Part shown: one piece after another, positions 1-64,000 of the stretch | Numbering within the stretch: position 1 is the stretch's first letter | How the letters are laid out: each line of letters opens with the position of its first letter | NCBI RefSeq assembly: GCF_003971255.1 | Contig: NZ_CP034660.1 | Location: 2,356,001 to 2,420,000 of the forward strand | Length of the DNA: 64,000 bases | Source: Colwellia sp. Arc7-635 | GTDB taxonomy: Bacteria; Pseudomonadota; Gammaproteobacteria; Enterobacterales; Alteromonadaceae | Direction of reading: 5' to 3' | Translations under genes and position numbers: made by a program | Notes under the pieces: generated by a model | Database searches by the model: none | Told to the model about the DNA's origin: nothing | What the model saw: the letters and a program-made list of their open reading frames with translations, nothing else

Positions 1-437
1 CTGGACGAATAGGGTCTTCTAGTCACAAAAATTTTGTGACTGGATTGTCTTGGTTTACCGGTGATGTGCTAGGAAAGCAAGGCGTGACAGAACATAATAA
101 AGTCGCGCTTGATATTTCATATTATTATTATCAATGGCAATTTATGCTGGAGTCTTCAGCTGGGAAAGAGGCTGGTAACAGTACTACAAATAGTTTTGCT
201 GAACTTATATGGAATAACGCCACTGAAAAATTTTCTACTTATTTACAGTTGGGTTATAACAACGCAGAGATAAACCATGAAGTAAATAACAAAAAATCGT
301 CAACCAGTTATTGGCTAACAGGAGTGCAATGGTTAGGAGGTAATGGTTTCGATGTTAGCGCGCAATATAAACACAAACTTAATAACTCGCCAGTGATAGA
401 CTCTATTTTAACTGTACAACTTCGATATAGAATGTAA
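1..437 (+). CDS. C-terminal part of an outer-membrane beta-barrel protein (partial)
   Basis: The frame is open to the first base of the window, so this is the 3' end of a longer gene; the GTG at 36 is only an internal codon. The visible part has alternating polar and aromatic residues (runs of Tyr/Trp, short Asn/Gly/Lys turns) and ends in a short strand closing with Leu-Arg-Tyr-Arg-Met, as in outer-membrane beta-barrels. It is followed after 19 bases by a secreted protein and then a GGDEF-EAL protein on the same strand, suggesting one transcription unit. Family and function cannot be named from this fragment. Confidence 0.55.
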   Translation, partial: GRIGSSSHKNFVTGLSWFTGDVLGKQGVTEHNKVALDISYYYYQWQFMLESSAGKEAGNSTTNSFAELIWNNATEKFSTYLQLGYNNAEINHEVNNKKSSTSYWLTGVQWLGGNGFDVSAQYKHKLNNSPVIDSILTVQLRYRM

Positions 438-456
438 CGGTGACACCGGACTTACG

Positions 457-1059
457 ATGATTAAAAAATTTAATATTGTCATACTCTTGTTTTTAACAGA
501 AATATTTACTGTAAAGATGGCTAACGCTGCTTTTTGTTCGTTAAGAGATCCCATTTCAGCTATTCAAATATTGTATGACGAGGGCTATGAATTTCGCTCT
601 TTAGTTACAACAATCACCGAAGCAGACAGACTAATGGTTAAGCGCCAACTTCCTTTTACTATCCATCAAGGTGAGGTCGGAAAACATACATTGTATGTAC
701 TGTATAAAGATAATAGGCACATTGGTTTTTTGCAGGCTCGTTCAGAATGGGCTAAGTGGGGATTAGTCGAAATAGCTTGGGCAATCAATGTAGATAGAAG
801 CATAAAAGGCTTCTATTTTCAGCGCTGTCGTAGTCCGCAATGTAATGATACAACCAGTGAAGAAATCAATCTTGTTTTACAAAACAAAAACGTCTCACAA
901 TTAAAAGCGTTGCTCAGTGAGGATGGAAAATCACTTTCACCAGAAGGGACTAAGTTATTTATTCATGCTCCATCGATTGCTTTGCTGGCTTTACGTTCTG
1001 CGCTAAAAACATTAGCAATTACGGATATAAGTTGGGCAAGGGATATAAAAAAATTATAG
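457..1059 (+). CDS. secreted protein of unknown function
   Basis: 200 residues with a clear N-terminal signal peptide (Lys-rich start, hydrophobic stretch about 7-20, Ala-Asn-Ala-Ala cleavage region near 22-25). The middle part resembles the strand pattern of FMN-binding-type domains (a Gly-Leu-Val-Glu-Ile...Ile-Lys-Gly-Phe segment), but this is weak. A Cys-x-Ser-Pro-x-Cys pair near residue 125 could form a disulfide. It lies between an outer-membrane protein and a membrane GGDEF-EAL protein with 19 and 25 base gaps, so a periplasmic accessory or sensing role is plausible. I do not recognise the family firmly. Confidence 0.6.
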   Translation: MIKKFNIVILLFLTEIFTVKMANAAFCSLRDPISAIQILYDEGYEFRSLVTTITEADRLMVKRQLPFTIHQGEVGKHTLYVLYKDNRHIGFLQARSEWAKWGLVEIAWAINVDRSIKGFYFQRCRSPQCNDTTSEEINLVLQNKNVSQLKALLSEDGKSLSPEGTKLFIHAPSIALLALRSALKTLAITDISWARDIKKL

Positions 1060-1084
1060 TCAATATAATAACAAGAGATTTTTA

Positions 1085-3106
1085 ATGAGAATAAGAAGCT
1101 ACCTAGCCTTACTTGTTTTTTCCTGCTTACTTGGTACATACACTCTTGAACAAGTGTTAACGCAGTATTTCAATCATGTGCAAACATTGGCTGAAACACA
1201 CAACAAACATTTATTATGGCAAAAAGACTTAGAAAGAATTGAAATGAGCACCTCTCAATTTCTAGTTTCATCAGATTTAGTTGTTGGCTCTGGTAACACT
1301 TACCTCATATTTGGAGCAATAAATATGGGGAGTTATCTCGATACTGAGTTATCTTCCTTGCGTGCAAGGAATCATTTTCCTGGACTAAATAATAAAATCA
1401 ACCGTGCTATTTTAAATACCAATAAAATCACAACCATCTTAAATATTGTTGGTAGCATTTCTCCGAGTAATTTAAAACAAAAGTTAAGTCGTTTACTAAA
1501 CCAATATGATCCCGTTAGTTTGGAGTTATCACAAGACCTACAATTTCTAACCATAGAGACCCAGCGAGCTATTAGGCAAGAAAAAAAGCGAATTGATGAT
1601 GACAAAATTATCATAACCAAAGTAACATGGCTTGCCAGAACTTTGTTTTTATTACTTATTATTGCTGTTTGGTGGTGGGCGAATCGTAAAATATGCCGTC
1701 CTCTCAATGAATTAATTTACTCTTCTCATCAAGCGTTAGCAGGCAACAGTTTTAAGTCGCAAACGAACGCACCCACTGAAATTGTTGAATTGAGTAACGA
1801 TTTTAAACATATAACTCAAACACTGTTTCACCAAGCCTCGCATGATCCACTGACAGAGTTGAAAAACCGCCGTGCTTTCGAACGTAGCTTAGCTGGAGCG
1901 ATAGCCGACAAAGAATTTAATTATGTCTTATGTTTTATTGACTTAGATTATTTCAAAACGATTAATGATACTTGTGGGCATGCCGCTGGAGACGAAATAT
2001 TAATAAAAGTGGCGCGAGTATTAAAAGAAAGTACTCGCTATCAGGATGTAGTTGCGCGCTTAGGTGGCGATGAGTTTGCCATTTTAATAAAGGATTGCTC
2101 AATTGATAAAGCGGTGCAAGTAGCGAACAAAATCAAAGATAATATTCGTAATTTGTCTTACTGTTGGGAAAATGAAACCTTTCAGTTAAGTGCAAGTATT
2201 GGCCTTGCGCCTAAAATGGTAGACAGCACCGCAACTGATTTACTTCATTCCGCTGATGTTGCTTGTAGTTTAGCGAAAAATGACGGACGTAACACTGTAC
2301 ATTTATTTGATATAAGTGGTGTGAACCTTACCGAAGAACGACAGGATTTACTGTCAGTTCACCAGGTAAGTCATGCGTTAAATAATGATAAGTTTATTTT
2401 ATATAAGCAAAATATTGTTCCCTTACAACAAGAAACCAAATCAATAAATCATAAACATGGTCAATATTTCGAAATACTGTTAAGAATGAAAAATGCTCGT
2501 GATGAAATTGTTAATCCTTCGAGTTTCCTCCCTGTTGCTGAGCGTTATCAGTTAAGTGGTAAAATTGATTGTTGGGTTGTGAATGCGGTTTTCAAATACT
2601 TTACTACTCATCAAGACTTGCTTGTCGATATTGAAACTATTGCTATTAACCTATCTGGGCATTCGTTAATCAACAATGAACTAGAAAAAGTTATCGTTGC
2701 AGCGCTAAAAAATGGGCCTATTCCACCAGAAAAAATATGTTTTGAAATTACTGAAGCTGACGCTATCAACCATATTAAACGCGTTCGTTTATTTATGAAT
2801 AATTTAAAAGCCCTTGGTTGCGAGTTTGCTTTAGATGACTTTGGTAAAAGTAATACATCACATGCTTATATTAAAGAGTTTCCTACGAGTAAGATAAAAA
2901 TAAGCGCTAGTGATATCCGCAATACTTCAGAAAATTCATTAGATTACACTGCGATTCAGTCCATTTGCGAAGTGGCCAAGATAACGAACCAAAAGGTTGT
3001 AGCAAAGTTTGTTGAAAATGAAGATATTCTGCAAGTGTTGTCTGAGTTAGAAATAGACTACGCACAAGGTTATTATTTCTCTGATCCTGAAGCGCTAGAC
3101 AATTAA
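1085..3106 (+). CDS. membrane GGDEF-EAL protein, likely diguanylate cyclase with degenerate EAL domain
   Basis: 673 residues. Two membrane segments (about 6-22 and 182-199) enclose a periplasmic helical sensor region, followed by a HAMP-like linker, a GGDEF domain and an EAL domain. The active-site motif GGDEF is intact at 327-331, and an inhibitory-site motif RYQD lies five residues before it, so c-di-GMP synthesis with product feedback is expected. The EAL domain (from about 430) has EIL in place of EAL, DDFGKS in place of DDFGxG, and lacks the usual Lys-Ile-Asp and Glu-Gly-Val-Glu catalytic motifs, so phosphodiesterase activity is doubtful and it may act as a binding or regulatory module. 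It is the last gene of a three-gene unit with a secreted protein and an outer-membrane protein. Confidence 0.85.
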   Translation: MRIRSYLALLVFSCLLGTYTLEQVLTQYFNHVQTLAETHNKHLLWQKDLERIEMSTSQFLVSSDLVVGSGNTYLIFGAINMGSYLDTELSSLRARNHFPGLNNKINRAILNTNKITTILNIVGSISPSNLKQKLSRLLNQYDPVSLELSQDLQFLTIETQRAIRQEKKRIDDDKIIITKVTWLARTLFLLLIIAVWWWANRKICRPLNELIYSSHQALAGNSFKSQTNAPTEIVELSNDFKHITQTLFHQASHDPLTELKNRRAFERSLAGAIADKEFNYVLCFIDLDYFKTINDTCGHAAGDEILIKVARVLKESTRYQDVVARLGGDEFAILIKDCSIDKAVQVANKIKDNIRNLSYCWENETFQLSASIGLAPKMVDSTATDLLHSADVACSLAKNDGRNTVHLFDISGVNLTEERQDLLSVHQVSHALNNDKFILYKQNIVPLQQETKSINHKHGQYFEILLRMKNARDEIVNPSSFLPVAERYQLSGKIDCWVVNAVFKYFTTHQDLLVDIETIAINLSGHSLINNELEKVIVAALKNGPIPPEKICFEITEADAINHIKRVRLFMNNLKALGCEFALDDFGKSNTSHAYIKEFPTSKIKISASDIRNTSENSLDYTAIQSICEVAKITNQKVVAKFVENEDILQVLSELEIDYAQGYYFSDPEALDN

Positions 3107-3229
3107 TCATTGTTGACTAGCCAAGGCTGCAGTACTTAACGATAGATAATAAACCTATGTTATAGATCAAAATTTGCAACGCTCCTTTATGATAAATTCA
3201 GCAAGTATGTTAATCAAAGGAGAGTCATC

Positions 3230-4378
3230 ATGAGTACATCGTTTTATATGCCGTCTTTAAACGTAATGGGCAGTGGTAGTTTAGCTGAAGCTATTATCTA
3301 TATAAAAGCGCAAGGCTTTAAGCAAGGATTAATCGTTACCGACAAAGTGTTAAACGATATAGGTATAGTCAAAAACTTTACTGATTTACTCGACGAACAA
3401 CACATCGCCAGTGTGGTATTTGATAAAGCTCAACCTAATCCAACAATTGCTAATGTTAATGCAGGTTTAGCCGTACTAAAACAACATGATTGCGACTTTG
3501 TTGTTTCTTTAGGCGGCGGTTCACCGCATGATTGTGCCAAAGGCATCGCATTAGTTGCTAGCAATGGTGGCGAAATAGCAGATTACGAGGGTGTAGATCA
3601 GTCTAAAAAACCACAGTTACCGTTAATTGCCATTAATACTACGGCAGGTACTGCTTCAGAAATGACTCGCTTTGCAATTATTACCGATGAAAAACGTCAC
3701 GTAAAAATGGCCATTGTTGATAAGCATACGACGCCAGTGTTATCAGTTAATGATCCGTCATTAATGGTAGGCATGCCAGCATCATTAACCGCAGCAACGG
3801 GCATGGACGCGCTAACACATGCGGTTGAAGCCTATGTATCTATTGCTGCTACCCCAATTACCGATGCGGTAGCCTTGAAAGCTATCGAACTTATTCAAGC
3901 TAACTTACCAACAGCTGTCGAGCACGGTGATAATATTGTCGCTAGAGAGCAAATGGCCTACGCACAGTTTATGGCCGGTATGGCATTCAACAATGCCTCG
4001 TTAGGTTATGTTCATGCTATGGCACATCAACTTGGTGGTTTTTATGACTTACCTCATGGTGTATGTAATGCAGTCTTATTACCACATGTACAGCGTTATA
4101 ACGCACAAGTATGTCCTGAGCGTTTAGGAGATATTGCTAATAGCCTGGGTGTTAATGTACTAAATATGACAGCTGAGCAGGGTGCGGATGCAGCCATTGC
4201 CGCTATTGTAAAGTTAGCTAAAACAGTTGGTATTCCATCAGGATTAACGTCGTTAGGTGTTAAAACTAGTGATATTTCATTACTGGCTGACAATGCTTTA
4301 AAAGATGTTTGTGGCTTAACCAACCCTAAACAAGCAACGCATGAAGAGATTTGTCATATCTTCCAAGCAGCGATGTAA
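3230..4378 (+). CDS. iron-containing (group III) alcohol dehydrogenase
   Basis: 382 residues, the usual length of the family that includes Zymomonas AdhB and E. coli YiaY. It starts at an ATG with a good ribosome binding site (aaaggag). The nucleotide-binding [11 protein letters not shown] motif is near residue 97-107, and the metal-binding region [20 protein letters not shown] with two conserved histidines lies near 263-282. It should interconvert primary alcohols and aldehydes with NAD(H) in the cytoplasm, using a divalent iron. It stands alone, ending at a strong terminator shared with the convergent chemoreceptor gene. Confidence 0.9.
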
Positions 4379-4447
4379 TAAAAATAGATATGAAGTTAAT
4401 GTCAAAAGCATAGATGATTAGCCTTTATTCTTACTGCACGAATCAAC

Positions 4448-4479
4448 AAAAAGCCCGTAGAGTAAATACGGGCTTTTTT
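4448..4479. terminator. bidirectional intrinsic terminator
   Basis: A perfect stem (agcccgta / tacgggct) with flanking A and T runs lies between the convergent alcohol dehydrogenase and chemoreceptor genes and can terminate both. Confidence 0.85.
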
Positions 4480-4511
4480 ATTGTATTATTCAACAGTGTT
4501 AATAAAACAAA

Positions 4512-6146
4512 CTATTTAATTTTAAATGAGCTCAATTGCGCCGTTAAATTTTCTCCCATTTCACTTAGCTCTGCTGAACGTTCTGCTGCTGACTCAGTGC
4601 CTTCTAACGATTCGTGAGAAAGTGTCGAAATACGTTTTACACTCTCATTAATTTCCTTCGCTGACAGTGATTGCTCTTCAGCTGCTGTCGCCACTTGCAT
4701 ATTCATTCCGTTGATACGTTGGATAACTGCTGAAATTTTATGTAAGGACTCGTTTGCTTGATTGACATGATTGGTTGTTGCAATTGCTTGTTCTGCACTC
4801 GCTTCAATAACGACCACAGCAGAGTGACTACTTTGTTGCAATTTATGGATCATTTTTTGTATTTCTTCTGTCGATTGTCCAGTACGGCTTGCTAATGTTC
4901 TAACTTCATCAGCAACAACGGCAAAGCCTCTACCTTGCTCTCCTGCACGAGCAGCTTCAATTGCAGCATTAAGGGCTAGTAAATTAGTTTGATCTGCAAT
5001 ACTGCGTATGACTTCTAAGACACCACCAATATTTTCTGAATCTTCCGCTAAAGATTTAATTACTTTAGAGGTATCTTGGACATTTTCTGATAGTAATTTT
5101 ATTTCTTTGACGGTTTCTAATACTATTTGTTGACCTTCTTCAGCCAGTATTTTTCCTTCATTAGTTTCGTGCGCAGCATTTTCTGCATTTTGAGCAATTT
5201 CATTGATTGTTTGTTGCATTTCATTGATTGAACTATCTAATTGACTAGTTTGATCGTTCTGTTTTTCTGCAAGATTTTTTGCATTTTGGTTTAAGTCATC
5301 TAATGCTCCCGCATTTGATTTAAGTAGATCAGCGCTGTTATGAACGTCAATCACCAGATTTTTAATTTTTTCTGAAAAAGTATTAAAGCCGTTAGTCAAT
5401 CTTGTTAACTCGTCATTACCTTTTACTTGTAAACGTTTTGTTAGATCACCTTCGCCTTCACTTATATCCGTGATCATATCGACTGTTTCATTTAACGGAA
5501 TTACAATTGAACGTTGAATAAAGACGGTAAGTAAAACAAAAACAATAAACGAAATAGCACCAATGGTAATCGTTAACAGCGCCATTGCAGAAAATTCAGC
5601 ATCGACATCATCTAAATAGATACCAGAGCCAACAATCCAGCCCCATTCTTTAAAACCTTTTACATAGCTAATTTTAGCTACGGGAGCATCAAAACCTGGT
5701 TTTGCCCAAAAGTAGGGCACAAAACCTTGTCCTTGCTTTGTCACTATATCGACCATTTCTTGGAACAATTGCGTACCATTAGGATCTTTAAAGCCAGAGA
5801 GGTTTTTGCCAACGAGTGCTGGTTTAATGGGATGCATGATCATAGTGGCGCTATAATCGTTTATCCAATAGTAACTATCACCGTCATATCGAAGGGCACG
5901 AATAGTGTCCATTGCCGACTTTTGCGCTTGCTCGGTGGAAATATTTTCAGATGCTATACGAGAAAAGTTGTATTCAATAATGTTGTGTGCGATCTCAACA
6001 ACATTTTGGGTTTTATGATATTTTTGCTGCAACAGAGATGTTTTAAATGCATTTAAAGTTAGAAAGATGACAATGGAAAATGAAATAAAAACGATAAATA
6101 CATTCAGTTGCAATCTGCGCTTAATTTTTAGGTTTCGTAAGTTCAT
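4512..6146 (-). CDS. methyl-accepting chemotaxis protein with single Cache sensor domain
   Basis: 544 residues. An N-terminal membrane segment (about 15-34) is followed by a periplasmic sCache-type sensor (motif YYWINDY near residue 92 and the later [10 protein letters not shown] strand), a second membrane segment near 190-210, a HAMP domain, and the long coiled-coil signalling domain. The conserved hairpin tip with [20 protein letters not shown] is intact, so it should couple to CheW/CheA. Cache receptors of this type usually bind small organic acids or amino acids; the ligand here is unknown. No che genes are nearby. Confidence 0.93.
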
Positions 6147-6430
6147 GTAGATCCTTAATTAGCTAAATCTAATATACCATGTGTTATTACTACTAAAGAT
6201 AGTGCATAAAGAGTAGTAATACCATTACGTTAAATTTATCATAAGGCTCTTTTAAGTACTCAGTTTCGTACTTTTGTAGCCGACTCTTATAAAACCGCTT
6301 TATTTCACTGAAAAAAATACAATAAAATAATCTCAATGATTGTTTTTTCATGTAAAATCACACGATTAAAGCTTGATGCTTTTACAATATAACGTTCAAA
6401 CATCCCCTAGTTACCTGGAATATAGATATC

Positions 6431-8239
6431 ATGCGAGTAGCCGTTACTCAGTTTGCCACTTTACCAACTCTTGAACAAAATTTAGCAAGCTGCATTCAAA
6501 CGATAAATGAGGCTGCTGCTTGTAAGCCATGCTTAATTGTTCTGCCTGCGTTTTGTAATACTTTATTTTGTTATGCTGTGCCAACCTATGCGGATCATAA
6601 CCAAGCCTGGGCTGAAGCCTTAACGATTGATGGTGAGTTTTTACAAGAAATAGCACAGCAAGCAAAATTGCATAGTTGTTATATTGTTATGAATGCAAGC
6701 ATCAGACGAGACTTAACTCGAGACCATCAAGATGGTGCAATCAAATCAAATATCAGTGTCACCTCGTGTTTGTTTTCCCCGTTAGGAGCGCTGATTCATC
6801 AGGAGAACAAGCAAAGGTTAATCGGGCATGAAAGTGAATTTTTTAGTAGTGACGATATCAATAGTAGCAATCAATATCACGAGGTTATAACAAGTCCTTG
6901 TGGTGAAATTGCGCTATTAGCGGGTGACGACAGTGCTAGTTTTGAAGCAGCACGAGTATTAGCTTTAAAGGGCGTAAAATTAATATGCAATTCATTGAAT
7001 TCATTTGCCTTAGATCAAAGTGATTATGTTGACTCTGCTCGAGCTTGTGAAAATAATGTATTTTACGCAACGGCTAATAAAATTGGACCACTCATAGCTG
7101 AAACAACATTATCAAATTATGCACAAGTGCATGAAGTGATTGATCAAGATTCACTCTCTAACTCATTAGTCGGTGTTGGCCAGAGCCAAATTATTGCTCC
7201 AAATGGCAAAGTCTTAGCAAAACTTGCACATAATGAAGCAGGTTATACCTTTGCTGATATTGATCTTACTTTGGCTAAAGCTGGACTGAACAATAAATGT
7301 CGTCCCGATGGTACTGAAATCATGCAACAGCGACGTGCAGAGCTTTATAACGAAACAATACTCGACAAGCAATTTGCCGCTTTGGAAATAAAATCGGCTG
7401 ATCATCAGGTGATCCCTGAGACGACTAATGTCGCTATATTTGCAACATACAAGTCTAACGAACAAGCCATAGAAGATGTTTGTCATTATATTGAAAATAA
7501 TCTCAGTGATATTATACAACTGCCAGAATTATTTTTTATCTCTGATAAAGCCATTACTCAAGATGCTGATAAACGCGCTGAAATAGCAGACTTGAGTACC
7601 GAGCTTATTAAACAAATTAGTGGAGTACTAAGACCCTTCCAATATGTTTGCACAAGCTTAATTATTGATGGTTCGCATTACGCAGTGATCATCAGTGAGC
7701 ACGGTTTATTTGCCAAACAGCCACAGTTGCACTTTTGTAAAAGGTATCAGTGGACTGAGTTAGGCGAACATTTAAAAATTATAGAATTGCCTTTAGAACA
7801 AGGTCACCTTAACTTAGCAATGCTCACCGGTGATGACGCTAACATACCTGAAATAGTTAAGCTGGCAGCGGTTAATGACATTCACTTGTTGCTTGTACCA
7901 TTTGATATTCAAGAGCCGAGTGATGCTGAGTTTAGTTTTATATCACACGCAGCTGAATATAGAATTTGTGTTGTAGCGGCAAGCCGTGAGAAAAGTTTTA
8001 GTGCCGCATTACCTCATGATTCGAATAATGCGGCGATAAAAGGCAAAGTTAAAACCAAAAAATCTACCGGTCTAATTGTTAATTTAGGTAGTAAAGCGGC
8101 ATTAATAGCACAATTACAGACAGCTAAATTCGATGGTTGTATTAATAAGCCTATAGTAAAACATCAGCATGGAAAAATTACTAAAGCACTTATTCATCCA
8201 CTAGCCACCTGTGACAAAGATATTATTGGTTTTAATTAA
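6431..8239 (+). CDS. tandem nitrilase-fold protein lacking both catalytic cysteines
   Basis: 602 residues consisting of two carbon-nitrogen hydrolase (nitrilase superfamily) domains, about 1-290 and 325-600. Family enzymes use a Glu-Lys-Cys triad. In domain 1 the Glu position reads LPAF instead of LPE, and the nucleophile region reads LLAGDD where enzymes have a Cys before the acidic residues. In domain 2 the Glu is kept (LPEL), but the nucleophile region reads MLTGDD, again without Cys. Both halves therefore look catalytically dead by the usual mechanism, and a binding, scaffold or regulatory role is inferred. The gene stands alone after a 284-base intergenic region divergent from the chemoreceptor and ends at a strong terminator. 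Confidence 0.75.
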   Translation: MRVAVTQFATLPTLEQNLASCIQTINEAAACKPCLIVLPAFCNTLFCYAVPTYADHNQAWAEALTIDGEFLQEIAQQAKLHSCYIVMNASIRRDLTRDHQDGAIKSNISVTSCLFSPLGALIHQENKQRLIGHESEFFSSDDINSSNQYHEVITSPCGEIALLAGDDSASFEAARVLALKGVKLICNSLNSFALDQSDYVDSARACENNVFYATANKIGPLIAETTLSNYAQVHEVIDQDSLSNSLVGVGQSQIIAPNGKVLAKLAHNEAGYTFADIDLTLAKAGLNNKCRPDGTEIMQQRRAELYNETILDKQFAALEIKSADHQVIPETTNVAIFATYKSNEQAIEDVCHYIENNLSDIIQLPELFFISDKAITQDADKRAEIADLSTELIKQISGVLRPFQYVCTSLIIDGSHYAVIISEHGLFAKQPQLHFCKRYQWTELGEHLKIIELPLEQGHLNLAMLTGDDANIPEIVKLAAVNDIHLLLVPFDIQEPSDAEFSFISHAAEYRICVVAASREKSFSAALPHDSNNAAIKGKVKTKKSTGLIVNLGSKAALIAQLQTAKFDGCINKPIVKHQHGKITKALIHPLATCDKDIIGFN

Positions 8240-8601
8240 AACAGCATTAGTTGATAATAGCGGGTATCAGTTTACTCAAATGTATTATTGATTATGACAA
8301 AAACACCGGCACTGTGTATTTATACAGTTCCGGTGTTTTCTGATATTATTTTATAGTGAAGAGTTTAAATATTTTAGAGTTGAACCTTGGTAAGTCGCTT
8401 CTGATCTCGCACTGTTAATAGTACAGATTTACAAAATTATGGCTTAGCCATAGATAGATGAAGCGTTAATTTTTCTGCAGTATTTCTAATGACAAAACTA
8501 TTTCACTTTATTTCGATCGCTTGAGTCATTTTTTTGTTGGTCATCAGGTCTCTACGTTTATGCTTTTATCTTTGATTTACCTTTATATACAGGAGAGCTC
8601 T
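8240..8601. other. intergenic region with terminator and DUF3047 promoter region
   Basis: It contains the terminator at 8299-8340 and then about 260 AT-rich bases leading to a ribosome binding site (aggaga, 8591-8596). The reading frame of the next gene is open back to 8521, but that stretch reads as untranslated leader. Confidence 0.5.
8299..8340 (+). terminator. intrinsic terminator after the nitrilase-fold gene
   Basis: An 11-base A/C-rich arm containing acaccgg pairs with ccggtgt followed by a T run; an inner cactgt/acagt stem extends it. It is symmetric enough to work on either strand. Confidence 0.85.
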
Positions 8602-9267
8602 ATGTTAAGAGTGATAGTTTTATTTCTGAGTGTCTCAATGAGCTTTAGTACATTTTCGGCGACCAACCTAACGAGATTAAATGACCATGGCATTGAAAAA
8701 TGGCAACCAAAAGTGTTTTCTGGTGAGTGTATTTATAGTGTTCGCGAACATAAAGGCAGAATAGCGTTGCAAGCGTTAAGTGATAGTTCTGCCTCAGGTT
8801 TGGTATTAGAGCAATCGGTTGACCTTTCAGTTACACCTTATATAAGTTGGAGTTGGTTAATAGAAAAACAGTTACTTGAACTCAATGAACTCAGTAAAGA
8901 TGGCGATGACTTTGTCGCGCGAATTTATGTGGTTATCGATGGCGGTTTTATGGTTTGGAAAACGAAATCATTAAGCTATGTTTGGTCGAGTAATCAAGCG
9001 CAAGGAAAAATTTGGGATAATCCATTTGCCGGCTCAAATGTTAAAATGATGTCTATTCAAGGTAGCACAGCTGAGAAAGGAAAATGGTACGATGAAAAAC
9101 GTAATTTATACCAAGACTTGATTGCAGCTTTTGGCGATCAAGGCAGTGAAAGTGCCAATCTTAAAGCCTACAAAAATATCGATATAATCGCCATTATGAC
9201 TGACACCGATAACAGCAAAAAAACAGCAGAGTCTTATTATGGCGATATCATCTTTAGTCAGAAATAG
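8602..9267 (+). CDS. DUF3047 family secreted protein
   Basis: 221 residues from the ATG at 8602, chosen because aggaga lies six bases upstream and the protein then begins with a signal peptide (MLRVIVLFLSVSMSFSTFSA). An upstream in-frame start at 8521 lacks such a site. The rest matches the DUF3047 pattern: an early Gly-x-x-x-Trp-type strand, the W-x-W (WSWLIEK) core, and the late GSTAEKGKWYDEKRNLYQDL segment followed by IAIMTDTDNS and YYGDIIF. Family members are exported proteins with no established biochemical role. The gene stands alone. Confidence 0.75.
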   Translation: MLRVIVLFLSVSMSFSTFSATNLTRLNDHGIEKWQPKVFSGECIYSVREHKGRIALQALSDSSASGLVLEQSVDLSVTPYISWSWLIEKQLLELNELSKDGDDFVARIYVVIDGGFMVWKTKSLSYVWSSNQAQGKIWDNPFAGSNVKMMSIQGSTAEKGKWYDEKRNLYQDLIAAFGDQGSESANLKAYKNIDIIAIMTDTDNSKKTAESYYGDIIFSQK

Positions 9268-10000
9268 CGTAACTTTCATCAAATTGGCCATCGATAATAG
9301 AGCATTATTATCGTAATACTTCCGCTGAAATTAGCCCAATAGTTGTGGTTAAAAGGGCGCTGCCGACTTATTTATTCTGAGCGATAGTGTTATCAAGTGA
9401 ATGAAAGACAAAAGATGTTTTAGTGTTTGTTTTTTATATTTTTATATAATAAAATCTAAGTAAACCTATTAACCTTTAGTCCTATTAAGTTACGCGTTAC
9501 ACTTAAGTGTTTGTTATAAAATCAATTAACTTTATACGTTATAGAGTTGTAAAATATCACATCATATAGAAAAATAATCTAGAGTTGCTGAAAACCAACC
9601 TGAAAAGTGTCATTAGATAGGCTAAAAAATGGCAATAAGCTTATTGCTAGCTCTGTTGGCAAACAATATTATTTGAATTATAACGGAAGCTATACTGCCA
9701 AAATCACTTAAGACAGTAGGTGAAATAATGTGGTTGTAGTCTGGACAAGCTTTGAATTAATTTTTACCTTAGCTAGTAATATCAGACAAGTTTTCAATCC
9801 GGTTAATATTGAACTTTGAACACTTGAGCATAGCTATAACGTGCAAGCATGATTAAAGCGTGTTTTATTTGCTGGATAAGGCCCTCTTTTAGATTCATAT
9901 CAAAGAGAGCCTTGTGACTGAATTACCCACTAAAAAACCAGCTTAAAACAATCTACAACTTAATAAAAAACACAGAGATAAAATCATAAACTTATCAGAC
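9268..10000. other. 733-base intergenic region without a recognisable gene
   Basis: Very AT-rich. There is a short hairpin at 9292-9313 (cgataata/tattatcg), which may end the DUF3047 transcript, and a longer one at 9878-9913. No conserved protein, tRNA or riboswitch is recognisable; the open frames present are short and lack ribosome binding sites. Confidence 0.5.
9878..9913. repeat. 12-base inverted repeat hairpin
   Basis: aaggccctcttt and aaagagagcctt pair with one mismatch around a 12-base loop. Neither strand has a following T run, so it is a weak terminator candidate for the convergent EamA gene or a protein-binding palindrome. Confidence 0.4.
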
Positions 10001-10918
10001 TTACCGCTTTTTATTTGCTACTTGAACGAAGTAGTAACGTCCTAATACCACCATTAAAATTCCACCCAGTACCAAAGTAGATGATTCGACTAAGCGCTGT
10101 GTTATGAGTTCACTGGCAAATATAACGCCGCCAATAGCCGCGATTATAGGGACAAAAAGTTGAACAACTGCTGCTTGAGTAATTGATAACCCAGCGAGCG
10201 CGATATACCAAACATAATAGCCGACACCAGATGCAATAGCGCCAGATAACACGGCCATTAAAACGCCCATCGGTGTTATGTGCGCGTTGTTTAAAGTGAA
10301 AATTAGTAGGATTAGTACAAATGGCACCGTGCGCATGAAATTATAAGTTGTATCACTAAGCGCGTTTTTTGAGGATCTACCGACTAACGTATAAAACGCC
10401 CAGGCCATGCCCGAGATACTCATTAACACGAAACCAGCCAGTGATGGCGTGCTTAAACTTGGTACGATTAAGTAGACAAAGCCACTAAAAGCGACTGTTA
10501 ACCCCAACCATTCTGATAGATGTAACTTATTACCTGAAACAACATTGATAATAATCATGGTTATTTGTACCGCGCCAAATAATATCAGTGCACCCGTGCC
10601 GGTATCTAATGAAATATAGCCAAACGAAAAGGCCAGCGCATAAATAAATAACATGCTTGCGGCCAACCAACTACCTTTTGATTTGCCATTTCCAACTATT
10701 GGAGCGCTGCTAGCATTCGTTTTCCTTTGGCTTAATTTAAGCAGGGAGATTAGTATAATAATTCCAGAAAACAAGCGTATAGCGGTAAAGTTGGCTGCAT
10801 CAATAGCATTTTCACCTAAAGCTAATCGGCATAATACTGAATTAGCAGCAAAGGCCATTAGAGCAAAAATCGTGCTAACAATAATTTTTATAAGTTCTTT
10901 ATTCAAAAGAAACAACAC
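10001..10918 (-). CDS. DMT superfamily (EamA) transporter
   Basis: 305 residues with about ten hydrophobic membrane segments arranged as two similar halves, the EamA pattern. Typical features are the N-terminal Ala-Asn-Ser-Val-Leu-Cys-Arg segment and the second-half GVGYYVWYIALAGLSITQAA motif. These inner-membrane carriers usually export amino acids or other small metabolites; the substrate cannot be inferred. The gene has no close neighbours on its strand. Confidence 0.85.
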   Translation of the reverse strand: MLFLLNKELIKIIVSTIFALMAFAANSVLCRLALGENAIDAANFTAIRLFSGIIILISLLKLSQRKTNASSAPIVGNGKSKGSWLAASMLFIYALAFSFGYISLDTGTGALILFGAVQITMIIINVVSGNKLHLSEWLGLTVAFSGFVYLIVPSLSTPSLAGFVLMSISGMAWAFYTLVGRSSKNALSDTTYNFMRTVPFVLILLIFTLNNAHITPMGVLMAVLSGAIASGVGYYVWYIALAGLSITQAAVVQLFVPIIAAIGGVIFASELITQRLVESSTLVLGGILMVVLGRYYFVQVANKKR

Positions 10919-11371
10919 CTTATTTAAAATCTAGTTTGTAGTTAACCGCATATTAATTTTATAATAGGCTTTAGTAGATAATGAGACAGTTAGAAGTCTA
11001 ATCGTCAGTTTGAATGCGGATTTCGTGTTAATTTTTCAGGTAAATATGGTCTAAAACCTTTTGTTTTAAGGCAGTTACCACCGGTAAATTTTACGCTTTA
11101 TTTTTCATTAATGACACAGAGTTGATCATAAAAATAATTTTAATGCTCAGCACCATAGCATTAACTATCGTGATTGAGCTAAAATTCAAATGGACCAGAT
11201 GCAGCAGTTAGACTCAAAATTGACCTAAAGTGAGTCAATATAGGGCTTCTAATTGAAGTCAATGCAAAAATGTATCGTTTTGCTGTATCATTATCTATAA
11301 GAACAAACGTTATTATATAAAGTAACAAAAAAACAAACAGACTAATCAATAACATTAATGACGGGATCATA
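10919..11371. other. 453-base divergent intergenic region
   Basis: It separates the leftward EamA gene and the rightward cold-shock-domain gene and must hold both promoters. The roughly 130 AT-rich bases before 11372, with poly-A stretches, could be a long 5' leader, which is common for cold-shock genes, but no specific motif is identifiable. Confidence 0.4.
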
Positions 11372-11710
11372 ATGCATAAAGGACAACTAAAAAGCTGGAA
11401 CGGTAAGAAAGGGTTTGGCTTTATTAAATCGGATGACATTGAAGAAAATACGTTTATCCATATTTCTACCTTAAAAGCGATGAGTAGAAAACCTAAAGTC
11501 GGCGATATCATCTATTTCGAATTAGAAAATCAAGCTAATGGTAAAACCAGAGCAGTAAATTGTAGTATTGAAGGTGTAGACGCTAAATCTGGCACTACAG
11601 CAACGCCATCAGCAGAAACAGCACCAAAAGCTTCAACGCCAAGTAGTAAAGTCGTACCAATATTGATACTGACATTGGCGGTTATTGCCGTGGCAGCGTT
11701 TATTTACTAA
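11372..11710 (+). CDS. cold-shock-domain protein with C-terminal membrane anchor
   Basis: 112 residues. Positions 1-70 form a cold-shock domain with both RNA-binding motifs (KGFGFIK and TFIHIS). This is joined by an Ala/Thr/Ser/Pro-rich linker (about 72-92) to a single hydrophobic segment (about 93-111) that ends the protein. Free CspA proteins stop after about 70 residues, and the related membrane form usually carries a larger DUF1294 domain; here only one tail anchor remains. It may hold a nucleic-acid chaperone at the inner membrane. A strong terminator follows at 11792. Confidence 0.75.
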   Translation: MHKGQLKSWNGKKGFGFIKSDDIEENTFIHISTLKAMSRKPKVGDIIYFELENQANGKTRAVNCSIEGVDAKSGTTATPSAETAPKASTPSSKVVPILILTLAVIAVAAFIY

Positions 11711-11791
11711 CGCTAAATATTGCGCACAATTATTGTTAAGAAATCGCTATAGCAATACTGCGTGTAGAAAGAAGATATAAACAAAAACGAT

Positions 11792-11843
11792 ATGTTATTT
11801 ACCATGACTAATTTTGACTCGTCATGGTAAATAACATTTTTAC
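11792..11843. terminator. long perfect inverted repeat acting as terminator
   Basis: A 17-base perfect stem (11792-11808 with 11821-11837) with a 12-base loop is followed by a T run on the plus strand. It lies 80 bases after the cold-shock-domain gene. Confidence 0.75.
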
Positions 11844-11964
11844 TCTTCATTATTTTCATATCTAATACGGCATAAGTGTTCGTCGTACTTTCAATTATCA
11901 GCAACCCCCTTAAAAGTGCAGACTTAAGCATGATGAAGAAGGGGACTTCTATTTCACTCAAGAA

Positions 11965-12306
11965 ATGCGTGACAGTAACAACGATGAATCTGATGAAATT
12001 GCCATGAAAATCCAGGCCGTATTACTTTTTATTGGCCGTTATTACGCAAAATTTGGCGATTTGGCGCAGTTATCAGATCCTATGTTTGGTATTAAAGAAT
12101 CAGATATAGATGCCTTAAAAAAAGACGAGTTACTCGTAAGCTCTTTAAAAACGTTAAGATTAGGCAACTGGGATAAAGCGCTAGATTATTTATCTAGCCG
12201 AAACTTGATCTTTAAAATGGCCAAAGACCGCTATGTATTTAGCTCCGCCGCCATGGCCTTTTTAAATAGGTTAATAACAGCGCATACAGAGTTTATCAAT
12301 AAGTAA
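11965..12306 (+). CDS. small hypothetical protein
   Basis: 113 residues, mostly helical, highly charged at the N terminus (Asp/Asn/Glu-rich), with no membrane segment or signal peptide. The C-terminal half (LRLGNWDKALDYLSSRNLIF and the strand after it) could be a small winged-helix-like fold, but no family is recognised. The frame is open back to 11914; the ATG at 11965 is the first usual start and has only a weak ribosome binding site. It is convergent with rluE. Confidence 0.5.
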   Translation: MRDSNNDESDEIAMKIQAVLLFIGRYYAKFGDLAQLSDPMFGIKESDIDALKKDELLVSSLKTLRLGNWDKALDYLSSRNLIFKMAKDRYVFSSAAMAFLNRLITAHTEFINK

Positions 12307-12314
12307 CTAAGGCA

Positions 12315-13001
12315 TTAACGATTAAGAGCGGCGTCTAAATTAGCGAGTTTAACAACCTCACCAGCGATTAAATTCTCTAAATGGATGTCGCCAATGCGAA
12401 CTCTTACCAGCCTTAATGTCGCAAAGCCGACAGCAGCCGTCATTTTTCTAATCTGACGATTTTTCCCTTCACAGAGCGTGATAGAAATCCAGCGAGTAGG
12501 GCCATGTTTTGGATCGCGAATTTTACGACCACGAGCCGGGAGTTCAGGCTCCTCGTCAAGCTTGAACGCTTGGCAAGGCAGGGTGATGTATTTAGTGCCT
12601 TTGATAGTAATCTCAACGCCATTTTTCAGCTTTAACATTGCCTCTTCAGTGATCTCGCCATCAACTTGCGCGTAGTACTCTTTTTCTATCGCTTTATCTC
12701 TAACTTTATAGCTCATCATACCGTCTGTTGTTAATAACAATAAGCCTTCGGAGTCGTGATCTAATCGGCCAATCGCCATGGTTTTATCTGGGAAATTAAA
12801 TAGCTCACCGAGTAGATGCTTCTTCTTTCGTGACTCAGGTACAAACTGACTTAAAAAGCCATAGGGCTTAAATATTTTGAAGTGCTGATGATTTTGTTTG
12901 TGCTCAACGAGCTCAGCTAAACTGGTTTGATTAGAGGCGTGATTAGCCGTTTGGTTATTAGCAGTTTGATAAAGGCTTGGCATTAAATCTAGCTTGAACA
13001 T
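12315..13001 (-). CDS. rluE: 23S rRNA pseudouridine synthase, RsuA/RluE family
   Basis: 228 residues. The catalytic motif GRLDHDSEGLLLLTTDG carries the conserved Asp. The KPYG(F)LSQF start of the domain, the EKEYYAQVDG segment and the terminal CEGKNRQIRKMTAAVGF motif match RluE/RluB-type enzymes. There is no S4 domain, and the length is close to that of RluE, which modifies U2457 of 23S rRNA in E. coli. The first 35 residues are an Asn/Gln-rich extension of unclear role. It is convergent with the small hypothetical gene and leads its own unit. Confidence 0.85.
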   Translation of the reverse strand: MFKLDLMPSLYQTANNQTANHASNQTSLAELVEHKQNHQHFKIFKPYGFLSQFVPESRKKKHLLGELFNFPDKTMAIGRLDHDSEGLLLLTTDGMMSYKVRDKAIEKEYYAQVDGEITEEAMLKLKNGVEITIKGTKYITLPCQAFKLDEEPELPARGRKIRDPKHGPTRWISITLCEGKNRQIRKMTAAVGFATLRLVRVRIGDIHLENLIAGEVVKLANLDAALNR

Positions 13002-13464
13002 AAAGTCTGAATGGGATGGTATTATATAGTTACTCTAAGTGAGATGCACGGCGTCTGAAAGTGTGATAGTTAACTGAGTAATTAAGGGAGTAGTTAAGAC
13101 AGTAACACTAGGTTTATAGCAAAACTTCAGCACTGCTGTGCTCAAAACAATAGAGATTTATCACTTGTTTTCTCTAAGTATAAGGGCGACAAACTCAGTA
13201 GGAAAAACGTTTCCAGGAATAGTACTCTTTAGCTTCTTAAACTGCGTAAATGGGCGGTTTTAGTGCTTATGGACGATTCTTTATTGATGTCGATAGGTAA
13301 ACGTAGTCTATCTATTTCAGATTGTATCGAGTCAATAAATTTTATGCTAAAAAACCCGGCTTTACCTTAAGCTATTGTTATATAAGCTTTTGATGTTTTT
13401 TTTTGCTCCTAGTGAATTTAGGTACAATATAAGTGTGTTGATATAATTTCCGTACTAACCTTCA
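13002..13464. other. 463-base divergent intergenic region
   Basis: It lies between rluE and the DUF2513-like gene. Apart from the promoter proposed at 13400-13428, no conserved element is seen. Confidence 0.4.
13400..13428 (+). promoter_or_regulatory. sigma-70-like promoter for the DUF2513-like gene
   Basis: TTTTTG and TACAAT boxes are separated by 17 bases, with the -10 box 36 bases before the start codon. The -35 box is weak. Confidence 0.4.
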
Positions 13465-13878
13465 ATGGATATTATTATGATTTTAGATTTAGAGTACACG
13501 AGCAAATTATTACAAACATTTGAGAACGCAGAAACGCCATTTATTACGTTTTCGGCTTTTGATGTTCCATTAAATGATGGTAAATTTTATTTTCATTATT
13601 TGAATTTAATTGAGAATGGTCTTATTACTGATATAAATTTATCTGCTCGCAATATGGGTATATGTATATGTGATCTTGGTGTATCTTTTATTGAGGGAAT
13701 TGATATTAGAATATCTCAAAAGGGTCATGATTTTGCTTATGCATTAAATAATAAAAATGTTATGAAGCAACTTGTAAATGAGTTTAAAGGTGCACCATTT
13801 AAGTCTTTATTAGATATTAGTCAAAAGTTACTAGTACATTATTTAAAAAAGAAAGTAGATGATATAACAGTTAATTGA
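13465..13878 (+). CDS. DUF2513-like protein
   Basis: 137 residues, very AT-rich. It follows the DUF2513 pattern of a helix-turn-helix-like core with an 'HYLNLIENGLI' helix, then a strand ending in the Lys-Gly-His-Asp-Phe-Ala segment (family: GHdFL), then a terminal helical part. DUF2513 proteins are small and typical of phages and mobile elements; no activity is established. The tyrosine recombinase begins about 170 bases downstream on the same strand, so both may belong to one small mobile insertion. The start could also be the ATG at 13477. Confidence 0.6.
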   Translation: MDIIMILDLEYTSKLLQTFENAETPFITFSAFDVPLNDGKFYFHYLNLIENGLITDINLSARNMGICICDLGVSFIEGIDIRISQKGHDFAYALNNKNVMKQLVNEFKGAPFKSLLDISQKLLVHYLKKKVDDITVN

Positions 13879-13970
13879 TTAATCTTTATAATCAGGTTTA
13901 TGGACTAATTTAGAGATTTAAAATCTGGCAGTGAATACGAGAAGACCACCTATCCCACGAACACACCCTG

Positions 13971-14002
13971 CTATGTCCGATACTCTTCAGTATTGGACAT
14001 AG
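13971..14002. repeat. 14-base inverted repeat before the recombinase gene
   Basis: ctatgtccgatact and agtattggacatag pair with one G-T wobble around a four-base loop. It lies about 45 bases before the recombinase start and has no T run. It could be an operator, a recombinase-binding site or a terminator of the DUF2513-like gene. Confidence 0.5.
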
Positions 14003-14049
14003 TGTATATATTGCTTTAAACTGATTTCATCTGATTATTGATACCTAGA

Positions 14050-15303
14050 ATGCAAAATAAAATGTTATTAACTAAACCTGTTCCTTTATATCCGCCATAT
14101 CTAGATTTATGCGATTTCGATTTTGATGACTATCCTGAGTTAGATAAAATATTCTCATCAAATGAACCCTGGTGGCTTGAGCAATTTAATTGGGGCAAAG
14201 TTTTTCTGACTTACATTGGCAGAAACAAATCTGCACATACCTATGACAGATTTAGAAATGACGTTGAGCGTTTTCTTTTGTGGTCATTTATCGAAAAGAA
14301 AACTCCAATTGATCAATTGAGAAAATCAGACTTCCTAGAATATGCTGATTTTTGTTGGCTGCCACCGGTTAGCTGGATTGGTACGTCAAATCAAGAACGC
14401 TTTAAAATAGCTAATGGTTATTCATCAGTAAATGAACTTTGGTTTCCATTCAAAATTCAAGCGCCTAAAAGTCAAAAAGCTAATTATGTTATTGATAAGA
14501 AAAAATATCGTCCGTCACAGCAAACTCTGACATCAATGTTTACCGCCGTTATCGCTTTTTATAATTACTTAATGTCTGAAGATTTTTGTGTTGGCAACCC
14601 AGCACAAATCGCTAAAAAAGATTGTCGTCATTTTATTATCGATTCACAAGTTAAAGAAGTTAAACGTTTAACGTCTAGTCAATGGCAATATGTTTTAGAC
14701 ACTGCCGTTGAAATGGCTGATGAAAATCCGATGTTCGAGCGCAATCTATTCGTTATTGCGGCTTTAAAAACGCTGTTTTTGAGGATTTCTGAGTTATCTG
14801 AACGTGCAAATTGGTCGCCCACCATGGGACATTTTTGGCAAGATGATGACGAAAACTGGTGGCTTAAAGTCTTTGGTAAAAGCCGTAAATTACGTGATAT
14901 CACAGTTCCACTCGATTTTCTGCCTTTTTTAGAGCGTTATCGTGCATCTCGTAGCTTACTTGGGCTGCCTTCTAGCAACGAAAACTCGACTCTAGTTGAA
15001 AAAGTACGTGGTCAAGGCGGTATGACATCTCGTCATTTACGTCGTTTGGTACAAAGTGTGTTTGATCAAGCTTATGAAAATATGCGTAGTTCGGAAGGTG
15101 CAAATAAAGCACTAAAATTAAAAGAGGCGTCTTCTCACTGGTTACGACATACCGGTGCCAGTATGGAAATCGAACGTGGGCGCCCTCTTAAAGATATTTC
15201 TGAAGATCTCGGTCATGCAAGTATGGCCACCACTGATACGGTATATGTACAAAGCGAAAACAAAAAACGTGCTGAAAGCGGTAAGAAAAGAAAGGTTGAT
15301 TAA
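14050..15303 (+). CDS. tyrosine recombinase / phage-type integrase (not IntI)
   Basis: About 417 residues from the ATG at 14050; an in-frame TTG lies at 14038 and neither has a strong ribosome binding site. The N-terminal part is a SAM-like core-binding region. The catalytic domain shows the Arg of LFLRISELSE (about 245), a Lys in KVFGKSRKLRD, the HWLRH box (His about 363, Arg about 366), the LGHAS box and the nucleophile Tyr in TVYV (about 399). It is about 100 residues longer than integron integrases and lacks the IntI-specific insert, so it is unlikely to serve the cassette array. Its substrate is unknown; a DUF2513-like gene precedes it. Confidence 0.8.
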   Translation: MQNKMLLTKPVPLYPPYLDLCDFDFDDYPELDKIFSSNEPWWLEQFNWGKVFLTYIGRNKSAHTYDRFRNDVERFLLWSFIEKKTPIDQLRKSDFLEYADFCWLPPVSWIGTSNQERFKIANGYSSVNELWFPFKIQAPKSQKANYVIDKKKYRPSQQTLTSMFTAVIAFYNYLMSEDFCVGNPAQIAKKDCRHFIIDSQVKEVKRLTSSQWQYVLDTAVEMADENPMFERNLFVIAALKTLFLRISELSERANWSPTMGHFWQDDDENWWLKVFGKSRKLRDITVPLDFLPFLERYRASRSLLGLPSSNENSTLVEKVRGQGGMTSRHLRRLVQSVFDQAYENMRSSEGANKALKLKEASSHWLRHTGASMEIERGRPLKDISEDLGHASMATTDTVYVQSENKKRAESGKKRKVD

Positions 15304-15397
15304 CCAAACTAACTTATTGAATAAAAGTATTAATATCTTTTATTAGCCATTTGTTCGCCATTTATTCGTTAAGTTTTCTATTGATTTTGAATAACTG

Positions 15398-15433
15398 TCT
15401 TATTTCAAGCTGCTAACGTTTCTTGAAATAAGA
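15398..15433. terminator. 12-base perfect inverted repeat after the recombinase
   Basis: tcttatttcaag and cttgaaataaga form a perfect stem with a 12-base loop between the recombinase and the convergent exporter operon. T runs are poor, so termination is likely but not certain. Confidence 0.5.
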
Positions 15434-15543
15434 TAGTCACAAGCGCCCTTTTGATTGTATAAAACATGGCTTCAATCACCACCTAACACACTGATTGATA
15501 ATGATTAAAATGTAAAGTCAACTATCATTAACGTCATCTGTGT

Positions 15544-16686
15544 CTACCTTAGTTTTTCTGCTAACTTCGGCCAACTTTGTTTAAAGGTAATAAACAATAG
15601 CGACGCAGATAACAGCAGTAACATACTCAACACCTCTGGTAGCACTTGTGCAAACGAGGCCCCCATCTGATCAACATTGATAAATGCTTGTACTCCTGCG
15701 GTACTGGGAATTAACTTGCTTAAAATAACTAATGGTGCAGGAATAGACTCAACTGGCCATGCAAATCCCGCCAGAAATATAATCGGTATAGATGTCGGTA
15801 TTAAATGAATGATCGGTTGCACCTTATAACGCATAAAAGAGCCGATAACGATTGCCCAAGCAGTTGCGGTGAATGAAAAGATGATACTGACAGCCATCAA
15901 ATCTTCTAATTTTCCCATGTGTGGGTAGTCTTGAACCCAATAAACAATACCAATGTAATAAAAAGTATTCAGGCAACAAATAGTTGTCCCCGCAAATAGT
16001 AGCGCCAATCTATTTTGAAATAAGGTCATATCATAGGGCGCGCCTGACGCTCTCCAACTGCCTAAAAGCATGCACAAGCCTAAGAGCAGTGTTTGTTGCA
16101 AAACGATTATAGCAACGCCCGGTACCACGTAAGTTGAGTAACCACCGCTAGGATTAGATGCGGCACTTAATTCGAGTTGAACAGGCTCCCTTCGCTCTTT
16201 TTCCTGCGCTGAAGAGCCCGTAAAACCGCGCTCATGAGCAATTTCGAGCTTGCTCGACAGTGCTTGAACTGCACCTGAAAACCCGAGGAGTCCGCCACGA
16301 TTAAGCATAAAATAAGCACCGTTGCCCAATACCACCGTTTTAGTTAGTTGCCCACGCTTGATGTTACGATTAAAATCGTCAGGAATAATCATGCCTCCAT
16401 CAATATCACCATCGCGCAACGCTTTTTCTAAGGAGCTTACATCATCCATTAGGCCAATCACTTTTATGTCAGGGCTTGCTTGTGCTAAACGAACTAACTC
16501 ACGGCTTAAACTGGTGTGGTCAAGATCAACGATGGCGACAGGTATTTCACGTACTTGTTCAGGGCTGTAAGGGAACGGGTAATAGATTGAATATACAATA
16601 GGTCCAATAAAAATCAGCAATAATACGTTGCGATCTTTCACAATCGCTAGCATTGTTTGCCAGTAACTTCTAAAAAATCCTCTCAT
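15544..16686 (-). CDS. ABC-2 type permease (exporter subunit)
   Basis: 380 residues. One N-terminal membrane segment (about 12-32), a large periplasmic domain (about 35-185, with the IPVAIVDLDHTSLSRELVR start typical of YhhJ/YbhS/YbhR permeases) and five C-terminal membrane segments. It ends the operon tolC-like, hlyD-like, permease, permease, with a 14-base gap to the previous permease. The pair should form the inner-membrane channel of a drug or small-molecule exporter. No ATP-binding subunit is encoded nearby. Confidence 0.88.
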   Translation of the reverse strand: MRGFFRSYWQTMLAIVKDRNVLLLIFIGPIVYSIYYPFPYSPEQVREIPVAIVDLDHTSLSRELVRLAQASPDIKVIGLMDDVSSLEKALRDGDIDGGMIIPDDFNRNIKRGQLTKTVVLGNGAYFMLNRGGLLGFSGAVQALSSKLEIAHERGFTGSSAQEKERREPVQLELSAASNPSGGYSTYVVPGVAIIVLQQTLLLGLCMLLGSWRASGAPYDMTLFQNRLALLFAGTTICCLNTFYYIGIVYWVQDYPHMGKLEDLMAVSIIFSFTATAWAIVIGSFMRYKVQPIIHLIPTSIPIIFLAGFAWPVESIPAPLVILSKLIPSTAGVQAFINVDQMGASFAQVLPEVLSMLLLLSASLLFITFKQSWPKLAEKLR

Positions 16687-16700
16687 GTATTAATCTCCAT

Positions 16701-17879
16701 TTAGGATGTTTCACAGCGTAATTTAAGCCGCTTTATGGCAAACGGCAAAGGCAGTAAAACAAACGACAATAGAATTAACAGTTCAGGCAGAGAATGTTGA
16801 ACGGACGTGCCAAGCTCTGTTTGTTCTATTTGTAAACGCAGTAGTGAACGAACTGGCAGCAGATAAGCCCAAAGTTCAGCTAACAAAGGCATTGATTGCT
16901 GCGGAAATGTGACACCAGCATAAGCAAATGCAGGTGCCGTAAAAAATACCGCAACTGAGAGTCCTGTCGCTAATTGCGGAGCGAATGCTGCAAACAGCAA
17001 ACCTAAAACAATGTAAGCAGCTATCATAAACTCCCAAGCGATGATCAATAGACTTAAGCTGCCATTTATTGGCCATCCAGCGATGCCAAATAGATAGAGT
17101 AAACAAGCTAAACCAATCACCGATGAGAGCAAAAACAACGGTAATACTTTCGCAAGCAAAGCGTTATAGATGTTATGTCCTGTAGCAAGCCACTGTGCGC
17201 TGGTGTTATCCTGATATTCTTTGCCCACTAAATACACCGACCAGATCATAACAAACACCTGAAGCATCGCCGGAAGCAAACCCGCAATAAGAAAATATTG
17301 ATAGTTTTGAAAAGGATTAAATAAGGTACGTAGTTCTGCTTGCACGGGCGAGAAATTAACTTTGGCTTCGATTGAGCTTTCACCACGTTCTTGTAACGAA
17401 CTTATTTTTATCGCGGCAGACATAGTACCGGTAACTTCGCGTAAACTTTTTGAAATAACCCCCGATACCGTTAAAAATTGAGCGCTATGCCAAGCAAAAA
17501 CAGTCGTTTGTCTGCCTAACTTTAATGACTGACTAAAGTCTTTAGGGATTACTACAACAGCATACACGGCAGCAGTATCAAGTAATGCTCTTGCTTGTGT
17601 AGACGATGCCATTGTTTCAGCAATTCGCAATTGAGGTGATGCATCCAACATTCTTATATAAGCACGAGAAACGCTTGAGCCATCATTATTAACAACGGCG
17701 ATTGGTATATCGCGAAGTACTCCAGATGAAAAAATCCACGTAACAACAACCATACTTAATATGAGTGTAATTAATGAAAAGAAAACTTCACCAGAGCACC
17801 GTTTATAATGAAGCCATTCTCGCTTTAACGCCGCGACAAAACCCGCATTGTCTGTTGATTTATTAGCCATAGACTTCAA
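16701..17879 (-). CDS. ABC-2 type permease (exporter subunit)
   Basis: 392 residues with the same plan as the downstream permease: an N-terminal membrane segment (about 33-53), a periplasmic domain beginning DIPIAVVNNDGSSVSRAY, and a C-terminal block of about five membrane segments. It lies 16 bases after the membrane-fusion protein gene. The two permeases are clearly paralogous but diverged, as in the E. coli YbhS/YbhR heterodimer. Confidence 0.88.
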   Translation of the reverse strand: MKSMANKSTDNAGFVAALKREWLHYKRCSGEVFFSLITLILSMVVVTWIFSSGVLRDIPIAVVNNDGSSVSRAYIRMLDASPQLRIAETMASSTQARALLDTAAVYAVVVIPKDFSQSLKLGRQTTVFAWHSAQFLTVSGVISKSLREVTGTMSAAIKISSLQERGESSIEAKVNFSPVQAELRTLFNPFQNYQYFLIAGLLPAMLQVFVMIWSVYLVGKEYQDNTSAQWLATGHNIYNALLAKVLPLFLLSSVIGLACLLYLFGIAGWPINGSLSLLIIAWEFMIAAYIVLGLLFAAFAPQLATGLSVAVFFTAPAFAYAGVTFPQQSMPLLAELWAYLLPVRSLLRLQIEQTELGTSVQHSLPELLILLSFVLLPLPFAIKRLKLRCETS

Positions 17880-17895
17880 CTCAGCTCGCCTTTGA

Positions 17896-18870
17896 CTAAT
17901 CTAGTGTGAGCAAAACGCTCATACCTGGACGCAAATCATCTACTGGTTTGTCGGGCCGCATTTTAATTTCAAAGGTTTTAATGTCGTAACCTGACGAATA
18001 ACGCGTTGCTCGCCACGTTGCAAAATCAGCCTGCACGCTAATGTAATATACTGAAAGTGAAATTACTTGATTATCAAGCGCAGGCACTGTGCCTGTTATC
18101 TTTTCGCCCATTTTAAAGTGAGACAAATAATCTTCTCGCACATTGAGTACCACCCAAGCATCACTCAAATCAACTAAGGTCATCACTGGATATCCCGCTG
18201 GGGCTAATTCACCTGTTTCTACAAGCACTTGACTGACTTCACCGGCTATAGGCGCAGTAAGATGAGTCTCAGCTTTATAAGCTGCTATTTCTGCAACAAG
18301 TCCATCAGCTTGACCTACAATGGCAAGCGCGGCCGCTTTATCTTCAGCTCTAGAGCCATTTACCGCCATTTCATATTGCGCTCTTGCTGCTTTAGCGGCG
18401 TCGGCAGATGCACTCGCATTGGTCATTGCTTCATCGTGTTTTTGCGCGGAAATAAGGCCTTCTTTAAATAAAGTATCAAAACGCTCAAATGTTTTTTGTG
18501 CAAGTTCAGCCCCTGATTGTGCACCTTCCCAAGCAAAACGAGTCATTTGTATCTCTTCTGTTCGGGTACCGGTATCAGCTTTATTATTGATGGCCATAGC
18601 GGCATCACGACCAGAGTTTGCTTGTAACATTTTGGCGGATAGTTCAGGGCTGTCTAACTCAAATAACCTATCGTTTAATGCCACTGTGTCTCCTTCACGT
18701 ATAAAAATTTGACCTACACGCCCTACCACTTTAGCCGCAACATCAACTTCACGGGCTTCAACTTGCCCTTGAAATACTAAGGGTGGAGCTTGAGTAATCG
18801 TATATAAGCCAAAGCCTAATACACTAACAATAGTGATGGCTCCTGCAATAATCGCAACCTTTTGATTCAC
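17896..18870 (-). CDS. HlyD-family periplasmic adaptor (membrane fusion protein)
   Basis: 324 residues. An N-terminal signal-anchor (about 6-25) is followed by a biotinyl-lipoyl half-motif (QGQVEAREVDVAAKVVGRV), a coiled-coil hairpin rich in Ala/Lys/Glu (about 75-190), the second lipoyl half (LTAPIAGEVSQVLVETGELA) and a beta-barrel region. It resembles YbhG/YhiI adaptors that join ABC-2 permeases to an outer-membrane channel. Its start overlaps the end of the tolC-like gene by four bases, so translation is coupled. Confidence 0.9.
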   Translation of the reverse strand: MNQKVAIIAGAITIVSVLGFGLYTITQAPPLVFQGQVEAREVDVAAKVVGRVGQIFIREGDTVALNDRLFELDSPELSAKMLQANSGRDAAMAINNKADTGTRTEEIQMTRFAWEGAQSGAELAQKTFERFDTLFKEGLISAQKHDEAMTNASASADAAKAARAQYEMAVNGSRAEDKAAALAIVGQADGLVAEIAAYKAETHLTAPIAGEVSQVLVETGELAPAGYPVMTLVDLSDAWVVLNVREDYLSHFKMGEKITGTVPALDNQVISLSVYYISVQADFATWRATRYSSGYDIKTFEIKMRPDKPVDDLRPGMSVLLTLD

Positions 18871-20342
18871 AGTGTTTTTTCCTCAATGGCTAAGCTAACA
18901 TCGGCCTGATTTATATAACGACTAAAATTTTGCAATTGACCACTTCCTTCGAGTAAATCTACTAAGGATAAAACAAAATCATACGCTGCAGCCGATTGCT
19001 GTGTTTTTACTTTCGCTACCGATAATAGTGCATCAATAACATCAAGCGAGGTCCCTAAACCTTCTGAAAAAAGTCGTTCTCTGAGTGTTAATGTTTCATC
19101 TGCCAACTCTATATTTGAAGCCAATAACATATATTGCGATCGCGCTCGTTCAACGGAGCGGTAACTTGTTTCAATGTAGGTTTTCAAGCGCATTTCAAAT
19201 TCACGTCTAAGGGCATCTACCTTACTTACGTTCAAATTAGCGGCATTTACTGAGTGACGTCGATCCGTGCTATCAAAAATTTTGTAACTGATGTTAATTC
19301 CGACCACCCAATCAGGATCAAGCAGTGCTAATGGATCGTTAAAATCAGCGTCATGACGGGCTAAGTTGTAGCTACCATAAGCGGCTACGGTAGGTTTCCA
19401 ACGTGCTTCCTCTATCACTTTAGCTTGTTCAGCTTGCTTATGCTTAGCCCTTAATACGGCGAGTTGATTATGCTTAGTCATACCAGCATTTAAGAACTGT
19501 GAAACTGGTGCAAGCGTTTTGGTAATAACAAACAAGTTAGTTAAGGGTTTAACAGGTTCATTACTGCGTAATAAACGTTGTAGTGTCAGCCCCGCAATCT
19601 CAAAATCAGCTTGTGCCTGCTCTAAACTCCTGTTCGCCTCATCAAAAGCAACTTGTGCATGAAGGCGCTCAACCTTGGATAATATTCCCGTGCTTTCAAA
19701 GCGTTTAGCCAAGTGTAAATGGCGTTTAACGTCATCACGTACATCTTTGTTGATCATTAATATTTGCTTTGCTAACAGATGGCTGAAATATATCGTTGCC
19801 AATAATTTCTCTTGTTGAGCAAAAATACCGTCCTGCTGCGCTTTTGACTCGTTTACGCTAGCGGATGCGGCAATACGCGCGGCTGTTATACGACCACCTG
19901 TATATAATTCCCATACAGAAGTGATTGATGCTTTGGGATTAGTGCCTTTAAAGTCTAAAGCAATTTTACTTGGGATGACTTGCTCTGAGCCAGCGACAAA
20001 CTGTCCGGCAACTTGCTGTAATGGTTCAATATTTAGCTCTCGCTGCAAACTATAAGACTGATAACCTGCGTTAATGCTTAGGGTCGGAAAACCGAGTTGA
20101 GCAAGTGATGCTTGAATGTTTTGCTTACTGGCAAGGTCAAACTCTGTTGCCTGAATGGCGTCTGACTGCTGAATAAGACGTGTTTTTGCTTCTACATAGG
20201 TAATAGAGGTATCGGCAAATGCACATGGCATGAGCATTAAATTGGTATAAAAGACAATGCTAAGTGGATAAAGCGCATTAAACTTATGACGAGCACAACG
20301 CCATTTTATTAAACTCATTTTTGATAATCCCGACTCAAGCAT
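18867..20342 (-). CDS. TolC-family outer-membrane efflux channel
   Basis: 491 residues. A signal peptide lies at about 25-44 after a positively charged extension, followed by the repeated long helical segments of outer-membrane efflux proteins. Conserved pieces include ASVNESKAQQDGIFAQQEKL and the C-terminal LFSEGLGTSLDVIDALLS region (family: G..t..dvldA). It is the first gene of the exporter operon and should provide the outer-membrane duct. The start may be the second Met (residue 9), which leaves a shorter signal-peptide n-region. Confidence 0.88.
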   Translation of the reverse strand: MLESGLSKMSLIKWRCARHKFNALYPLSIVFYTNLMLMPCAFADTSITYVEAKTRLIQQSDAIQATEFDLASKQNIQASLAQLGFPTLSINAGYQSYSLQRELNIEPLQQVAGQFVAGSEQVIPSKIALDFKGTNPKASITSVWELYTGGRITAARIAASASVNESKAQQDGIFAQQEKLLATIYFSHLLAKQILMINKDVRDDVKRHLHLAKRFESTGILSKVERLHAQVAFDEANRSLEQAQADFEIAGLTLQRLLRSNEPVKPLTNLFVITKTLAPVSQFLNAGMTKHNQLAVLRAKHKQAEQAKVIEEARWKPTVAAYGSYNLARHDADFNDPLALLDPDWVVGINISYKIFDSTDRRHSVNAANLNVSKVDALRREFEMRLKTYIETSYRSVERARSQYMLLASNIELADETLTLRERLFSEGLGTSLDVIDALLSVAKVKTQQSAAAYDFVLSLVDLLEGSGQLQNFSRYINQADVSLAIEEKTL

Positions 20343-20533
20343 GGCATTTAATATGCCTTACTGCGCCTGGCTGAGCTATTCGGAATTTCCCTCATGAGAA
20401 TGTGGCTAGTACTTAATCGACACGCCTAAAACCATCCATTATGCTTAAAAAATGATATCCACCGTATTTTATAAGTGATTGATTTTACTTAAACATAAAA
20501 CACTAATCATCCTGACTTCAGGTTAATTAATAT

Positions 20534-22918
20534 TTAAACAACGGGTAAGGTAAAGTAAAACACAGAACCGGCAGAAGCATTTTTTGCATAATGTATAGAG
20601 CCACCATGGTCTTCAATAATGCTTTTAGAAATAGATAATCCTATGCCCATTCCATTTTGTTTAGTTGATGCAAAAGCAGTGAAAAGTTTCTCTGTCATGT
20701 TGATATCTAATCCACAACCGCTGTCAACGACTGAGATTGTTATATTTTCACTATCGTTAAAGTCAGAATTAAGTTCAATCACGTTACCATTTGATAAATC
20801 GATTGACTGCATTGCCTCCATGCCATTACGCAATAAATTTAGCAGTACTTGCTGTATTTGTACTCGATCAATATACACTTCAACATGACTTGATTGTTTA
20901 AAGTTCACTTGTATATTGATATCACGCATGCGCCCTTCTGATTCCGCAAGCTTTACTACTTCACTAATCAGTGCACGACATTCTACAAGCTCTTTTTGTC
21001 GATCCCCTTGACGAGTCATCGTTTGCATACGTTCAAGAACAGCACCTGCACGGCGAGCGTGTTGGCTCAATTTATCAAAAATTTCAGGCAGCTTGTCAAA
21101 CTTACCATTATTGCAGAGGGTTTTTCCCGATTGTGAAAATAATGAAATAGCGGTAAGAGGCTGATTTACTTCATGTGCAATACCTGCGGCCATTTCTCCT
21201 AAAGAATTCAGTCTGTCCGCATGCGCCATTTGTTCAATATGCTTACGTGCTCGGTCTTCACTTAACCGTTGTGCACCAATATCTCTTATTAAACCAACAA
21301 ACATCTTATTATCTTGATTTGATATTTCACTTACCGATATTTGAATAGGGAAAACCGTACCGTCTTTTCGTTTTGCCTCTAATTCTCTTCCTACACCCAT
21401 AATTTTAGGAATATTAGATTTCACATAATTGGCAATGTGTCGGTCGTGATCATAAGTTTCGGTGCTGGGTATTAATATATTAACACTTTGATTTATCACC
21501 TCGTCAGCACAGTAACCAAACATCCTTTGCGCTGCATTATTAAAGCTTTTAATACGTCCTTTTTGGTCAATGGTGATAACAGCTTCAATAACAGCATTAA
21601 CTACGGCATCTGAAAATTCGTGGCTACGAGCTACCTCGTCTTCAGCCTGTTTTATACTGGTTAAATCGGTTATAAAGCCTTCAAGAATCATTGAGTCGTT
21701 GAGTAAGGAAACCACCGCTTCGCCCTTTTCCCAAACGAAATGAGTTTCTTGGTTTTTGTCGATTATTCTATACTCTAGTTCATAAGGTTGCTGATGAATG
21801 ATTGCCTCGTGTACCACCTTATGCACCCTATCATAATCATCAGGGTGGATAATTTTTCCCCACAACACATCATGAGCCTCAAATTCAGCTCGAGTGTAAC
21901 CCGTTAATGTTTCACAGCCTTCGCTCACTAAAATAAGGGGCCAGTCTGCCATATTAAAAGACTGATAGGCCATGCCAGGCAAGTTCTTTAGTAAATGCCT
22001 GACTTTATTTCGCTCATCCCTAATCACGTTTGCTTTGTTACGCGTTGACAGTGTTGTATATGCCGCTATTGTTATTAATACCGTTAGTAATATACCCAGA
22101 ACCAATAAAACGCGCATCGTTCTGTAGTGAGAATATTCTAAGAAAGCACTGGTTGGCGAGGTGCGAATTTGCCAAGTTTGTCCCTGCAACTGAAATGATA
22201 TTTGCCTACGCCACACAGTATTCGTTAGATCTTGGTTAGCAGTATCAGAGTAAATTTCTTGCTCATCAATAAAGACAGCAATTTGATGGTCTGTTAACAA
22301 ATAAGACGGCAGTATTTCAGTAAAATATGTATTGAAAAGAATTAGACTACTAATAAAACCTTCCACCTTGGGAGTACCTTCAGACTCTCTAAATACCGGA
22401 ACATAAATTCCAAGACCAAGTTCACCATGAATAGATTGAAGCGGCATCGTCATAGTCACGGTATTCTTTTCTTGCGCTTTCATTAACGCGGCAAGTGCGG
22501 CAGGTTTTAATGCTAAATTAAAATTTTTTGCATTTTCATTACCTTCAAATGGTGTAACCTTCCGAATATGATAGGTCTTATCCACCCATCCCAACGTATG
22601 GTAACCCCGTTGCCCATCATATAAAGCATTACTAATTGATTGCCAGTAGCCATCAGTCATATTGGTGGTTAATTGTGATAACTTAGTAAATTCTGAGAGC
22701 GAGTTAATTCGCTGGCTTAAGTCATCTTCAATTAATAGCGCAATGCCGTTAGTCGAATTTTGAGTCAAACGGTTAATGTGCGCAGTGCTTTGATCTTCAA
22801 TATACACGAGTGCAAGGCAAATTAAGCTACCAACAAAAACACCAATAATAATCGAGTAGAATAAAATAGTGCGACGTCGAAAGAAATGAATAGGCTCGTT
22901 CGCTTTTTTTATGCTCAT
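20534..22918 (-). CDS. FixL-like PAS sensor histidine kinase with CHASE-type input domain
   Basis: 794 residues: membrane segment about 18-40, an extracytoplasmic CHASE-like domain (about 60-265), membrane segment about 275-297, two PAS domains (about 310-430 and 440-565), then a HisKA domain with the phospho-acceptor His582 in GIAHEVNQPL and an HATPase domain with N, G1 (DSGCG) and G2 (GMGIGLSISKSI) boxes. The HEVNQPL form of the H box is typical of FixL/DctB-type kinases. The response regulator gene is divergent at 23222. No haem-binding assignment is possible from sequence reading alone. Confidence 0.88.
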   Translation of the reverse strand: MSIKKANEPIHFFRRRTILFYSIIIGVFVGSLICLALVYIEDQSTAHINRLTQNSTNGIALLIEDDLSQRINSLSEFTKLSQLTTNMTDGYWQSISNALYDGQRGYHTLGWVDKTYHIRKVTPFEGNENAKNFNLALKPAALAALMKAQEKNTVTMTMPLQSIHGELGLGIYVPVFRESEGTPKVEGFISSLILFNTYFTEILPSYLLTDHQIAVFIDEQEIYSDTANQDLTNTVWRRQISFQLQGQTWQIRTSPTSAFLEYSHYRTMRVLLVLGILLTVLITIAAYTTLSTRNKANVIRDERNKVRHLLKNLPGMAYQSFNMADWPLILVSEGCETLTGYTRAEFEAHDVLWGKIIHPDDYDRVHKVVHEAIIHQQPYELEYRIIDKNQETHFVWEKGEAVVSLLNDSMILEGFITDLTSIKQAEDEVARSHEFSDAVVNAVIEAVITIDQKGRIKSFNNAAQRMFGYCADEVINQSVNILIPSTETYDHDRHIANYVKSNIPKIMGVGRELEAKRKDGTVFPIQISVSEISNQDNKMFVGLIRDIGAQRLSEDRARKHIEQMAHADRLNSLGEMAAGIAHEVNQPLTAISLFSQSGKTLCNNGKFDKLPEIFDKLSQHARRAGAVLERMQTMTRQGDRQKELVECRALISEVVKLAESEGRMRDINIQVNFKQSSHVEVYIDRVQIQQVLLNLLRNGMEAMQSIDLSNGNVIELNSDFNDSENITISVVDSGCGLDINMTEKLFTAFASTKQNGMGIGLSISKSIIEDHGGSIHYAKNASAGSVFYFTLPVV

Positions 22919-23221
22919 ATTAAATAGTAACCCAATGCTGATAAAAGAACGGTGTAGTGGTATCTGTTGCGAGCAAAAATACCGCCACCTAACACTTACT
23001 TATATAGTAACTTATTTTATGATTAAATCCGATAAAGCCTTGTATAAGAACACACTAGGATTTACGTTTAAGCAGTATTTACTCACTATAATGTGGATAA
23101 CCACAATTGGTTTAATCAAAAAAGAGCAATATACTTACTATGTAAAGAAGTTAATGGTTGTTATTTAATACTAATACCTAAGACCGTTACCTAGCACCAA
23201 CATCTAATACCGAGAAATTTT
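22919..23221. other. 303-base divergent region of the two-component pair
   Basis: AT-rich region holding both kinase and regulator promoters. An open frame of 85 codons occurs on the plus strand but has no ribosome binding site or family resemblance. Confidence 0.4.
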
Positions 23222-23839
23222 ATGCAAAACGAACAAATCATTTATGTCGTAGATGACGACGAAGGCATTCGCGAGGGTTTACAGTTATTGTTAGAGACAA
23301 GTGGCCACTCGGTAGCGCTTTTCAGCAGTGGAATAGATTTTTTAGGAAATTATCATAGCGCTATTCATGGTTGCATAATACTCGATATTCGTATGCCTAG
23401 AATGTCAGGACTAGATCTTCAACAAAAACTTAAAGCTTTAGGCTCAACCTTGCCTATAATTTTTATTACCGGACATGGCGATATTCCAATGGCAGTAGAG
23501 GCTATGCGCCAAGGGGCAATTGATTTCATCCGTAAACCGTTTAGAGAACAAGATCTGCTAGACAGAATTAATCAAGCACTGGCTATAGACGCCGGAAATA
23601 CTATACATCAGCATGAGGAAGATACTGTTGCCACTAAACTTGCGTTGTTATCAGATAGAGAAGTACAAATATTTGAACGTGTAGCAAAAGGTGAGATGAA
23701 CAAAAGTATTGCCTACGAACTAGGGATCAGCGAAAGAACTGTTGAAGTGCATCGCTCGCAAGTCATGAAAAAACTAGAAGTGAGAACATTAGCCGAACTC
23801 GTTAGATTTAAGCTGCAAACCGAAAATCATCTCGTTTAA
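23222..23839 (+). CDS. FixJ/TodT-like response regulator
   Basis: 205 residues: a receiver domain with acidic pocket DDD at 11-13, phospho-acceptor Asp55 in ILDIRMPRMSG, the Thr of ITGHGD and Lys of RKPF, then a LuxR-type helix-turn-helix (LSDREVQIFERVAKGEMNKSIAYELGI, ISERTVEVHRSQVMKKL). This is the FixJ layout, matching the FixL-like kinase encoded divergently. It should be a DNA-binding transcription factor; its targets are unknown, though the adjacent exporter operon and CDF transporter are candidates. Confidence 0.92.
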   Translation: MQNEQIIYVVDDDEGIREGLQLLLETSGHSVALFSSGIDFLGNYHSAIHGCIILDIRMPRMSGLDLQQKLKALGSTLPIIFITGHGDIPMAVEAMRQGAIDFIRKPFREQDLLDRINQALAIDAGNTIHQHEEDTVATKLALLSDREVQIFERVAKGEMNKSIAYELGISERTVEVHRSQVMKKLEVRTLAELVRFKLQTENHLV

Positions 23840-23950
23840 TAGACCTTGTATTAAATAGCATAGTTTAAGCTTTATTAACAAAACTTAAGCTATTCGTATA
23901 CTATTTATAAGCCGTAGCACAATGTTAGTTTAATATGCCCTTAAAACTGT

Positions 23951-23977
23951 AAAAATCACAATTTTATGTGATTTTTT
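23951..23977 (+). terminator. intrinsic terminator after the response regulator
   Basis: aaaatcaca pairs with tgtgatttt around a short loop and is followed by a T run. Confidence 0.7.
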
Positions 23978-24094
23978 AAAAGCTTAATATGCTATATCAC
24001 AGCCCCTACCTAAAGATAAACCCCTAATATAGCTCCAAAAAACAACCTTGTTGAGTTACAATGTTCAACGAGCAAAAGACTAGGAAATAACTCA

Positions 24095-25015
24095 ATGGTA
24101 ACCACCTCCCACGCGCAAGATGAACAACGTTTATTAAAGCTATCTCTCTACGCGGCTGGGATTTTTGTTTTAATCGCACTTGCTTGTGCATTATTGACAA
24201 GATCCAACTCCATTCTATTTGATGGAATTTATTCACTTATTTCATTTTTTATGGCACTGGTAACACTAAAAGTGGCCGATCTTGTTGAACGACCCAATGA
24301 CGATCAATTTCATTTTGGTTATACCGCAATAGAGCCGACGCTTAATTTATTCAAATCATTAATCGTTATTGTAACCTGTATATTTGCGGTGTTTGGTGCT
24401 GTAAACAGTCTACTATCAGGGGGGAACTCTGCCGAATATGGTATGGCGATTTTCTACGGTATATTTGCAACTGTTGGCTGCTTTGTGATCGCATGGATAA
24501 TGAAGCAACGTAGCCAACATCTGAGTTCTGACTTAGTCGGTGTTGATGCTAAAACCTGGTTTATCGATGGCTTATTAAGTGCTTCAATTTTACTTGGTTT
24601 TATTGGTGCATGGCTGCTAGAGCACTCACCATTTCATGAATACGCTCCCCAAGTTGATCCTATTTTATTGATTATATTAGGCCTGGCTATTTTACCTATT
24701 CCGGGTCAAATCATGATCATTAGCTTTAAGGAAATTATCAACCGAGCTCCACCAGAAGTATTAGTCAAAGAAATTGAACAACGACTCGCCGCGTGTTTAA
24801 CCGAAATTGATTATGATCATCTTGAGTTACGTGTGAGCAAACGCGGACGTGACCTTTATTTATTAGTCCATATTGTTGTCTCTGAAGAGTTTGATCTTGA
24901 AAGCATTGAGCAATTAGATGACATTAGACAAAGTAGCGAACTAACATTGAGAGAGTGGAACCCGGCCATATTGATGGATATACTCTTTATCAAAGATAAA
25001 GCGCTCGCAGGATAA
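24095..25015 (+). CDS. cation diffusion facilitator family transporter
   Basis: 306 residues with six membrane segments and a C-terminal cytoplasmic domain. The metal-site residues of CDF proteins appear as Asp in LFDGIYSL (helix 2) and Asp in FIDGLLSA (helix 5). Such proteins export Zn, Fe, Mn or Co using proton exchange; this member's metal is not deducible. It stands alone after the FixJ-like gene and is the last conserved chromosomal gene before the accessory region. Confidence 0.88.
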   Translation: MVTTSHAQDEQRLLKLSLYAAGIFVLIALACALLTRSNSILFDGIYSLISFFMALVTLKVADLVERPNDDQFHFGYTAIEPTLNLFKSLIVIVTCIFAVFGAVNSLLSGGNSAEYGMAIFYGIFATVGCFVIAWIMKQRSQHLSSDLVGVDAKTWFIDGLLSASILLGFIGAWLLEHSPFHEYAPQVDPILLIILGLAILPIPGQIMIISFKEIINRAPPEVLVKEIEQRLAACLTEIDYDHLELRVSKRGRDLYLLVHIVVSEEFDLESIEQLDDIRQSSELTLREWNPAILMDILFIKDKALAG

Positions 25016-25456
25016 TATAGCTATAAACGCCCCCTAAAATTCAATGTTAGTTATTCTCGAATGACTCTCAAGCCGAAAATTTTTAAGACTAACAACTTTT
25101 AAATAGCGGCCTGAGAGTGATTAATTGTGGTAGGACAACATAGATTGAAACTAAACAATAAAGTATGAAACTGAGGTAATAAAGTTTAGAGCTTTCTGGA
25201 CTAGTTTTTCCTACCGCTTCTAGCCAATAGCCGACGTTAGCTTTTGTAAAATAATAAGCATATCAGGGGCATTTTCAACCCAAAATAAATACATGTTTGA
25301 GGGGCTGCTGTAAGCTCAAAGCTGCCATTGGTATTTCACCTCTTAACGCTAACTAATGCCACAAAGAAGACATTAGCCATTACCGCTAATTGGACAGGCT
25401 GGATTAGGTTTTGTATTAATAACACTTTTATTTAGGTGACCAAATTTATAATACTC
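25016..25456. other. 441-base intergenic region containing a 66-base diverged repeat
   Basis: No gene seen. Positions 25358-25423 resemble 27418-27483 (same length, shared gccacaaag, cattagc, gatta and ttgtat...ataac blocks). Stretch 25150-25190 contains aaacaataaagt and ataaagttt words also seen near 40753-40836. No attC site is recognisable. Confidence 0.45.
25358..25423. repeat. diverged 66-base direct repeat, left copy
   Basis: Roughly two-thirds identical by eye to 27418-27483. The other copy ends exactly at the taac of the first attC; this one ends in ataacac just downstream of the abortive-infection-like operon. Confidence 0.45.
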
Positions 25457-26314
25457 TTACAGTGGTGGACTTTCACTGGTATCAACTAAGTACCTAATTA
25501 ACGCAATACCAGTATGAAGAAGTAATTCAGCTTCATGTAAAGTGATATTGGCTATTTCAGTATGACCATGTCTGATGCTTGGTGTTGCGTTTGCATACGC
25601 ATAAATCTTTTCATAAACATCTAGTAATAATTTTGGGTGCTTATCAGATTTTTTTAGTTTTTTTATAACATGTCCCAGTGTGGAAGTACCTGGGTATAGA
25701 ATTTTTCCAATGCTTTCAAGAGCACTAATTATTTCTTTTATGCTATTAGCAGGGTCAATTGGATGCTGATATAAATATTGAACTGCTTTTTTATAATGAT
25801 CTCTTGCTGGTTCAAAGGAGTTGTCTACTAACTCCTTTGTTGATAAGACTCTCGAAGTTAATGTTTGAGGGATACTTCTGGTTAATTCTGAATTACTATC
25901 CAGCCTCCACCCAATCAAGTCCTCTTCAAATAGAGCGTTTACCTTAGAACGATAACTTTCAAAACTATAAGATTCGCTTCTAAATGGATCATCATTTTTG
26001 ATGAGACATTTCCCTGCTAGCTCAACAAAATCAAAGAATTCCATCCATGTTACTTCTTTAAGATGATATGTAAGACCATCCCACGAGTTTTCCTGACAGT
26101 AATCCCATGGTTCTGATTCATCCCGAATTAGAGCACAAAATTTTTCATGAGTCTCATAACATTCGAGAGGCTCTGGTCGAGGATTTCTGCCAGAGCTAAT
26201 AATAAAGTGATTAAGTACACCTTTATAATATCCTACGCGTGTTTGTTTCGGGGCATCATCAAAGATAACTTCATTAGAACCAACCGATGCTTTTAATTTA
26301 GATGAGAATTTCAT
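25457..26314 (-). CDS. abortive-infection-like protein (AbiJ N-terminal-like plus HEPN-like C terminus)
   Basis: 285 residues, no membrane segment. The first half resembles AbiJ_NTD4-type domains (an aromatic WMEFFDFVELAGK helix and the VNALFEEDLIGWRLDSNSE segment). The C-terminal half is an all-helical domain ending in SIRHGHTEIA, like the Arg-x-x-x-His motifs of HEPN ribonucleases and the Abi_C family. It starts at ATG with a good site (aaaggaa) 13 bases after the upstream abortive-infection gene, so the two are co-transcribed. Phage defence by RNA cleavage is the inference; no activity is shown. Confidence 0.6.
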   Translation of the reverse strand: MKFSSKLKASVGSNEVIFDDAPKQTRVGYYKGVLNHFIISSGRNPRPEPLECYETHEKFCALIRDESEPWDYCQENSWDGLTYHLKEVTWMEFFDFVELAGKCLIKNDDPFRSESYSFESYRSKVNALFEEDLIGWRLDSNSELTRSIPQTLTSRVLSTKELVDNSFEPARDHYKKAVQYLYQHPIDPANSIKEIISALESIGKILYPGTSTLGHVIKKLKKSDKHPKLLLDVYEKIYAYANATPSIRHGHTEIANITLHEAELLLHTGIALIRYLVDTSESPPL

Positions 26315-26327
26315 GACTTCCTTTTAC

Positions 26328-27110
26328 TCACAATGCACTGTGAACAGCTCTTTCAGTTTCGATTGCTTCATATGTTGATATTAGAAATAATGCCATTGTA
26401 CCAGCTAAATTAACGGCTAACTCAGCGTGTCTAGGTTTTGGTTTTATAGCGCGTGGACTTGACCCATGAGCATCACCATGTTTATTTCTTAACGTGCCTA
26501 AACCATTGATGATACCTGAGCAACCTCCTAATATTTGTTTGAATATTTTTTCAGTATGTTGATCGGGAGATAGATTGAGTTCTTTTGCTGTAAGTCGATA
26601 TAGTTCAGATATTTCAATATTAGTTTCATTAAACTCTATACTTTTTGCAAGGAGAATATGTTTACATACTGACTCAAGAATAGTGCGTGATATAGTAATT
26701 GCGCCTTCAGGATCTTGAGTTTTACGCTCAAGTGCTTTTTGCCACGCGAAATGAATGCCGTTTGAGTCGAATTTACTTAGTACTTCATCAATACTCTTAG
26801 CTGGTGGCAAAGTTTGTTTTGTTTCAATATATTCTAAAAGTGGATTTAACTCTTCATTTAAGAAAATTCTGCGTTCGACGTAAGTTGGAAACTTATTCTT
26901 AATGTATTGCCAAAATTGATCGATATTCCTATTGTTTTTAACCCATCGAGGAATCATTGTTGAGTAGTTTGGATTTGCCATAAAATGCTGACGCATTTGT
27001 GAGTAATGTTTTTCATCAACATCACCACCTGTTGCTTTTGTTAAAACTAAGCTCTGAAAGTACTCAGCTCTATCAAAATCATCATTAATAAATTCTATCT
27101 CCGTTGACAC
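26328..27110 (-). CDS. abortive-infection family protein (Abi_C-like)
   Basis: 260 residues starting at GTG with an aaggag ribosome binding site. The C-terminal half (about 115-250) matches the abortive-infection C-terminal pattern: GAITISRTILESVCKHIL, a middle helix, then GLGTLRNKHGDAHG with the conserved Arg-Asn-Lys-His-Gly-Asp-Ala-His box, and a final long helix. It is first in a two-gene operon with the AbiJ-like gene. It lies next to an integron cassette array and begins 19 bases after a repeat (27129-27365) whose second copy precedes the first cassette at the other end of the array. Confidence 0.68.
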   Translation of the reverse strand: MSTEIEFINDDFDRAEYFQSLVLTKATGGDVDEKHYSQMRQHFMANPNYSTMIPRWVKNNRNIDQFWQYIKNKFPTYVERRIFLNEELNPLLEYIETKQTLPPAKSIDEVLSKFDSNGIHFAWQKALERKTQDPEGAITISRTILESVCKHILLAKSIEFNETNIEISELYRLTAKELNLSPDQHTEKIFKQILGGCSGIINGLGTLRNKHGDAHGSSPRAIKPKPRHAELAVNLAGTMALFLISTYEAIETERAVHSAL

Positions 27111-27128
27111 AAAAACTCCTTAAGAAAC

Positions 27129-27365
27129 TTAACAGCTTATTATGGATACGTATCAGTAATGCCTGATCCATAAATATCATTTAATTTACATTAATATCCC
27201 ACAGTATCAAACCATTAGATACTGTAAAAGATTCATTTTCGTACTTAGCTGGATACTACTGAGATGAAAGTAATGTAACAGGAGTGATTCATTAGAAAAT
27301 ATAAGGCAAATAATTTATTCCTACCGTCAGCAAAGCGCACCAAGGGAACATTAGCACTAATATTT
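27129..27365. repeat. array-flanking direct repeat, left copy
   Basis: Shares with 40263-40590 the words taacagcttattatgga, atttaatt-acattaatatccca, attcattagaaaatat and gtcagcaa-gcgcac in the same order and orientation. The homology starts at taac (GTTA on the coding strand), the same triplet as the cassette crossover, directly before the abortive-infection operon. The right copy is longer by internal insertions. Confidence 0.65.
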
Positions 27366-27417
27366 ATTAGTACTAAAAAATTACGCAGTTTGAGAGATTT
27401 GATTAACCGTCACTTTT

Positions 27418-27483
27418 GCCACAAAGCGGGCATTAGCACTTACTGGCTATAATTGAATTCAGATTAGTTTTTGTATCGATAAC
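27418..27483. repeat. diverged 66-base direct repeat, right copy
   Basis: Counterpart of 25358-25423. It runs directly into the first attC site at its right edge. Confidence 0.45.
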
Positions 27484-27560
27484 GCCGCAATGAGGAGCTA
27501 AACATTGTTTGCTAAAATGTGTAGCGAAGCGAAACCGAGCAAACTGTTTAGAGCTCTTAT
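27480..27560 (-). repeat. attC site, degenerate (last of the array)
   Basis: The R' edge (taacgcc) and central palindrome (tttgcta...gcaaac) are clear, but the distal edge reads gctcttat instead of gcttgttat, so this terminal site is probably weak or inactive. Confidence 0.65.
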
Positions 27561-27666
27561 CCTTACCTCTAACATATTCATAAATCTTAAAAGATAATGG
27601 TAGAACTATTAATACAACTAATAGCCAGAAAGGTATGTGCTATAACATGATGTAATTCCCTTTAAC
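27561..27666 (-). other. short cassette without a canonical gene
   Basis: About 110 bases between two attC sites. On the minus strand an open frame reads a hydrophobic peptide (PFWLLVVLIVLPLSFKIYEY) and continues through the attC, but it has no ATG/GTG/TTG after an upstream stop. It is either a broken small membrane-protein gene or an ORF-less cassette. Confidence 0.35.
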
Positions 27667-27755
27667 CAACGCCCAAATAACAGACTAAAAATAGTGGGCT
27701 AAAATGGAGCGAAGCGAACAGTCCGCTGTTTTAGTCCTGATTCATTTGCTTATAG
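27667..27755 (-). repeat. attC site
   Basis: Edges caacgcc and gcttatag, with the core gtgggcta...agtccgc palindrome. The gene to its right ends inside it. Confidence 0.8.
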
Positions 27756-27991
27756 TTAGCTGTATTTGACACGAACTGCTTAAAAGATAATGACTTGAGG
27801 TAATTTGATAAACGGCTTTTGACTTGAGGAGTTAAACCTAAGCTAATTAGGAATGATGAAAATATAGAAATAAACAAGATGCTTTTAATAATTTTAGCAC
27901 CTGTAAGCAACGTAACAACTATTAATAAAGCAACATAACCTATGCCAATTAATCCTAAGAAAAGACAAATCCCTTTAATATCATTATTCAT
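27731..27991 (-). CDS. cassette-encoded small membrane protein
   Basis: 86 residues with two hydrophobic segments (about 7-30 and 35-53) and a basic, Lys/Ser-rich cytoplasmic tail. The last eight or so residues are translated from attC sequence, so the natural C terminus may have been altered by cassette recombination. No family is recognised. Confidence 0.5.
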   Translation of the reverse strand: MNNDIKGICLFLGLIGIGYVALLIVVTLLTGAKIIKSILFISIFSSFLISLGLTPQVKSRLSNYLKSLSFKQFVSNTANYKQMNQD

Positions 27992-28070
27992 AATAATTCC
28001 TTAACTAAATTTAAAAACAGCTTAATTCTAACTCAAAAATTTAAATATTCACTCAAAATAGCGAGTACTG

Positions 28071-28143
28071 CTAACGAGCCTGTAGAATTTCTCTTTTCGA
28101 AAATTCAGACGACATTTTACACTTTGGAGAAATTCTACAGCCT
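28071..28143. repeat. palindromic element unlike the other attC sites
   Basis: Two arms of about 18 bases (gcctgtagaatttctc and gagaaattctacagc) pair with one mismatch around a 32-base centre. It is bounded by ctaacg on the left and the next attC (caacgcc) on the right, and carries no gene. It may be an attC of another lineage or a small palindromic insertion. Confidence 0.5.
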
Positions 28144-28238
28144 CAACGCCGTTTTAAGCGGCAAATTGTAGTTGGCTAAAATAAGTGAAGCACGAACAAA
28201 AAGCCAACTGTTTTTTGTCCTGCTTTAATGACTTATAG
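28144..28238 (-). repeat. attC site
   Basis: Edges caacgcc and cttatag, palindrome gttggcta...agccaac, inner box ttaagcggc...gtcctgcttta. Confidence 0.85.
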
Positions 28239-28249
28239 CATTACATTGT

Positions 28250-28579
28250 TTAGTCGTACTCTCTACACGCATGCCTTTTTAAATAATAAATTCTTGATCT
28301 ATAAATTATATCAATATCTTCAGCTTCACTACGCGATAACTTCATTTTACGTAATGTTGACCCAGAGCCTAATACTCTAGAGGTATTTTTAGAACAATTG
28401 AAAATTCTCTTAGTATAATTGTCACCGTCAACTGTAATAGTTTTAATAATAAGATTTGGTTCTCTGTAAGAACCGCCTTGCTCAAGAATTTTGTACGTTT
28501 CTTTATGCTCCTTTGGCTCTTCAAAGCGATCACAGGCTATCAAGGAAAAGATTAAAATTAAGCCTAAAATATATTTCAA
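28250..28579 (-). CDS. cassette-encoded lipoprotein
   Basis: 109 residues with a lipoprotein signal peptide: Lys start, hydrophobic 4-14 and lipobox Leu-Ile-Ala-Cys at 13-16. The mature part is charged, with a Cys near residue 62 and another near the C terminus. No known domain is recognised. It should be anchored in the cell envelope. Confidence 0.6.
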   Translation of the reverse strand: MKYILGLILIFSLIACDRFEEPKEHKETYKILEQGGSYREPNLIIKTITVDGDNYTKRIFNCSKNTSRVLGSGSTLRKMKLSRSEAEDIDIIYRSRIYYLKRHACREYD

Positions 28580-28627
28580 TTTGGGTGCCTTGGTTAAGCG
28601 ACAATAGGATAAGTTTACGGGTAATGC

Positions 28628-28718
28628 TAACGCCCAGCTTAAGCGGACAAAAATGGTTGGCTATACTTGTTGAGGCACGAAACAAAGCCAACTGTTTTGT
28701 TCCGTTTAAAGCCCTTAG
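28628..28718 (-). repeat. attC site with altered distal edge
   Basis: taacgcc at one edge; the other reads gcccttag, lacking the gt of cttgttag. The palindrome ttggcta...agccaac is kept. The TAA stop of the gene to its right falls in this edge. Confidence 0.8.
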
Positions 28719-29023
28719 GTTTGCATTCCATTCAACTGCGCAATAAACTCATCAAGCTCGGCATCGAATGTTTTAAACAGCTTACCAAAATACAAACTAA
28801 AGCTATTGTCTCCCTGAAGATGACAAGCATAAGCTTCATTTAAAGGTAAAACAGCAAAATCACCTAAACCTTCAAACTCAATATAAATATGGCTACTTCC
28901 ATAAAAACGACTCAACTTCCAAACTGCGGAAATTGAGTAATCATCTCCTGTTAACTCTTCATCAACAGACCATTTATGTTTAGAGAGTTTATCTCTCAGA
29001 GCTTCAATATGTGCAATAGTCAC
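28715..29023 (-). CDS. cassette-encoded hypothetical protein
   Basis: About 102 residues from GTG at 29023. The frame can be opened at an ATG at 29047, but those codons lie in the preceding attC, beyond the cassette boundary, so the GTG inside the cassette is preferred. The protein is soluble and acidic, with an alternating strand pattern (SHIYIEFEGLGDFAVLPLNEAY) after an N-terminal helix. No family is recognised. Confidence 0.5.
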   Translation of the reverse strand: MTIAHIEALRDKLSKHKWSVDEELTGDDYSISAVWKLSRFYGSSHIYIEFEGLGDFAVLPLNEAYACHLQGDNSFSLYFGKLFKTFDAELDEFIAQLNGMQT

Positions 29024-29030
29024 AGTAAAC

Positions 29031-29126
29031 CAACGCCCTGTTAACATGCAATAAAATAGTTGGTTAAAATAGGCGACGAAGGAGCAAAAACCAACTGTTT
29101 TTTGTCCTTGTTCAACAGCTTGTTAT
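29031..29126 (-). repeat. attC site
   Basis: Edges caacgcc and cttgttat, palindrome gttggtta...aaccaac, centre gcgacgaaggagc. Confidence 0.88.
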
Positions 29127-29662
29127 GTTTTATTTGACTCAAAATATTCAGTTAGATTTTTTAAATAAACCCTTCTGACATTATACGGTTTTCCATGTTG
29201 ATTATTAGGAGAAACTTCTCTTAAGCCATAAATGTATTCAGGTATATTTATCAAATTTCTCATATAGATATCCATATCTAAATCAATAAAAAACTCTTGA
29301 GTAGAATAGTCTTTCTCTACTTTCCAAAAGGATCGTCCAATAATTGAAGCTTCATATTTTCCATTATCATTTTTCTTCAAGAAGACAACATAATTATGGT
29401 AAATATCAAACAATGGCTGACTGATTCTTCCAATGTTCCAATCAATATCAATTTCTTTGTGATTGTCGGTTCCATTTATAACTTTCAGGACTTTTACTTT
29501 TGTTACGCCATATACTTCATCAATTCGTTTCATTTCTTGAATTGATACAACAGCGACTAATTCAGTTTGTTCTATGAATTCACTCCAAGAAATATCAGCT
29601 ATCTTTGCATTTACAGGAAAAGAGAAAATAATAATGAATGATAAAATTGCTAGAACTCGCAC
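29123..29662 (-). CDS. cassette-encoded secreted protein
   Basis: About 179 residues from GTG at 29662, preferred because ggagag lies five bases upstream and the ATG at 29692 falls inside the neighbouring attC. It begins with a signal peptide (hydrophobic to about residue 17, then Pro-Val-Asn-Ala). The mature part looks beta-rich with a DIDWNIGRISQPLF segment and a VVFLKK strand; the pattern resembles secreted proteins that start with an early W...F...T/S-x-L-V-A-V strand, but no family is certain. The stop codon is the TAA of the attC edge. Confidence 0.55.
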   Translation of the reverse strand: MRVLAILSFIIIFSFPVNAKIADISWSEFIEQTELVAVVSIQEMKRIDEVYGVTKVKVLKVINGTDNHKEIDIDWNIGRISQPLFDIYHNYVVFLKKNDNGKYEASIIGRSFWKVEKDYSTQEFFIDLDMDIYMRNLINIPEYIYGLREVSPNNQHGKPYNVRRVYLKNLTEYFESNKT

Positions 29663-29681
29663 CAGAACTCTCCATAAAACA

Positions 29682-29776
29682 TAACGCCGCATTAAGCGGT
29701 GAGTAATAGTTTGCTAAAATGTGAAACGAAGTGGAACCGAGCAAACTGTTACGAATCCGACTTTAATGCCTTGTAT
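29682..29776 (-). repeat. attC site
   Basis: Edges taacgcc and ccttgtat, palindrome tttgcta...gcaaac. Confidence 0.85.
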
Positions 29777-29780
29777 ACAA

Positions 29781-30245
29781 CTATTTAACCCTAGTGTAAG
29801 TAAATATATTTTTTGATGATAAGCTCTGGTAATTAAGGATACTTTCTGTGGCAGAAACTATTTGATAAGCATCATAATTGTAAGCATTATTAGGGTCTAC
29901 AGGGTAGAACTCATCGTTTTCAATGGAACCTCTATACATTGTAAAATAAATACCTCCCGACACACCCCAGAAGCCAAATTCTTTTTGTATGTATTCTATC
30001 TCTGATTTTGAATTTAAAACTGTAAATTCAACAATGTACCGACTATCGGACTGCCTATCAATAATGGTTTTACGAGTTCCCCCTTCTTTGGTTGGTTGTG
30101 TCGACTCCCACTTACCTATAAATGCAGATCTTTGTTCTTCTTTATCTTGAGTTAAAGAAGGTTTTTCTGCCGATATCTCATTTGAAGCAGCTGAGCTAAA
30201 AGTAAGAAACATGACAATTATTATAATAAAATTTTTGATGAACAC
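29781..30245 (-). CDS. cassette-encoded secreted protein
   Basis: 154 residues with a signal peptide (hydrophobic 6-19, cleavage after Ser-Ser-Ala-Ala). The mature part has an IGKWESTQPTKEGGTRKTII start and repeated short strands, a pattern seen in small lipocalin-like proteins that begin with Gly-x-Trp. Another cassette (37402-37875) also has an early His-Gly-Lys-Trp, but they are not close. Function unknown. Confidence 0.55.
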   Translation of the reverse strand: MFIKNFIIIIVMFLTFSSAASNEISAEKPSLTQDKEEQRSAFIGKWESTQPTKEGGTRKTIIDRQSDSRYIVEFTVLNSKSEIEYIQKEFGFWGVSGGIYFTMYRGSIENDEFYPVDPNNAYNYDAYQIVSATESILNYQSLSSKNIFTYTRVK

Positions 30246-30265
30246 CGAACCTTCCCTAGTCGTAC

Positions 30266-30358
30266 CAACGCCACATTAAGCGGCAAAAAATTGTTGGCTA
30301 AAATGTTGAACGAAGTGAAAACAGCCAACTGTTTTTTGTCCGTTTGAATGCCTTATAG
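30266..30358 (-). repeat. attC site
   Basis: Edges caacgcc and ccttatag, palindrome gttggcta...agccaac, centre gttgaacgaagtgaa. Confidence 0.88.
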
Positions 30359-30365
30359 CAGTATT

Positions 30366-30590
30366 TTAACCTGCTGCTACTTTTGTATTTTTAGGCAAAC
30401 TTTCTCCGCACCACGGACAATTAGATATCATGTTACCACCAGCAACAACTTTTGCTGGAATCTCAACAAACCAAACAGATTCACCTCTAAGGTTTGTAAA
30501 TTTAATATGGATATCTTCTTCTCCCGCTTCTTCTACGGAAGAAAACAACCCGATACAGCAATAACCTTTTATTCTTTCTAGTCTATTCAT
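30366..30590 (-). CDS. cassette-encoded zinc-ribbon-like protein
   Basis: 74 residues, soluble. It has an early Cys-Cys pair (residues 11-12) and a C-terminal CPWCGESL knuckle, which together could bind zinc. The middle segment is a charged beta-strand region. No named family. It is one of three unrelated Cys-knuckle proteins in the array. Confidence 0.5.
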   Translation of the reverse strand: MNRLERIKGYCCIGLFSSVEEAGEEDIHIKFTNLRGESVWFVEIPAKVVAGGNMISNCPWCGESLPKNTKVAAG

Positions 30591-30633
30591 TTCGATTGAG
30601 TCTGATTGATGATGCCAATATTGCCTATACTGC

Positions 30634-30723
30634 TAACGCCCAATTAACGGGCTAAAAATTGTGTGCTAAAATGGAGCGCAGCGAACAGCCCACTGTTTTT
30701 AGTCCTGTTAAATTGCTTGTTAG
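30634..30723 (-). repeat. attC site
   Basis: Edges taacgcc and cttgttag, palindrome gtgtgcta...agcccac with a few mismatches, centre ggagcgcagcgaac. Confidence 0.85.
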
Positions 30724-30728
30724 CAGTA

Positions 30729-31151
30729 CTAACCACCATAGGTTGAACAAAACTTAATTAGTGAATCAGCTGTTAAGTCTACTTTTTCATCAGGATGTTT
30801 TTCAAAAACTTTATAACAATTTAAGCCTAAAAGAATCTCTTTACGTAACTCAGGTATTGAAACAGCGTTATAAGTACAAGCATGAATAAACTGGAGTAGC
30901 TGGCTAATGATATAGCTATCTAGTTCATAGTTATTCAATATAAAAACTACACACTTTACTACAGGTGGCGTGCAAGAATAAGTAGTGTATTGATGGCAAG
31001 CCTGACCGAATAAAAAGTCATTTATTGCTTCATCTAGTAGATCTTCGTCACCACTGAGCAGATCATTTAAGAACTTTGGTGCATTTTCAGCCGAGCCATA
31101 TGCTTGCTCTAACTCTTGCCAGTTATACTCATCAATTAAAGGTATAGTCAT
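30729..31151 (-). CDS. cassette-encoded hypothetical helical protein
   Basis: 140 residues, acidic and fully helical by pattern, with several Cys residues and HEAT-like amphipathic helices (AINDFLFGQACHQ, PPVVKCVVFILNNYEL). It resembles immunity-type proteins of contact-dependent toxin systems in general shape, but no family is recognised. Confidence 0.5.
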   Translation of the reverse strand: MTIPLIDEYNWQELEQAYGSAENAPKFLNDLLSGDEDLLDEAINDFLFGQACHQYTTYSCTPPVVKCVVFILNNYELDSYIISQLLQFIHACTYNAVSIPELRKEILLGLNCYKVFEKHPDEKVDLTADSLIKFCSTYGG

Positions 31152-31166
31152 ATTTTAAAGTACTGC

Positions 31167-31258
31167 TAACGCCCTGTTAAGGGGCAAAAAATTGTTTGCC
31201 CAAATGTTGAGGAACGAAACAGCAAACTGTTTTTTGTCCTGCTTGAACAGCTTGTTAT
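31167..31258 (-). repeat. attC site
   Basis: Edges taacgcc and cttgttat, palindrome gtttgcc...agcaaac, centre gttgaggaacg. Confidence 0.88.
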
Positions 31259-31593
31259 GTAGCTACACACGTGACTTTATCAAAAACAGTTGCCTTAATA
31301 AGATCACATTTTTGAATACCATTTTCAATTTTTATTGCGTCACCACAACTGGTATTGCGAACAATAGGCTTACCATTATTGGGCTCAACAATTAATTTTT
31401 TAGTACCACAAAGTTCATTAGCTTTTTTATACCAGCTATCAAGTAACTCATTACCAATATCAGTTTGGCCTTTTGCCGTCACCAGAAAGACAGTACCACT
31501 TTTATTGGCACTTATTGTGAATTCAACATCTTCATTTGAGAAACAACTCAAACTAAAGAAATACATGATTAAGAATACAAAGCTTGATTTCAT
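31255..31593 (-). CDS. cassette-encoded secreted protein
   Basis: 112 residues with a signal peptide (hydrophobic 5-17, cleavage near Cys-Phe-Ser-Asn). Five Cys residues in the mature part suggest disulfides. Its stop codon is the TAA in the attC edge. Its upstream side is cut off from the rest of the array by the IS element inserted 17 bases before the start codon, so array read-through transcription is probably blocked. Confidence 0.55.
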   Translation of the reverse strand: MKSSFVFLIMYFFSLSCFSNEDVEFTISANKSGTVFLVTAKGQTDIGNELLDSWYKKANELCGTKKLIVEPNNGKPIVRNTSCGDAIKIENGIQKCDLIKATVFDKVTCVAT

Positions 31594-31626
31594 ATTGCTA
31601 CATAGACATAATGACTCCCCACGAGG

Positions 31627-31704
31627 TGCTAGCCTCCAAATTCGTGGGTTAGTAAAACCAGAGCCATAATTAGTGTGTTAAACAACTAAAACTGGAGGCT
31701 AGCA
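31627..31704 (+). promoter_or_regulatory. hairpin sequestering the transposase ribosome binding site
   Basis: tgctagcctcca (31627-31638) is perfectly complementary to tggaggctagca (31693-31704), which contains the GGAGG ribosome binding site and the first base of the start codon. A transcript entering from outside the element would fold and hide the start. Confidence 0.6.
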
Positions 31705-32858
31705 TGAGTAAACATAACATAGTTTTTATTGGATTAGATACCCATAAAGTATCGACTGAAGTTGCACATATTGAAGACCAACGTGGCGCAAAAACGGTTC
31801 ATCAAGGAAAAATTAAAACAACTAAAGCCGCAATCACTAAACTTGCTAGCCAATATCAATCTAAATATCCCAATGCGACATTGCATTTTGTTTATGAAGC
31901 AGGCCCCTGTGGCTATTGGATTTATCGACTACTGACGAGCTTAGGTCATTGCTGCTATGTCGTTGCGCCTTCGCTTATCCCTAAAAAGCCAGGGGATAAA
32001 GTAAAAACAGATAAACGTGATGCGATGAAACTGGCTAAGTTGCTTAAATCTGAAGACTTAACGCCTATTTATGTCCCTGAGCCTGAAGATGAAGCTATTC
32101 GTGACTTGTCCCGAGCACGCGAAACTGCCATGAAAGATTTAAAGGATGCTAAATACCAACTTAAAGGTCTGTTTTTACGTAATAACATTAGCACCAAGGT
32201 AAAAGATAACTGGTCAAATCAACATTTACGTTGGCTAACTGAGTTAGTTTTGCCGCATCCAAGCCAACAAATTGTACTGCAAGAGATGATACAAACCATT
32301 ACCGAACGTATTAAGCGCGTTGAACGATTAGTTAATGAATTAGCACATCAAGCAAAACTATGGCGCTATTATCCAGTTGTTCAAGCATTGCAAGCGATGC
32401 GAGGTATTCGTTTTTTAGTCGCTGTAGGCACTATTGCTGAGTTAGGTGATTTAAGACGCTTTGACCACCCGAGAAAACTCATGGCTTATTTAGGATTAGT
32501 GCCCAAAGAAAACTCAAGTGGCGACAACCGAAAACAAGGTGCAATCACTAAATGTGGTAATGGCCGAGCACGGCGGTTACTCATTGAAGGGGCTCAAACC
32601 TATAAGCACAACGCAAACGTGTCAACCGAGCTACAAAAGCGGCAAGAAACACTGCCTAAGGTCGTTATTGATATTGCTTGGAAAGCCCAATTAAGGCTTT
32701 GCCGACGATACAAGCGCCTCATGCAACGCGGTAAGCATCGTAATATTGTTGTCGCTGCCATTGCCCGTGAAATGCTCGCTTATATCTGGGCGATATCACG
32801 AGAAGTAATATTAGTGCCTGTTGACCCAAGTACACGTATTTCAAGGGTACCCGCATAA
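31704..32858 (+). CDS. IS110/IS1111 family DEDD transposase
   Basis: 384 residues. The N-terminal RuvC-like domain has Asp in FIGLDTHK, Glu in YEAGPCGYW and the Asp pair in KTDKRDAMKLAKLL. The C-terminal transposase_20 domain has the MRGIRFLVAVGTIAELGD helix-hairpin-helix part and the YLGLVPKENSSGDNRKQGAI segment with the catalytic Ser region. It appears intact and full length. It reads against the cassettes. Confidence 0.93.
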   Translation: MSKHNIVFIGLDTHKVSTEVAHIEDQRGAKTVHQGKIKTTKAAITKLASQYQSKYPNATLHFVYEAGPCGYWIYRLLTSLGHCCYVVAPSLIPKKPGDKVKTDKRDAMKLAKLLKSEDLTPIYVPEPEDEAIRDLSRARETAMKDLKDAKYQLKGLFLRNNISTKVKDNWSNQHLRWLTELVLPHPSQQIVLQEMIQTITERIKRVERLVNELAHQAKLWRYYPVVQALQAMRGIRFLVAVGTIAELGDLRRFDHPRKLMAYLGLVPKENSSGDNRKQGAITKCGNGRARRLLIEGAQTYKHNANVSTELQKRQETLPKVVIDIAWKAQLRLCRRYKRLMQRGKHRNIVVAAIAREMLAYIWAISREVILVPVDPSTRISRVPA

Positions 32859-33204
32859 TCAAAAAGTGAGTGGTAAAAAATCAACAACATGAAAAAGAGC
32901 AAAGATTAAATGAGAAAAAGTTTTGAGTTAGCGCATGGAGTCAAGCATCGGGTGTGGCACAACCACCGAGGGCGTTAGGATGGCAATAGCCTAGCGGCTA
33001 TTGAACCACGAGCATAGACTGAAATTAGGTGTCACGACGGAACAAGTAAGGTAGGCACTGTTAACCAATAAGTTAATAATCCACGAATATCAGCATGATA
33101 ACCGACGAAATTACTTGCTTCATTCTATGTGTTAACTCACTCAACTTGAAAAGAGAAAAAATTATGGCTCGAAAAAAAGCAGGATATTTTACGGTTTAAC
33201 TTGA
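32859..33204 (+). ncRNA. candidate bridge RNA (seekRNA) of the IS1111 element
   Basis: In the IS1111 group the RNA that guides target choice is encoded downstream of the transposase gene. This 346-base segment has no gene and contains gggcgttagg at 32970-32979, which equals the coding-strand attC core (array sites read gggcgtta or gaggcgtta), plus ggagtca at 32937-32943, which equals the element's own right end. These look like target and donor guides. Boundaries of the RNA are not determined. Confidence 0.6.
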
Positions 33205-33219
33205 CGTGGGGAGTCATAC

Positions 33220-33314
33220 CAACGCCTCATTAAGAGGAAATTTATAGTTGGCTAAAATGTTGAACGCAGTGAAAACAGCCAACTGTAAATTTTCCTGCTT
33301 TAATGACTTGTTAT
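33220..33314 (-). repeat. attC site bearing the IS insertion
   Basis: Edges caacgcc and cttgttat, palindrome gttggcta...agccaac. The insertion sequence lies directly at its R' edge, separating it from the preceding cassette. Confidence 0.9.
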
Positions 33315-33706
33315 ATACCTTTACCACCAAACCCCTTTATTGATTTATATAGCCTATGCCCTGAAAGTAAAACTAAAATAAGTATTACTACCCAAAAACC
33401 AATAGGATCTTCGGTGAGGTTATAATTTCCCATTTTTGCAGCATTACCAATAGAGCCTTTTGATATCCCTGATATTGCCAGAAATGCAAAAACTAAAGAT
33501 AGAAATAGATTACCCCATGCCCATTGAATAGTTTCTGATTCTTTCTTTGTCATTTTTTTGGACGATTTTTTAAAGCCACCATTTTGTATACGAATAGCAA
33601 TTTGTTCTTCGATAATTTTGACACGCTCAGGATAAGCATTTTCATCAATGTTCTCTCTGCAATCCCTCAACTCTGATAGGGTATATTTAGTGTAATCTAC
33701 GTCCAT
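33311..33706 (-). CDS. cassette-encoded membrane protein
   Basis: 131 residues. The N-terminal 60 residues are charged and helical (SELRDCRENIDENAYPERVKIIEEQI, then a Lys/Ser-rich stretch), followed by two membrane segments (about 66-84 and 101-117) and a short basic tail. The stop codon lies in the attC edge. No family is recognised. Confidence 0.55.
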   Translation of the reverse strand: MDVDYTKYTLSELRDCRENIDENAYPERVKIIEEQIAIRIQNGGFKKSSKKMTKKESETIQWAWGNLFLSLVFAFLAISGISKGSIGNAAKMGNYNLTEDPIGFWVVILILVLLSGHRLYKSIKGFGGKGI

Positions 33707-33721
33707 GCTTACCTAGGTATA

Positions 33722-33815
33722 TAACGCCCGCTTAAGCGGAAAAATATAGCTGGCTAAAATGTTGAACGGAGTGAAAACAGCCAGCTGTATTTTTTCCGTT
33801 TGAAGCGCTTGTTAT
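33722..33815 (-). repeat. attC site, duplicate of 36922-37015
   Basis: Edges taacgcc and cttgttat, palindrome agctggcta...agccagct. By eye it is identical in sequence to the site at 36922, apart from the final base. Confidence 0.92.
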
Positions 33816-33820
33816 GAATA

Positions 33821-34249
33821 CTACCCTCGCAATTGCGACGTTATAGAAGCTTTAATTGATTGCTCATAATCACCAACTAGATCAAGACAAACTTCTTTTG
33901 TACAATAAGAAACAAACTTTTGAGGATTGCCTTTCGAGTCCATTGCTGATATCTCATAAAGTGTATATGACTTAAATTGACTTTCATTAACAATAACATC
34001 GGTTGAGCTTCGTTTAAAGTCGGCGACTAAATCTAAATCATTTAAGCGAAAATCCATGAAATATTTTCCACCTTCTGAATTCTTGCAAGTATAGAGAACC
34101 GAAGCCTTTTCTTCTAGCAAGTTTGCTTTCGCTTCGCAGTCTATAGATAAAACTAATTTATCAGGAAGTATTTTTACAACAACTCCTTTTTCTGACTTTG
34201 CAGAGGAGTTAAAAGTAATAAGTATTAATATTATGCCTAAAATTTTCAT
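33821..34249 (-). CDS. cassette-encoded secreted protein
   Basis: 142 residues with a signal peptide (hydrophobic 4-14, cleavage near Ser-Ala-Lys-Ser). The mature protein is a beta-strand-rich domain with four Cys in two pairs (near 38 and 55, and near 115 and 120). No family is recognised. Confidence 0.55.
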   Translation of the reverse strand: MKILGIILILITFNSSAKSEKGVVVKILPDKLVLSIDCEAKANLLEEKASVLYTCKNSEGGKYFMDFRLNDLDLVADFKRSSTDVIVNESQFKSYTLYEISAMDSKGNPQKFVSYCTKEVCLDLVGDYEQSIKASITSQLRG

Positions 34250-34269
34250 GGAACCATCCTTTGTATTTA

Positions 34270-34364
34270 TAACGCCCCACTAAGAGGCAAATAATAGTTG
34301 GTTATAATAGAGAGCGAAGCGAACAAAACCAACTGTTATTTGTCCTGCTTGAGTGGCTTGTTAT
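34270..34364 (-). repeat. attC site, near-duplicate of 35614-35708
   Basis: Edges taacgcc and cttgttat, palindrome gttggtta...aaccaac, centre gagagcgaagcgaac. It differs from 35614-35708 at about one base by eye. Confidence 0.92.
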
Positions 34365-34765
34365 GTGCCTTTTTTATGCACCACTTTTGGAATTTCTAGA
34401 TCGAATGTTTCAATGAGAGACCTTGATACTTTAATTGTTAAAATATCTGGGTACTTTTCATTACAACACTTTGGTGCATCCTTTGAATTACGGCTAATAG
34501 AATCAAAAGAGACACCACATAAATGAGAAATAACATCCCCGTTTTTTAATTTATATTTATTTAGGATATTTGAAGGTTTTAAATCTCTTAGTTTCCAACC
34601 AATTGTTTTAAAACCAGTTTTATTTGAGTGCCTGTAAGGTGATACCTGACCAGAAAACAAATAATTATATTCTTTAAGTGCATCCATAGGTGTATAGCAC
34701 TCTTTTGTTTCTCCGTAACTGAAAGTACAGAAAACTGATAAAGACAATAACAGTAGATATTTCAC
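34361..34765 (-). CDS. cassette-encoded secreted protein with PDZ/GspC-like core
   Basis: 134 residues with a signal peptide (hydrophobic 4-17). The segment GWKLRDLKPSNILNKYKLKNG followed by DVISHLCGVSFDSI and a later LTIKVSR strand resembles the 'kyGLknGDvi..inG' core of PDZ and type II secretion GspC domains. That assignment is a suggestion only. Four Cys are present. The stop is supplied by the attC edge. Confidence 0.5.
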   Translation of the reverse strand: MKYLLLLSLSVFCTFSYGETKECYTPMDALKEYNYLFSGQVSPYRHSNKTGFKTIGWKLRDLKPSNILNKYKLKNGDVISHLCGVSFDSISRNSKDAPKCCNEKYPDILTIKVSRSLIETFDLEIPKVVHKKGT

Positions 34766-34783
34766 GGCACCTCCAATGGCACA

Positions 34784-34875
34784 TAACGCTTTGCTAAGCG
34801 GCTAAAAATAGTTGGCTATAATTTGCGAGGAACGAGCACAGCCAACTGTTTGTGTCCGTTTAAGCAACTTGTTAG
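34784..34875 (-). repeat. attC site
   Basis: Edges taacgct and cttgttag, palindrome gttggcta...agccaac, centre tgcgaggaacgagc. Confidence 0.88.
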
Positions 34876-34877
34876 GG

Positions 34878-35597
34878 CTAAATTTTCACAAACCTACGAG
34901 GTACACTTTTTACTTTTATTACCTGCTCCCAACACTCACTCAATTCTGTTTTGGTGATAAAAGCACTCAAACTAAGTGATTGAGATAACTGAATGATTAA
35001 GTCAGAAATGCCTGCGTAATATGCGGATAAAGTCTGAGGCAAAACCATCATTCGCGAACTTGTAATAGTATCGTATACAAGCATCTCACCGCGCCCTAGA
35101 GAATAGCTATCACATAGTGCAGCATATTTTCTATGAGTGAATGATGAAAGTGATTGATAATACTTGGTTCTCTCCGCCTTTGCCTCCTCACCATCAGTTT
35201 TTAACAGATGATCTCTAGATACGCTATGAGGTATGAATTCGTTATTGAACCATTTAGCTAATTTATTCTCAGCCTTAGTTGTCCCTGAACGAAAAAAAGT
35301 TAATAAGTCGATACTTTCAATAACGTCTCTAAACAGCCTTGCCGTAATTCTATGTTTTTTACATTCAAGGTTAACTAGGGCTTCAATTAGGGAGTCTACA
35401 GCGTCTGTTAATAGCATCCACTCTGCTTTTTCCAAGCTTGTATCAGATTTTTTGTAGTGCATGTTTTTCTTCATCAGAATTTCAAAAAACTTTTCAAGAA
35501 GAGAACTTGCCTCTAAAGCAAACTGCTCATTGGCTTCCCATTCATATGGATTCTTAAATGCTTCTTGAGGATTTCTACCCCAGATAAAACTCGCCAT
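34878..35597 (-). CDS. cassette-encoded HEPN-like protein
   Basis: 239 residues, all helical, no signal peptide. The pattern RLFRDVIESIDLLTFF, KWFNNEFIPHSVSRD, then YYQSLSSFTHRKYAALCDSYS resembles DUF5677/HEPN-like proteins, where a Ser-x-Phe-x-His segment sits in the last core helices. It is the second longest cassette gene. HEPN proteins are often RNases or partners in toxin and defence systems; a function here is inference. The start ATG follows a gatcc stretch with a weak binding site. Confidence 0.5.
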   Translation of the reverse strand: MASFIWGRNPQEAFKNPYEWEANEQFALEASSLLEKFFEILMKKNMHYKKSDTSLEKAEWMLLTDAVDSLIEALVNLECKKHRITARLFRDVIESIDLLTFFRSGTTKAENKLAKWFNNEFIPHSVSRDHLLKTDGEEAKAERTKYYQSLSSFTHRKYAALCDSYSLGRGEMLVYDTITSSRMMVLPQTLSAYYAGISDLIIQLSQSLSLSAFITKTELSECWEQVIKVKSVPRRFVKI

Positions 35598-35613
35598 GCT
35601 GATCCTTTAGCCC

Positions 35614-35708
35614 TAACGCCCCACTAAGAGGCAAATGATAGTTGGTTATAATAGAGAGCGAAGCGAACAAAACCAACTGTTATTTGTCCTGCTTGAGTGG
35701 CTTGTTAT
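35614..35708 (-). repeat. attC site, near-duplicate of 34270-34364
   Basis: Same edges, palindrome and centre as 34270-34364, differing at about one base. The two flank the HEPN-like and PDZ-like cassettes. Confidence 0.92.
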
Positions 35709-35714
35709 ATTGCC

Positions 35715-36149
35715 TTACTCACCGAACAGACTTTCAAGATTATTTAATGGCGTTTCATCAACAACAACTTTTGATTTAGAATCTTCTCTTAAGCCCCTTA
35801 TAGCTGAAATGACAACTAAAACACGCTTCTTTTTAGACAAAAAGAATTCTTGATTCTCTTGCAAAGTGGCTGCAAAAGCAATCTGTTCTAATTCCATGTT
35901 AGTTTTTTTATCAATAAGGGTTAAGGCTGAAAGTTGATCTTCATCGTTTGAATCTAAAGTAGACCTGATAAGGTTAATCATTTCCAAGTTACTAAGTTGC
36001 TCTTCAAGAGTAACTCTGGTTTTGAAGATTGAATCAAAAGCTCCTGAAGTGAGCATTTCTTGAATTTGTGTTTTAGGAATGCATTCATCATTTGCATTAA
36101 CAAACGATGAAAAAAGTAAAATTATAATAAAGGCTTTAATATTTCTCAT
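35715..36149 (-). CDS. cassette-encoded secreted protein
   Basis: About 144 residues from the ATG at 36149, chosen because aagga lies five bases upstream and the longer frame (to 36176) starts inside the attC. It has a signal peptide (KAFIIILLFSSFVNAND), then a helical, charged mature part with a SKKKRVLVVISAIRGL helix. No family is recognised. Confidence 0.55.
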   Translation of the reverse strand: MRNIKAFIIILLFSSFVNANDECIPKTQIQEMLTSGAFDSIFKTRVTLEEQLSNLEMINLIRSTLDSNDEDQLSALTLIDKKTNMELEQIAFAATLQENQEFFLSKKKRVLVVISAIRGLREDSKSKVVVDETPLNNLESLFGE

Positions 36150-36166
36150 GAGCATCCTTGGCAATA

Positions 36167-36264
36167 TAACGCCCAAATAACAGGCTAAGTAATGGTTGGC
36201 TAAAATTGTGTAGCGAAGCGAAACGTAGCCAACTGTTACGTGTCCTTGTTTATTTTCTTGTTAG
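36167..36264 (-). repeat. attC site
   Basis: Edges taacgcc and cttgttag, palindrome gttggcta...agccaac, centre gtgtagcgaagcgaaac. Confidence 0.88.
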
Positions 36265-36518
36265 GTGTTTTTTACTGGCGGCCAAGGCCTTAGCTGATTT
36301 ACAACTTGAGACTCGATAGACCAATCCGCTGGCTTTACTTTTGAGTTAAACCAAATGCAACCAGCACTTACCCAATTATCAAAAAATTGAATATTGTCAT
36401 CGTATCCAAATTCACAACCACAACAATTACATATATCGTATGAGCAGCGTAACTCCGAGACTGAATCATAACTTTCATCAGACTTAAACCCACAAACTGG
36501 GCAATGATTTATTGGCAT
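36261..36518 (-). CDS. cassette-encoded CPCC-like zinc-ribbon protein
   Basis: About 85 residues from the ATG at 36518; the frame extends to 36542, but those codons are attC sequence. It has knuckles CPVCGF and CNCCGCEFGYDD with a third Cys before them, like the cysteine-rich CPCC family of small proteins. The C-terminal part is Trp/Pro-rich. The stop lies in the attC edge. Function unknown. Confidence 0.6.
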   Translation of the reverse strand: MPINHCPVCGFKSDESYDSVSELRCSYDICNCCGCEFGYDDNIQFFDNWVSAGCIWFNSKVKPADWSIESQVVNQLRPWPPVKNT

Positions 36519-36532
36519 GCTGACGAAACACC

Positions 36533-36627
36533 TAACGCCCACTTAAGCGGACAAAAATTGTTGGTTAAAATGTGAAGCGAAGCGGAACCTAACCAACTGT
36601 TTTTGTTCCGTTTGAAGTGCTTGTTAT
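36533..36627 (-). repeat. attC site
   Basis: Edges taacgcc and cttgttat, palindrome gttggtta...aaccaac, centre gtgaagcgaagcggaac, the same centre as at 39046. Confidence 0.9.
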
Positions 36628-36920
36628 ATGCCCATTAACGCTGGCCATATTTGATAAATAAAAAAACAATAGCCTACCATTAACAAAGAGGTTAAAACTA
36701 AAAACAAAGTATCTGTAGGGTGAAAGCGACTAACCCTACAGTCTGATATAGCTTTGATTAATAAATAAGGTGATGCAATTATTAGGAGTACATTTATGAT
36801 TCCTAATAGAGCAAGCAATGGCTCCCAAATTACAGAGGAACTATGCAATAGATGCCACGAAAAAGGAAGAATAACGCTTAGTAAAATCAACCAACGATAG
36901 TGCATGAATCCTCTGGGCAT
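36624..36920 (-). CDS. cassette-encoded small membrane protein
   Basis: 98 residues with three membrane segments (about 9-26, 31-56 and 70-92) and a short charged loop. The start may be the second Met (residue 6), since the first codons come from the attC flank. The stop lies in the attC edge. No family is recognised. Confidence 0.5.
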   Translation of the reverse strand: MPRGFMHYRWLILLSVILPFSWHLLHSSSVIWEPLLALLGIINVLLIIASPYLLIKAISDCRVSRFHPTDTLFLVLTSLLMVGYCFFIYQIWPALMGI

Positions 36921-36921
36921 A

Positions 36922-37015
36922 TAACGCCCGCTTAAGCGGAAAAATATAGCTGGCTAAAATGTTGAACGGAGTGAAAACAGCCAGCTGTATTTTTTCCGTT
37001 TGAAGCGCTTGTTAG
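36922..37015 (-). repeat. attC site, duplicate of 33722-33815
   Basis: By eye the same sequence as 33722-33815 apart from the last base (cttgttag here). It follows the three-segment membrane-protein cassette. Confidence 0.92.
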
Positions 37016-37157
37016 TTGCTTGGTTATTAAAAGCACTAATTTTACAACAAGTTACCATATTTAAGGGATAGTAGGAAGAACCAATAAATGCTTCCGCAAT
37101 AAACACCTAAACGTAAAATTTGAGCCTTAACAATAAAAGCTATTTAACCTGTAAACT

Positions 37158-37286
37158 ATGCAAGGCGAAAACTGGGGTGGGCAAAAAAGAAGTGAATACT
37201 TAAAGGCACTTCCATTGCCAAACCAAAGATTGAACCAAGTACAAAAGATTAAGATAAGCGCTGAACTAGCAAATAAATTTAGATAA
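37158..37286 (+). CDS. possible small protein in reverse orientation within a cassette
   Basis: The cassette at 37016-37301 has no gene on the usual minus strand. On the plus strand a 42-residue frame (MQGENWGGQKRSEYLKALPL at its start, ending KFR) is present, basic and soluble. There is no good ribosome binding site. It may be a truncated gene inserted backwards, an antisense gene, or chance. Confidence 0.3.
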   Translation: MQGENWGGQKRSEYLKALPLPNQRLNQVQKIKISAELANKFR

Positions 37287-37301
37287 TTTACTGCGGACAA
37301 C

Positions 37302-37397
37302 TAACGCCCTGTTAACAGGCAATAAAATAGTTGGCTAAAGTTAGCGACGAAGGAGAAAAAGCCAACTGTTTTTTGTCCTTGTTTAACAGCTTGTTAG
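37302..37397 (-). repeat. attC site
   Basis: Edges taacgcc and cttgttag, palindrome gttggcta...agccaac, centre gcgacgaaggag. Confidence 0.9.
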
Positions 37398-37401
37398 CCA
37401 T

Positions 37402-37875
37402 TTATGCCTTCAAACAATTAGTAACCTTATTACTTTTAATGTTCTTGGTAGTTAATCTACTTTGATTTGACTCAACAATTATGGATTCAGCGGTTTTCGT
37501 TGTTGAATTCACGGATTTAATAATATCTTTCATCACCTTGATATCAGGCATTTTTTCATAATCAGAGATAGAGACAAGCCTTTCCTCTAATAATACTTCT
37601 GTAAGTATGCTTCCTTCGCTTTTCCACGTGCCTAACAAATCAAGGGTAAACCAAATATTATTTTCTTGGCCTTTAAGTTTCCATGCCTCTGTTTGTATCG
37701 CTTCACCATCAGATTTATATTCTATGGAAAGATCCACAACAAATATTACGTCTTTAGTAATAATATCTTCAAAAGGCTCACATACCCATTTTCCATGTAT
37801 TGCATTAGGTTTATCTGCTGCACATATGTTAGTTGAAAAGACAAGAATAAAAACAATTAAGGAGCACAGTTTCAT
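37402..37875 (-). CDS. cassette-encoded secreted protein
   Basis: 157 residues with a signal peptide (hydrophobic 4-18, cleavage after Ile-Cys-Ala-Ala). The mature part begins with an AIHGKWVCEP segment and continues as alternating strands (VVDLSIEYKSDGEAI, WKLKGQENNIWFTL), a lipocalin-like layout. Two Cys may pair. Function unknown. Confidence 0.55.
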   Translation of the reverse strand: MKLCSLIVFILVFSTNICAADKPNAIHGKWVCEPFEDIITKDVIFVVDLSIEYKSDGEAIQTEAWKLKGQENNIWFTLDLLGTWKSEGSILTEVLLEERLVSISDYEKMPDIKVMKDIIKSVNSTTKTAESIIVESNQSRLTTKNIKSNKVTNCLKA

Positions 37876-37892
37876 ATGATTCTCTAAATGGC

Positions 37893-37986
37893 TAACGCCT
37901 CACTAAGAGGCAAATAATAGTTGGTTAAAATAAGCGACGAAGGAGCAAAAACCAACTGTTATTTGTCCTTTTGAGTGACTTGTTAG
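37893..37986 (-). repeat. attC site
   Basis: Edges taacgcc and cttgttag, palindrome gttggtta...aaccaac, centre gcgacgaaggagc. Confidence 0.9.
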
Positions 37987-39029
37987 CCATCATTTTCCCA
38001 GTCGTATTCATCATCTTCATCTTCATACCCAATTGCTTTTTTGATTGCTTCATATTCATTCTTATCAAAAAACGAATCAATTATTTCATCACCAACTAAA
38101 ACCCAATTGATATTATTATTAGCTAATAATAGTTGCCAGTCATGAATAATTAGCCAATCTCTTGTATGCCCCCAAATATTAGAAAGGTACTTTCTGTCTT
38201 TACAAACTTGAGCATAATTTTGTGGAATAATTCTGTTTAATTCTGATGCTTTCTTAATACCTACAGAGTTTATTTCACTAATTAATTCTTTTATATCTGC
38301 CTTATGTACTACAGGTTCTAATTCTAATTCGTTTGTTTTAAACCAATTCTCGATAAATTGAGGAAGTGTGATTGAATCCAGATCATAATCAAGGTTACCT
38401 TGAGTAGTGTCGGCATGTACTTTCTCTATGTATGCATCAATTTCGCTGGATATTTCACTAAACCCTTTATCAGCAATTTCTAACATGCCTGCATAGAGGA
38501 AAAGTTTTCTCTCTATTTCTGGAGGTAACTTCCCAGTAAATTTATAATTGCTATCATGAGCCAATTCAGCCCAAGCATGTTGCAATACTGTGCGCACTTG
38601 GATTTCAAATTTTAAATTTGAAAGGTTAGCAAACTCAGGAAGGCATGCTCTTGCTTGGCCTATATCACAAACAAAGTGAACTGACCTATAACCAATTTGA
38701 TCAACAGACAATTTTTCATCTTGGTTTAATGAGTTAGCGAGATCAACGTTAAATGCACTATTGATTAAATCAGATATTTTATTAATGTCTGATTCAAAAT
38801 AGGCAACAATACGAATTCCCGACAAGTCAGTGAGTTGCTTTGCTGGGTCTTTATAAGATTTTCTTTCAATTTTTTCTAAAACACTTTCCTTAGTTTTAGA
38901 ACGACCTGAAACAGTTAAATATTCAATCTCATTTGTTTTAAGCAAGTTTTCAATTATAGAAATAATTGTATCTTTCAATCTTGCGTGTCTAGGTAGTATT
39001 TCATCTACCCATGCTTCATATTTACTCAT
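37983..39029 (-). CDS. cassette-encoded RelA/SpoT-type (p)ppGpp synthetase domain protein
   Basis: 348 residues, the longest cassette gene. The synthetase motifs are intact: GRSKTKES at 42-49, the DLSGIRIV segment at 68-75, GYRSVHFVC near 113-121, and FEIQVRTVLQHAWAELAHDS with Glu142, followed by YK. There is no hydrolase domain and no TGS/ACT region of long RelA. The C-terminal 150 residues are acidic, unrecognised and end in an Asp/Glu-rich tail. It is likely an alarmone synthetase; toxic small alarmone synthetases and CapRel-type phage-defence proteins use the same core. The stop lies in the attC edge. Confidence 0.8.
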   Translation of the reverse strand: MSKYEAWVDEILPRHARLKDTIISIIENLLKTNEIEYLTVSGRSKTKESVLEKIERKSYKDPAKQLTDLSGIRIVAYFESDINKISDLINSAFNVDLANSLNQDEKLSVDQIGYRSVHFVCDIGQARACLPEFANLSNLKFEIQVRTVLQHAWAELAHDSNYKFTGKLPPEIERKLFLYAGMLEIADKGFSEISSEIDAYIEKVHADTTQGNLDYDLDSITLPQFIENWFKTNELELEPVVHKADIKELISEINSVGIKKASELNRIIPQNYAQVCKDRKYLSNIWGHTRDWLIIHDWQLLLANNNINWVLVGDEIIDSFFDKNEYEAIKKAIGYEDEDDEYDWENDG

Positions 39030-39045
39030 ACCTTTCCATGATGGC

Positions 39046-39141
39046 TAACGCCCCATTAAGAGGCTTTTAATTGTTGGTTAAAATGTGAAGCGAAGCGGAA
39101 CCTAACCAACTGTTAAAAGTCCTGCTTGAATGGCTTGTTAT
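39046..39141 (-). repeat. attC site
   Basis: Edges taacgcc and cttgttat, palindrome gttggtta...aaccaac, centre gtgaagcgaagcggaac. Confidence 0.9.
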
Positions 39142-39497
39142 ATTTTTTTAGCAACCAATTCTATTTTATACATTTCTTCTGGCTCTCTACCAACGACAAT
39201 ATATGCAGTTTCATTTAGCGTAGTGCTAACATTCGCTATTTTGTATTTATTGAATACACCGTTTTCGAACCTATTTAACTTAGCCGAAAAACTAACCTTA
39301 CTAGAATCTATCTCTGGCGTGATTTTAATTTCCAATAGTTCATTAGCAGTTATAGTGCTCTGAAGACCCGTTTCAGTTCGTATAACCTCAGACTTTACTA
39401 GTTTATTATTAAAATAAAATTTAACGTCCACCTCAAGTGATTCCGCATTTACAAAAAACGATGCTACCGAAAGAAGTGCTATCCCTAATTTTTTCAT
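39138..39497 (-). CDS. cassette-encoded secreted protein
   Basis: 119 residues with a signal peptide (KKLGIALLSVASFFVNAE). The mature part is short beta-strands without Cys (VDVKFYFNNKLVKSEVI, YIVVGREPEEMYKIELVAKK), similar in shape to small pilus or secretin-accessory domains, but no family is certain. The stop lies in the attC edge. Confidence 0.55.
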   Translation of the reverse strand: MKKLGIALLSVASFFVNAESLEVDVKFYFNNKLVKSEVIRTETGLQSTITANELLEIKITPEIDSSKVSFSAKLNRFENGVFNKYKIANVSTTLNETAYIVVGREPEEMYKIELVAKKI

Positions 39498-39516
39498 CTG
39501 ACTATCCTTAAAAATA

Positions 39517-39610
39517 TAACGCCACGTTAAGCGGCAAAAAATTGTTGGCTAAAATGTTGAACGGAGTGAAAACAGCCAACTGTTTTTTGTCCGTTTGAAC
39601 GCCTTGTTAG
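39517..39610 (-). repeat. attC site
   Basis: Edges taacgcc and cttgttag, palindrome gttggcta...agccaac, centre gttgaacggagtgaa. Confidence 0.92.
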
Positions 39611-39622
39611 TTTCGGTTACAC

Positions 39623-39901
39623 CTAGCTATTTGATTTACCTAGATTAAGCTCTATGTTATCGGGCTTAATTGAAACATTTGGCAATTCTACTTCATCTAG
39701 GTGTTTGTGGTAGCCATCTACATCGCAATTCGCAACCTCAATTAGTTTTGAAGCTAATGCTAACAATCCGCCTTTGTCACCAGAAAGGTAAACAGTATTG
39801 TTATTAACATCTAGTTCAATGCAACCACAATGTTCTTTTTCGCTAAACGGTATACCGTTTTTATTAATAACAAATTTGTGGGCAAACTCTACTTCTTTCA
39901 T
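39623..39901 (-). CDS. cassette-encoded Imm32-like immunity protein
   Basis: 92 residues, soluble. The strand-helix pattern VYLSGDKGGLLALASKLIEVAN followed by YHKHLDEVELPN resembles the Imm32 family (early 'i.G...gL..La..l..la' then a His-x-His-Leu-Asp motif), predicted immunity proteins of polymorphic toxin systems. No toxin gene is adjacent. The assignment rests on this motif only. Confidence 0.5.
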   Translation of the reverse strand: MKEVEFAHKFVINKNGIPFSEKEHCGCIELDVNNNTVYLSGDKGGLLALASKLIEVANCDVDGYHKHLDEVELPNVSIKPDNIELNLGKSNS

Positions 39902-39909
39902 TAGAAACC

Positions 39910-40002
39910 TAACGCCCTAATAATGGGCAAAAAATTGTTGGCTAAAATGTTGAGGAACGAAAACAGCCAACTGTTTTTTGTCCTTATTTATTAGCTTGTT
40001 AT
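39910..40002 (-). repeat. attC site (first of the array)
   Basis: Edges taacgcc and cttgttat, palindrome gttggcta...agccaac, centre gttgaggaacg. It belongs to the most promoter-proximal cassette. Confidence 0.92.
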
Positions 40003-40015
40003 GTGTACTTTACAC

Positions 40016-40195
40016 CTAGCTAATCCAATGGCCTATTAATATTAACGCTATAATAGAATACAAAAATATCAGCCTTACCGAGTTAAACCTAAACAAGAAT
40101 TCATAGCCACAAACAGGACATAACCTTCTGGTGTATTGAGGTGATACGTATTCTTGCTTCGGTGAAACATTGCTTTCACATTTTGGGCACTTCAA
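40016..40195 (-). CDS. cassette-encoded zinc-ribbon membrane microprotein
   Basis: 59 residues starting at TTG. It begins MKCPKCESN, has a second knuckle RLCPVCGYEF, so a four-Cys zinc ribbon, then a single membrane segment (LIFLYSIIALILIGHW) that ends the protein. It lies in the first cassette, between attC 39910-40002 and the repeat at 40263. The ribosome binding site (aaagag) is weak. Confidence 0.55.
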   Translation of the reverse strand: MKCPKCESNVSPKQEYVSPQYTRRLCPVCGYEFLFRFNSVRLIFLYSIIALILIGHWIS

Positions 40196-40262
40196 TTGGT
40201 TTCACTCTTTAATTATTAAACTCGAAATAGGTTAAGAGCTTAATTTATCCTGTACACATAAC

Positions 40263-40590
40263 AGCTTATTATGGAGACTTCTCAGTAATGTCCGTCCCAT
40301 AAATATTATTTAATTGACATTAATATCCCATAATTTCATAGCTTTAGGAAATATAAACTTTGTATTTTTGTCAGAACATGGGTATTACTGAGACTTCTCA
40401 GTAATACCCAATATAAGATTTATCATTATTACCTATAATATCAATAAATTAGAAGTTAAGCAGAATATTTTCTGTTTGTTACTAAGACTTCTCAGTAATA
40501 AGACACGAATAATTCATTAGAAAATATATCGCAAAAAACTTATCTCTAACGTCAGCAATGCGCACAAAGTTAGCATTAATAATTTGATGA
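40263..40590. repeat. array-flanking direct repeat, right copy, with internal palindromes
   Basis: Diverged copy of 27129-27365. It starts at taac next to the first cassette, in the position where attI and its promoter normally lie. It carries gacttctcagtaat three times (near 40277, 40393 and 40486); the middle copy forms the palindrome attactgaga-ct-tctcagtaat. These could be recombinase-binding sites or operators. Confidence 0.55.
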
Positions 40591-40752
40591 TGAACGACCG
40601 CTTTGGTGGCTTTGTTGACTATCAAGATGAAGGTAGCTCAACGTCTAATGAATACTAAAATCAGCTCAAAAATCTATTGATGCTAACGTCCGCTATCGTA
40701 TCAAAGCGGTCTATCTTCCTCTAATTTCCAAACCACACCTACCTGAGCTACC

Positions 40753-40836
40753 AAACAATAAAGTTTCAATCTTTATTGTCACTACTTAGTGACATCACAG
40801 AGCATGGGGTTTTATAAAGTTTAAACTTTATTGTTT
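40753..40836. terminator. nested inverted repeats after pdxY
   Basis: aaacaataaagttt (40753-40766) and aaactttattgttt (40823-40836) are perfect inverted repeats enclosing a second one (gtcacta-ct-tagtgac). It lies about 100 bases past the pdxY stop and may end the leftward polyamine operon. Confidence 0.45.
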
Positions 40837-40931
40837 CCTTACTCTTTTGGCATGACCGATAAATAGGCCATGCAAGAGAAAAAATTCTAATCTCTATTGT
40901 TCTCCCACATTAATTTTACTATTGATCAGTG

Positions 40932-41795
40932 TTAATAAGAGACAATCTTACTTGCGAAATACTCGATTTTCCCATCAGAAATGTAATCTTGCGCCGCTAT
41001 AATTTGCAGCTCTCTTTCGGCTAATGCTTTTGTTTTACTGACAATGTCATAAACACTTTGATTGGTTTTTTCAAAAGCTTCAATCGGGCTTTTTGTTTTC
41101 AATAGGTTGCCGGTGAACAACGATGTCGTTAAATCACCCACACCAATAACGGGTATCGAAAAGTCAATTAAAGGACGCTCTATCAAATAGACTCCTTCCT
41201 CGGTCGCCATCAGCATGCTGTAGTTGGATAAGGATTTATAATGCAGATGTTTAACTAAGACAATACTCGGGCCCATAGCGCATGCTTTATCACAAGCCGC
41301 TATAGCACTGTCTAAATCATTAATTGCTATTCCTGTAATTTGAGATAACTCAAATTGGTTCGGGGTGATCACTTGGGCTGCAGGAATTAGATACTTACAG
41401 AGCATTTCTGCAACGTCGTCAGTAACGAAACAGCCTTTATTTTCGTCTCCCATTACAGGGTCACAAACATACAAATAATCGGGATTAACGGTTTTTATAC
41501 GCTGAATATTGTCCAATATTTCTGATGCTTGATTAGCACCACCTAAATAGCCAGAAATAACCGCTGAAATATTAGGAAATACGTTAATATTCTCTAAGCC
41601 GTTAAACAATGAGGTGATTTCGCCTTGCGCAAGCACAGTACCGGTCCAGCCTTGCTTATACTGAGTATGATTAGAAAATTGCACCGTATTGATAGGCCAA
41701 ACATTAAAGCCGAGTCGTTGTAACGGAAAAACCGCCGCTGAATTGCCGGCACAACCATAAACCACATGGGATTGAATCGAGATAATACCACGCAT
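40932..41795 (-). CDS. pdxY: pyridoxal kinase
   Basis: 287 residues, the same length as E. coli PdxY. The ribokinase-fold motifs are present: the opening IQSHVVYGCAGNSAAVFPLQRLGF, VCDPVMGDENKG, and the phosphate-loop/catalytic GVGDLTTSLFTG (catalytic Asp in GVGD). It phosphorylates pyridoxal to PLP. It is 140 bases downstream of nhaD, at the end of a unit that encodes two PLP-dependent decarboxylases, so a cofactor-supply role for them is a reasonable inference. It has an aagga ribosome binding site. Confidence 0.92.
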   Translation of the reverse strand: MRGIISIQSHVVYGCAGNSAAVFPLQRLGFNVWPINTVQFSNHTQYKQGWTGTVLAQGEITSLFNGLENINVFPNISAVISGYLGGANQASEILDNIQRIKTVNPDYLYVCDPVMGDENKGCFVTDDVAEMLCKYLIPAAQVITPNQFELSQITGIAINDLDSAIAACDKACAMGPSIVLVKHLHYKSLSNYSMLMATEEGVYLIERPLIDFSIPVIGVGDLTTSLFTGNLLKTKSPIEAFEKTNQSVYDIVSKTKALAERELQIIAAQDYISDGKIEYFASKIVSY

Positions 41796-41935
41796 AATAG
41801 CGTCCTTATTTATTGATTATTCATTAAAATAGTTATATTTATTAGTATTTAACTATTTTAAAAGCTAAAAACTAGAAATTCTCGTTAGAGCGTACGTTCA
41901 TACAACCGGTACAAAGCATCCCACCAACCAACACT

Positions 41936-43356
41936 CTAGCCGTTCAAGATTAAGTGAGTGTAAATACCGGCTGCATAACCGACGGCAATGACTGGCGTCC
42001 ACCGTAAATGACTCATAAAGGTGTACTGCCCTTTTGCGCTCCCCATTAAAGCAACGCCGGCAGCCGAGCCTACTGATAGCAAGCTACCTCCTACGCCACA
42101 GGTAAGAGTTATTAATAACCACTGATTTACATCCATTTGTGGTTGCATACTCAATACAGAAAACATCACCGGAATGTTGTCTATGACTGCTGAGATTGCG
42201 CCCAATGCTACATTGGTTTGAGTAGCCCCCCACGTGCCATACATGTAATCAGACGCTAAGCTCATATAGCCAATAAATGTTAAAGCGCCAACACTAAACA
42301 TGACCCAAAGAAAAATAATAAAGTGTCCCATTCTGCAGAACGAACGTCTTCAAAAATATCATACTTAGGCTCGCCATCAACGCGAGTTCGTCTCAGGTGA
42401 TATGTTAAGAACATTAATAGAGACATTCCCATCATCATGCCCATAAAAGGGGGTAAACCTAAAAATTGTTCAAACGTTATTGCCATCGTAATACTCAAAA
42501 GGCCCAAAAAAATAGTTCGCTTACCGCCTCGGGCCATTGCTGTATGCTCTTTCATTGGCATTGGCACACCACTTGGCACAAAAAAGCTCATTATCAAACA
42601 AGGGATCAAATAGGTAACCAATGCAGGGATAAAGAGTGAAAAAAATTGACTAAATTCAACCTGACCTGATTGCCAGACCATTAACGTTGTTATATCGCCA
42701 AATGGACTAAATGCACCGCCAGCATTAGTTCCGCAGACAATATTCACCATAGTTACACTAACAAATGTCGGTTTATGAACACCAATGGCCAGTACAACAC
42801 TGCCCATCACCAATGCTGTGGTTAAATTATCAGCAATCGGTGAAAGAAAAAACGTGATCAGTCCGGTAACCCAAAATAATTGACCGTAACTCAGCCCAAG
42901 GCTGACTAACCAAGATCGCATGCTTGCAAATACGTTTGTCTTATTAAGCACGCTAATGTAGGTCATAGCACACAGGAGAAAAAGCAATAGACTGGAGTAT
43001 TCATCTAAGCCGTGATTTATAGCTTTGTGAAGTTGCTCTTTATTCACGCCATATTGTGGTGCGGCATAAGCAATGACTAACCAAATAATGCCCGCGCCTA
43101 ACATGACAGGTTTAGATTTACGTAACTGGGTTTTTTCCTCTGAGATCACTAACACATAAGATAATAAAAAAACCACTAAGCAAAATATCCCTTTAGGATC
43201 AGTTGCAAGTTCAGCAAGTAAATGTGCTCTTGGTTCAATGGCAAGAGCACCGAAAGATATCGTAACTAGCATAATGCATAAAGCGGTAACGACCGATAAT
43301 CGCAGCCAAGGTAATTCGTTCATTTTACTGTCGGCGTTCATCGGTCGTTTTTGCAT
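41936..43356 (-). pseudogene. nhaD: NhaD-type Na+/H+ antiporter, frameshifted
   Basis: Two overlapping frames together give about 475 residues, the normal NhaD length. The first (from 43356) runs to WDTLLFFFG and then goes out of frame; the second carries on as VMFSVGALTFIGYM to 41936. One missing C in the ccc at 42304-42306 (a G in the coding strand) explains it. Ten or more membrane segments and the conserved GAFSPFGDITTLMVW motif of the antiporter are present. The gene would exchange sodium for protons. It is either broken or misread by sequencing. Confidence 0.85.
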
Positions 43357-43373
43357 TAATCATTCTCACTGAC

Positions 43374-44846
43374 TTAGAACGAATAAGAAATATTCGCTAT
43401 GATATGGTTATCAGCCTGCCCGTCGGTATTATCAAGCTTAGCCGCCGAACTGGTTTGTGTTACAGCAAGTCCAAGGTTAAATTTCCCCATGTCATATGCC
43501 AAACCAGCTCCCCACCAATTGTAAGAATGGCCAAAGTTAGAACGGTCATAATGCCCAACTTCCATATTCAGAGACAACTTTTCAATTAACTCATAATCAG
43601 CCGTCCCCTGATACCAAGTACCTTTTTCGCCACTGGCAACTTGATCATTTGAATAACCAATTTTTGCGCCAAAATGACCATAGCTTGCGCCTAAAATAAA
43701 TTCACCGTAATCAAAGTCATTTTCTAGAGCGTCTTCAATACCAGGGTAATCATAATAGACATAACTGGCGTCTAAACTTAAGCCTTCAAATAACTCAAAG
43801 CTGTATCCTAAGTACAAATCAACTTCAAAGTCAGCGCCGTCTTCTTCCTGTCCACGCGGTACGTAATCAACATTGGAAACCCAAACTCCGGTGTAAACAC
43901 CATTATTCCAGCCATAATCGACGGACAATTGTACCGCAGGGTTATCTTCAGTCTGACTAACACCTTTGCTGACGTAGTTAGAGACAATATCTACACTCGA
44001 GCTAAAGCCCTTATACCCATCCCAACGCTGCCATTCCTTGCGCTCAAATACATCTGAACGTGAGCTGAAACTCAAAACAAAACCCGGATCCGTCACTTTC
44101 GTTAAATCTAGCCCATTCATTTCGCCGAGTGAATCAAAGAGTTTATCTCCACGTTGACTGGTGTCATGGTACATAAGCGAAATAGCAAAGGGGCCAAAAC
44201 GTTTGCTTACTCCCACAGAATGATAACTGTAGCTATCACCTAAAAGCTTGTCAGCATCATGAAAGCCAAACATACCGTCTATGGTATAACCAAGCCCAAT
44301 CGGATAATGCCCCGTTAATTCATAGGCAACACTGTCTTCTTTGAGGGTGTACCTGTCATGTCCATAATCAATTCTGAAACGAAAAAGTTCAGCATAAAGC
44401 AGTTCTGCATATACCTCCTCGTAACTTGAACTTTCAGCGGTAGATCCTGGAAAGTTAAGATAATGGCCACTGACTCTGGCTTGCCAATTATCATCAAGCT
44501 GCCATTCATAACCAATAAAACCACGAAGCGAGACAGATAAATCACGGTCAGCTAAGCCATTGGCAACAAAATCAATCGTTTTTGCGCGAAAGCCTCCCCC
44601 CCAACCTGATGGATCACGATAAATCATCGCCGCTTGCACGCCAGGATCACCTAAGGTGCGACTAAAACCATGCTCAATATCATCGCTTGAAAGCGTACCA
44701 TAAATGCTCCAACGCTCATCTTCTTTACTATCAGCATCAGCAACGTCTTTAGCTTGAATCGATGTCGCCAGCGTAAGACCTAGGAGTGCAATAAGCGTTG
44801 GTGAAAGTTTAAACCGAACATCATTTTTTAAGCACGGATACCGCAT
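43374..44846 (-). CDS. TorF-type putative porin with duplicated domain
   Basis: 490 residues with a signal peptide (LSPTLIALLGLTLATSIQAK). Two similar beta-barrel units follow, about 45-245 and 270-490. Each begins with a W/S-I-Y/V segment leading to a surface-exposed strand of the form 'S.Y.s.G.Sq', and the protein ends in Tyr-Ser-Phe, the outer-membrane C-terminal signature. The second unit (VSNYVSKGVSQTEDNPAVQL) matches the roughly 220-residue TorF/gcw_chp family best, so this looks like a tandem fusion. Its start overlaps the end of ldcA by 26 bases, with aaggagg before the ATG, so translation is probably coupled. Confidence 0.72.
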   Translation of the reverse strand: MRYPCLKNDVRFKLSPTLIALLGLTLATSIQAKDVADADSKEDERWSIYGTLSSDDIEHGFSRTLGDPGVQAAMIYRDPSGWGGGFRAKTIDFVANGLADRDLSVSLRGFIGYEWQLDDNWQARVSGHYLNFPGSTAESSSYEEVYAELLYAELFRFRIDYGHDRYTLKEDSVAYELTGHYPIGLGYTIDGMFGFHDADKLLGDSYSYHSVGVSKRFGPFAISLMYHDTSQRGDKLFDSLGEMNGLDLTKVTDPGFVLSFSSRSDVFERKEWQRWDGYKGFSSSVDIVSNYVSKGVSQTEDNPAVQLSVDYGWNNGVYTGVWVSNVDYVPRGQEEDGADFEVDLYLGYSFELFEGLSLDASYVYYDYPGIEDALENDFDYGEFILGASYGHFGAKIGYSNDQVASGEKGTWYQGTADYELIEKLSLNMEVGHYDRSNFGHSYNWWGAGLAYDMGKFNLGLAVTQTSSAAKLDNTDGQADNHIIANISYSF

Positions 44847-47082
44847 AAGTCACCTCCTTATTGCATTCATTAACACTTAACCCATGTATTTCTGCTTCAA
44901 AGCCAGGTACTTGAGTGCTTTGCTCACGTGCCATCGCTAAATAGTCAATAATCGGTTGGCATTTTTTGTTATATCGCTCGCCCGGCATAATCAACGGAAT
45001 ACCTGGAGGATAAGGCACAATCATTTCTGCCGCTATACGACCTTCTAATTCGTCAATTGAGACTAATTCAACCTCACCAGCAACCAGCTTATGGTAAGCT
45101 TGTGCAGGTGTCATCACTATATCGGGAAGCTCTGTATACACGTTATTCATTGCCTCTGGTGTTTTATGGTCGCGATAGAATGTATGTAAATTTTGACACA
45201 GCGTGCGCAAAGTCATATGGGTGTAAACATCTGGATACTTGCTAACCAGTGTAGGTAATGCTGATTCTACGTTGGCATTTGTGTCGTATAAACGTTTGAA
45301 CTGCAGTAACTCGGTCAATAAGGTGCTCCATTTCCCTTTCGTGATCCCTAAGGAAAATAAAACAAGGAATGAATAAAGGCCGGTTTTTTCTACCACAATG
45401 CCTCGTTCCCATAAAAATTGTGAAACAATCGCCGCAGGAATACCTTCTTCTGCCATAAAGCCATCGATAGAAAGCCCAGGCGTAACTAGCGTGACTTTAA
45501 TCGGGTCAATAAGCACATAATTATCGGCTAAATCTTTAAATCCATGCCATTTATCACCCGGTCTAAGCACCCAATCTTCTACCTGCGGCGCTTGTGGTTC
45601 ATCGTTAGATTTAGCACTAATGGCATCTGGTTGCCAAACATCAAACCACCAACTTTCTTGCCCGTGGCCGACATTAGCCATTGAATGCCTAAATGCCATC
45701 GCCTCACTATGAATGTCTTCAATCAGCGAAGGACCGCTTTTGCCCGACATCATTTTGCTAGCAACATCACACGATGCAATAACACCATAGTGCGGTGATG
45801 TTGATGTGTGCATCATGAAGGCTTCATTAAAACGGTTGGGATCAACTTTAGAACGAGCGCCTTGTTTTACATGGATCATTGATGCTTGAGAAAAAGCAGC
45901 CAATAGCTTATGTGTTGACTGTGTGGTGAAAACAGCTGGCCCGATATCTTGGTCATCGACATTAGCCATACCAAAATGGTTCTTATAAAACGGATGAAAT
46001 GCTGCATAGGCATACCATGCTTCGTCAAAATGTAAATAATCAACCGCATCAGAGACAGTACGTTTTATCTCGTTTGCGTGATAGCAAATGCCATCATAAG
46101 TTGAGTTAGTGACTACCGCCATACGCGCTCTTTCTGGCACTTGATCAATTAACGGATGCTCCGCCATTCTTGCCGCCATGTGTTCTGGGGTAAATTGTTC
46201 ACGCGCAATGGGACCAATAATGCCAAAGGCATTACGGCTTGGCTGAAAATAAACCGGCGTTGCTCCTGTCATTATCAAGGCGTGTAATAACGACTTATGA
46301 CAATTTCGATCAACAAAAACCACATCGCCTTGCGTTGCAATACCATGCCAAACAATCTTGTTCGCTGTAGAGGTGCCATTGGTGACAAAATAGGTCATAT
46401 CCGCACCAAAGTTTTCAGCCGCTTCATTTTCAGCATCTTTAACTGGACCACTATGATCCATCAAAGAGCCTAATTCTGGCACCGATACGGATAAATCAGA
46501 TCGTAATGTGTTTTCACCAAAAAATTGATGAAATGCTAATCCAACAGGGTCTTTAGTAAAGGCAACACCACCGGCATGACCGGGCGTGTGCCATGAGTAA
46601 TTAGAGTCTTCAGTGTGCTTAAGTAAGGCTTTAAAAAATGGCGGTAACAATTGATCTATATACTCACTTGCTGCACGAACAATCTGTTTAGCAAGAAATC
46701 TTTTAGTATCTTCGTACAGATATATAATGCCGCGAATCTCTGGCAGTAAATCAGTTGGTAACCTATCAATTGACTGTCTTTCTCCTAAAAGAAACACAGG
46801 TAGCTCATTATTTCTACGGTGTATATGCTTTATTAAACGGTGAAGCTTTTCAAATTGCTCAGGGCCTTCTTCACTGCCCTCTAAAGAAATAAGAACAGCC
46901 GAAACCTCCGAATAAGTAAGCACAGTCTGTTCCGCATCTTCTACACTAAAACCACCAATGACTTTTACGCCCTGTGTTTCTATTTCTTGTGCAAGCTGAC
47001 GAATCAAAATCCCACTCATTTGTAGAGAATTATAATCGTTATCAATAATGGCAATTGGAAAGTTTAAATCATGTTTTAACAT
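44821..47082 (-). CDS. ldcA: lysine decarboxylase, Pseudomonas LdcA type
   Basis: 753 residues. An N-terminal wing domain (about 1-125) is followed by the fold-I PLP decarboxylase core. SNYSWHTPGHAGGVAFTK, the FGENTLRSDLSVSVPELGSL segment, the PLP-binding Lys392 in QSTHKLLAAFSQ, and the later GLYSFLVLFSLGITKGKWST region closely follow Pseudomonas LdcA rather than E. coli CadA or AdiA. It decarboxylates lysine to cadaverine, consuming a proton. It is coupled to a solute-binding protein (14 bases upstream) and the porin. Arginine as substrate cannot be excluded by sequence alone. Confidence 0.85.
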   Translation of the reverse strand: MLKHDLNFPIAIIDNDYNSLQMSGILIRQLAQEIETQGVKVIGGFSVEDAEQTVLTYSEVSAVLISLEGSEEGPEQFEKLHRLIKHIHRRNNELPVFLLGERQSIDRLPTDLLPEIRGIIYLYEDTKRFLAKQIVRAASEYIDQLLPPFFKALLKHTEDSNYSWHTPGHAGGVAFTKDPVGLAFHQFFGENTLRSDLSVSVPELGSLMDHSGPVKDAENEAAENFGADMTYFVTNGTSTANKIVWHGIATQGDVVFVDRNCHKSLLHALIMTGATPVYFQPSRNAFGIIGPIAREQFTPEHMAARMAEHPLIDQVPERARMAVVTNSTYDGICYHANEIKRTVSDAVDYLHFDEAWYAYAAFHPFYKNHFGMANVDDQDIGPAVFTTQSTHKLLAAFSQASMIHVKQGARSKVDPNRFNEAFMMHTSTSPHYGVIASCDVASKMMSGKSGPSLIEDIHSEAMAFRHSMANVGHGQESWWFDVWQPDAISAKSNDEPQAPQVEDWVLRPGDKWHGFKDLADNYVLIDPIKVTLVTPGLSIDGFMAEEGIPAAIVSQFLWERGIVVEKTGLYSFLVLFSLGITKGKWSTLLTELLQFKRLYDTNANVESALPTLVSKYPDVYTHMTLRTLCQNLHTFYRDHKTPEAMNNVYTELPDIVMTPAQAYHKLVAGEVELVSIDELEGRIAAEMIVPYPPGIPLIMPGERYNKKCQPIIDYLAMAREQSTQVPGFEAEIHGLSVNECNKEVTYAVSVLKK

Positions 47083-47096
47083 TGTTAATTCCTTAT

Positions 47097-48020
47097 TTAT
47101 TCAGGGAGAGCAGCACGTGTAAAAAGGCCTCGTGCTGTCGCGTCAATTTCACCAAAATAGGTCGTGTAAATAGCGTCTATTTCACCTGTGCGATAAAGTC
47201 TACTCAGTGTTCTATCTACGAGTAATCTAAAATCTTCGTCATCACGAGCCAACGTTAGCGCAATGACTTTATTTGAAAAATATCTGTGGATAACCTGCAA
47301 CTCGCTACTGGCAGTGTTGCGTTTTACCGCTTCAAGTAAAATAGCTCGGTCACCAAAAAGCATGTCAGAACTGCCTTTAAGCACAGAGTTAACACCAAGT
47401 TCATAATCTTTAACCGCTGATACTTTTGCGATAATGCCAAATTCATGTATACGATCGTTAACCCAGGTTTCAGTCGTTGTACCCAATAACACCGAGGCTG
47501 TTCGTTGTTTTAAAATCTGGCTGTATGAACCTCTCCAACGCGGTCTAAATTCAGGTTCTTCGCCAGCAAGTAACGCACGTAATTGTGATGGTGCATCGAC
47601 ACGAGTAAGCACACCAATACCACTTAGAAAAATAGGAATAGAAAAGGAAACATCACGGCGTCTGGCAATCGTTTCAGTTGTGGCTCCGCACAGCAAATCA
47701 ATCTTACCGCTTTGTAACGCAGTGAATCGGTCCTCAGTACTTACCGCTACTTCATCAATCGCTAATTTGCTCAAACCTAGCTCTGACTTCACTTCTTCTG
47801 CTATTTTTTTACATAAAGCAACGGCGTAACCTGCCGCATGGCCGGTATCGTCACGATAAGAAAAAGGGACATCATCAGTACGAAAGCCTATATTTAATGT
47901 GCCGGAATTTTGAACTCTTTCTAAAGTTTGAGCATGGACTGTCGGCTCAACCGCGAGTAAAAATAAGGCACAGGTTAAAAAAGTCGCCTTTTGTAATAAT
48001 GGCTGGTTTAAAATCCTCAT
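47097..48020 (-). CDS. periplasmic amino-acid-binding protein (family 3)
   Basis: 307 residues with a signal peptide ending at Val-His-Ala-Gln. The family 3 solute-binding signature is visible: GTLNIGFRTDDVPFSYRDDTGHAAGYAVALCKKI, then KIDLLCGATTETIARRRDVSFS. It is related to glutamate/aspartate and basic amino-acid binding proteins. No ABC permease or ATPase follows, so it may serve a transporter elsewhere, or act as an amino-acid sensor for the decarboxylase operon. It overlaps the end of potE by four bases. Confidence 0.8.
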   Translation of the reverse strand: MRILNQPLLQKATFLTCALFLLAVEPTVHAQTLERVQNSGTLNIGFRTDDVPFSYRDDTGHAAGYAVALCKKIAEEVKSELGLSKLAIDEVAVSTEDRFTALQSGKIDLLCGATTETIARRRDVSFSIPIFLSGIGVLTRVDAPSQLRALLAGEEPEFRPRWRGSYSQILKQRTASVLLGTTTETWVNDRIHEFGIIAKVSAVKDYELGVNSVLKGSSDMLFGDRAILLEAVKRNTASSELQVIHRYFSNKVIALTLARDDEDFRLLVDRTLSRLYRTGEIDAIYTTYFGEIDATARGLFTRAALPE

Positions 48021-49369
48021 ACGTTTCCTCCTTTTGAAACTGAAGTAGTCGGTTCTATTTCTGTAGACTTAACTTCAAAGCGTGGTGCCATAAAGGCATA
48101 AATCAAATAGCCAAACATCATGATAATAAGACCACCAACGACCGCGCCAGCGCCCGATGCATATAAGGCATAAATGCTATAAGTCACGGCAACACAAACA
48201 ACGATAGAGTTACGCATATAAACCTTGGCTGAGACCTTGTCTTTGCGCATCATCACCATTAAACCGGTAAGTGCCATAATATAAGGAATAACATTGGTCA
48301 CGACTGATAAGTCAACCAGGACATTAAACTGCTCAGTTAAGTTGGGCGAGATAGTAGAAAAAGCGAATAGTGTTTGTACAATGCCAATAATAACCATGCC
48401 TAAAATAGGCGCTCCCACTTTATTTACTTTACCCAAGAATGCGGGGAACATTCCTGCATCGGCCGCGAGTTTGCCACTTTGTGAAATAGTAAATTGCCAG
48501 CCTAATAACGAACCTACACATGCCGACGCAGCTAATGCCATCACTATGCTACCCACTAATGGACTGAACATTTGTGTATACACAAGTGCAAAAGGACTGG
48601 TTGAGCTAGCGAGTTCAGCATTAGGGACAATGCCCATAATGACACTGGTTGATAAAATATAAATAACCGCCGCGCCTGCGGTACCAAGCATACAAGCTAA
48701 GGGCACATTTTTTCGTGGATTTTCTACGGCACCAGCACTTTGTGCAGCTGTTTCCATACCAAGAAACGCCCATAGAGTAAGGGTAATACTGGAACTAAGC
48801 CCCTCCATTAACGAAAGATCGTTTGGATTCCATGCTTGGGCAAATGTTTCCGTTTTAAACCAGAACCAGCCAATTATCGATAAACCTGCCACCGGAATAA
48901 TAACGCCCCATACCGTGACAGTGCCTATTTGCCCGGTCACTTTTGGACCACGAAAGTTAGCAACTGTTGTGAGCCAAATTAAGCCAATAACACCTATTGC
49001 GGTGATAAATGGCGTAGAATTAAGCCAAGGGAAAAAGGGGGATATATAACCTAGTGCCGCAATGGCGATAGCAACATTGGCGATAGCTAGCGAAATATAA
49101 TAAAGGTACGAGACCATAAAGGACCCCGAACGACCGTGAGATTGTTCAGCATAAGCAGGCATGCCGCCAGCAGTACGATCAAATACGCCCGCTTGTGCAA
49201 AACCATAAGCCAGTGCCATTGAGCCTAAAGCCGTAACCAGCCATGACAGCAATGAAATAGCCCCCACCTGTGCCATGTTCGCCGGCAACATGATAATACC
49301 CGAACCCATCATGTTAACCGCAACGATCACCGTCAGGCCGGTAACCGACATTTTCTTTTCTTCTGACAT
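48017..49369 (-). CDS. potE: putrescine-ornithine antiporter (APC family)
   Basis: 450 residues with about twelve membrane segments. The start NMMGSGIIMLPANMAQVGAI, then LSWLVTALGSMALAYGFA, follows E. coli PotE closely (the same Gly-Ser-Gly-Ile unwound helix 1), as does the GGMPAYAEQSHGRSGSFM segment. It exchanges cytoplasmic putrescine for external ornithine. Placed directly after speF as in E. coli, it completes an acid-response and polyamine export pair. It may also serve cadaverine. Confidence 0.85.
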   Translation of the reverse strand: MSEEKKMSVTGLTVIVAVNMMGSGIIMLPANMAQVGAISLLSWLVTALGSMALAYGFAQAGVFDRTAGGMPAYAEQSHGRSGSFMVSYLYYISLAIANVAIAIAALGYISPFFPWLNSTPFITAIGVIGLIWLTTVANFRGPKVTGQIGTVTVWGVIIPVAGLSIIGWFWFKTETFAQAWNPNDLSLMEGLSSSITLTLWAFLGMETAAQSAGAVENPRKNVPLACMLGTAGAAVIYILSTSVIMGIVPNAELASSTSPFALVYTQMFSPLVGSIVMALAASACVGSLLGWQFTISQSGKLAADAGMFPAFLGKVNKVGAPILGMVIIGIVQTLFAFSTISPNLTEQFNVLVDLSVVTNVIPYIMALTGLMVMMRKDKVSAKVYMRNSIVVCVAVTYSIYALYASGAGAVVGGLIIMMFGYLIYAFMAPRFEVKSTEIEPTTSVSKGGNV

Positions 49370-49516
49370 AATATCTTCCCATCTGATTTTAGTGCTGAGT
49401 GCTGTTGATAGTTAACAGCACTCGGCTTTAGTCTTTGTGTCACAAATACTGTTTTAAGTGACGCGCTCATTATTTAGAAATAAATTATTTAGAACTAACC
49501 TAATTGAGAAACAACA

Positions 49517-51862
49517 CTATTTAGAAACCACATAGGTATGGAACTTAATTTCACCTTCAACCTCTTCCTGATAAACACCTTGCACTTCATAATTAAAGCC
49601 AGGGAAGCGATTAAAGGATTCTTCAAAGAGACGGAAGTAATCAAGCATGGGTTGTGCTCTGTCATCCCAGCGCTCTCCTGGTACAACAACACCAATTCCT
49701 GGGGGATAAATTAATGCTAGCGTCGCGGCTATGCGCCCCTTGATATTATCTAGTGAGACATAATCGACATTGTTTGCCACCAATTCTCGCGAAGCATCTT
49801 GTGGAGACATTGCTTGCTCTGGGAAGCTCTCTGCTCGGAAACATAGGCTCTGAAGCTCTTTGATGTTACCCGTACGATAGAAATTATGCATTTCATTACA
49901 TACTTGGCGTATGGTGTAGTTTTCATAGCGTTTGTGATGAGTAGCGTAAAGATTAGGTAGTACTTCAGCCATTGGTGCATCTCTGTCCCATAGCTCTTTA
50001 AAACGTAGTAATTTGGCAATTAAGGTATTGAGCTTGCTTTCGTCTTCTGCAGGCGTCATTAAAAATAAAATACTATTCAAATCACATTTTTCAGGGATCA
50101 CATGTTGTTCACGCAGGTAATTAGCGATTACCGTGGCAGGAACACCAAAGTCTAAGTACTCGCCAGTGTTGCGGTCGATACCGGGAGTTAGTAGTGTTAG
50201 TTTATTGGGATCGACCATGGCATAACCTTTAACGTAGCCTTTATAACCATGCCAGCTACTTTCAGGATCAAACTGCCAACATTGCTGCTCGCGTTTAATG
50301 ACATCGGTATCGAGTGCTTCCCACGCAATATCTGTCACATCTTTGGTGAATTCAGAGTCTTTTATGGTGACCACATCAGGAACAAAGGGGTCAAAAAACC
50401 ATTTTTCTTGCGCTGTTTTGCCGGTTTTTTCGAAGTGGCGAGCTATTTCACGAAACTTTTTACGTACGTCAATACCCAGCTCAATACATTGATCCCATAA
50501 CATTTCACCACTTTTACCTTCATGAATTTTTGCATTGACATCCAACGAGGCAAATAAAGGGTAAAAAGGTGATGTAGATGCATGTTGTAAAAATGATTCA
50601 TTAAACCGCTTGTGATTAATAAAACGCTTTTGACCACGAATATGTTCGTCACGTTTATGGATTTGAGAAGCTTGAGAGAAACCAGCTAGTTGTTTATGCA
50701 CTGATTGCGTTGAAAATAAGCCAGGCATATCTGCGCTTAAGTTTTCTAAACGCATTGGGCTATGATCTTTAAATAATGGGTGAAATGCGTTGTAACCAAT
50801 CCATGCTTCATCCCACAATACATATTCACAAAGGTGCCCTATTTTATCTAAGACCCGTTTTGCGTTGTAGATAGTGCCATCATAGGTAGCAAGTTGAATT
50901 ACGGCGAGTCTAAATGGGCGTTCTGCTTTGTATAACTCAGGGTCTTCTATTAGTGGATTAGCTTTAATTTGCGCACGAATATAATCTTCATCGAAGGCAT
51001 CCCAATCCATTGCGCCCACCATACCAAACGCGTTACGCGCAGTAGGTAGGTAAATTGGAATAGCACCGGCTTGCACTAAAGCACCATGATGAGTCGACTT
51101 ATGGTTGTTTCTATCGAATAAAACCAGATCGCCGCGTTTTAATACTGCATTCGTCACCACTTGATTAGATGTACTAGTGCCATTGAGTACAAAGTATGTT
51201 TTGTCTGCACCAAATATTTTAGCTGCTTCTTGTTGGGCTCTTTTAGCAGCGCCTTCGTGGATAAGTAAGTCGCCTAAGTCGACATCAGCATTACACAAAT
51301 CGCTGCGGAAAATACTTTCGCCAAAATGTTTGAAAAAAATCTGACCTGCTGGCGATTTTTTATAAAATTGACCGCCCTGGTGTCCGGGACAATCAAAGGC
51401 AATATTTGCTTCGTAATCGTATGCCAACATACCGCCAAAAAATGGTGGTAAAAGACTCGTGCCGTATTCAACTACACTGGCAATCACTTGTTTTGCATAA
51501 AAAGCAGGTGTTTGTTTACCTAAATAAATAAAGCCAGCAACTTCACTGAGGCCTTCAAAATCTTCAAGAGCGGCAAGACGATACGAATCAGCAAGCGCCC
51601 AACCAGGCATTTTATTACCAGTCGCACGAAGATCATGACCAAGCTTTCGAGCGAGCTCTCCTTTATCTTCGTCAATTGAGACGATATAAGCCCCAACACC
51701 TGCATCTTCAAAGACATCACGTTCATAGCTATCAGTAACCTCAACCTCGTAGCCATCGGCAATAATAACGTCGAGTAATTCCTTCACTTGAGGATTGGTT
51801 TCATCAACGATTGCAACAATCTTGAGTAGCTTTTCAAAGGGTATAGTGGATGTTTCAGACAT
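49517..51862 (-). CDS. speF: ornithine decarboxylase, inducible SpeF type
   Basis: 781 residues; a wing domain of about 125 residues then the PLP core. AFDCPGHQGGQFY, FGESIFRSDLCNADVDLGDL, LVLFDRNNHKSTHHGAL, PLP-binding Lys390 in TQSVHKQLAGFSQ and the late LNSILFLMTPAEDESKL all follow E. coli SpeF/SpeC. It is about 50 residues longer than SpeF. It converts ornithine to putrescine, consuming a proton. It is first in the operon, with a 147-base gap to potE, and has a long upstream region (to 52578). Confidence 0.9.
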   Translation of the reverse strand: MSETSTIPFEKLLKIVAIVDETNPQVKELLDVIIADGYEVEVTDSYERDVFEDAGVGAYIVSIDEDKGELARKLGHDLRATGNKMPGWALADSYRLAALEDFEGLSEVAGFIYLGKQTPAFYAKQVIASVVEYGTSLLPPFFGGMLAYDYEANIAFDCPGHQGGQFYKKSPAGQIFFKHFGESIFRSDLCNADVDLGDLLIHEGAAKRAQQEAAKIFGADKTYFVLNGTSTSNQVVTNAVLKRGDLVLFDRNNHKSTHHGALVQAGAIPIYLPTARNAFGMVGAMDWDAFDEDYIRAQIKANPLIEDPELYKAERPFRLAVIQLATYDGTIYNAKRVLDKIGHLCEYVLWDEAWIGYNAFHPLFKDHSPMRLENLSADMPGLFSTQSVHKQLAGFSQASQIHKRDEHIRGQKRFINHKRFNESFLQHASTSPFYPLFASLDVNAKIHEGKSGEMLWDQCIELGIDVRKKFREIARHFEKTGKTAQEKWFFDPFVPDVVTIKDSEFTKDVTDIAWEALDTDVIKREQQCWQFDPESSWHGYKGYVKGYAMVDPNKLTLLTPGIDRNTGEYLDFGVPATVIANYLREQHVIPEKCDLNSILFLMTPAEDESKLNTLIAKLLRFKELWDRDAPMAEVLPNLYATHHKRYENYTIRQVCNEMHNFYRTGNIKELQSLCFRAESFPEQAMSPQDASRELVANNVDYVSLDNIKGRIAATLALIYPPGIGVVVPGERWDDRAQPMLDYFRLFEESFNRFPGFNYEVQGVYQEEVEGEIKFHTYVVSK

Positions 51863-52578
51863 AACTCATTATCTCCATATATTTATAAGTACGCGCAAAA
51901 TTTCGGTCAATGATATGAGCGAAATAATTTTCTAACGAGATAGTACTATTCACAGAAATTGAGTGAAATTGGGAGTCTCCGCAAGGTATTGTGGTTAGTA
52001 CTTAGTCAGCGAATTAAAGATTAAATATTGAGGCGAATTGAATGTAATAAAAAGCATCGTTCCATTAGGTACATGCAGTCATATAGCTATAGCTGCTTTG
52101 AATTTATTGACCTGCACAGGATATGAATACTACTTGAGTAACCCTTGATCTTAATCAATATTTTGTTACGTTGTTTAATATTTACCCATTACGTTTCACT
52201 AAACAGGTGGTATGATTTTAATAATAACGAAGCCTAATTTTATCGCATACGGATAACCAGATGATTAAGGAGTAATCATGAAATATACAATGTACTTTTT
52301 TTGTATCGACCCTCTTTACCCTGTCTACTCGTATTAAAGCTAAGGCCTCTTCGCTTGGCGTGAAGTTCCAAAAAGCATCAAGGTATTTCAATCACAATGG
52401 GCGCTCAACATTTACTTAAGCTGACGACGATTCGGTAAAGTGCTAAAGGAGAATCTAGAATCACAAGGTTTCATGATGTTACAACTGTATATTAATTTAT
52501 TGATTTAATGGCGCTTTATATAATATAAAACTACACGTTAGCTTATAAAAACACCAGACATCAATATTAGCCACAATA
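51863..52578. other. 716-base divergent region upstream of speF
   Basis: It should hold the speF promoter and leader. A 14-codon leftward frame at 52021-52065 has no binding site, and the E. coli speFL peptide is not recognisable. On the right side is a small broken frame (52278-52435). Confidence 0.45.
52278..52435 (+). pseudogene. possible broken small secreted-protein gene
   Basis: An ATG with a strong aaggag site starts a 19-codon frame (MKYTMYFF then stop at codon 20). Removing one T from the seven-T run gives a longer frame (MKYTMYFFVSTLFTLSTRIK and onward to a stop near 52435) that begins like a signal peptide. It is either a decayed gene or a sequencing indel. Confidence 0.3.
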
Positions 52579-52596
52579 ATGATTACCGGAGTTACT

Positions 52597-53984
52597 ATGA
52601 ATATTAAATTTTTCGGCGCAACTAAAGAAGTCACAGGTTCGTGTCATTTAATACAAGTTAATAATAAGAATATTCTGCTTGAGTGCGGCATGTTTCAAGG
52701 TTCTCGTGAACACGAAAAACATAATCATGAACCCTTCCCATTTGATGTTAGTGAGCTTGATGCGGTGATTGTCAGTCATGCGCATTTAGATCATACCGGT
52801 CGGTTGCCTATGCTGATCAAAGAAGGTTTCCATGGCAGCATATATACTCATCATGCCACCGTTGATTTATGTGAAATTATGCTAGTTGATTCCGGATACA
52901 TTCATGAAAAAGAAGCTTTGTGGGAAAACAAAAAGCGTGAACGTAAAGGGCTAGAGTTAATAGAGCCGCTTTACACAACTGAAGATGCAAAAAGAACGGT
53001 ACAGTATTTTAAAGGCCTTGATTATGACCAAGAACTAGAAGTGTGCGAAGGCGTTAAGCTAACCTTGAGAGATGCTGGACATATTATTGGTTCAGCAATT
53101 GTTGAGTTAACACTTGTTGAAGATGGTGTGACTAAAAAAGTGGTGTTTAGTGGCGACTTAGGTCATAAAAACGCACCTATTTTACGCGACCCTTATAAAA
53201 TAAAATATGCTGATTTAGTTGTCATGGAAAGTACCTATGGCGATCGATTGCATCGCAGTTGGGAAGATACATGGCAAGAAATGGGCGAAATCATCGCACA
53301 TGCCAAAAGCAGTAAAGGTAATATCTTAATACCGGCGTTTACTGTCGGTAGAACACAAGAAATTCTTTATGAATTCAACCGTCACTTTGAAGAATGGCAA
53401 CTTGGCGATTGGCAAATATTCCTCGACAGCCCAATGGGAATAAAGGCAACAAAAGTTTATGCCAAACATAGCGAAGTGTATGACAAGCAAGCCACAAGCG
53501 TAAAAGCTAGTCATGATGGGCTTTTTGATTTACCTAACTTGCATATGTCAGAAGCAACTGAATACTCAATGAAAATTAATCAAATAAATTCAGGTGCCAT
53601 CATTATTGCAGGCAGTGGTATGTGTACAGGTGGGCGAATTAAACATCATTTTAAACATAATATTTGGCGTAAAAATGCCCATGTGCTTATTGTCGGCTTT
53701 CAAGCGAGAGGAACATTAGGCCGAGCACTTGTTGATGGGACTAAAAGTATCAATTTATGGGGTGAAAAAATGCAAGTTAATGCCCAAATTCATACCGTAG
53801 GGGCTTTTCTGCCCATGCTGATCAAGAAGGCTTATTGGATTGGTATCAAGGCTTCGAAAACAAGCCACCCGTAGTGTTAGTACATGGTGAAGGGGAAGCA
53901 ATGGACGTACTGGCTCAAAAATTAAAGCATGAATATGAAGCTGATGTTGTACAAGCTAGTTACAAACAAAGTGTCGCCATTTAG
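52597..53984 (+). pseudogene. metallo-beta-lactamase/beta-CASP RNase-type protein, frameshifted near the C terminus
   Basis: A start at 52597 (ggag five bases upstream) is preferred to 52579. The gene shows the HAHLDHTGRLP metal motif, DAGHIIGSA, FSGDLG, the ESTYGDR and PAFTVGRTQEIL beta-CASP parts, and SGMCTGGRI. These match the YsgA/CPSF-type RNA-metabolising family. The frame breaks in a T run at 53805-53808; adding one T restores VGAFSAHADQEGLLDWYQGF and the rest to a stop at 53984, giving about 462 residues. It is followed by a universal stress protein and purine/pyrimidine salvage genes. Confidence 0.85.
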
Positions 53985-54051
53985 CGCACCACATGAAACA
54001 GTACTCGTCAGTGTAATGACCTAATTTATAGGCACTTAAAAGGAAATCATA

Positions 54052-54495
54052 ATGTATAAACATATTCTATTTGCCACTGAACTTAATGAAACCAAAAGTT
54101 ATATCGAAGATAAGGTTGCTCAACTACAACAACTGACTAACGCAAAAGTCAGTGTCATTCATGTGGTGGAGCCAATTCCTGAGGTTTATTACGGTGGAGT
54201 TTACGGAGTTGTGCCTAATTTAGACGCAACAGATACCACAAAATTACTAGAAGAACGTGCTAAAGAAAAACTAGAGCCATTAGCTAAAAGACTTAATATT
54301 CCAGCGCAAAATCTTCATGTGCCTATCGGACATATCAGCAGTGAAATATTAGCTTTTGCAGAAAATGAGCAGGTAGATTTAATTATCACAGGGAGCCATG
54401 GCGTTCACGGTTTACAATTACTATTGGGCTCAACATCAAATGCTATTTTACATGGCGCGAAATGCGATGTGCTTGCTGTACGTTTTACTGAATAA
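54052..54495 (+). CDS. universal stress protein (UspA family)
   Basis: 147 residues, the usual length. The ATP-binding motif of the family is present as GSHGVHGLQLLLGSTSNAIL (G-2x-G-9x-G-S/T), and the N-terminal YKHILFATEL strand is typical. It has a good aaaggaa ribosome binding site. It sits between the beta-CASP gene and the phosphorylase, a combination found in stress and anaerobic-growth clusters. Confidence 0.9.
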   Translation: MYKHILFATELNETKSYIEDKVAQLQQLTNAKVSVIHVVEPIPEVYYGGVYGVVPNLDATDTTKLLEERAKEKLEPLAKRLNIPAQNLHVPIGHISSEILAFAENEQVDLIITGSHGVHGLQLLLGSTSNAILHGAKCDVLAVRFTE

Positions 54496-54823
54496 GTGCG
54501 ATACGAAATGTTAACGTTATAAGAATGTTAAGTAATTGAAGAAAAGTTTGCTGATGGCCTGACATTCTTAGTTAACTTTATTAGCAAACTCATAAGGTAT
54601 TATGATGAGTTTGTGGTGTTTGAATTAGCGCCAAGCAGTAGCTAATGTAGACTGTATTTTGCTTTACTAGTTTTAGTTTTAGTTTTAGTAAAGCCAAACA
54701 AAGAAAACTATATTGCCGTGCTGTTGTCGTGCAGCCATGCTAATAACTATAGACTTGTTGATATAAATATCCTGCTTTCGCTCAGTTTCACCCTCTTATT
54801 TTAGTTAAAGGATTTATCTCTAA
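54496..54823. other. 328-base intergenic region with hairpins
   Basis: agtttgct/agcaaact arms (54545-54552 and 54583-54590) and gctttact/agtaaagc arms (54661-54668 and 54687-54694), the latter enclosing three ttttag repeats. One of them may end the usp transcript. No gene is seen. Confidence 0.45.
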
Positions 54824-56352
54824 ATGTTAAAACTCAAATCCGTTGCCATTGATACTTTCAAAGAAAATGTTGCCTATTTACATCGCGACTGTCCTCTGTA
54901 CAGAACCGAAGGCTTTCAAGCATTAATGAAAATAGAAATTTATGTTGAAGACAGCAACAACCCTGTATTGGCGGTGTTAAATATTGTTGATGACAACACC
55001 ATTGTCGATATTAATGAGCTTGGCTTAAGTACTCAGGCTTTTAAACAATTAGATAAGCAACAAGGTGCGAGTGTAAGAATCGCCCCTGCAAAATCCCCTG
55101 TTTCTCTCAAGTCAGTGCACCGAAAAATTGCAGGTGAAACACTGAACAAAAATGAATTTCATATTATTTGCCAAGACATTCTAGAAAACCGTTATTCTAA
55201 AATGGAAATTGCCGCATTTTTAGTGGCTTGTAGCCATAATGGATTGGAGCGTGAGGAAGTGTTTTTTCTCACCAAAGCAATGGTAGATACTGGAAAAAGC
55301 TTGAACTGGGGCGAAGCGATAGTAGTAGATAAACATTGTATAGGTGGTATTCCAGGTAATAGAACCACGATGATCGTGATGCCAATAATAGCGGCGCACG
55401 GTATGTTAATGCCAAAAACATCAAGTCGAGCTATAACGTCACCTGCTGGCACTGCGGACACCATGGAAGTACTCGCTAATGTTGAGCTTTCCATAGAAGA
55501 AATGCAAAAGGTAGTGCAGCAACATCGCGGCATGTTGACCTGGGGAGGGACAGCGCGATTAGCTCCTGTGGACGATATTTTAATCTCAGTTGAACGGCCA
55601 CTATCTATGGATTCAACCGGCCAGTTAGTCGCGTCAATTTTGTCTAAAAAAATAGCCGCCGGCTCTACGCATTTACTGATTGATATCCCTGTTGGCGCTT
55701 CGGCAAAAGTTCATCATAATCAAGAGGCGTTAGCATTACGAAAACTGTTTGAATATATCGGAGACCTCTTTGGTTTGCATATTGAAGTGGTGGTAAGTGA
55801 TGGCTCTCAACCCATTGGTAATGGCATTGGTCCTGCTTTAGAAACAAGAGATGTACAACAGGTATTAAGTAATCATAAAGATGCCCCAATGACTTACGGG
55901 AAAAATCATTACGCTTAGCAGGAAGGATTTTAGAATTTGATCCCGATGTGCGAGGAGGACAAGGCTATAACATTGCTAGGGATATTTTGGAGTCTGGCCG
56001 TGCTTTTGAAAAAATGCAGGCCATCATTTCAGCACAAGGAGCACAGCAAAAGAAGTCCACTAAAGCGATTTTAGAGTATGAAGTCAAAGCAATAAAAACT
56101 GGCTATATTCATGCCATAGATAATTTAAAAATAGCGCACATAGCTAGCTTAGCCGGTGCTCCGATAGATAAATATGCCGGTATTGATCTCATGAAGAAAG
56201 TCGGTGATAAAGTGCATAAAGGCGATGTTCTTTTCATTATCTACGCCTGTTCTAAAAGTAACTTTGAGTTCTCCACACTATTTTCGGATGAAAACAATGC
56301 TTATGTTATCGATAAAAATATCGCAATGAAAGACGATAAATACTTTATTTAA
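54824..56352 (+). pseudogene. archaeal-type AMP/thymidine phosphorylase, frameshifted
   Basis: Two frames join to about 509 residues, the usual length of the longer phosphorylase family typified by archaeal AMP phosphorylase (E. coli DeoA is 440). The core [17 protein letters not shown] and then [20 protein letters not shown] is almost that of the archaeal enzymes. The frame breaks at 55894-55895 (tt where ttt is expected); restoring it gives [19 protein letters not shown] before RGGQGYN. It would split nucleosides or nucleoside monophosphates with phosphate. The PRPP synthetase follows in the same unit. Confidence 0.85.
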
Positions 56353-56373
56353 CTTGCTAGATTAGGAACTTTA

Positions 56374-57297
56374 ATGACCGTAATACTAGGCTTTGACGAT
56401 TACTTAAAACCGGCTCAGCAGTTAGCCAATAGCTTATCAATGCCGTTAAAAATGATTGAACGACATCAATTTCCGGACGGTGAAACGAAGATAACTTTAC
56501 CGACAGAATTACCGAAACAGATCATCATTTGTCGAACGTTAGATCAACCGAATGAGAAACTGATTGAGCTGATCATATCAGCGGCATCAGCTAGAGCACA
56601 AGGTGTTGAACATATAACATTGGTGGCGCCATATTTATGTTATATGCGCCAAGACATTGCTTTTCATCCGGGTGAAGCCATTAGTCAAAAAATAATAGGG
56701 GAATTATTGGGCAATTATTTTGATTGTGTGATCACGATTGACCCTCACCTGCATCGTATTAATGATCTGCGTGAAGCCATTCCTATTGATGACGCTTTTT
56801 CATTACATGCCACCAGCTCGATGTCAGCGTTTATAAAGCAGCACTTTAATAATCCCGTGCTTATTGGCCCTGATCAAGAGTCTGAGCAATGGGTCAAAGC
56901 TATTGCTAAGCCAGATCAATGGAGTTACACCATTGCATCAAAAGAGCGCTTTGGCGATAAAAATGTTGCCGTTACCTTAGGTACACAAGATCAAGGTATT
57001 GATAATACCGAGAATAGTGAAAAAATAAGCCTAGCCAATCGAGATATTGTCATTGTTGATGATATAGCTAGTACCGGAAAAACACTTGAGCAAGCGGTTG
57101 AAAAAATACAACAACAAGCACCGGCGAGTATTTCAATCATAGTGACTCATGCTTTTTTTGTGGATAATGCTATAACAAGGTTAAATGATTTAGGCGTCAC
57201 TAATATTTGGAGTTCAGACAGTGTTGTTCACTGTACTAACGCCTTTAGCATTGTTGAAACTATTGCAAATAAATTGAAGAATAACATGTTGCAATAA
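56374..57297 (+). CDS. ribose-phosphate pyrophosphokinase (non-class-I)
   Basis: 307 residues. The PRPP-binding motif is clear (DIVIVDDIASTGKTLEQAV), and the early segments FPDGETKITLPTELP and LVAPYLCYMRQDIAFHPGEA, then the catalytic-region IDPHLHRI, match PRPP synthetases. It makes PRPP from ribose-5-phosphate and ATP. It is shorter and more diverged than the housekeeping PrsA, so it is probably a second enzyme specialised for salvage with the upstream phosphorylase (22-base gap). Confidence 0.88.
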   Translation: MTVILGFDDYLKPAQQLANSLSMPLKMIERHQFPDGETKITLPTELPKQIIICRTLDQPNEKLIELIISAASARAQGVEHITLVAPYLCYMRQDIAFHPGEAISQKIIGELLGNYFDCVITIDPHLHRINDLREAIPIDDAFSLHATSSMSAFIKQHFNNPVLIGPDQESEQWVKAIAKPDQWSYTIASKERFGDKNVAVTLGTQDQGIDNTENSEKISLANRDIVIVDDIASTGKTLEQAVEKIQQQAPASISIIVTHAFFVDNAITRLNDLGVTNIWSSDSVVHCTNAFSIVETIANKLKNNMLQ

Positions 57298-57312
57298 CGA
57301 TATTATTATCTA

Positions 57313-57376
57313 TGCCGAATTAATATAATAATATCGGCAGGCTTTGTGACAGTAGCAAGTTTAGCTATTGTCACAA
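57313..57376 (+). terminator. two adjacent hairpins after the PRPP synthetase gene
   Basis: tgccgaatta/taatatcggca at 57313-57339 and a 13-base stem ttgtgacagtagc/gctattgtcacaa at 57344-57376 (one wobble). T runs are weak. They lie between convergent genes and can act on both. Confidence 0.5.
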
Positions 57377-57484
57377 CAGATATAGAAGAATAATCAACGA
57401 AATTTTAACTATATTGATGATTTGCCACTTGTAACTTGCTATTCCAAATCAGGTATTAACCACAGTAGGTTTTAGTAACGTCTT

Positions 57485-58687
57485 TTAATGAAAGACCAAT
57501 TCCATTAACTCATCACTCCAAGATGCGGCTTGCCAATAAGAGTGATTAAGCGTGCTAACCGCTTCATTAGAAAAGTCACCTTTATACTTACTATCAATTT
57601 TTTCATAGGCTTTAATCATGTTTAAAATACTGTGATGATTGTGTCCCAATAACTCATCTTTTATATGATCTGAAAGCTTCATTTGACCTATGATGACTTC
57701 AAGATCAACATTTAAAATTGCATCTAAACCAGAAAATAAACCGATAAGGAAATAATTGTCTTTATGCTCATCATTAATAGCCTGTGCATACAGTTCACAA
57801 TGCTTAGCTCTGATCAACAAAGTGCGAAATAATTCAATAGGCTTAGTTGATACCGATAGCAACGAAAATATGATCGCCCAACGTTTAACGACCATGACGC
57901 CCAATTTAACAACCGCTTCTTTTAATGTTGTGATCTCACGTTTTGATGGATAAATAGGACAGTTAACCATTTTTAATATCTTTAACATTAAAAATGGTTC
58001 CGTAGTGATTAAGTCACTGACTTCCTGTACCGATATATCTTCATGACTCAACTCGTTTACAATTCTAAGCATTGCATGTTTACTGGTTTCTAGCTTCTTT
58101 CCAGTCATCATTTGTGGCTTTTCAAGGTAATAGCCTTGAAATAAGCTAAAACCTAATGCCAAACATTTATCGTAAATTTCTTTCGTTTCAATCTTTTCAG
58201 CTAAAAGCGTTTTTCCTGAAAAATTAAATTCTTTTAACCTTTCCTGCAATACATCCATAGGAAACGAAAGTACATCAATTTTTATAATGGATATAAAAGG
58301 CAAAAACAAGTGATTATGTTCTTCAAACGTAAAATCATCTAATGCTAATATATATCCCTGACGGTGCAATTTCGCTAGTACTTTTAGCACTTCTGGTGTT
58401 GGCGTTACAGATTCTAATATTTCTAACACAACAAATTCAGGCGCAATAGGAAAATACAGTTCAGAGGTAATAAAAGTTGCATCTAAGTTAATAAATATTG
58501 GCGCAGTTGGGTTATTTGATGTGTCTAACATACCAGTACAGCAATTGACGATTACATCTAAAGTTGCCTCTCTTGCATTCGAATCAAGAGAAAGATTGCC
58601 ACGATAAAGTAACTCAAAGCCATATAATTTATTACTCTCATCAAGGATGGGTTGGCGAGCAAATAGTACTTCTGATGGCGTATTCAT
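57485..58687 (-). CDS. EAL-HDOD domain protein (degenerate EAL)
   Basis: 400 residues: an EAL-type domain (about 5-200) followed by an HDOD domain (about 200-395), as in the YuxH/CdgJ family. The EAL motif is ELL (FELLYRG), the DDFTFEE segment lacks the catalytic glycine motif, and the late Glu region reads AEKIETKE. Members of this class are usually inactive as phosphodiesterases and act in motility or c-di-GMP signalling by binding partners. It stands alone, opposite the PRPP synthetase gene. A paralogue lies at the right edge of the window. Confidence 0.85.
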   Translation of the reverse strand: MNTPSEVLFARQPILDESNKLYGFELLYRGNLSLDSNAREATLDVIVNCCTGMLDTSNNPTAPIFINLDATFITSELYFPIAPEFVVLEILESVTPTPEVLKVLAKLHRQGYILALDDFTFEEHNHLFLPFISIIKIDVLSFPMDVLQERLKEFNFSGKTLLAEKIETKEIYDKCLALGFSLFQGYYLEKPQMMTGKKLETSKHAMLRIVNELSHEDISVQEVSDLITTEPFLMLKILKMVNCPIYPSKREITTLKEAVVKLGVMVVKRWAIIFSLLSVSTKPIELFRTLLIRAKHCELYAQAINDEHKDNYFLIGLFSGLDAILNVDLEVIIGQMKLSDHIKDELLGHNHHSILNMIKAYEKIDSKYKGDFSNEAVSTLNHSYWQAASWSDELMELVFH

Positions 58688-59200
58688 ATAGCAGTCTTTA
58701 ATTTATTATTATTTGTTAAATTACAGTATAGTCACTAATTAAAAATAGTGTGCGTAACGTGATGATGAATATGAAAAATATTGAATGGGTTTAAAGAACA
58801 TATGACTGTTCAATTAACGAACAATAACATTCTATAGTTGATTGAATTTTTCGCTATTATTTCAACGACAATGAATACGCTTTGCCATGAATTATTTATC
58901 AGGTAGATAAATAGTTCAATCATTGACAATGATACGAAAATTGTTATTTTTCATGCAAAAATAAATTCGTATCAGTATTTTTTATAAAAGTAACTTCGTA
59001 TGAAATAAAAAATATTACTAGCATTGCACGATATCTCTAACGTTTAATTTAGCTTTTATCAAAAATTTTTATTCCGCTGAAGTATAATTAGTATAAATTT
59101 AAATAGAAAACCTTGAAGCAGTCAGCAATGACTAAAATAACGAAAACTCAATGCTCTCTTTATACTGAGTTAGCAAAAATATAATAAAAATTGGAAATAT
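58688..59200. other. 513-base divergent intergenic region
   Basis: Extremely AT-rich, between the EAL-HDOD and kefB-like genes. It should hold both promoters. No further element is recognised apart from short palindromes (atttatcaggtagataaat near 58898). Confidence 0.4.
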
Positions 59201-61048
59201 ATGTTAGAAAACATCTTAATTTACTTAGCTGCGGCCATCGTTGCTGTACCTATTGCTAAACGTTTAGGACTAGGCTCGGTGTTGGGATACCTGTTAGCGG
59301 GTATTTTGATTGGCCCTTTTTTACTCGGCTTAGTAGGAGATCAAACCGACGTTATGCATTTTGCAGAGTTTGGTGTTGTGATGATGCTTTTTTTAGTCGG
59401 CTTAGAATTACACCCTTCTCGTTTATGGAAACTTAGACATTCTATTATTGGCCTTGGCGGCTTGCAAGTTACGCTATCAACCTTAATTATTTTTCTCGCC
59501 TGTTATTACTTACTAGATTTACGATGGCAAACGGCCATGGCAATAGGTTTGATGTTGGCACTTTCTTCAACCGCCATTGTTTTACAAACATTAGCAGAGA
59601 AAGGTTGGAGCAAACAAGAAGCCGGTCAGAACGCTTTTTCTGTACTACTTTTTCAAGATATAGCGGTCATTCCTATATTAGCTTTATTGCCATTACTGGC
59701 ATTTGCTGATTTGTCTGCGGTTGTCAGTGGACAATCACATGGGAGCTTAATTGAAGGTTTTCCTGCTTATGGACAAGTGCTTATTTCTCTTGGCGTTATT
59801 GCGGGGATTATTTGTGCTGGGAAATATATTTCGGCGCCCGTTTTCAGATATATCGCTAACACTCAGCTCCGTGAACTCTTTACCATTTTCGCATTGTTTT
59901 TAGTGATCACTATTGCTGTGTTAATGCAAAAAATAGGCTTGTCTCCAGCACTTGGAACTTTCCTAGCCGGTGTAGTATTAGCCGAAAGTGATTTTAGACA
60001 TGAATTAGAAGCTGATATTGAACCCTTTAAAGGTTTATTACTTGGGCTGTTTTTTATTACCGTAGGTGCTTCAGTTGATTTTCAACTCCTGAGCGAACAA
60101 TTTAGTCTTATTGTATTACTTGTTGTCGGTCTCGTGATCATTAAAGCCTTAGTACTGTATTTTTTAAGTGTGATGTTTAAATTATCAGGCAAACAAAAAT
60201 ACTTATTTACCTTAGCATTAGCTCAAGGCGGTGAATTTGCTTTTGTACTCTTAACACTTACGTCATCGCTACAAATTCTTGATGATGTACAAACAAAGTT
60301 TGTCACCCTAGTGGTGGCTATGTCGATGTTACTAGCCCCCCTACTGTTGATTTTTTACGATAAGGTTATAGATAGAAAGTCAGTTGCCGGTAATAGTTAT
60401 GAGTCAAGTGATGAGATAGAGCCAACAACACAAGTGATCATTGCGGGTTATGGCCGATTTGGTCAAATCATTGGACGTTTATTGTCTGCTCAAGGTTATC
60501 ATCTGTCGATTTTAGACCATAGTCCAAGCCAAATAGAGATGCTAAAACGTTTCGGTAATAAAGTATATTACGGCGATGCTTCAAGGCAGGATTTACTTGA
60601 GGCGGCCGGTGCAGATGATGCAAAACTTTTGGTCATTGCTATTGATGACACGGATAAAGTCATTGAATTGTCTAAGTTAGCTCAAAAACATTTTCCAAAA
60701 TTAAAAATTGTTGCGCGCGCGCGAGATCGACGTCATGCCTACGAATTAATGTCGATAGGTGTTACTGTTTTTAAAAGAGAAACTTTTGATTCAGCATTAA
60801 ACTTAGGGGTTGAAGCACTAAAACTTCTCGGTAACGACGATATTAAAGCGCAACGAGCAGGCGAAATATTTTCCGAACATGATCATGAGTCTTTACGTTT
60901 ACTGGCTGATTTATGGGGTGACGACCACAGCTACGGCGTTGCGGTTAAACAGCGTAAAGAAGATTTACAACGTGTATTAGCGAAAGATAAAGCCGAATTA
61001 GATAAGCTTAATACTTGTCATGGTGAAGAGTGCGAAGACAGTAAATAA
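59201..61048 (+). CDS. kefB: KefB/KefC-type potassium/proton antiporter
   Basis: 615 residues. A CPA2 antiporter domain with about twelve membrane segments (LHFAEFGVVMMLFLVGLEL-type segment, and SSTAIVLQTLAEKG) is followed by a cytoplasmic RCK/TrkA-N domain with the Rossmann GYGRFGQIIGRLL motif and the YYGDASRQDLL segment, then an acidic tail ending ECEDSK. This is the KefB/KefC layout. These channels-antiporters let K+ out and protons in during electrophile stress and are gated by glutathione. No KefF/KefG partner is adjacent. KefC is equally possible. Confidence 0.87.
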   Translation: MLENILIYLAAAIVAVPIAKRLGLGSVLGYLLAGILIGPFLLGLVGDQTDVMHFAEFGVVMMLFLVGLELHPSRLWKLRHSIIGLGGLQVTLSTLIIFLACYYLLDLRWQTAMAIGLMLALSSTAIVLQTLAEKGWSKQEAGQNAFSVLLFQDIAVIPILALLPLLAFADLSAVVSGQSHGSLIEGFPAYGQVLISLGVIAGIICAGKYISAPVFRYIANTQLRELFTIFALFLVITIAVLMQKIGLSPALGTFLAGVVLAESDFRHELEADIEPFKGLLLGLFFITVGASVDFQLLSEQFSLIVLLVVGLVIIKALVLYFLSVMFKLSGKQKYLFTLALAQGGEFAFVLLTLTSSLQILDDVQTKFVTLVVAMSMLLAPLLLIFYDKVIDRKSVAGNSYESSDEIEPTTQVIIAGYGRFGQIIGRLLSAQGYHLSILDHSPSQIEMLKRFGNKVYYGDASRQDLLEAAGADDAKLLVIAIDDTDKVIELSKLAQKHFPKLKIVARARDRRHAYELMSIGVTVFKRETFDSALNLGVEALKLLGNDDIKAQRAGEIFSEHDHESLRLLADLWGDDHSYGVAVKQRKEDLQRVLAKDKAELDKLNTCHGEECEDSK

Positions 61049-61317
61049 TAAGTTGTTAAAAGGTAGCTGTTTATGATTAGTCATGAGCAGTTAATCTATA
61101 CCCGCTTCACTTCAAAATGCTGAGTTCAGTAAGTTGTAAGTTAATTTACTTTATTTGACTTCAGCTTGATCGAGTATGAATAGGTTGTCTAGTTTAATGG
61201 CCCTGTTCATACTACTTATTTTGAACCTTCATCATTATGTCAAAAGTCTTGAGTGTAACTAGCATCAGGTTAATGGCATTACTCCGTACGATAATATTAA
61301 ATAATATAATCTAACAA

Positions 61318-61950
61318 TTAATCACTAACGGCCTTTGGCATATTAGGACAGACCATGCCGGGCTTTCTAGTATCGCAAAGATAAGTTTGTTTAAAGCGCT
61401 GCTGCCAAGCGTTTATTTCTTCAGTTCGAAAACTATCCTGCCAAATTTTTTGAATGTGATAAAAGCTATCTTGCCCTTGTAATATAAGGTGCAAAATTTT
61501 TGCTTCGCTACCATCTTTCTTTGTACAGTGTGTTTGCCAGAGCTCTCTAGGATAGTGATTATAATCTGAAGATTCATTTAGCAAGGTGTATGCGATTGAA
61601 TGTTGGATGGTTACTGTCGAAAATTCGACACAAGAATCATAACCGGGCTTGTCTATCACTTGACGATAATAAGAAATTTCTTTATCAGGTAAAGTAACAC
61701 TAATGACATACGCATCATTAAAGCCACGTGTCGGGTGTTGCCAAACACTTGAATGATAGTTTTCAAGATTTTTAACCGAGAGCTGCCAGCCAACCAAAAA
61801 GCCACTGTAGGGAGTGATAAGGTTTTCACCTTCAAAGTCTGACACTTTATGTTCAATAACATTAGCGCATGACATTAAAGTACTTAAGGTAATAGCAGTA
61901 ACGAAAGGCACTGCTATTAATTTTATTCTTTTAACCATTTTTCTATACAC
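61318..61950 (-). CDS. putative lipoprotein of unknown function
   Basis: 210 residues with a lipoprotein signal peptide: basic start, hydrophobic 12-25 and lipobox Thr-Leu-Met-Ser-Cys around 24-28. The mature part has an NLITPYSGFLVGWQLSV region and a Cys-rich C terminus (CDTRKPGMVCPN). No family is recognised. It should be anchored to the outer or inner membrane. It is convergent with kefB and divergent from yghU. Confidence 0.65.
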   Translation of the reverse strand: MYRKMVKRIKLIAVPFVTAITLSTLMSCANVIEHKVSDFEGENLITPYSGFLVGWQLSVKNLENYHSSVWQHPTRGFNDAYVISVTLPDKEISYYRQVIDKPGYDSCVEFSTVTIQHSIAYTLLNESSDYNHYPRELWQTHCTKKDGSEAKILHLILQGQDSFYHIQKIWQDSFRTEEINAWQQRFKQTYLCDTRKPGMVCPNMPKAVSD

Positions 61951-62137
61951 ACTGATTTACCATTAAAAATTTTCGGTTCAATTTCGATATCAATATATGC
62001 GCTTTGGAAGTACTTTCATATAGTTATTGTCTATTTGATAGCAAGAAGATATAACGATTTTGTCAGAATGACTAGTATTTTCCTTACGTTAAGCATAACG
62101 TATTAAGCATATCATTTTATTAATATGGAAGATGGCA

Positions 62138-63010
62138 ATGAGCGAAGAGAATTCTTATATTCCACCAAAAGTTTGGCAATGGGATACTAATAATGGTGGC
62201 AATTGGGCTAGTATTAATCGCCCTATTTCAGGACCAACACATGATAAAGTTTTAGCAAAAGGCCAGCACCCTTTTCAGCTATATTCCTTAGCAACCCCCA
62301 ACGGCGTTAAAGTAACAATTATGCTTGAAGAATTGCTCGCTTTAGGGATAAAGGAAGCTGAGTATGACGCTTTTCTTATTGATATTAGTAAGGGAGATCA
62401 GTTTGGTAGCGGTTTTGTTGAGATTAATCCTAATTCGAAAATACCAGCCCTATTAGATCAAAGCAGTGAACAATCGATACGTTTATTTGAGTCGGGCTCT
62501 ATATTATTTTACCTAGCCGAAAAGTTTAATACCTTTCTGCCAAGTGATGAAAAACGTGCTGAATGTATGTCTTGGTTATTTTGGCAAATGGGCAGCGCAC
62601 CTTATCTTGGTGGTGGCTTTGGTCATTTCTACGCCTATGCACCAGAAAAAATAGAGTATTGTATTAACCGATTCTCAATGGAAGTAAAACGCCAACTTGA
62701 TGTTTTAGACAAACACCTTGAACACAATAACTACTTATGTGGTGATGAATACACAGTTGCTGATATTGCTGTTTGGCCTTGGTATGGCGCACTTGCGTTA
62801 AACCGTTTATATGATGCGGCAGAGTTTTTAGATTTACAATCTTATAAAAATGTTATGCGCTGGGCTCAACAAATAGATCAGCGCCCTGCTGTCAAGCGTG
62901 GAGTTATGGTTAATAAAACGTGGGGCGAATTATCAACTCAGCTGCATGAGCGTCATAATGCCAGTGATTTTTCAGAGCGAACCCAAGATAAACTTGTTGA
63001 TGACCAGTAA
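62138..63010 (+). CDS. yghU: YghU-type glutathione S-transferase/disulfide-bond reductase
   Basis: About 290 residues from the ATG at 62138, preferred over 62132 because ggaag lies six bases upstream. The sequence follows E. coli YghU throughout: WQWDTNNGGNWASINRPISG, FQLYSLATPNGVKVTIMLEE, then GSGFVEINPNSKIPALLD, and DEYTVADIAVWPWYG. YghU binds two glutathione molecules and reduces disulfides with them. A terminator-like hairpin follows at 63113. Confidence 0.92.
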   Translation: MSEENSYIPPKVWQWDTNNGGNWASINRPISGPTHDKVLAKGQHPFQLYSLATPNGVKVTIMLEELLALGIKEAEYDAFLIDISKGDQFGSGFVEINPNSKIPALLDQSSEQSIRLFESGSILFYLAEKFNTFLPSDEKRAECMSWLFWQMGSAPYLGGGFGHFYAYAPEKIEYCINRFSMEVKRQLDVLDKHLEHNNYLCGDEYTVADIAVWPWYGALALNRLYDAAEFLDLQSYKNVMRWAQQIDQRPAVKRGVMVNKTWGELSTQLHERHNASDFSERTQDKLVDDQ

Positions 63011-63112
63011 TATACGTTGATAGTGTATTAGTTTTATCACTGTTGATCATTGAACATTCTATCAATCAAGTTTAGCTTTACACTTTTGAGAATTCTTATA
63101 GGCGTTAAAACG

Positions 63113-63160
63113 AAAAAGCACAAAGCGTATGATTAAATATGCGCTTTGTGCCAATATTTT
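63113..63160 (+). terminator. intrinsic terminator after yghU
   Basis: gcacaaagcg pairs perfectly with cgctttgtgc; an A run precedes and a short T run follows. Confidence 0.65.
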
Positions 63161-63300
63161 ACTAAATCACTTATTAAATCTATTCGACACTACTCATTTT
63201 ATCGGTAATTGCGATACCACATAGAGCGATGTAATTTTAAATGACTTGCTAGAGTTACTTCACTTAGTTTATTTCCATGCCTAAACGGCTAAATCCCTAG

Positions 63301-64000
63301 TTAAATACCTAACGATTTACACCAGTTACTGGCATTGACGAATTCTTTGTGAATAAAGTCTGCATCAAGTTGATATAATTCAGTAAGTTGCTGAATATTC
63401 TTACCGTCCCCAGTAATATAATTTGTGGTTAATTCTAATAATTGACCTAACAAACCACTGTGATGAACTAACGCTTCTTCAATCGGTTTAGCCAATGGCA
63501 TTGTTTTTAAAATAACATCCATAGGCATACTCAAAATAACTTCGATTGAGCTTAACAGACCCGTTATAAAGGCAAAATCACTAATTTCTATAAAGGCACT
63601 TTCAGTTGCAAGTGTTGACATTAACTTAGCGGTGATTAACGACTGTTTAGACACTTCACTTGATTTATCGGAAGTTAACTTCGAGAGCGCAAGAATAGTA
63701 ACAAATTGCTTGAGCTTATCTTCACCCAGATATGCAGCAGCTTGCTTCAGAGAAGTAATTTCAACACGAGTACCGGTTGCAACATTATTGACTAACTTGA
63801 GCAAGCCGACAGTCAGATTAATATCATGACCGATTATCTCAGCAATATGATCAAAATCTAGTGGTTTGTTAAAGGTCTCACTGATCAAATGTAACATTTG
63901 CGATTTAATGGGGGCTAAAGTCTGCCCTTCAATAATTTCTGGCTCATGATAAAAATAGCCTTGATAATAGTTAAAACCCACTTCAGCTAATGATTGCAAT
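63301..64000 (-). CDS. EAL-HDOD domain protein, C-terminal part (cut by the window edge)
   Basis: At least 233 residues; the frame is open at the right window edge, so the true start lies outside. The visible end of the EAL domain (GFNYYQGYFYHEPEIIEG) is followed by an HDOD domain (about 45-230) like the protein at 57485-58687, with which it shares the FxxxQGYYxxxP and SQM/KHM...LNRIV-type spacing. It is a paralogue, likely another non-catalytic signalling protein. Confidence 0.75.
   Translation of the reverse strand, partial: LQSLAEVGFNYYQGYFYHEPEIIEGQTLAPIKSQMLHLISETFNKPLDFDHIAEIIGHDINLTVGLLKLVNNVATGTRVEITSLKQAAAYLGEDKLKQFVTILALSKLTSDKSSEVSKQSLITAKLMSTLATESAFIEISDFAFITGLLSSIEVILSMPMDVILKTMPLAKPIEEALVHHSGLLGQLLELTTNYITGDGKNIQQLTELYQLDADFIHKEFVNASNWCKSLGI

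Follow-up and report, generated by a model that had tools for sequence, protein, structure and literature searches.

The closest described systems are the IS1111-attC elements ISKpn4, ISPst6 and ISPa25, and a seekRNA has been shown for ISKpn4 and ISPst6 (PMC11187229). The seekRNA of IS1111 elements has two short target matches, of which the complement of the top strand comes first, and these matches overlap in the target (PMC11187229). For ISEc11, an 82-nt seekRNA was sufficient for movement and was more efficient than the long form, and insertion was retargeted by changing the guide together with the donor flanks (PMC11187229). The bridge RNA of IS621 and the IS110 family has two domains, and in IS621 the two strands of its target loop have the core in common, each pairing with a different DNA strand (PMC11208160, PMC11208158). 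Target and donor of IS621 share the dinucleotide CT, of which the first base is less conserved than the almost invariant second base (PMC11208158).

The window, a stretch of 64,000 nucleotides from the genome of Colwellia sp. Arc7-635 (4.74 Mb, single contig), contains an element that resembles all of these systems. Like the IS1111-attC elements, from which it is set apart by their descriptions, it lies at one end of an attC and has a downstream noncoding region. It shares the order and the overlap of the two target matches with the seekRNAs, and the two-domain RNA, the transposase superfamily and the pairing of the target strands with opposite DNA strands around a common core with the bridge RNA systems. 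Sequence comparisons indicate that this insertion sequence of the IS110/IS1111 superfamily is very probably RNA-guided, with a guide set to attC sites. As both IS1111-attC elements and guides of the seekRNA or bridge RNA type have been published (PMC11187229, PMC11208160), the kind of system is known, as the original prediction had noted.

The element, its copies and its joints

The element and its neighbours occupy the following positions in the window:

31605–33221, + strand: whole insertion sequence including its own right-hand CA, 1617 bp; homologous empty sites put the CA inside
31605–33219, + strand: insertion sequence by the usual 7-bp/3-bp convention, with eight identical 1615-bp copies in the genome
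31605–31611, + strand: 7-bp left extension GACATAA (from sequence and relatives)
31612–31623, + strand: left subterminal inverted repeat tgactccccacg (from sequence; relatives have similar repeats in a like place)
31704–32858, + strand: tnp, encoding a 384-aa DEDD transposase (PF01548, 1e-16; PF02371, 2e-19)
33201–33206, + strand: −35-like TTGACG, which would face a −10-like CATAAT (31607–31612) at 17 bp if the ends join over CA (spacing counted by hand)
33205–33216, − strand: right subterminal inverted repeat, cgtggggagtca on the + strand (from sequence and relatives)
33217–33221, + strand: right extension TAC, then the element-borne core CA at 33220–33221 (from flank counts and empty sites)
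33222–33316, − strand: attC of the neighbouring cassette (ORF 33311–33706, − strand); attC-model hit G000:C1:2389221–2389316, which is 33221–33316 of the window
31255–31604, − strand: cassette whose start is cut off from the upstream attC by the insertion (ORF 31255–31593)

The transposase matched NF033542, described as IS110 family RNA-guided transposase, with 263 bits, and carries GLVPKENSSG in its C-terminal domain, which is the IS1111-type motif GL-P----SG. The 12-bp subterminal inverted repeats are within the range of ~11–13 bp of the IS1111 family, and the distribution of noncoding DNA, with ~360 bp downstream of tnp versus 99 bp upstream, is also IS1111-like. These features agree with the original assignment to the IS1111 group. 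In contrast, the 384-aa transposase is longer than the 330–350 aa of that family, is 25% identical to IS4321, and falls in a quick FastTree outside the single group (support 0.96) of 30 IS1111-type sequences, which had been gathered by likeness to IS4321. The close relatives of the element formed one group in the quick tree (support 0.996; L073 left out and L095 included), with L095 as its sister. In an earlier FastTree that contained L073 with its broken frame, this sequence had a long branch and the close clade was not monophyletic; L129, which bears a stop, was read with X.

A whole-genome comparison yielded eight copies of the element that are identical over 1615 bases. All eight full-length copies have their right end against an attC edge, in one orientation, and lie between eight different attC and eight different cassettes. 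Since the attC and cassettes differ, these copies represent separate insertions. The genome also contains a ~177-base left-end remnant of a related element (L009, G000:C1:3391241–3391416; 83%), with an attC cluster a few kb away.

For six of the eight insertions, the R'' of the interrupted cassette was found within 1400 bp. For the cassette interrupted in the window, for example, the R'' is ACATAAC, and the complement of this R'' is matched by GTTATGTAGC at the cassette start. The form of the empty site deduced in this way was confirmed by homologous empty copies found, among the sequences compared, for six insertions (L013, L040, L068, L124, L003 and L008), all of the form ..YA|AC... As these sites are without an extra CA, the CA at the right joint must have been brought by the element. 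The original prediction of caacgcc at 33220 against an attC was confirmed, with the attC on the minus strand; the extent of the element is corrected to 31605–33221, as the CA at 33220–33221 belongs to the element. The A at 33221 doubles as the final letter of this attC edge.

The two joints differed consistently across the element and its relatives. At the left joint the target YA is kept, as TA in 89 and as CA in one of the 90 readable sites; the lone CA is at L068, whose empty paralogue also has CA. The right flank starts with CA in 91 of 92 sites, the exception being the distant L136, for which the end was misplaced in the parse. Hence, where the IS1111 family has terminal extensions of 7 bp and 3 bp and no target duplication, the Colwellia element has 7 bp on the left and, on the right, 3 bp plus an element-borne CA, which can be described as 5 bp or as 3 bp with a core dinucleotide. 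If the ends were joined with this CA, they would form a promoter-like TTGACG–17 bp–CATAAT. Elsewhere in the window (30250–30272, − strand), a nearby attC runs on as GGCGTTGGTACGACTAGG, like the right joint of the element, GGCGTTGGTATGACTCC; this is possibly a decayed scar, or chance. An Rfam search of the whole window at gathering thresholds gave no matches.

The predicted guide RNA region and the choice of sites

Four features were located in the noncoding region downstream of tnp:

32952–33119, + strand: predicted two-domain guide RNA region (from covariation over 30 pairs)
32971–32977, + strand: target guide 1, GGCGTTA, which complements the target top strand TAACGCC (attC edge and core TA)
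33013–33016, + strand: target guide 2, CATA, which complements the bottom strand of the target (core TA and the beginning of the following cassette)
33087–33093, + strand: candidate donor guide ATATCAG, which matches, with one wobble, the predicted circle junction ATAC-CA-G

The window copy and its relatives gave 99 parsed rows, corresponding to 92 distinct element–site pairs and 69 distinct noncoding regions. The RNA alignment comprised 61 of these 69 regions; L025, L028, L037, L044, L067, L082 and L083 were left out because of large RNA insertions, and L136 because it is distant. In this alignment, 93.7% of the cells of the 30-pair structure were paired, and 24 of the 30 pairs showed double changes, including 11 of the 16 pairs in the second domain (helices 5–7). 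The structure was compared with 500 shuffles by five measures, and no shuffle equalled it in any of them. When the partners were shifted by 1–3 columns the covariation signal was lost, in a control that favoured the structure as it was partly derived from the same 61 rows. Folded singly, the RNA region did not surpass its shuffles (z = −0.44; 54 of 200 were equally good), so that the case for an RNA structure rests on covariation.

The first domain has an internal loop, with GGCGTTA on its 5' strand and CATA followed by GAC (33013–33019) on its 3' strand. These two guides complement different strands of the target ..CATAACGCC.. and have TA in common. GTTA of guide 1 was invariant (61 of 61 RNAs), the preceding G, G and C were present in 59, 58 and 56, and TA of guide 2 was present in 60 of the 61 aligned RNAs. 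In the candidate donor guide, C replaces the second T in 33 of the 61 rows (ATAYCAG), and CA was found in all 61. Some relatives carry insertions in the RNA. Similar ~45-base insertions, starting with GCCTACATGGATGTAGG, lie inside guide 1 after GGCGTT in L025, L067 and L082, which come from three different genera. In L028, L037, L044 and L083, the second domain has a palindrome-rich insertion of ~65 bases beside the candidate donor guide.

To find further integron sites, an attC covariance model was made from eight attC of the window, among them the one at 33222–33316, and genome hits were taken at E up to 0.01. This yielded at least 96 hits, which is a lower bound because 150 of the 1268 first-look candidates were scored. 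The 96 hits comprised eight attC with the insertion, 85 empty attC ending in GTT and three unusable hits, and formed 22 places when split at gaps >10 kb. One integron integrase exceeded the curated cut-off (TIGR02249, 448 bits; C1:2853155–2854102) and lies beside one of these 22 places, whereas three further matches were far under the cut-off. Hence, most of the scattered cassette clusters have no integrase nearby.

Among the 85 empty attC, 73 end in GGCGTT, and the letters after GTT were AG in 41, AT in 35, AA in three, GG in three and others in three. The insertions used a distinct subset of these sites. GTTATG was found at seven of the eight insertions versus 12 of the 85 empty attC (Fisher, p = 3.7e-5), and GTTAT at all eight versus 35 of the 85 (p = 0.0014), whereas GTTAG was found at none of the eight versus 41 of the 85. 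By these counts, the choice of site within the genome appears to follow the second guide, CATA, which explains it better than GGCGTTA.

These results modify the proposed guide. The original prediction had pointed to gggcgttagg at 32970–32979, which is indeed present, as the attC core used throughout the array and as a candidate guide that would explain the insertion point. GGCGTT is common among the empty attC and GGCGTTA pairs with the attC edge, but AGG follows in only 18 of the 85. Moreover, gggcgttagg would predict insertion at AGG sites, yet the insertions sit at GTTAT; the last GG is therefore probably not read. The idea that a guide sets the attC edge is well supported by the comparison with relatives, although one of its two strands, CATA at 33013–33016, had been missed. 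The motif ggagtca is present at 32937–32943, but its identity with the right end of the element is attributable to chance, as GGAGTC occurs, outside the right end, in one of the 69 noncoding regions, namely this one.

Predicted guides and target sites in relatives

Changes of guide 1 were compared with right flanks in 80 pairs from 64 noncoding regions; L025, L067, L082, L136 and flanks shorter than 7 bases or not starting with CAAC were left out. The three variable letters of guide 1 matched the flank at 219 of 240 positions, compared with a mean of 199 and a maximum of 214 in 20,000 permutations that ignored kinship (p = 5e-5). The common combination of guide GGC with flank GCC made up 61 of the 80 pairs, and five of the 64 noncoding regions departed from GGC. 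Full co-change was seen in L057 (guide 1 GGAAGTTA, flank AACTTCC), L062 (AAAAGTTA, AACTTTT) and L129 (ACTGTTA, AACAGT). An R''-like motif identifies the flanks of L057 and L062 as variants of attC. In contrast, the flank of L129, a relative with 52% transposase identity and one stop in its transposase frame, has neither an R''-like motif nor an attC-model hit; its site is palindromic. Mismatches occurred as well. Guide GGC was found at flanks GCT (six sites), ACC (three), GTC (two) and TTT (one), 12 sites in all, while none of the four sites with guide GGT, at flanks TTC (two), ATG (one) and ACT (one), was fully matched. The expectation that flanks vary with the guide in related copies was thus borne out, with exceptions.

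A similar tendency was found for guide 2. A guide with C had a flank with C at nine of 12 sites, versus 12 of 70 sites for a guide with A (p = 1.4e-4), although L048 alone accounts for five of the nine C–C sites. When each noncoding region was counted once, the numbers were five of eight versus 11 of 55 (p = 0.02). L042, L058 and L064 were misses.

Most targets of the relatives were attC. The R''-like TTGTTR was present in 69 of the 80 distinct right flanks of ≥150 nt, where 7.3 were expected. It was lacking in nine flanks (L020 and L136 set aside), and five of these nine have CAACGCC, which favours reading by the guide. These counts bear on the use of the same guide at sites unrelated to attC, which would have counted against the original prediction. 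L095, with a transposase identity of ~45% and a broken frame, also lies at an attC, and its GGCGTTA and CCTA match the flanks on both sides. As L095 is the sister of the close clade in the tree, attC targeting is older than this clade. The right flanks of L125 and L127 have CAGCGCAC and CAGACGCC in place of CAAC, as rare departures. Seven more distant relatives (L130–L134, L136 and L137; L128, L135 and L141 left out of this comparison) differ in their repeats and are flanked by neither CAAC nor an attC-like sequence.

One relative was found in a clinical setting. It belongs to a class 1 integron of Klebsiella pneumoniae pKP5362-1, a conjugative IncC plasmid, where it lies at L229:1205–2763, with the arr-3 attC on one side, qacEdelta1 on the other and blaNDM-1 nearby. 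Of its transposase residues, 283 of 384 (74%) are identical to those in the window. Its joints are gcatcta|GACATAA on the left and TACCA|ACGCC on the right. Guide 2, ATCTA, equals its own left flank, and guide 1, GGTGTTA (GGT at flank GCC), is one G–U wobble off the right flank. In six other records the uninterrupted arr-3 attC reads ca|ACGCC or ta|ACGCC. None of these six records has qacEdelta1 as its neighbour, and a second arr-3 copy was not found at 31300–50000 of the Klebsiella plasmid; the comparison is thus limited to the attC side. Among 72,556 plasmid records, eight matched this transposase at E up to 1e-120, seven from Pseudoalteromonas, Alteromonas and Vibrio, and one being pKP5362-1 itself. 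A search of 20,395 E. coli records for near-identical copies of this relative found none. A clinical class 1 integron thus carries a relative of a mostly marine lineage.

Several explanations of this pattern can be weighed. The transposase itself might recognise the folded or double-stranded attC, with the match in the noncoding region as a by-product or chance. An attC folds as a hairpin, proteins that read this hairpin exist (IntI), and most sites of the clade have the R''-like motif, as this explanation would predict. However, guides change with flanks in relatives, the L129 site matches its changed guide without an attC motif or model hit, five of the nine motif-less sites still read CAACGCC, and the choice among cassette starts within one genome tracks guide 2; recognition by the transposase is therefore very improbable. 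A further explanation would be that the copies did not transpose to attC but travelled as passengers of cassettes moved by the integron integrase. The genome does encode an integrase above the cut-off, and the GTT of the attC edge is preserved, so that the element and the next cassette might move as one cassette. Yet a passenger would keep its cassette, whereas the eight copies lie between eight different attC and cassettes, and the same joint recurs in relatives of many genera. This leaves passenger spread with an almost negligible probability.

Reading of the target by the guide RNA is compatible with two roles of the second domain. ATAYCAG may read the joined ends of the element as a donor loop. 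The basis of this reading is a match of 7 nt, which in the window copy includes one wobble; comparison of the donor guide with the element ends, which hardly vary, gave no convincing covariation. Alternatively, the first domain alone would guide, as in a seekRNA, and the second would serve processing or stability. The 82-nt seekRNA of ISEc11 sets a precedent for this (PMC11187229), and the donor match is short and involves near-invariant ends. On the other hand, the second domain covaries too, and CA stands at the matching place in all 61 RNAs, in a match that spans the inferred junction including the CA of the right joint. Guidance by the first domain alone is thus a serious candidate, with somewhat less than an even chance. 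We also considered whether base x of the second-domain xAACC tracks the left end GACAxAA. By eye, C–C pairs occur in the Alteromonas group; exceptions are L023 and L068 of Colwellia and several elements with T. The pattern was judged to be confounded by kinship, and this candidate was rejected.

Under the favoured interpretation of an RNA-guided element, the RNA would be transcribed from the promoter created when the ends join in a circle. It would then bind the transposase and pair with both strands of the attC edge, while its second domain may recognise TAC-CA-GAC at the circle junction. Recombination would join the target core TA to the donor core CA, which have the second base A in common. 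With TA in the target loop and CA in the candidate donor loop, the target and donor cores that the RNA encodes appear to differ.

Comparison with known systems

Our results bear on a point on which published accounts differ, namely whether an IS1111-type RNA reads the ends of its own element. In one account a short target-reading RNA is enough (PMC11187229), while in another donor loops are predicted (PMC11208160). The clade described here offers a natural test, with eight copies and 85 empty targets in one genome and relatives with changed guides, and because target and donor cores differ, each of them can be traced at the joints. The clade also suggests how a guide RNA may keep an insertion sequence in the repeated niche between gene cassettes and follow changes of this niche. 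In the available part of a study of Shewanella integrons, no insertion sequences were found that break attC there (PMC9229058).

Among the plasmid matches listed, the nearest named transposases are those of ISSso6-type elements, a likeness by transposase alone (~47% identity), and none is named ISKpn4, ISPst6 or ISPa25. In the literature on IS110, attC and gene cassettes, as far as it was available, we did not find the close clade described, but the original papers on IS1111-attC elements may note it. To the extent of this literature, what appears to be new is guide 2 with its within-genome comparison, the precise joint at which target and donor cores differ, and the way in which guide changes track attC variants. 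One may further propose that attC targeting arose separately outside the IS1111 cluster, together with an RNA with mismatched cores TA and CA, an asymmetric scar and guides retuned to variants of the attC core. We regard this combination as tentative, and rather doubtful than probable; the separate origin is a reading and not a result, as ISKpn4, ISPst6 and ISPa25 are known here by description. If it is true, nearly every insertion crosses a mismatched core, with the target TA on the left and the CA of the element on the right, and the retuning of guides reaches the start sequence of a class 1 integron in a hospital plasmid.

The comparison with IS621 shows where the Colwellia element departs from the bridge RNA systems. 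Its RNA lies downstream of tnp, as is also predicted for IS1111 elements (PMC11208160), the order of the target strands is reversed, and the subterminal repeats are long. In both systems the second core base is nearly invariant, but it is T in IS621 and A in the Colwellia element (PMC11208158). Moreover, IS621 uses CT in both cores, in contrast to the target TA and apparent donor CA of the Colwellia element. If the proposed combination holds, the fixed asymmetry of the joints would imply a strand-transfer overlap of at most one base, or repair that always proceeds along one strand, unlike the two-base core of IS621.
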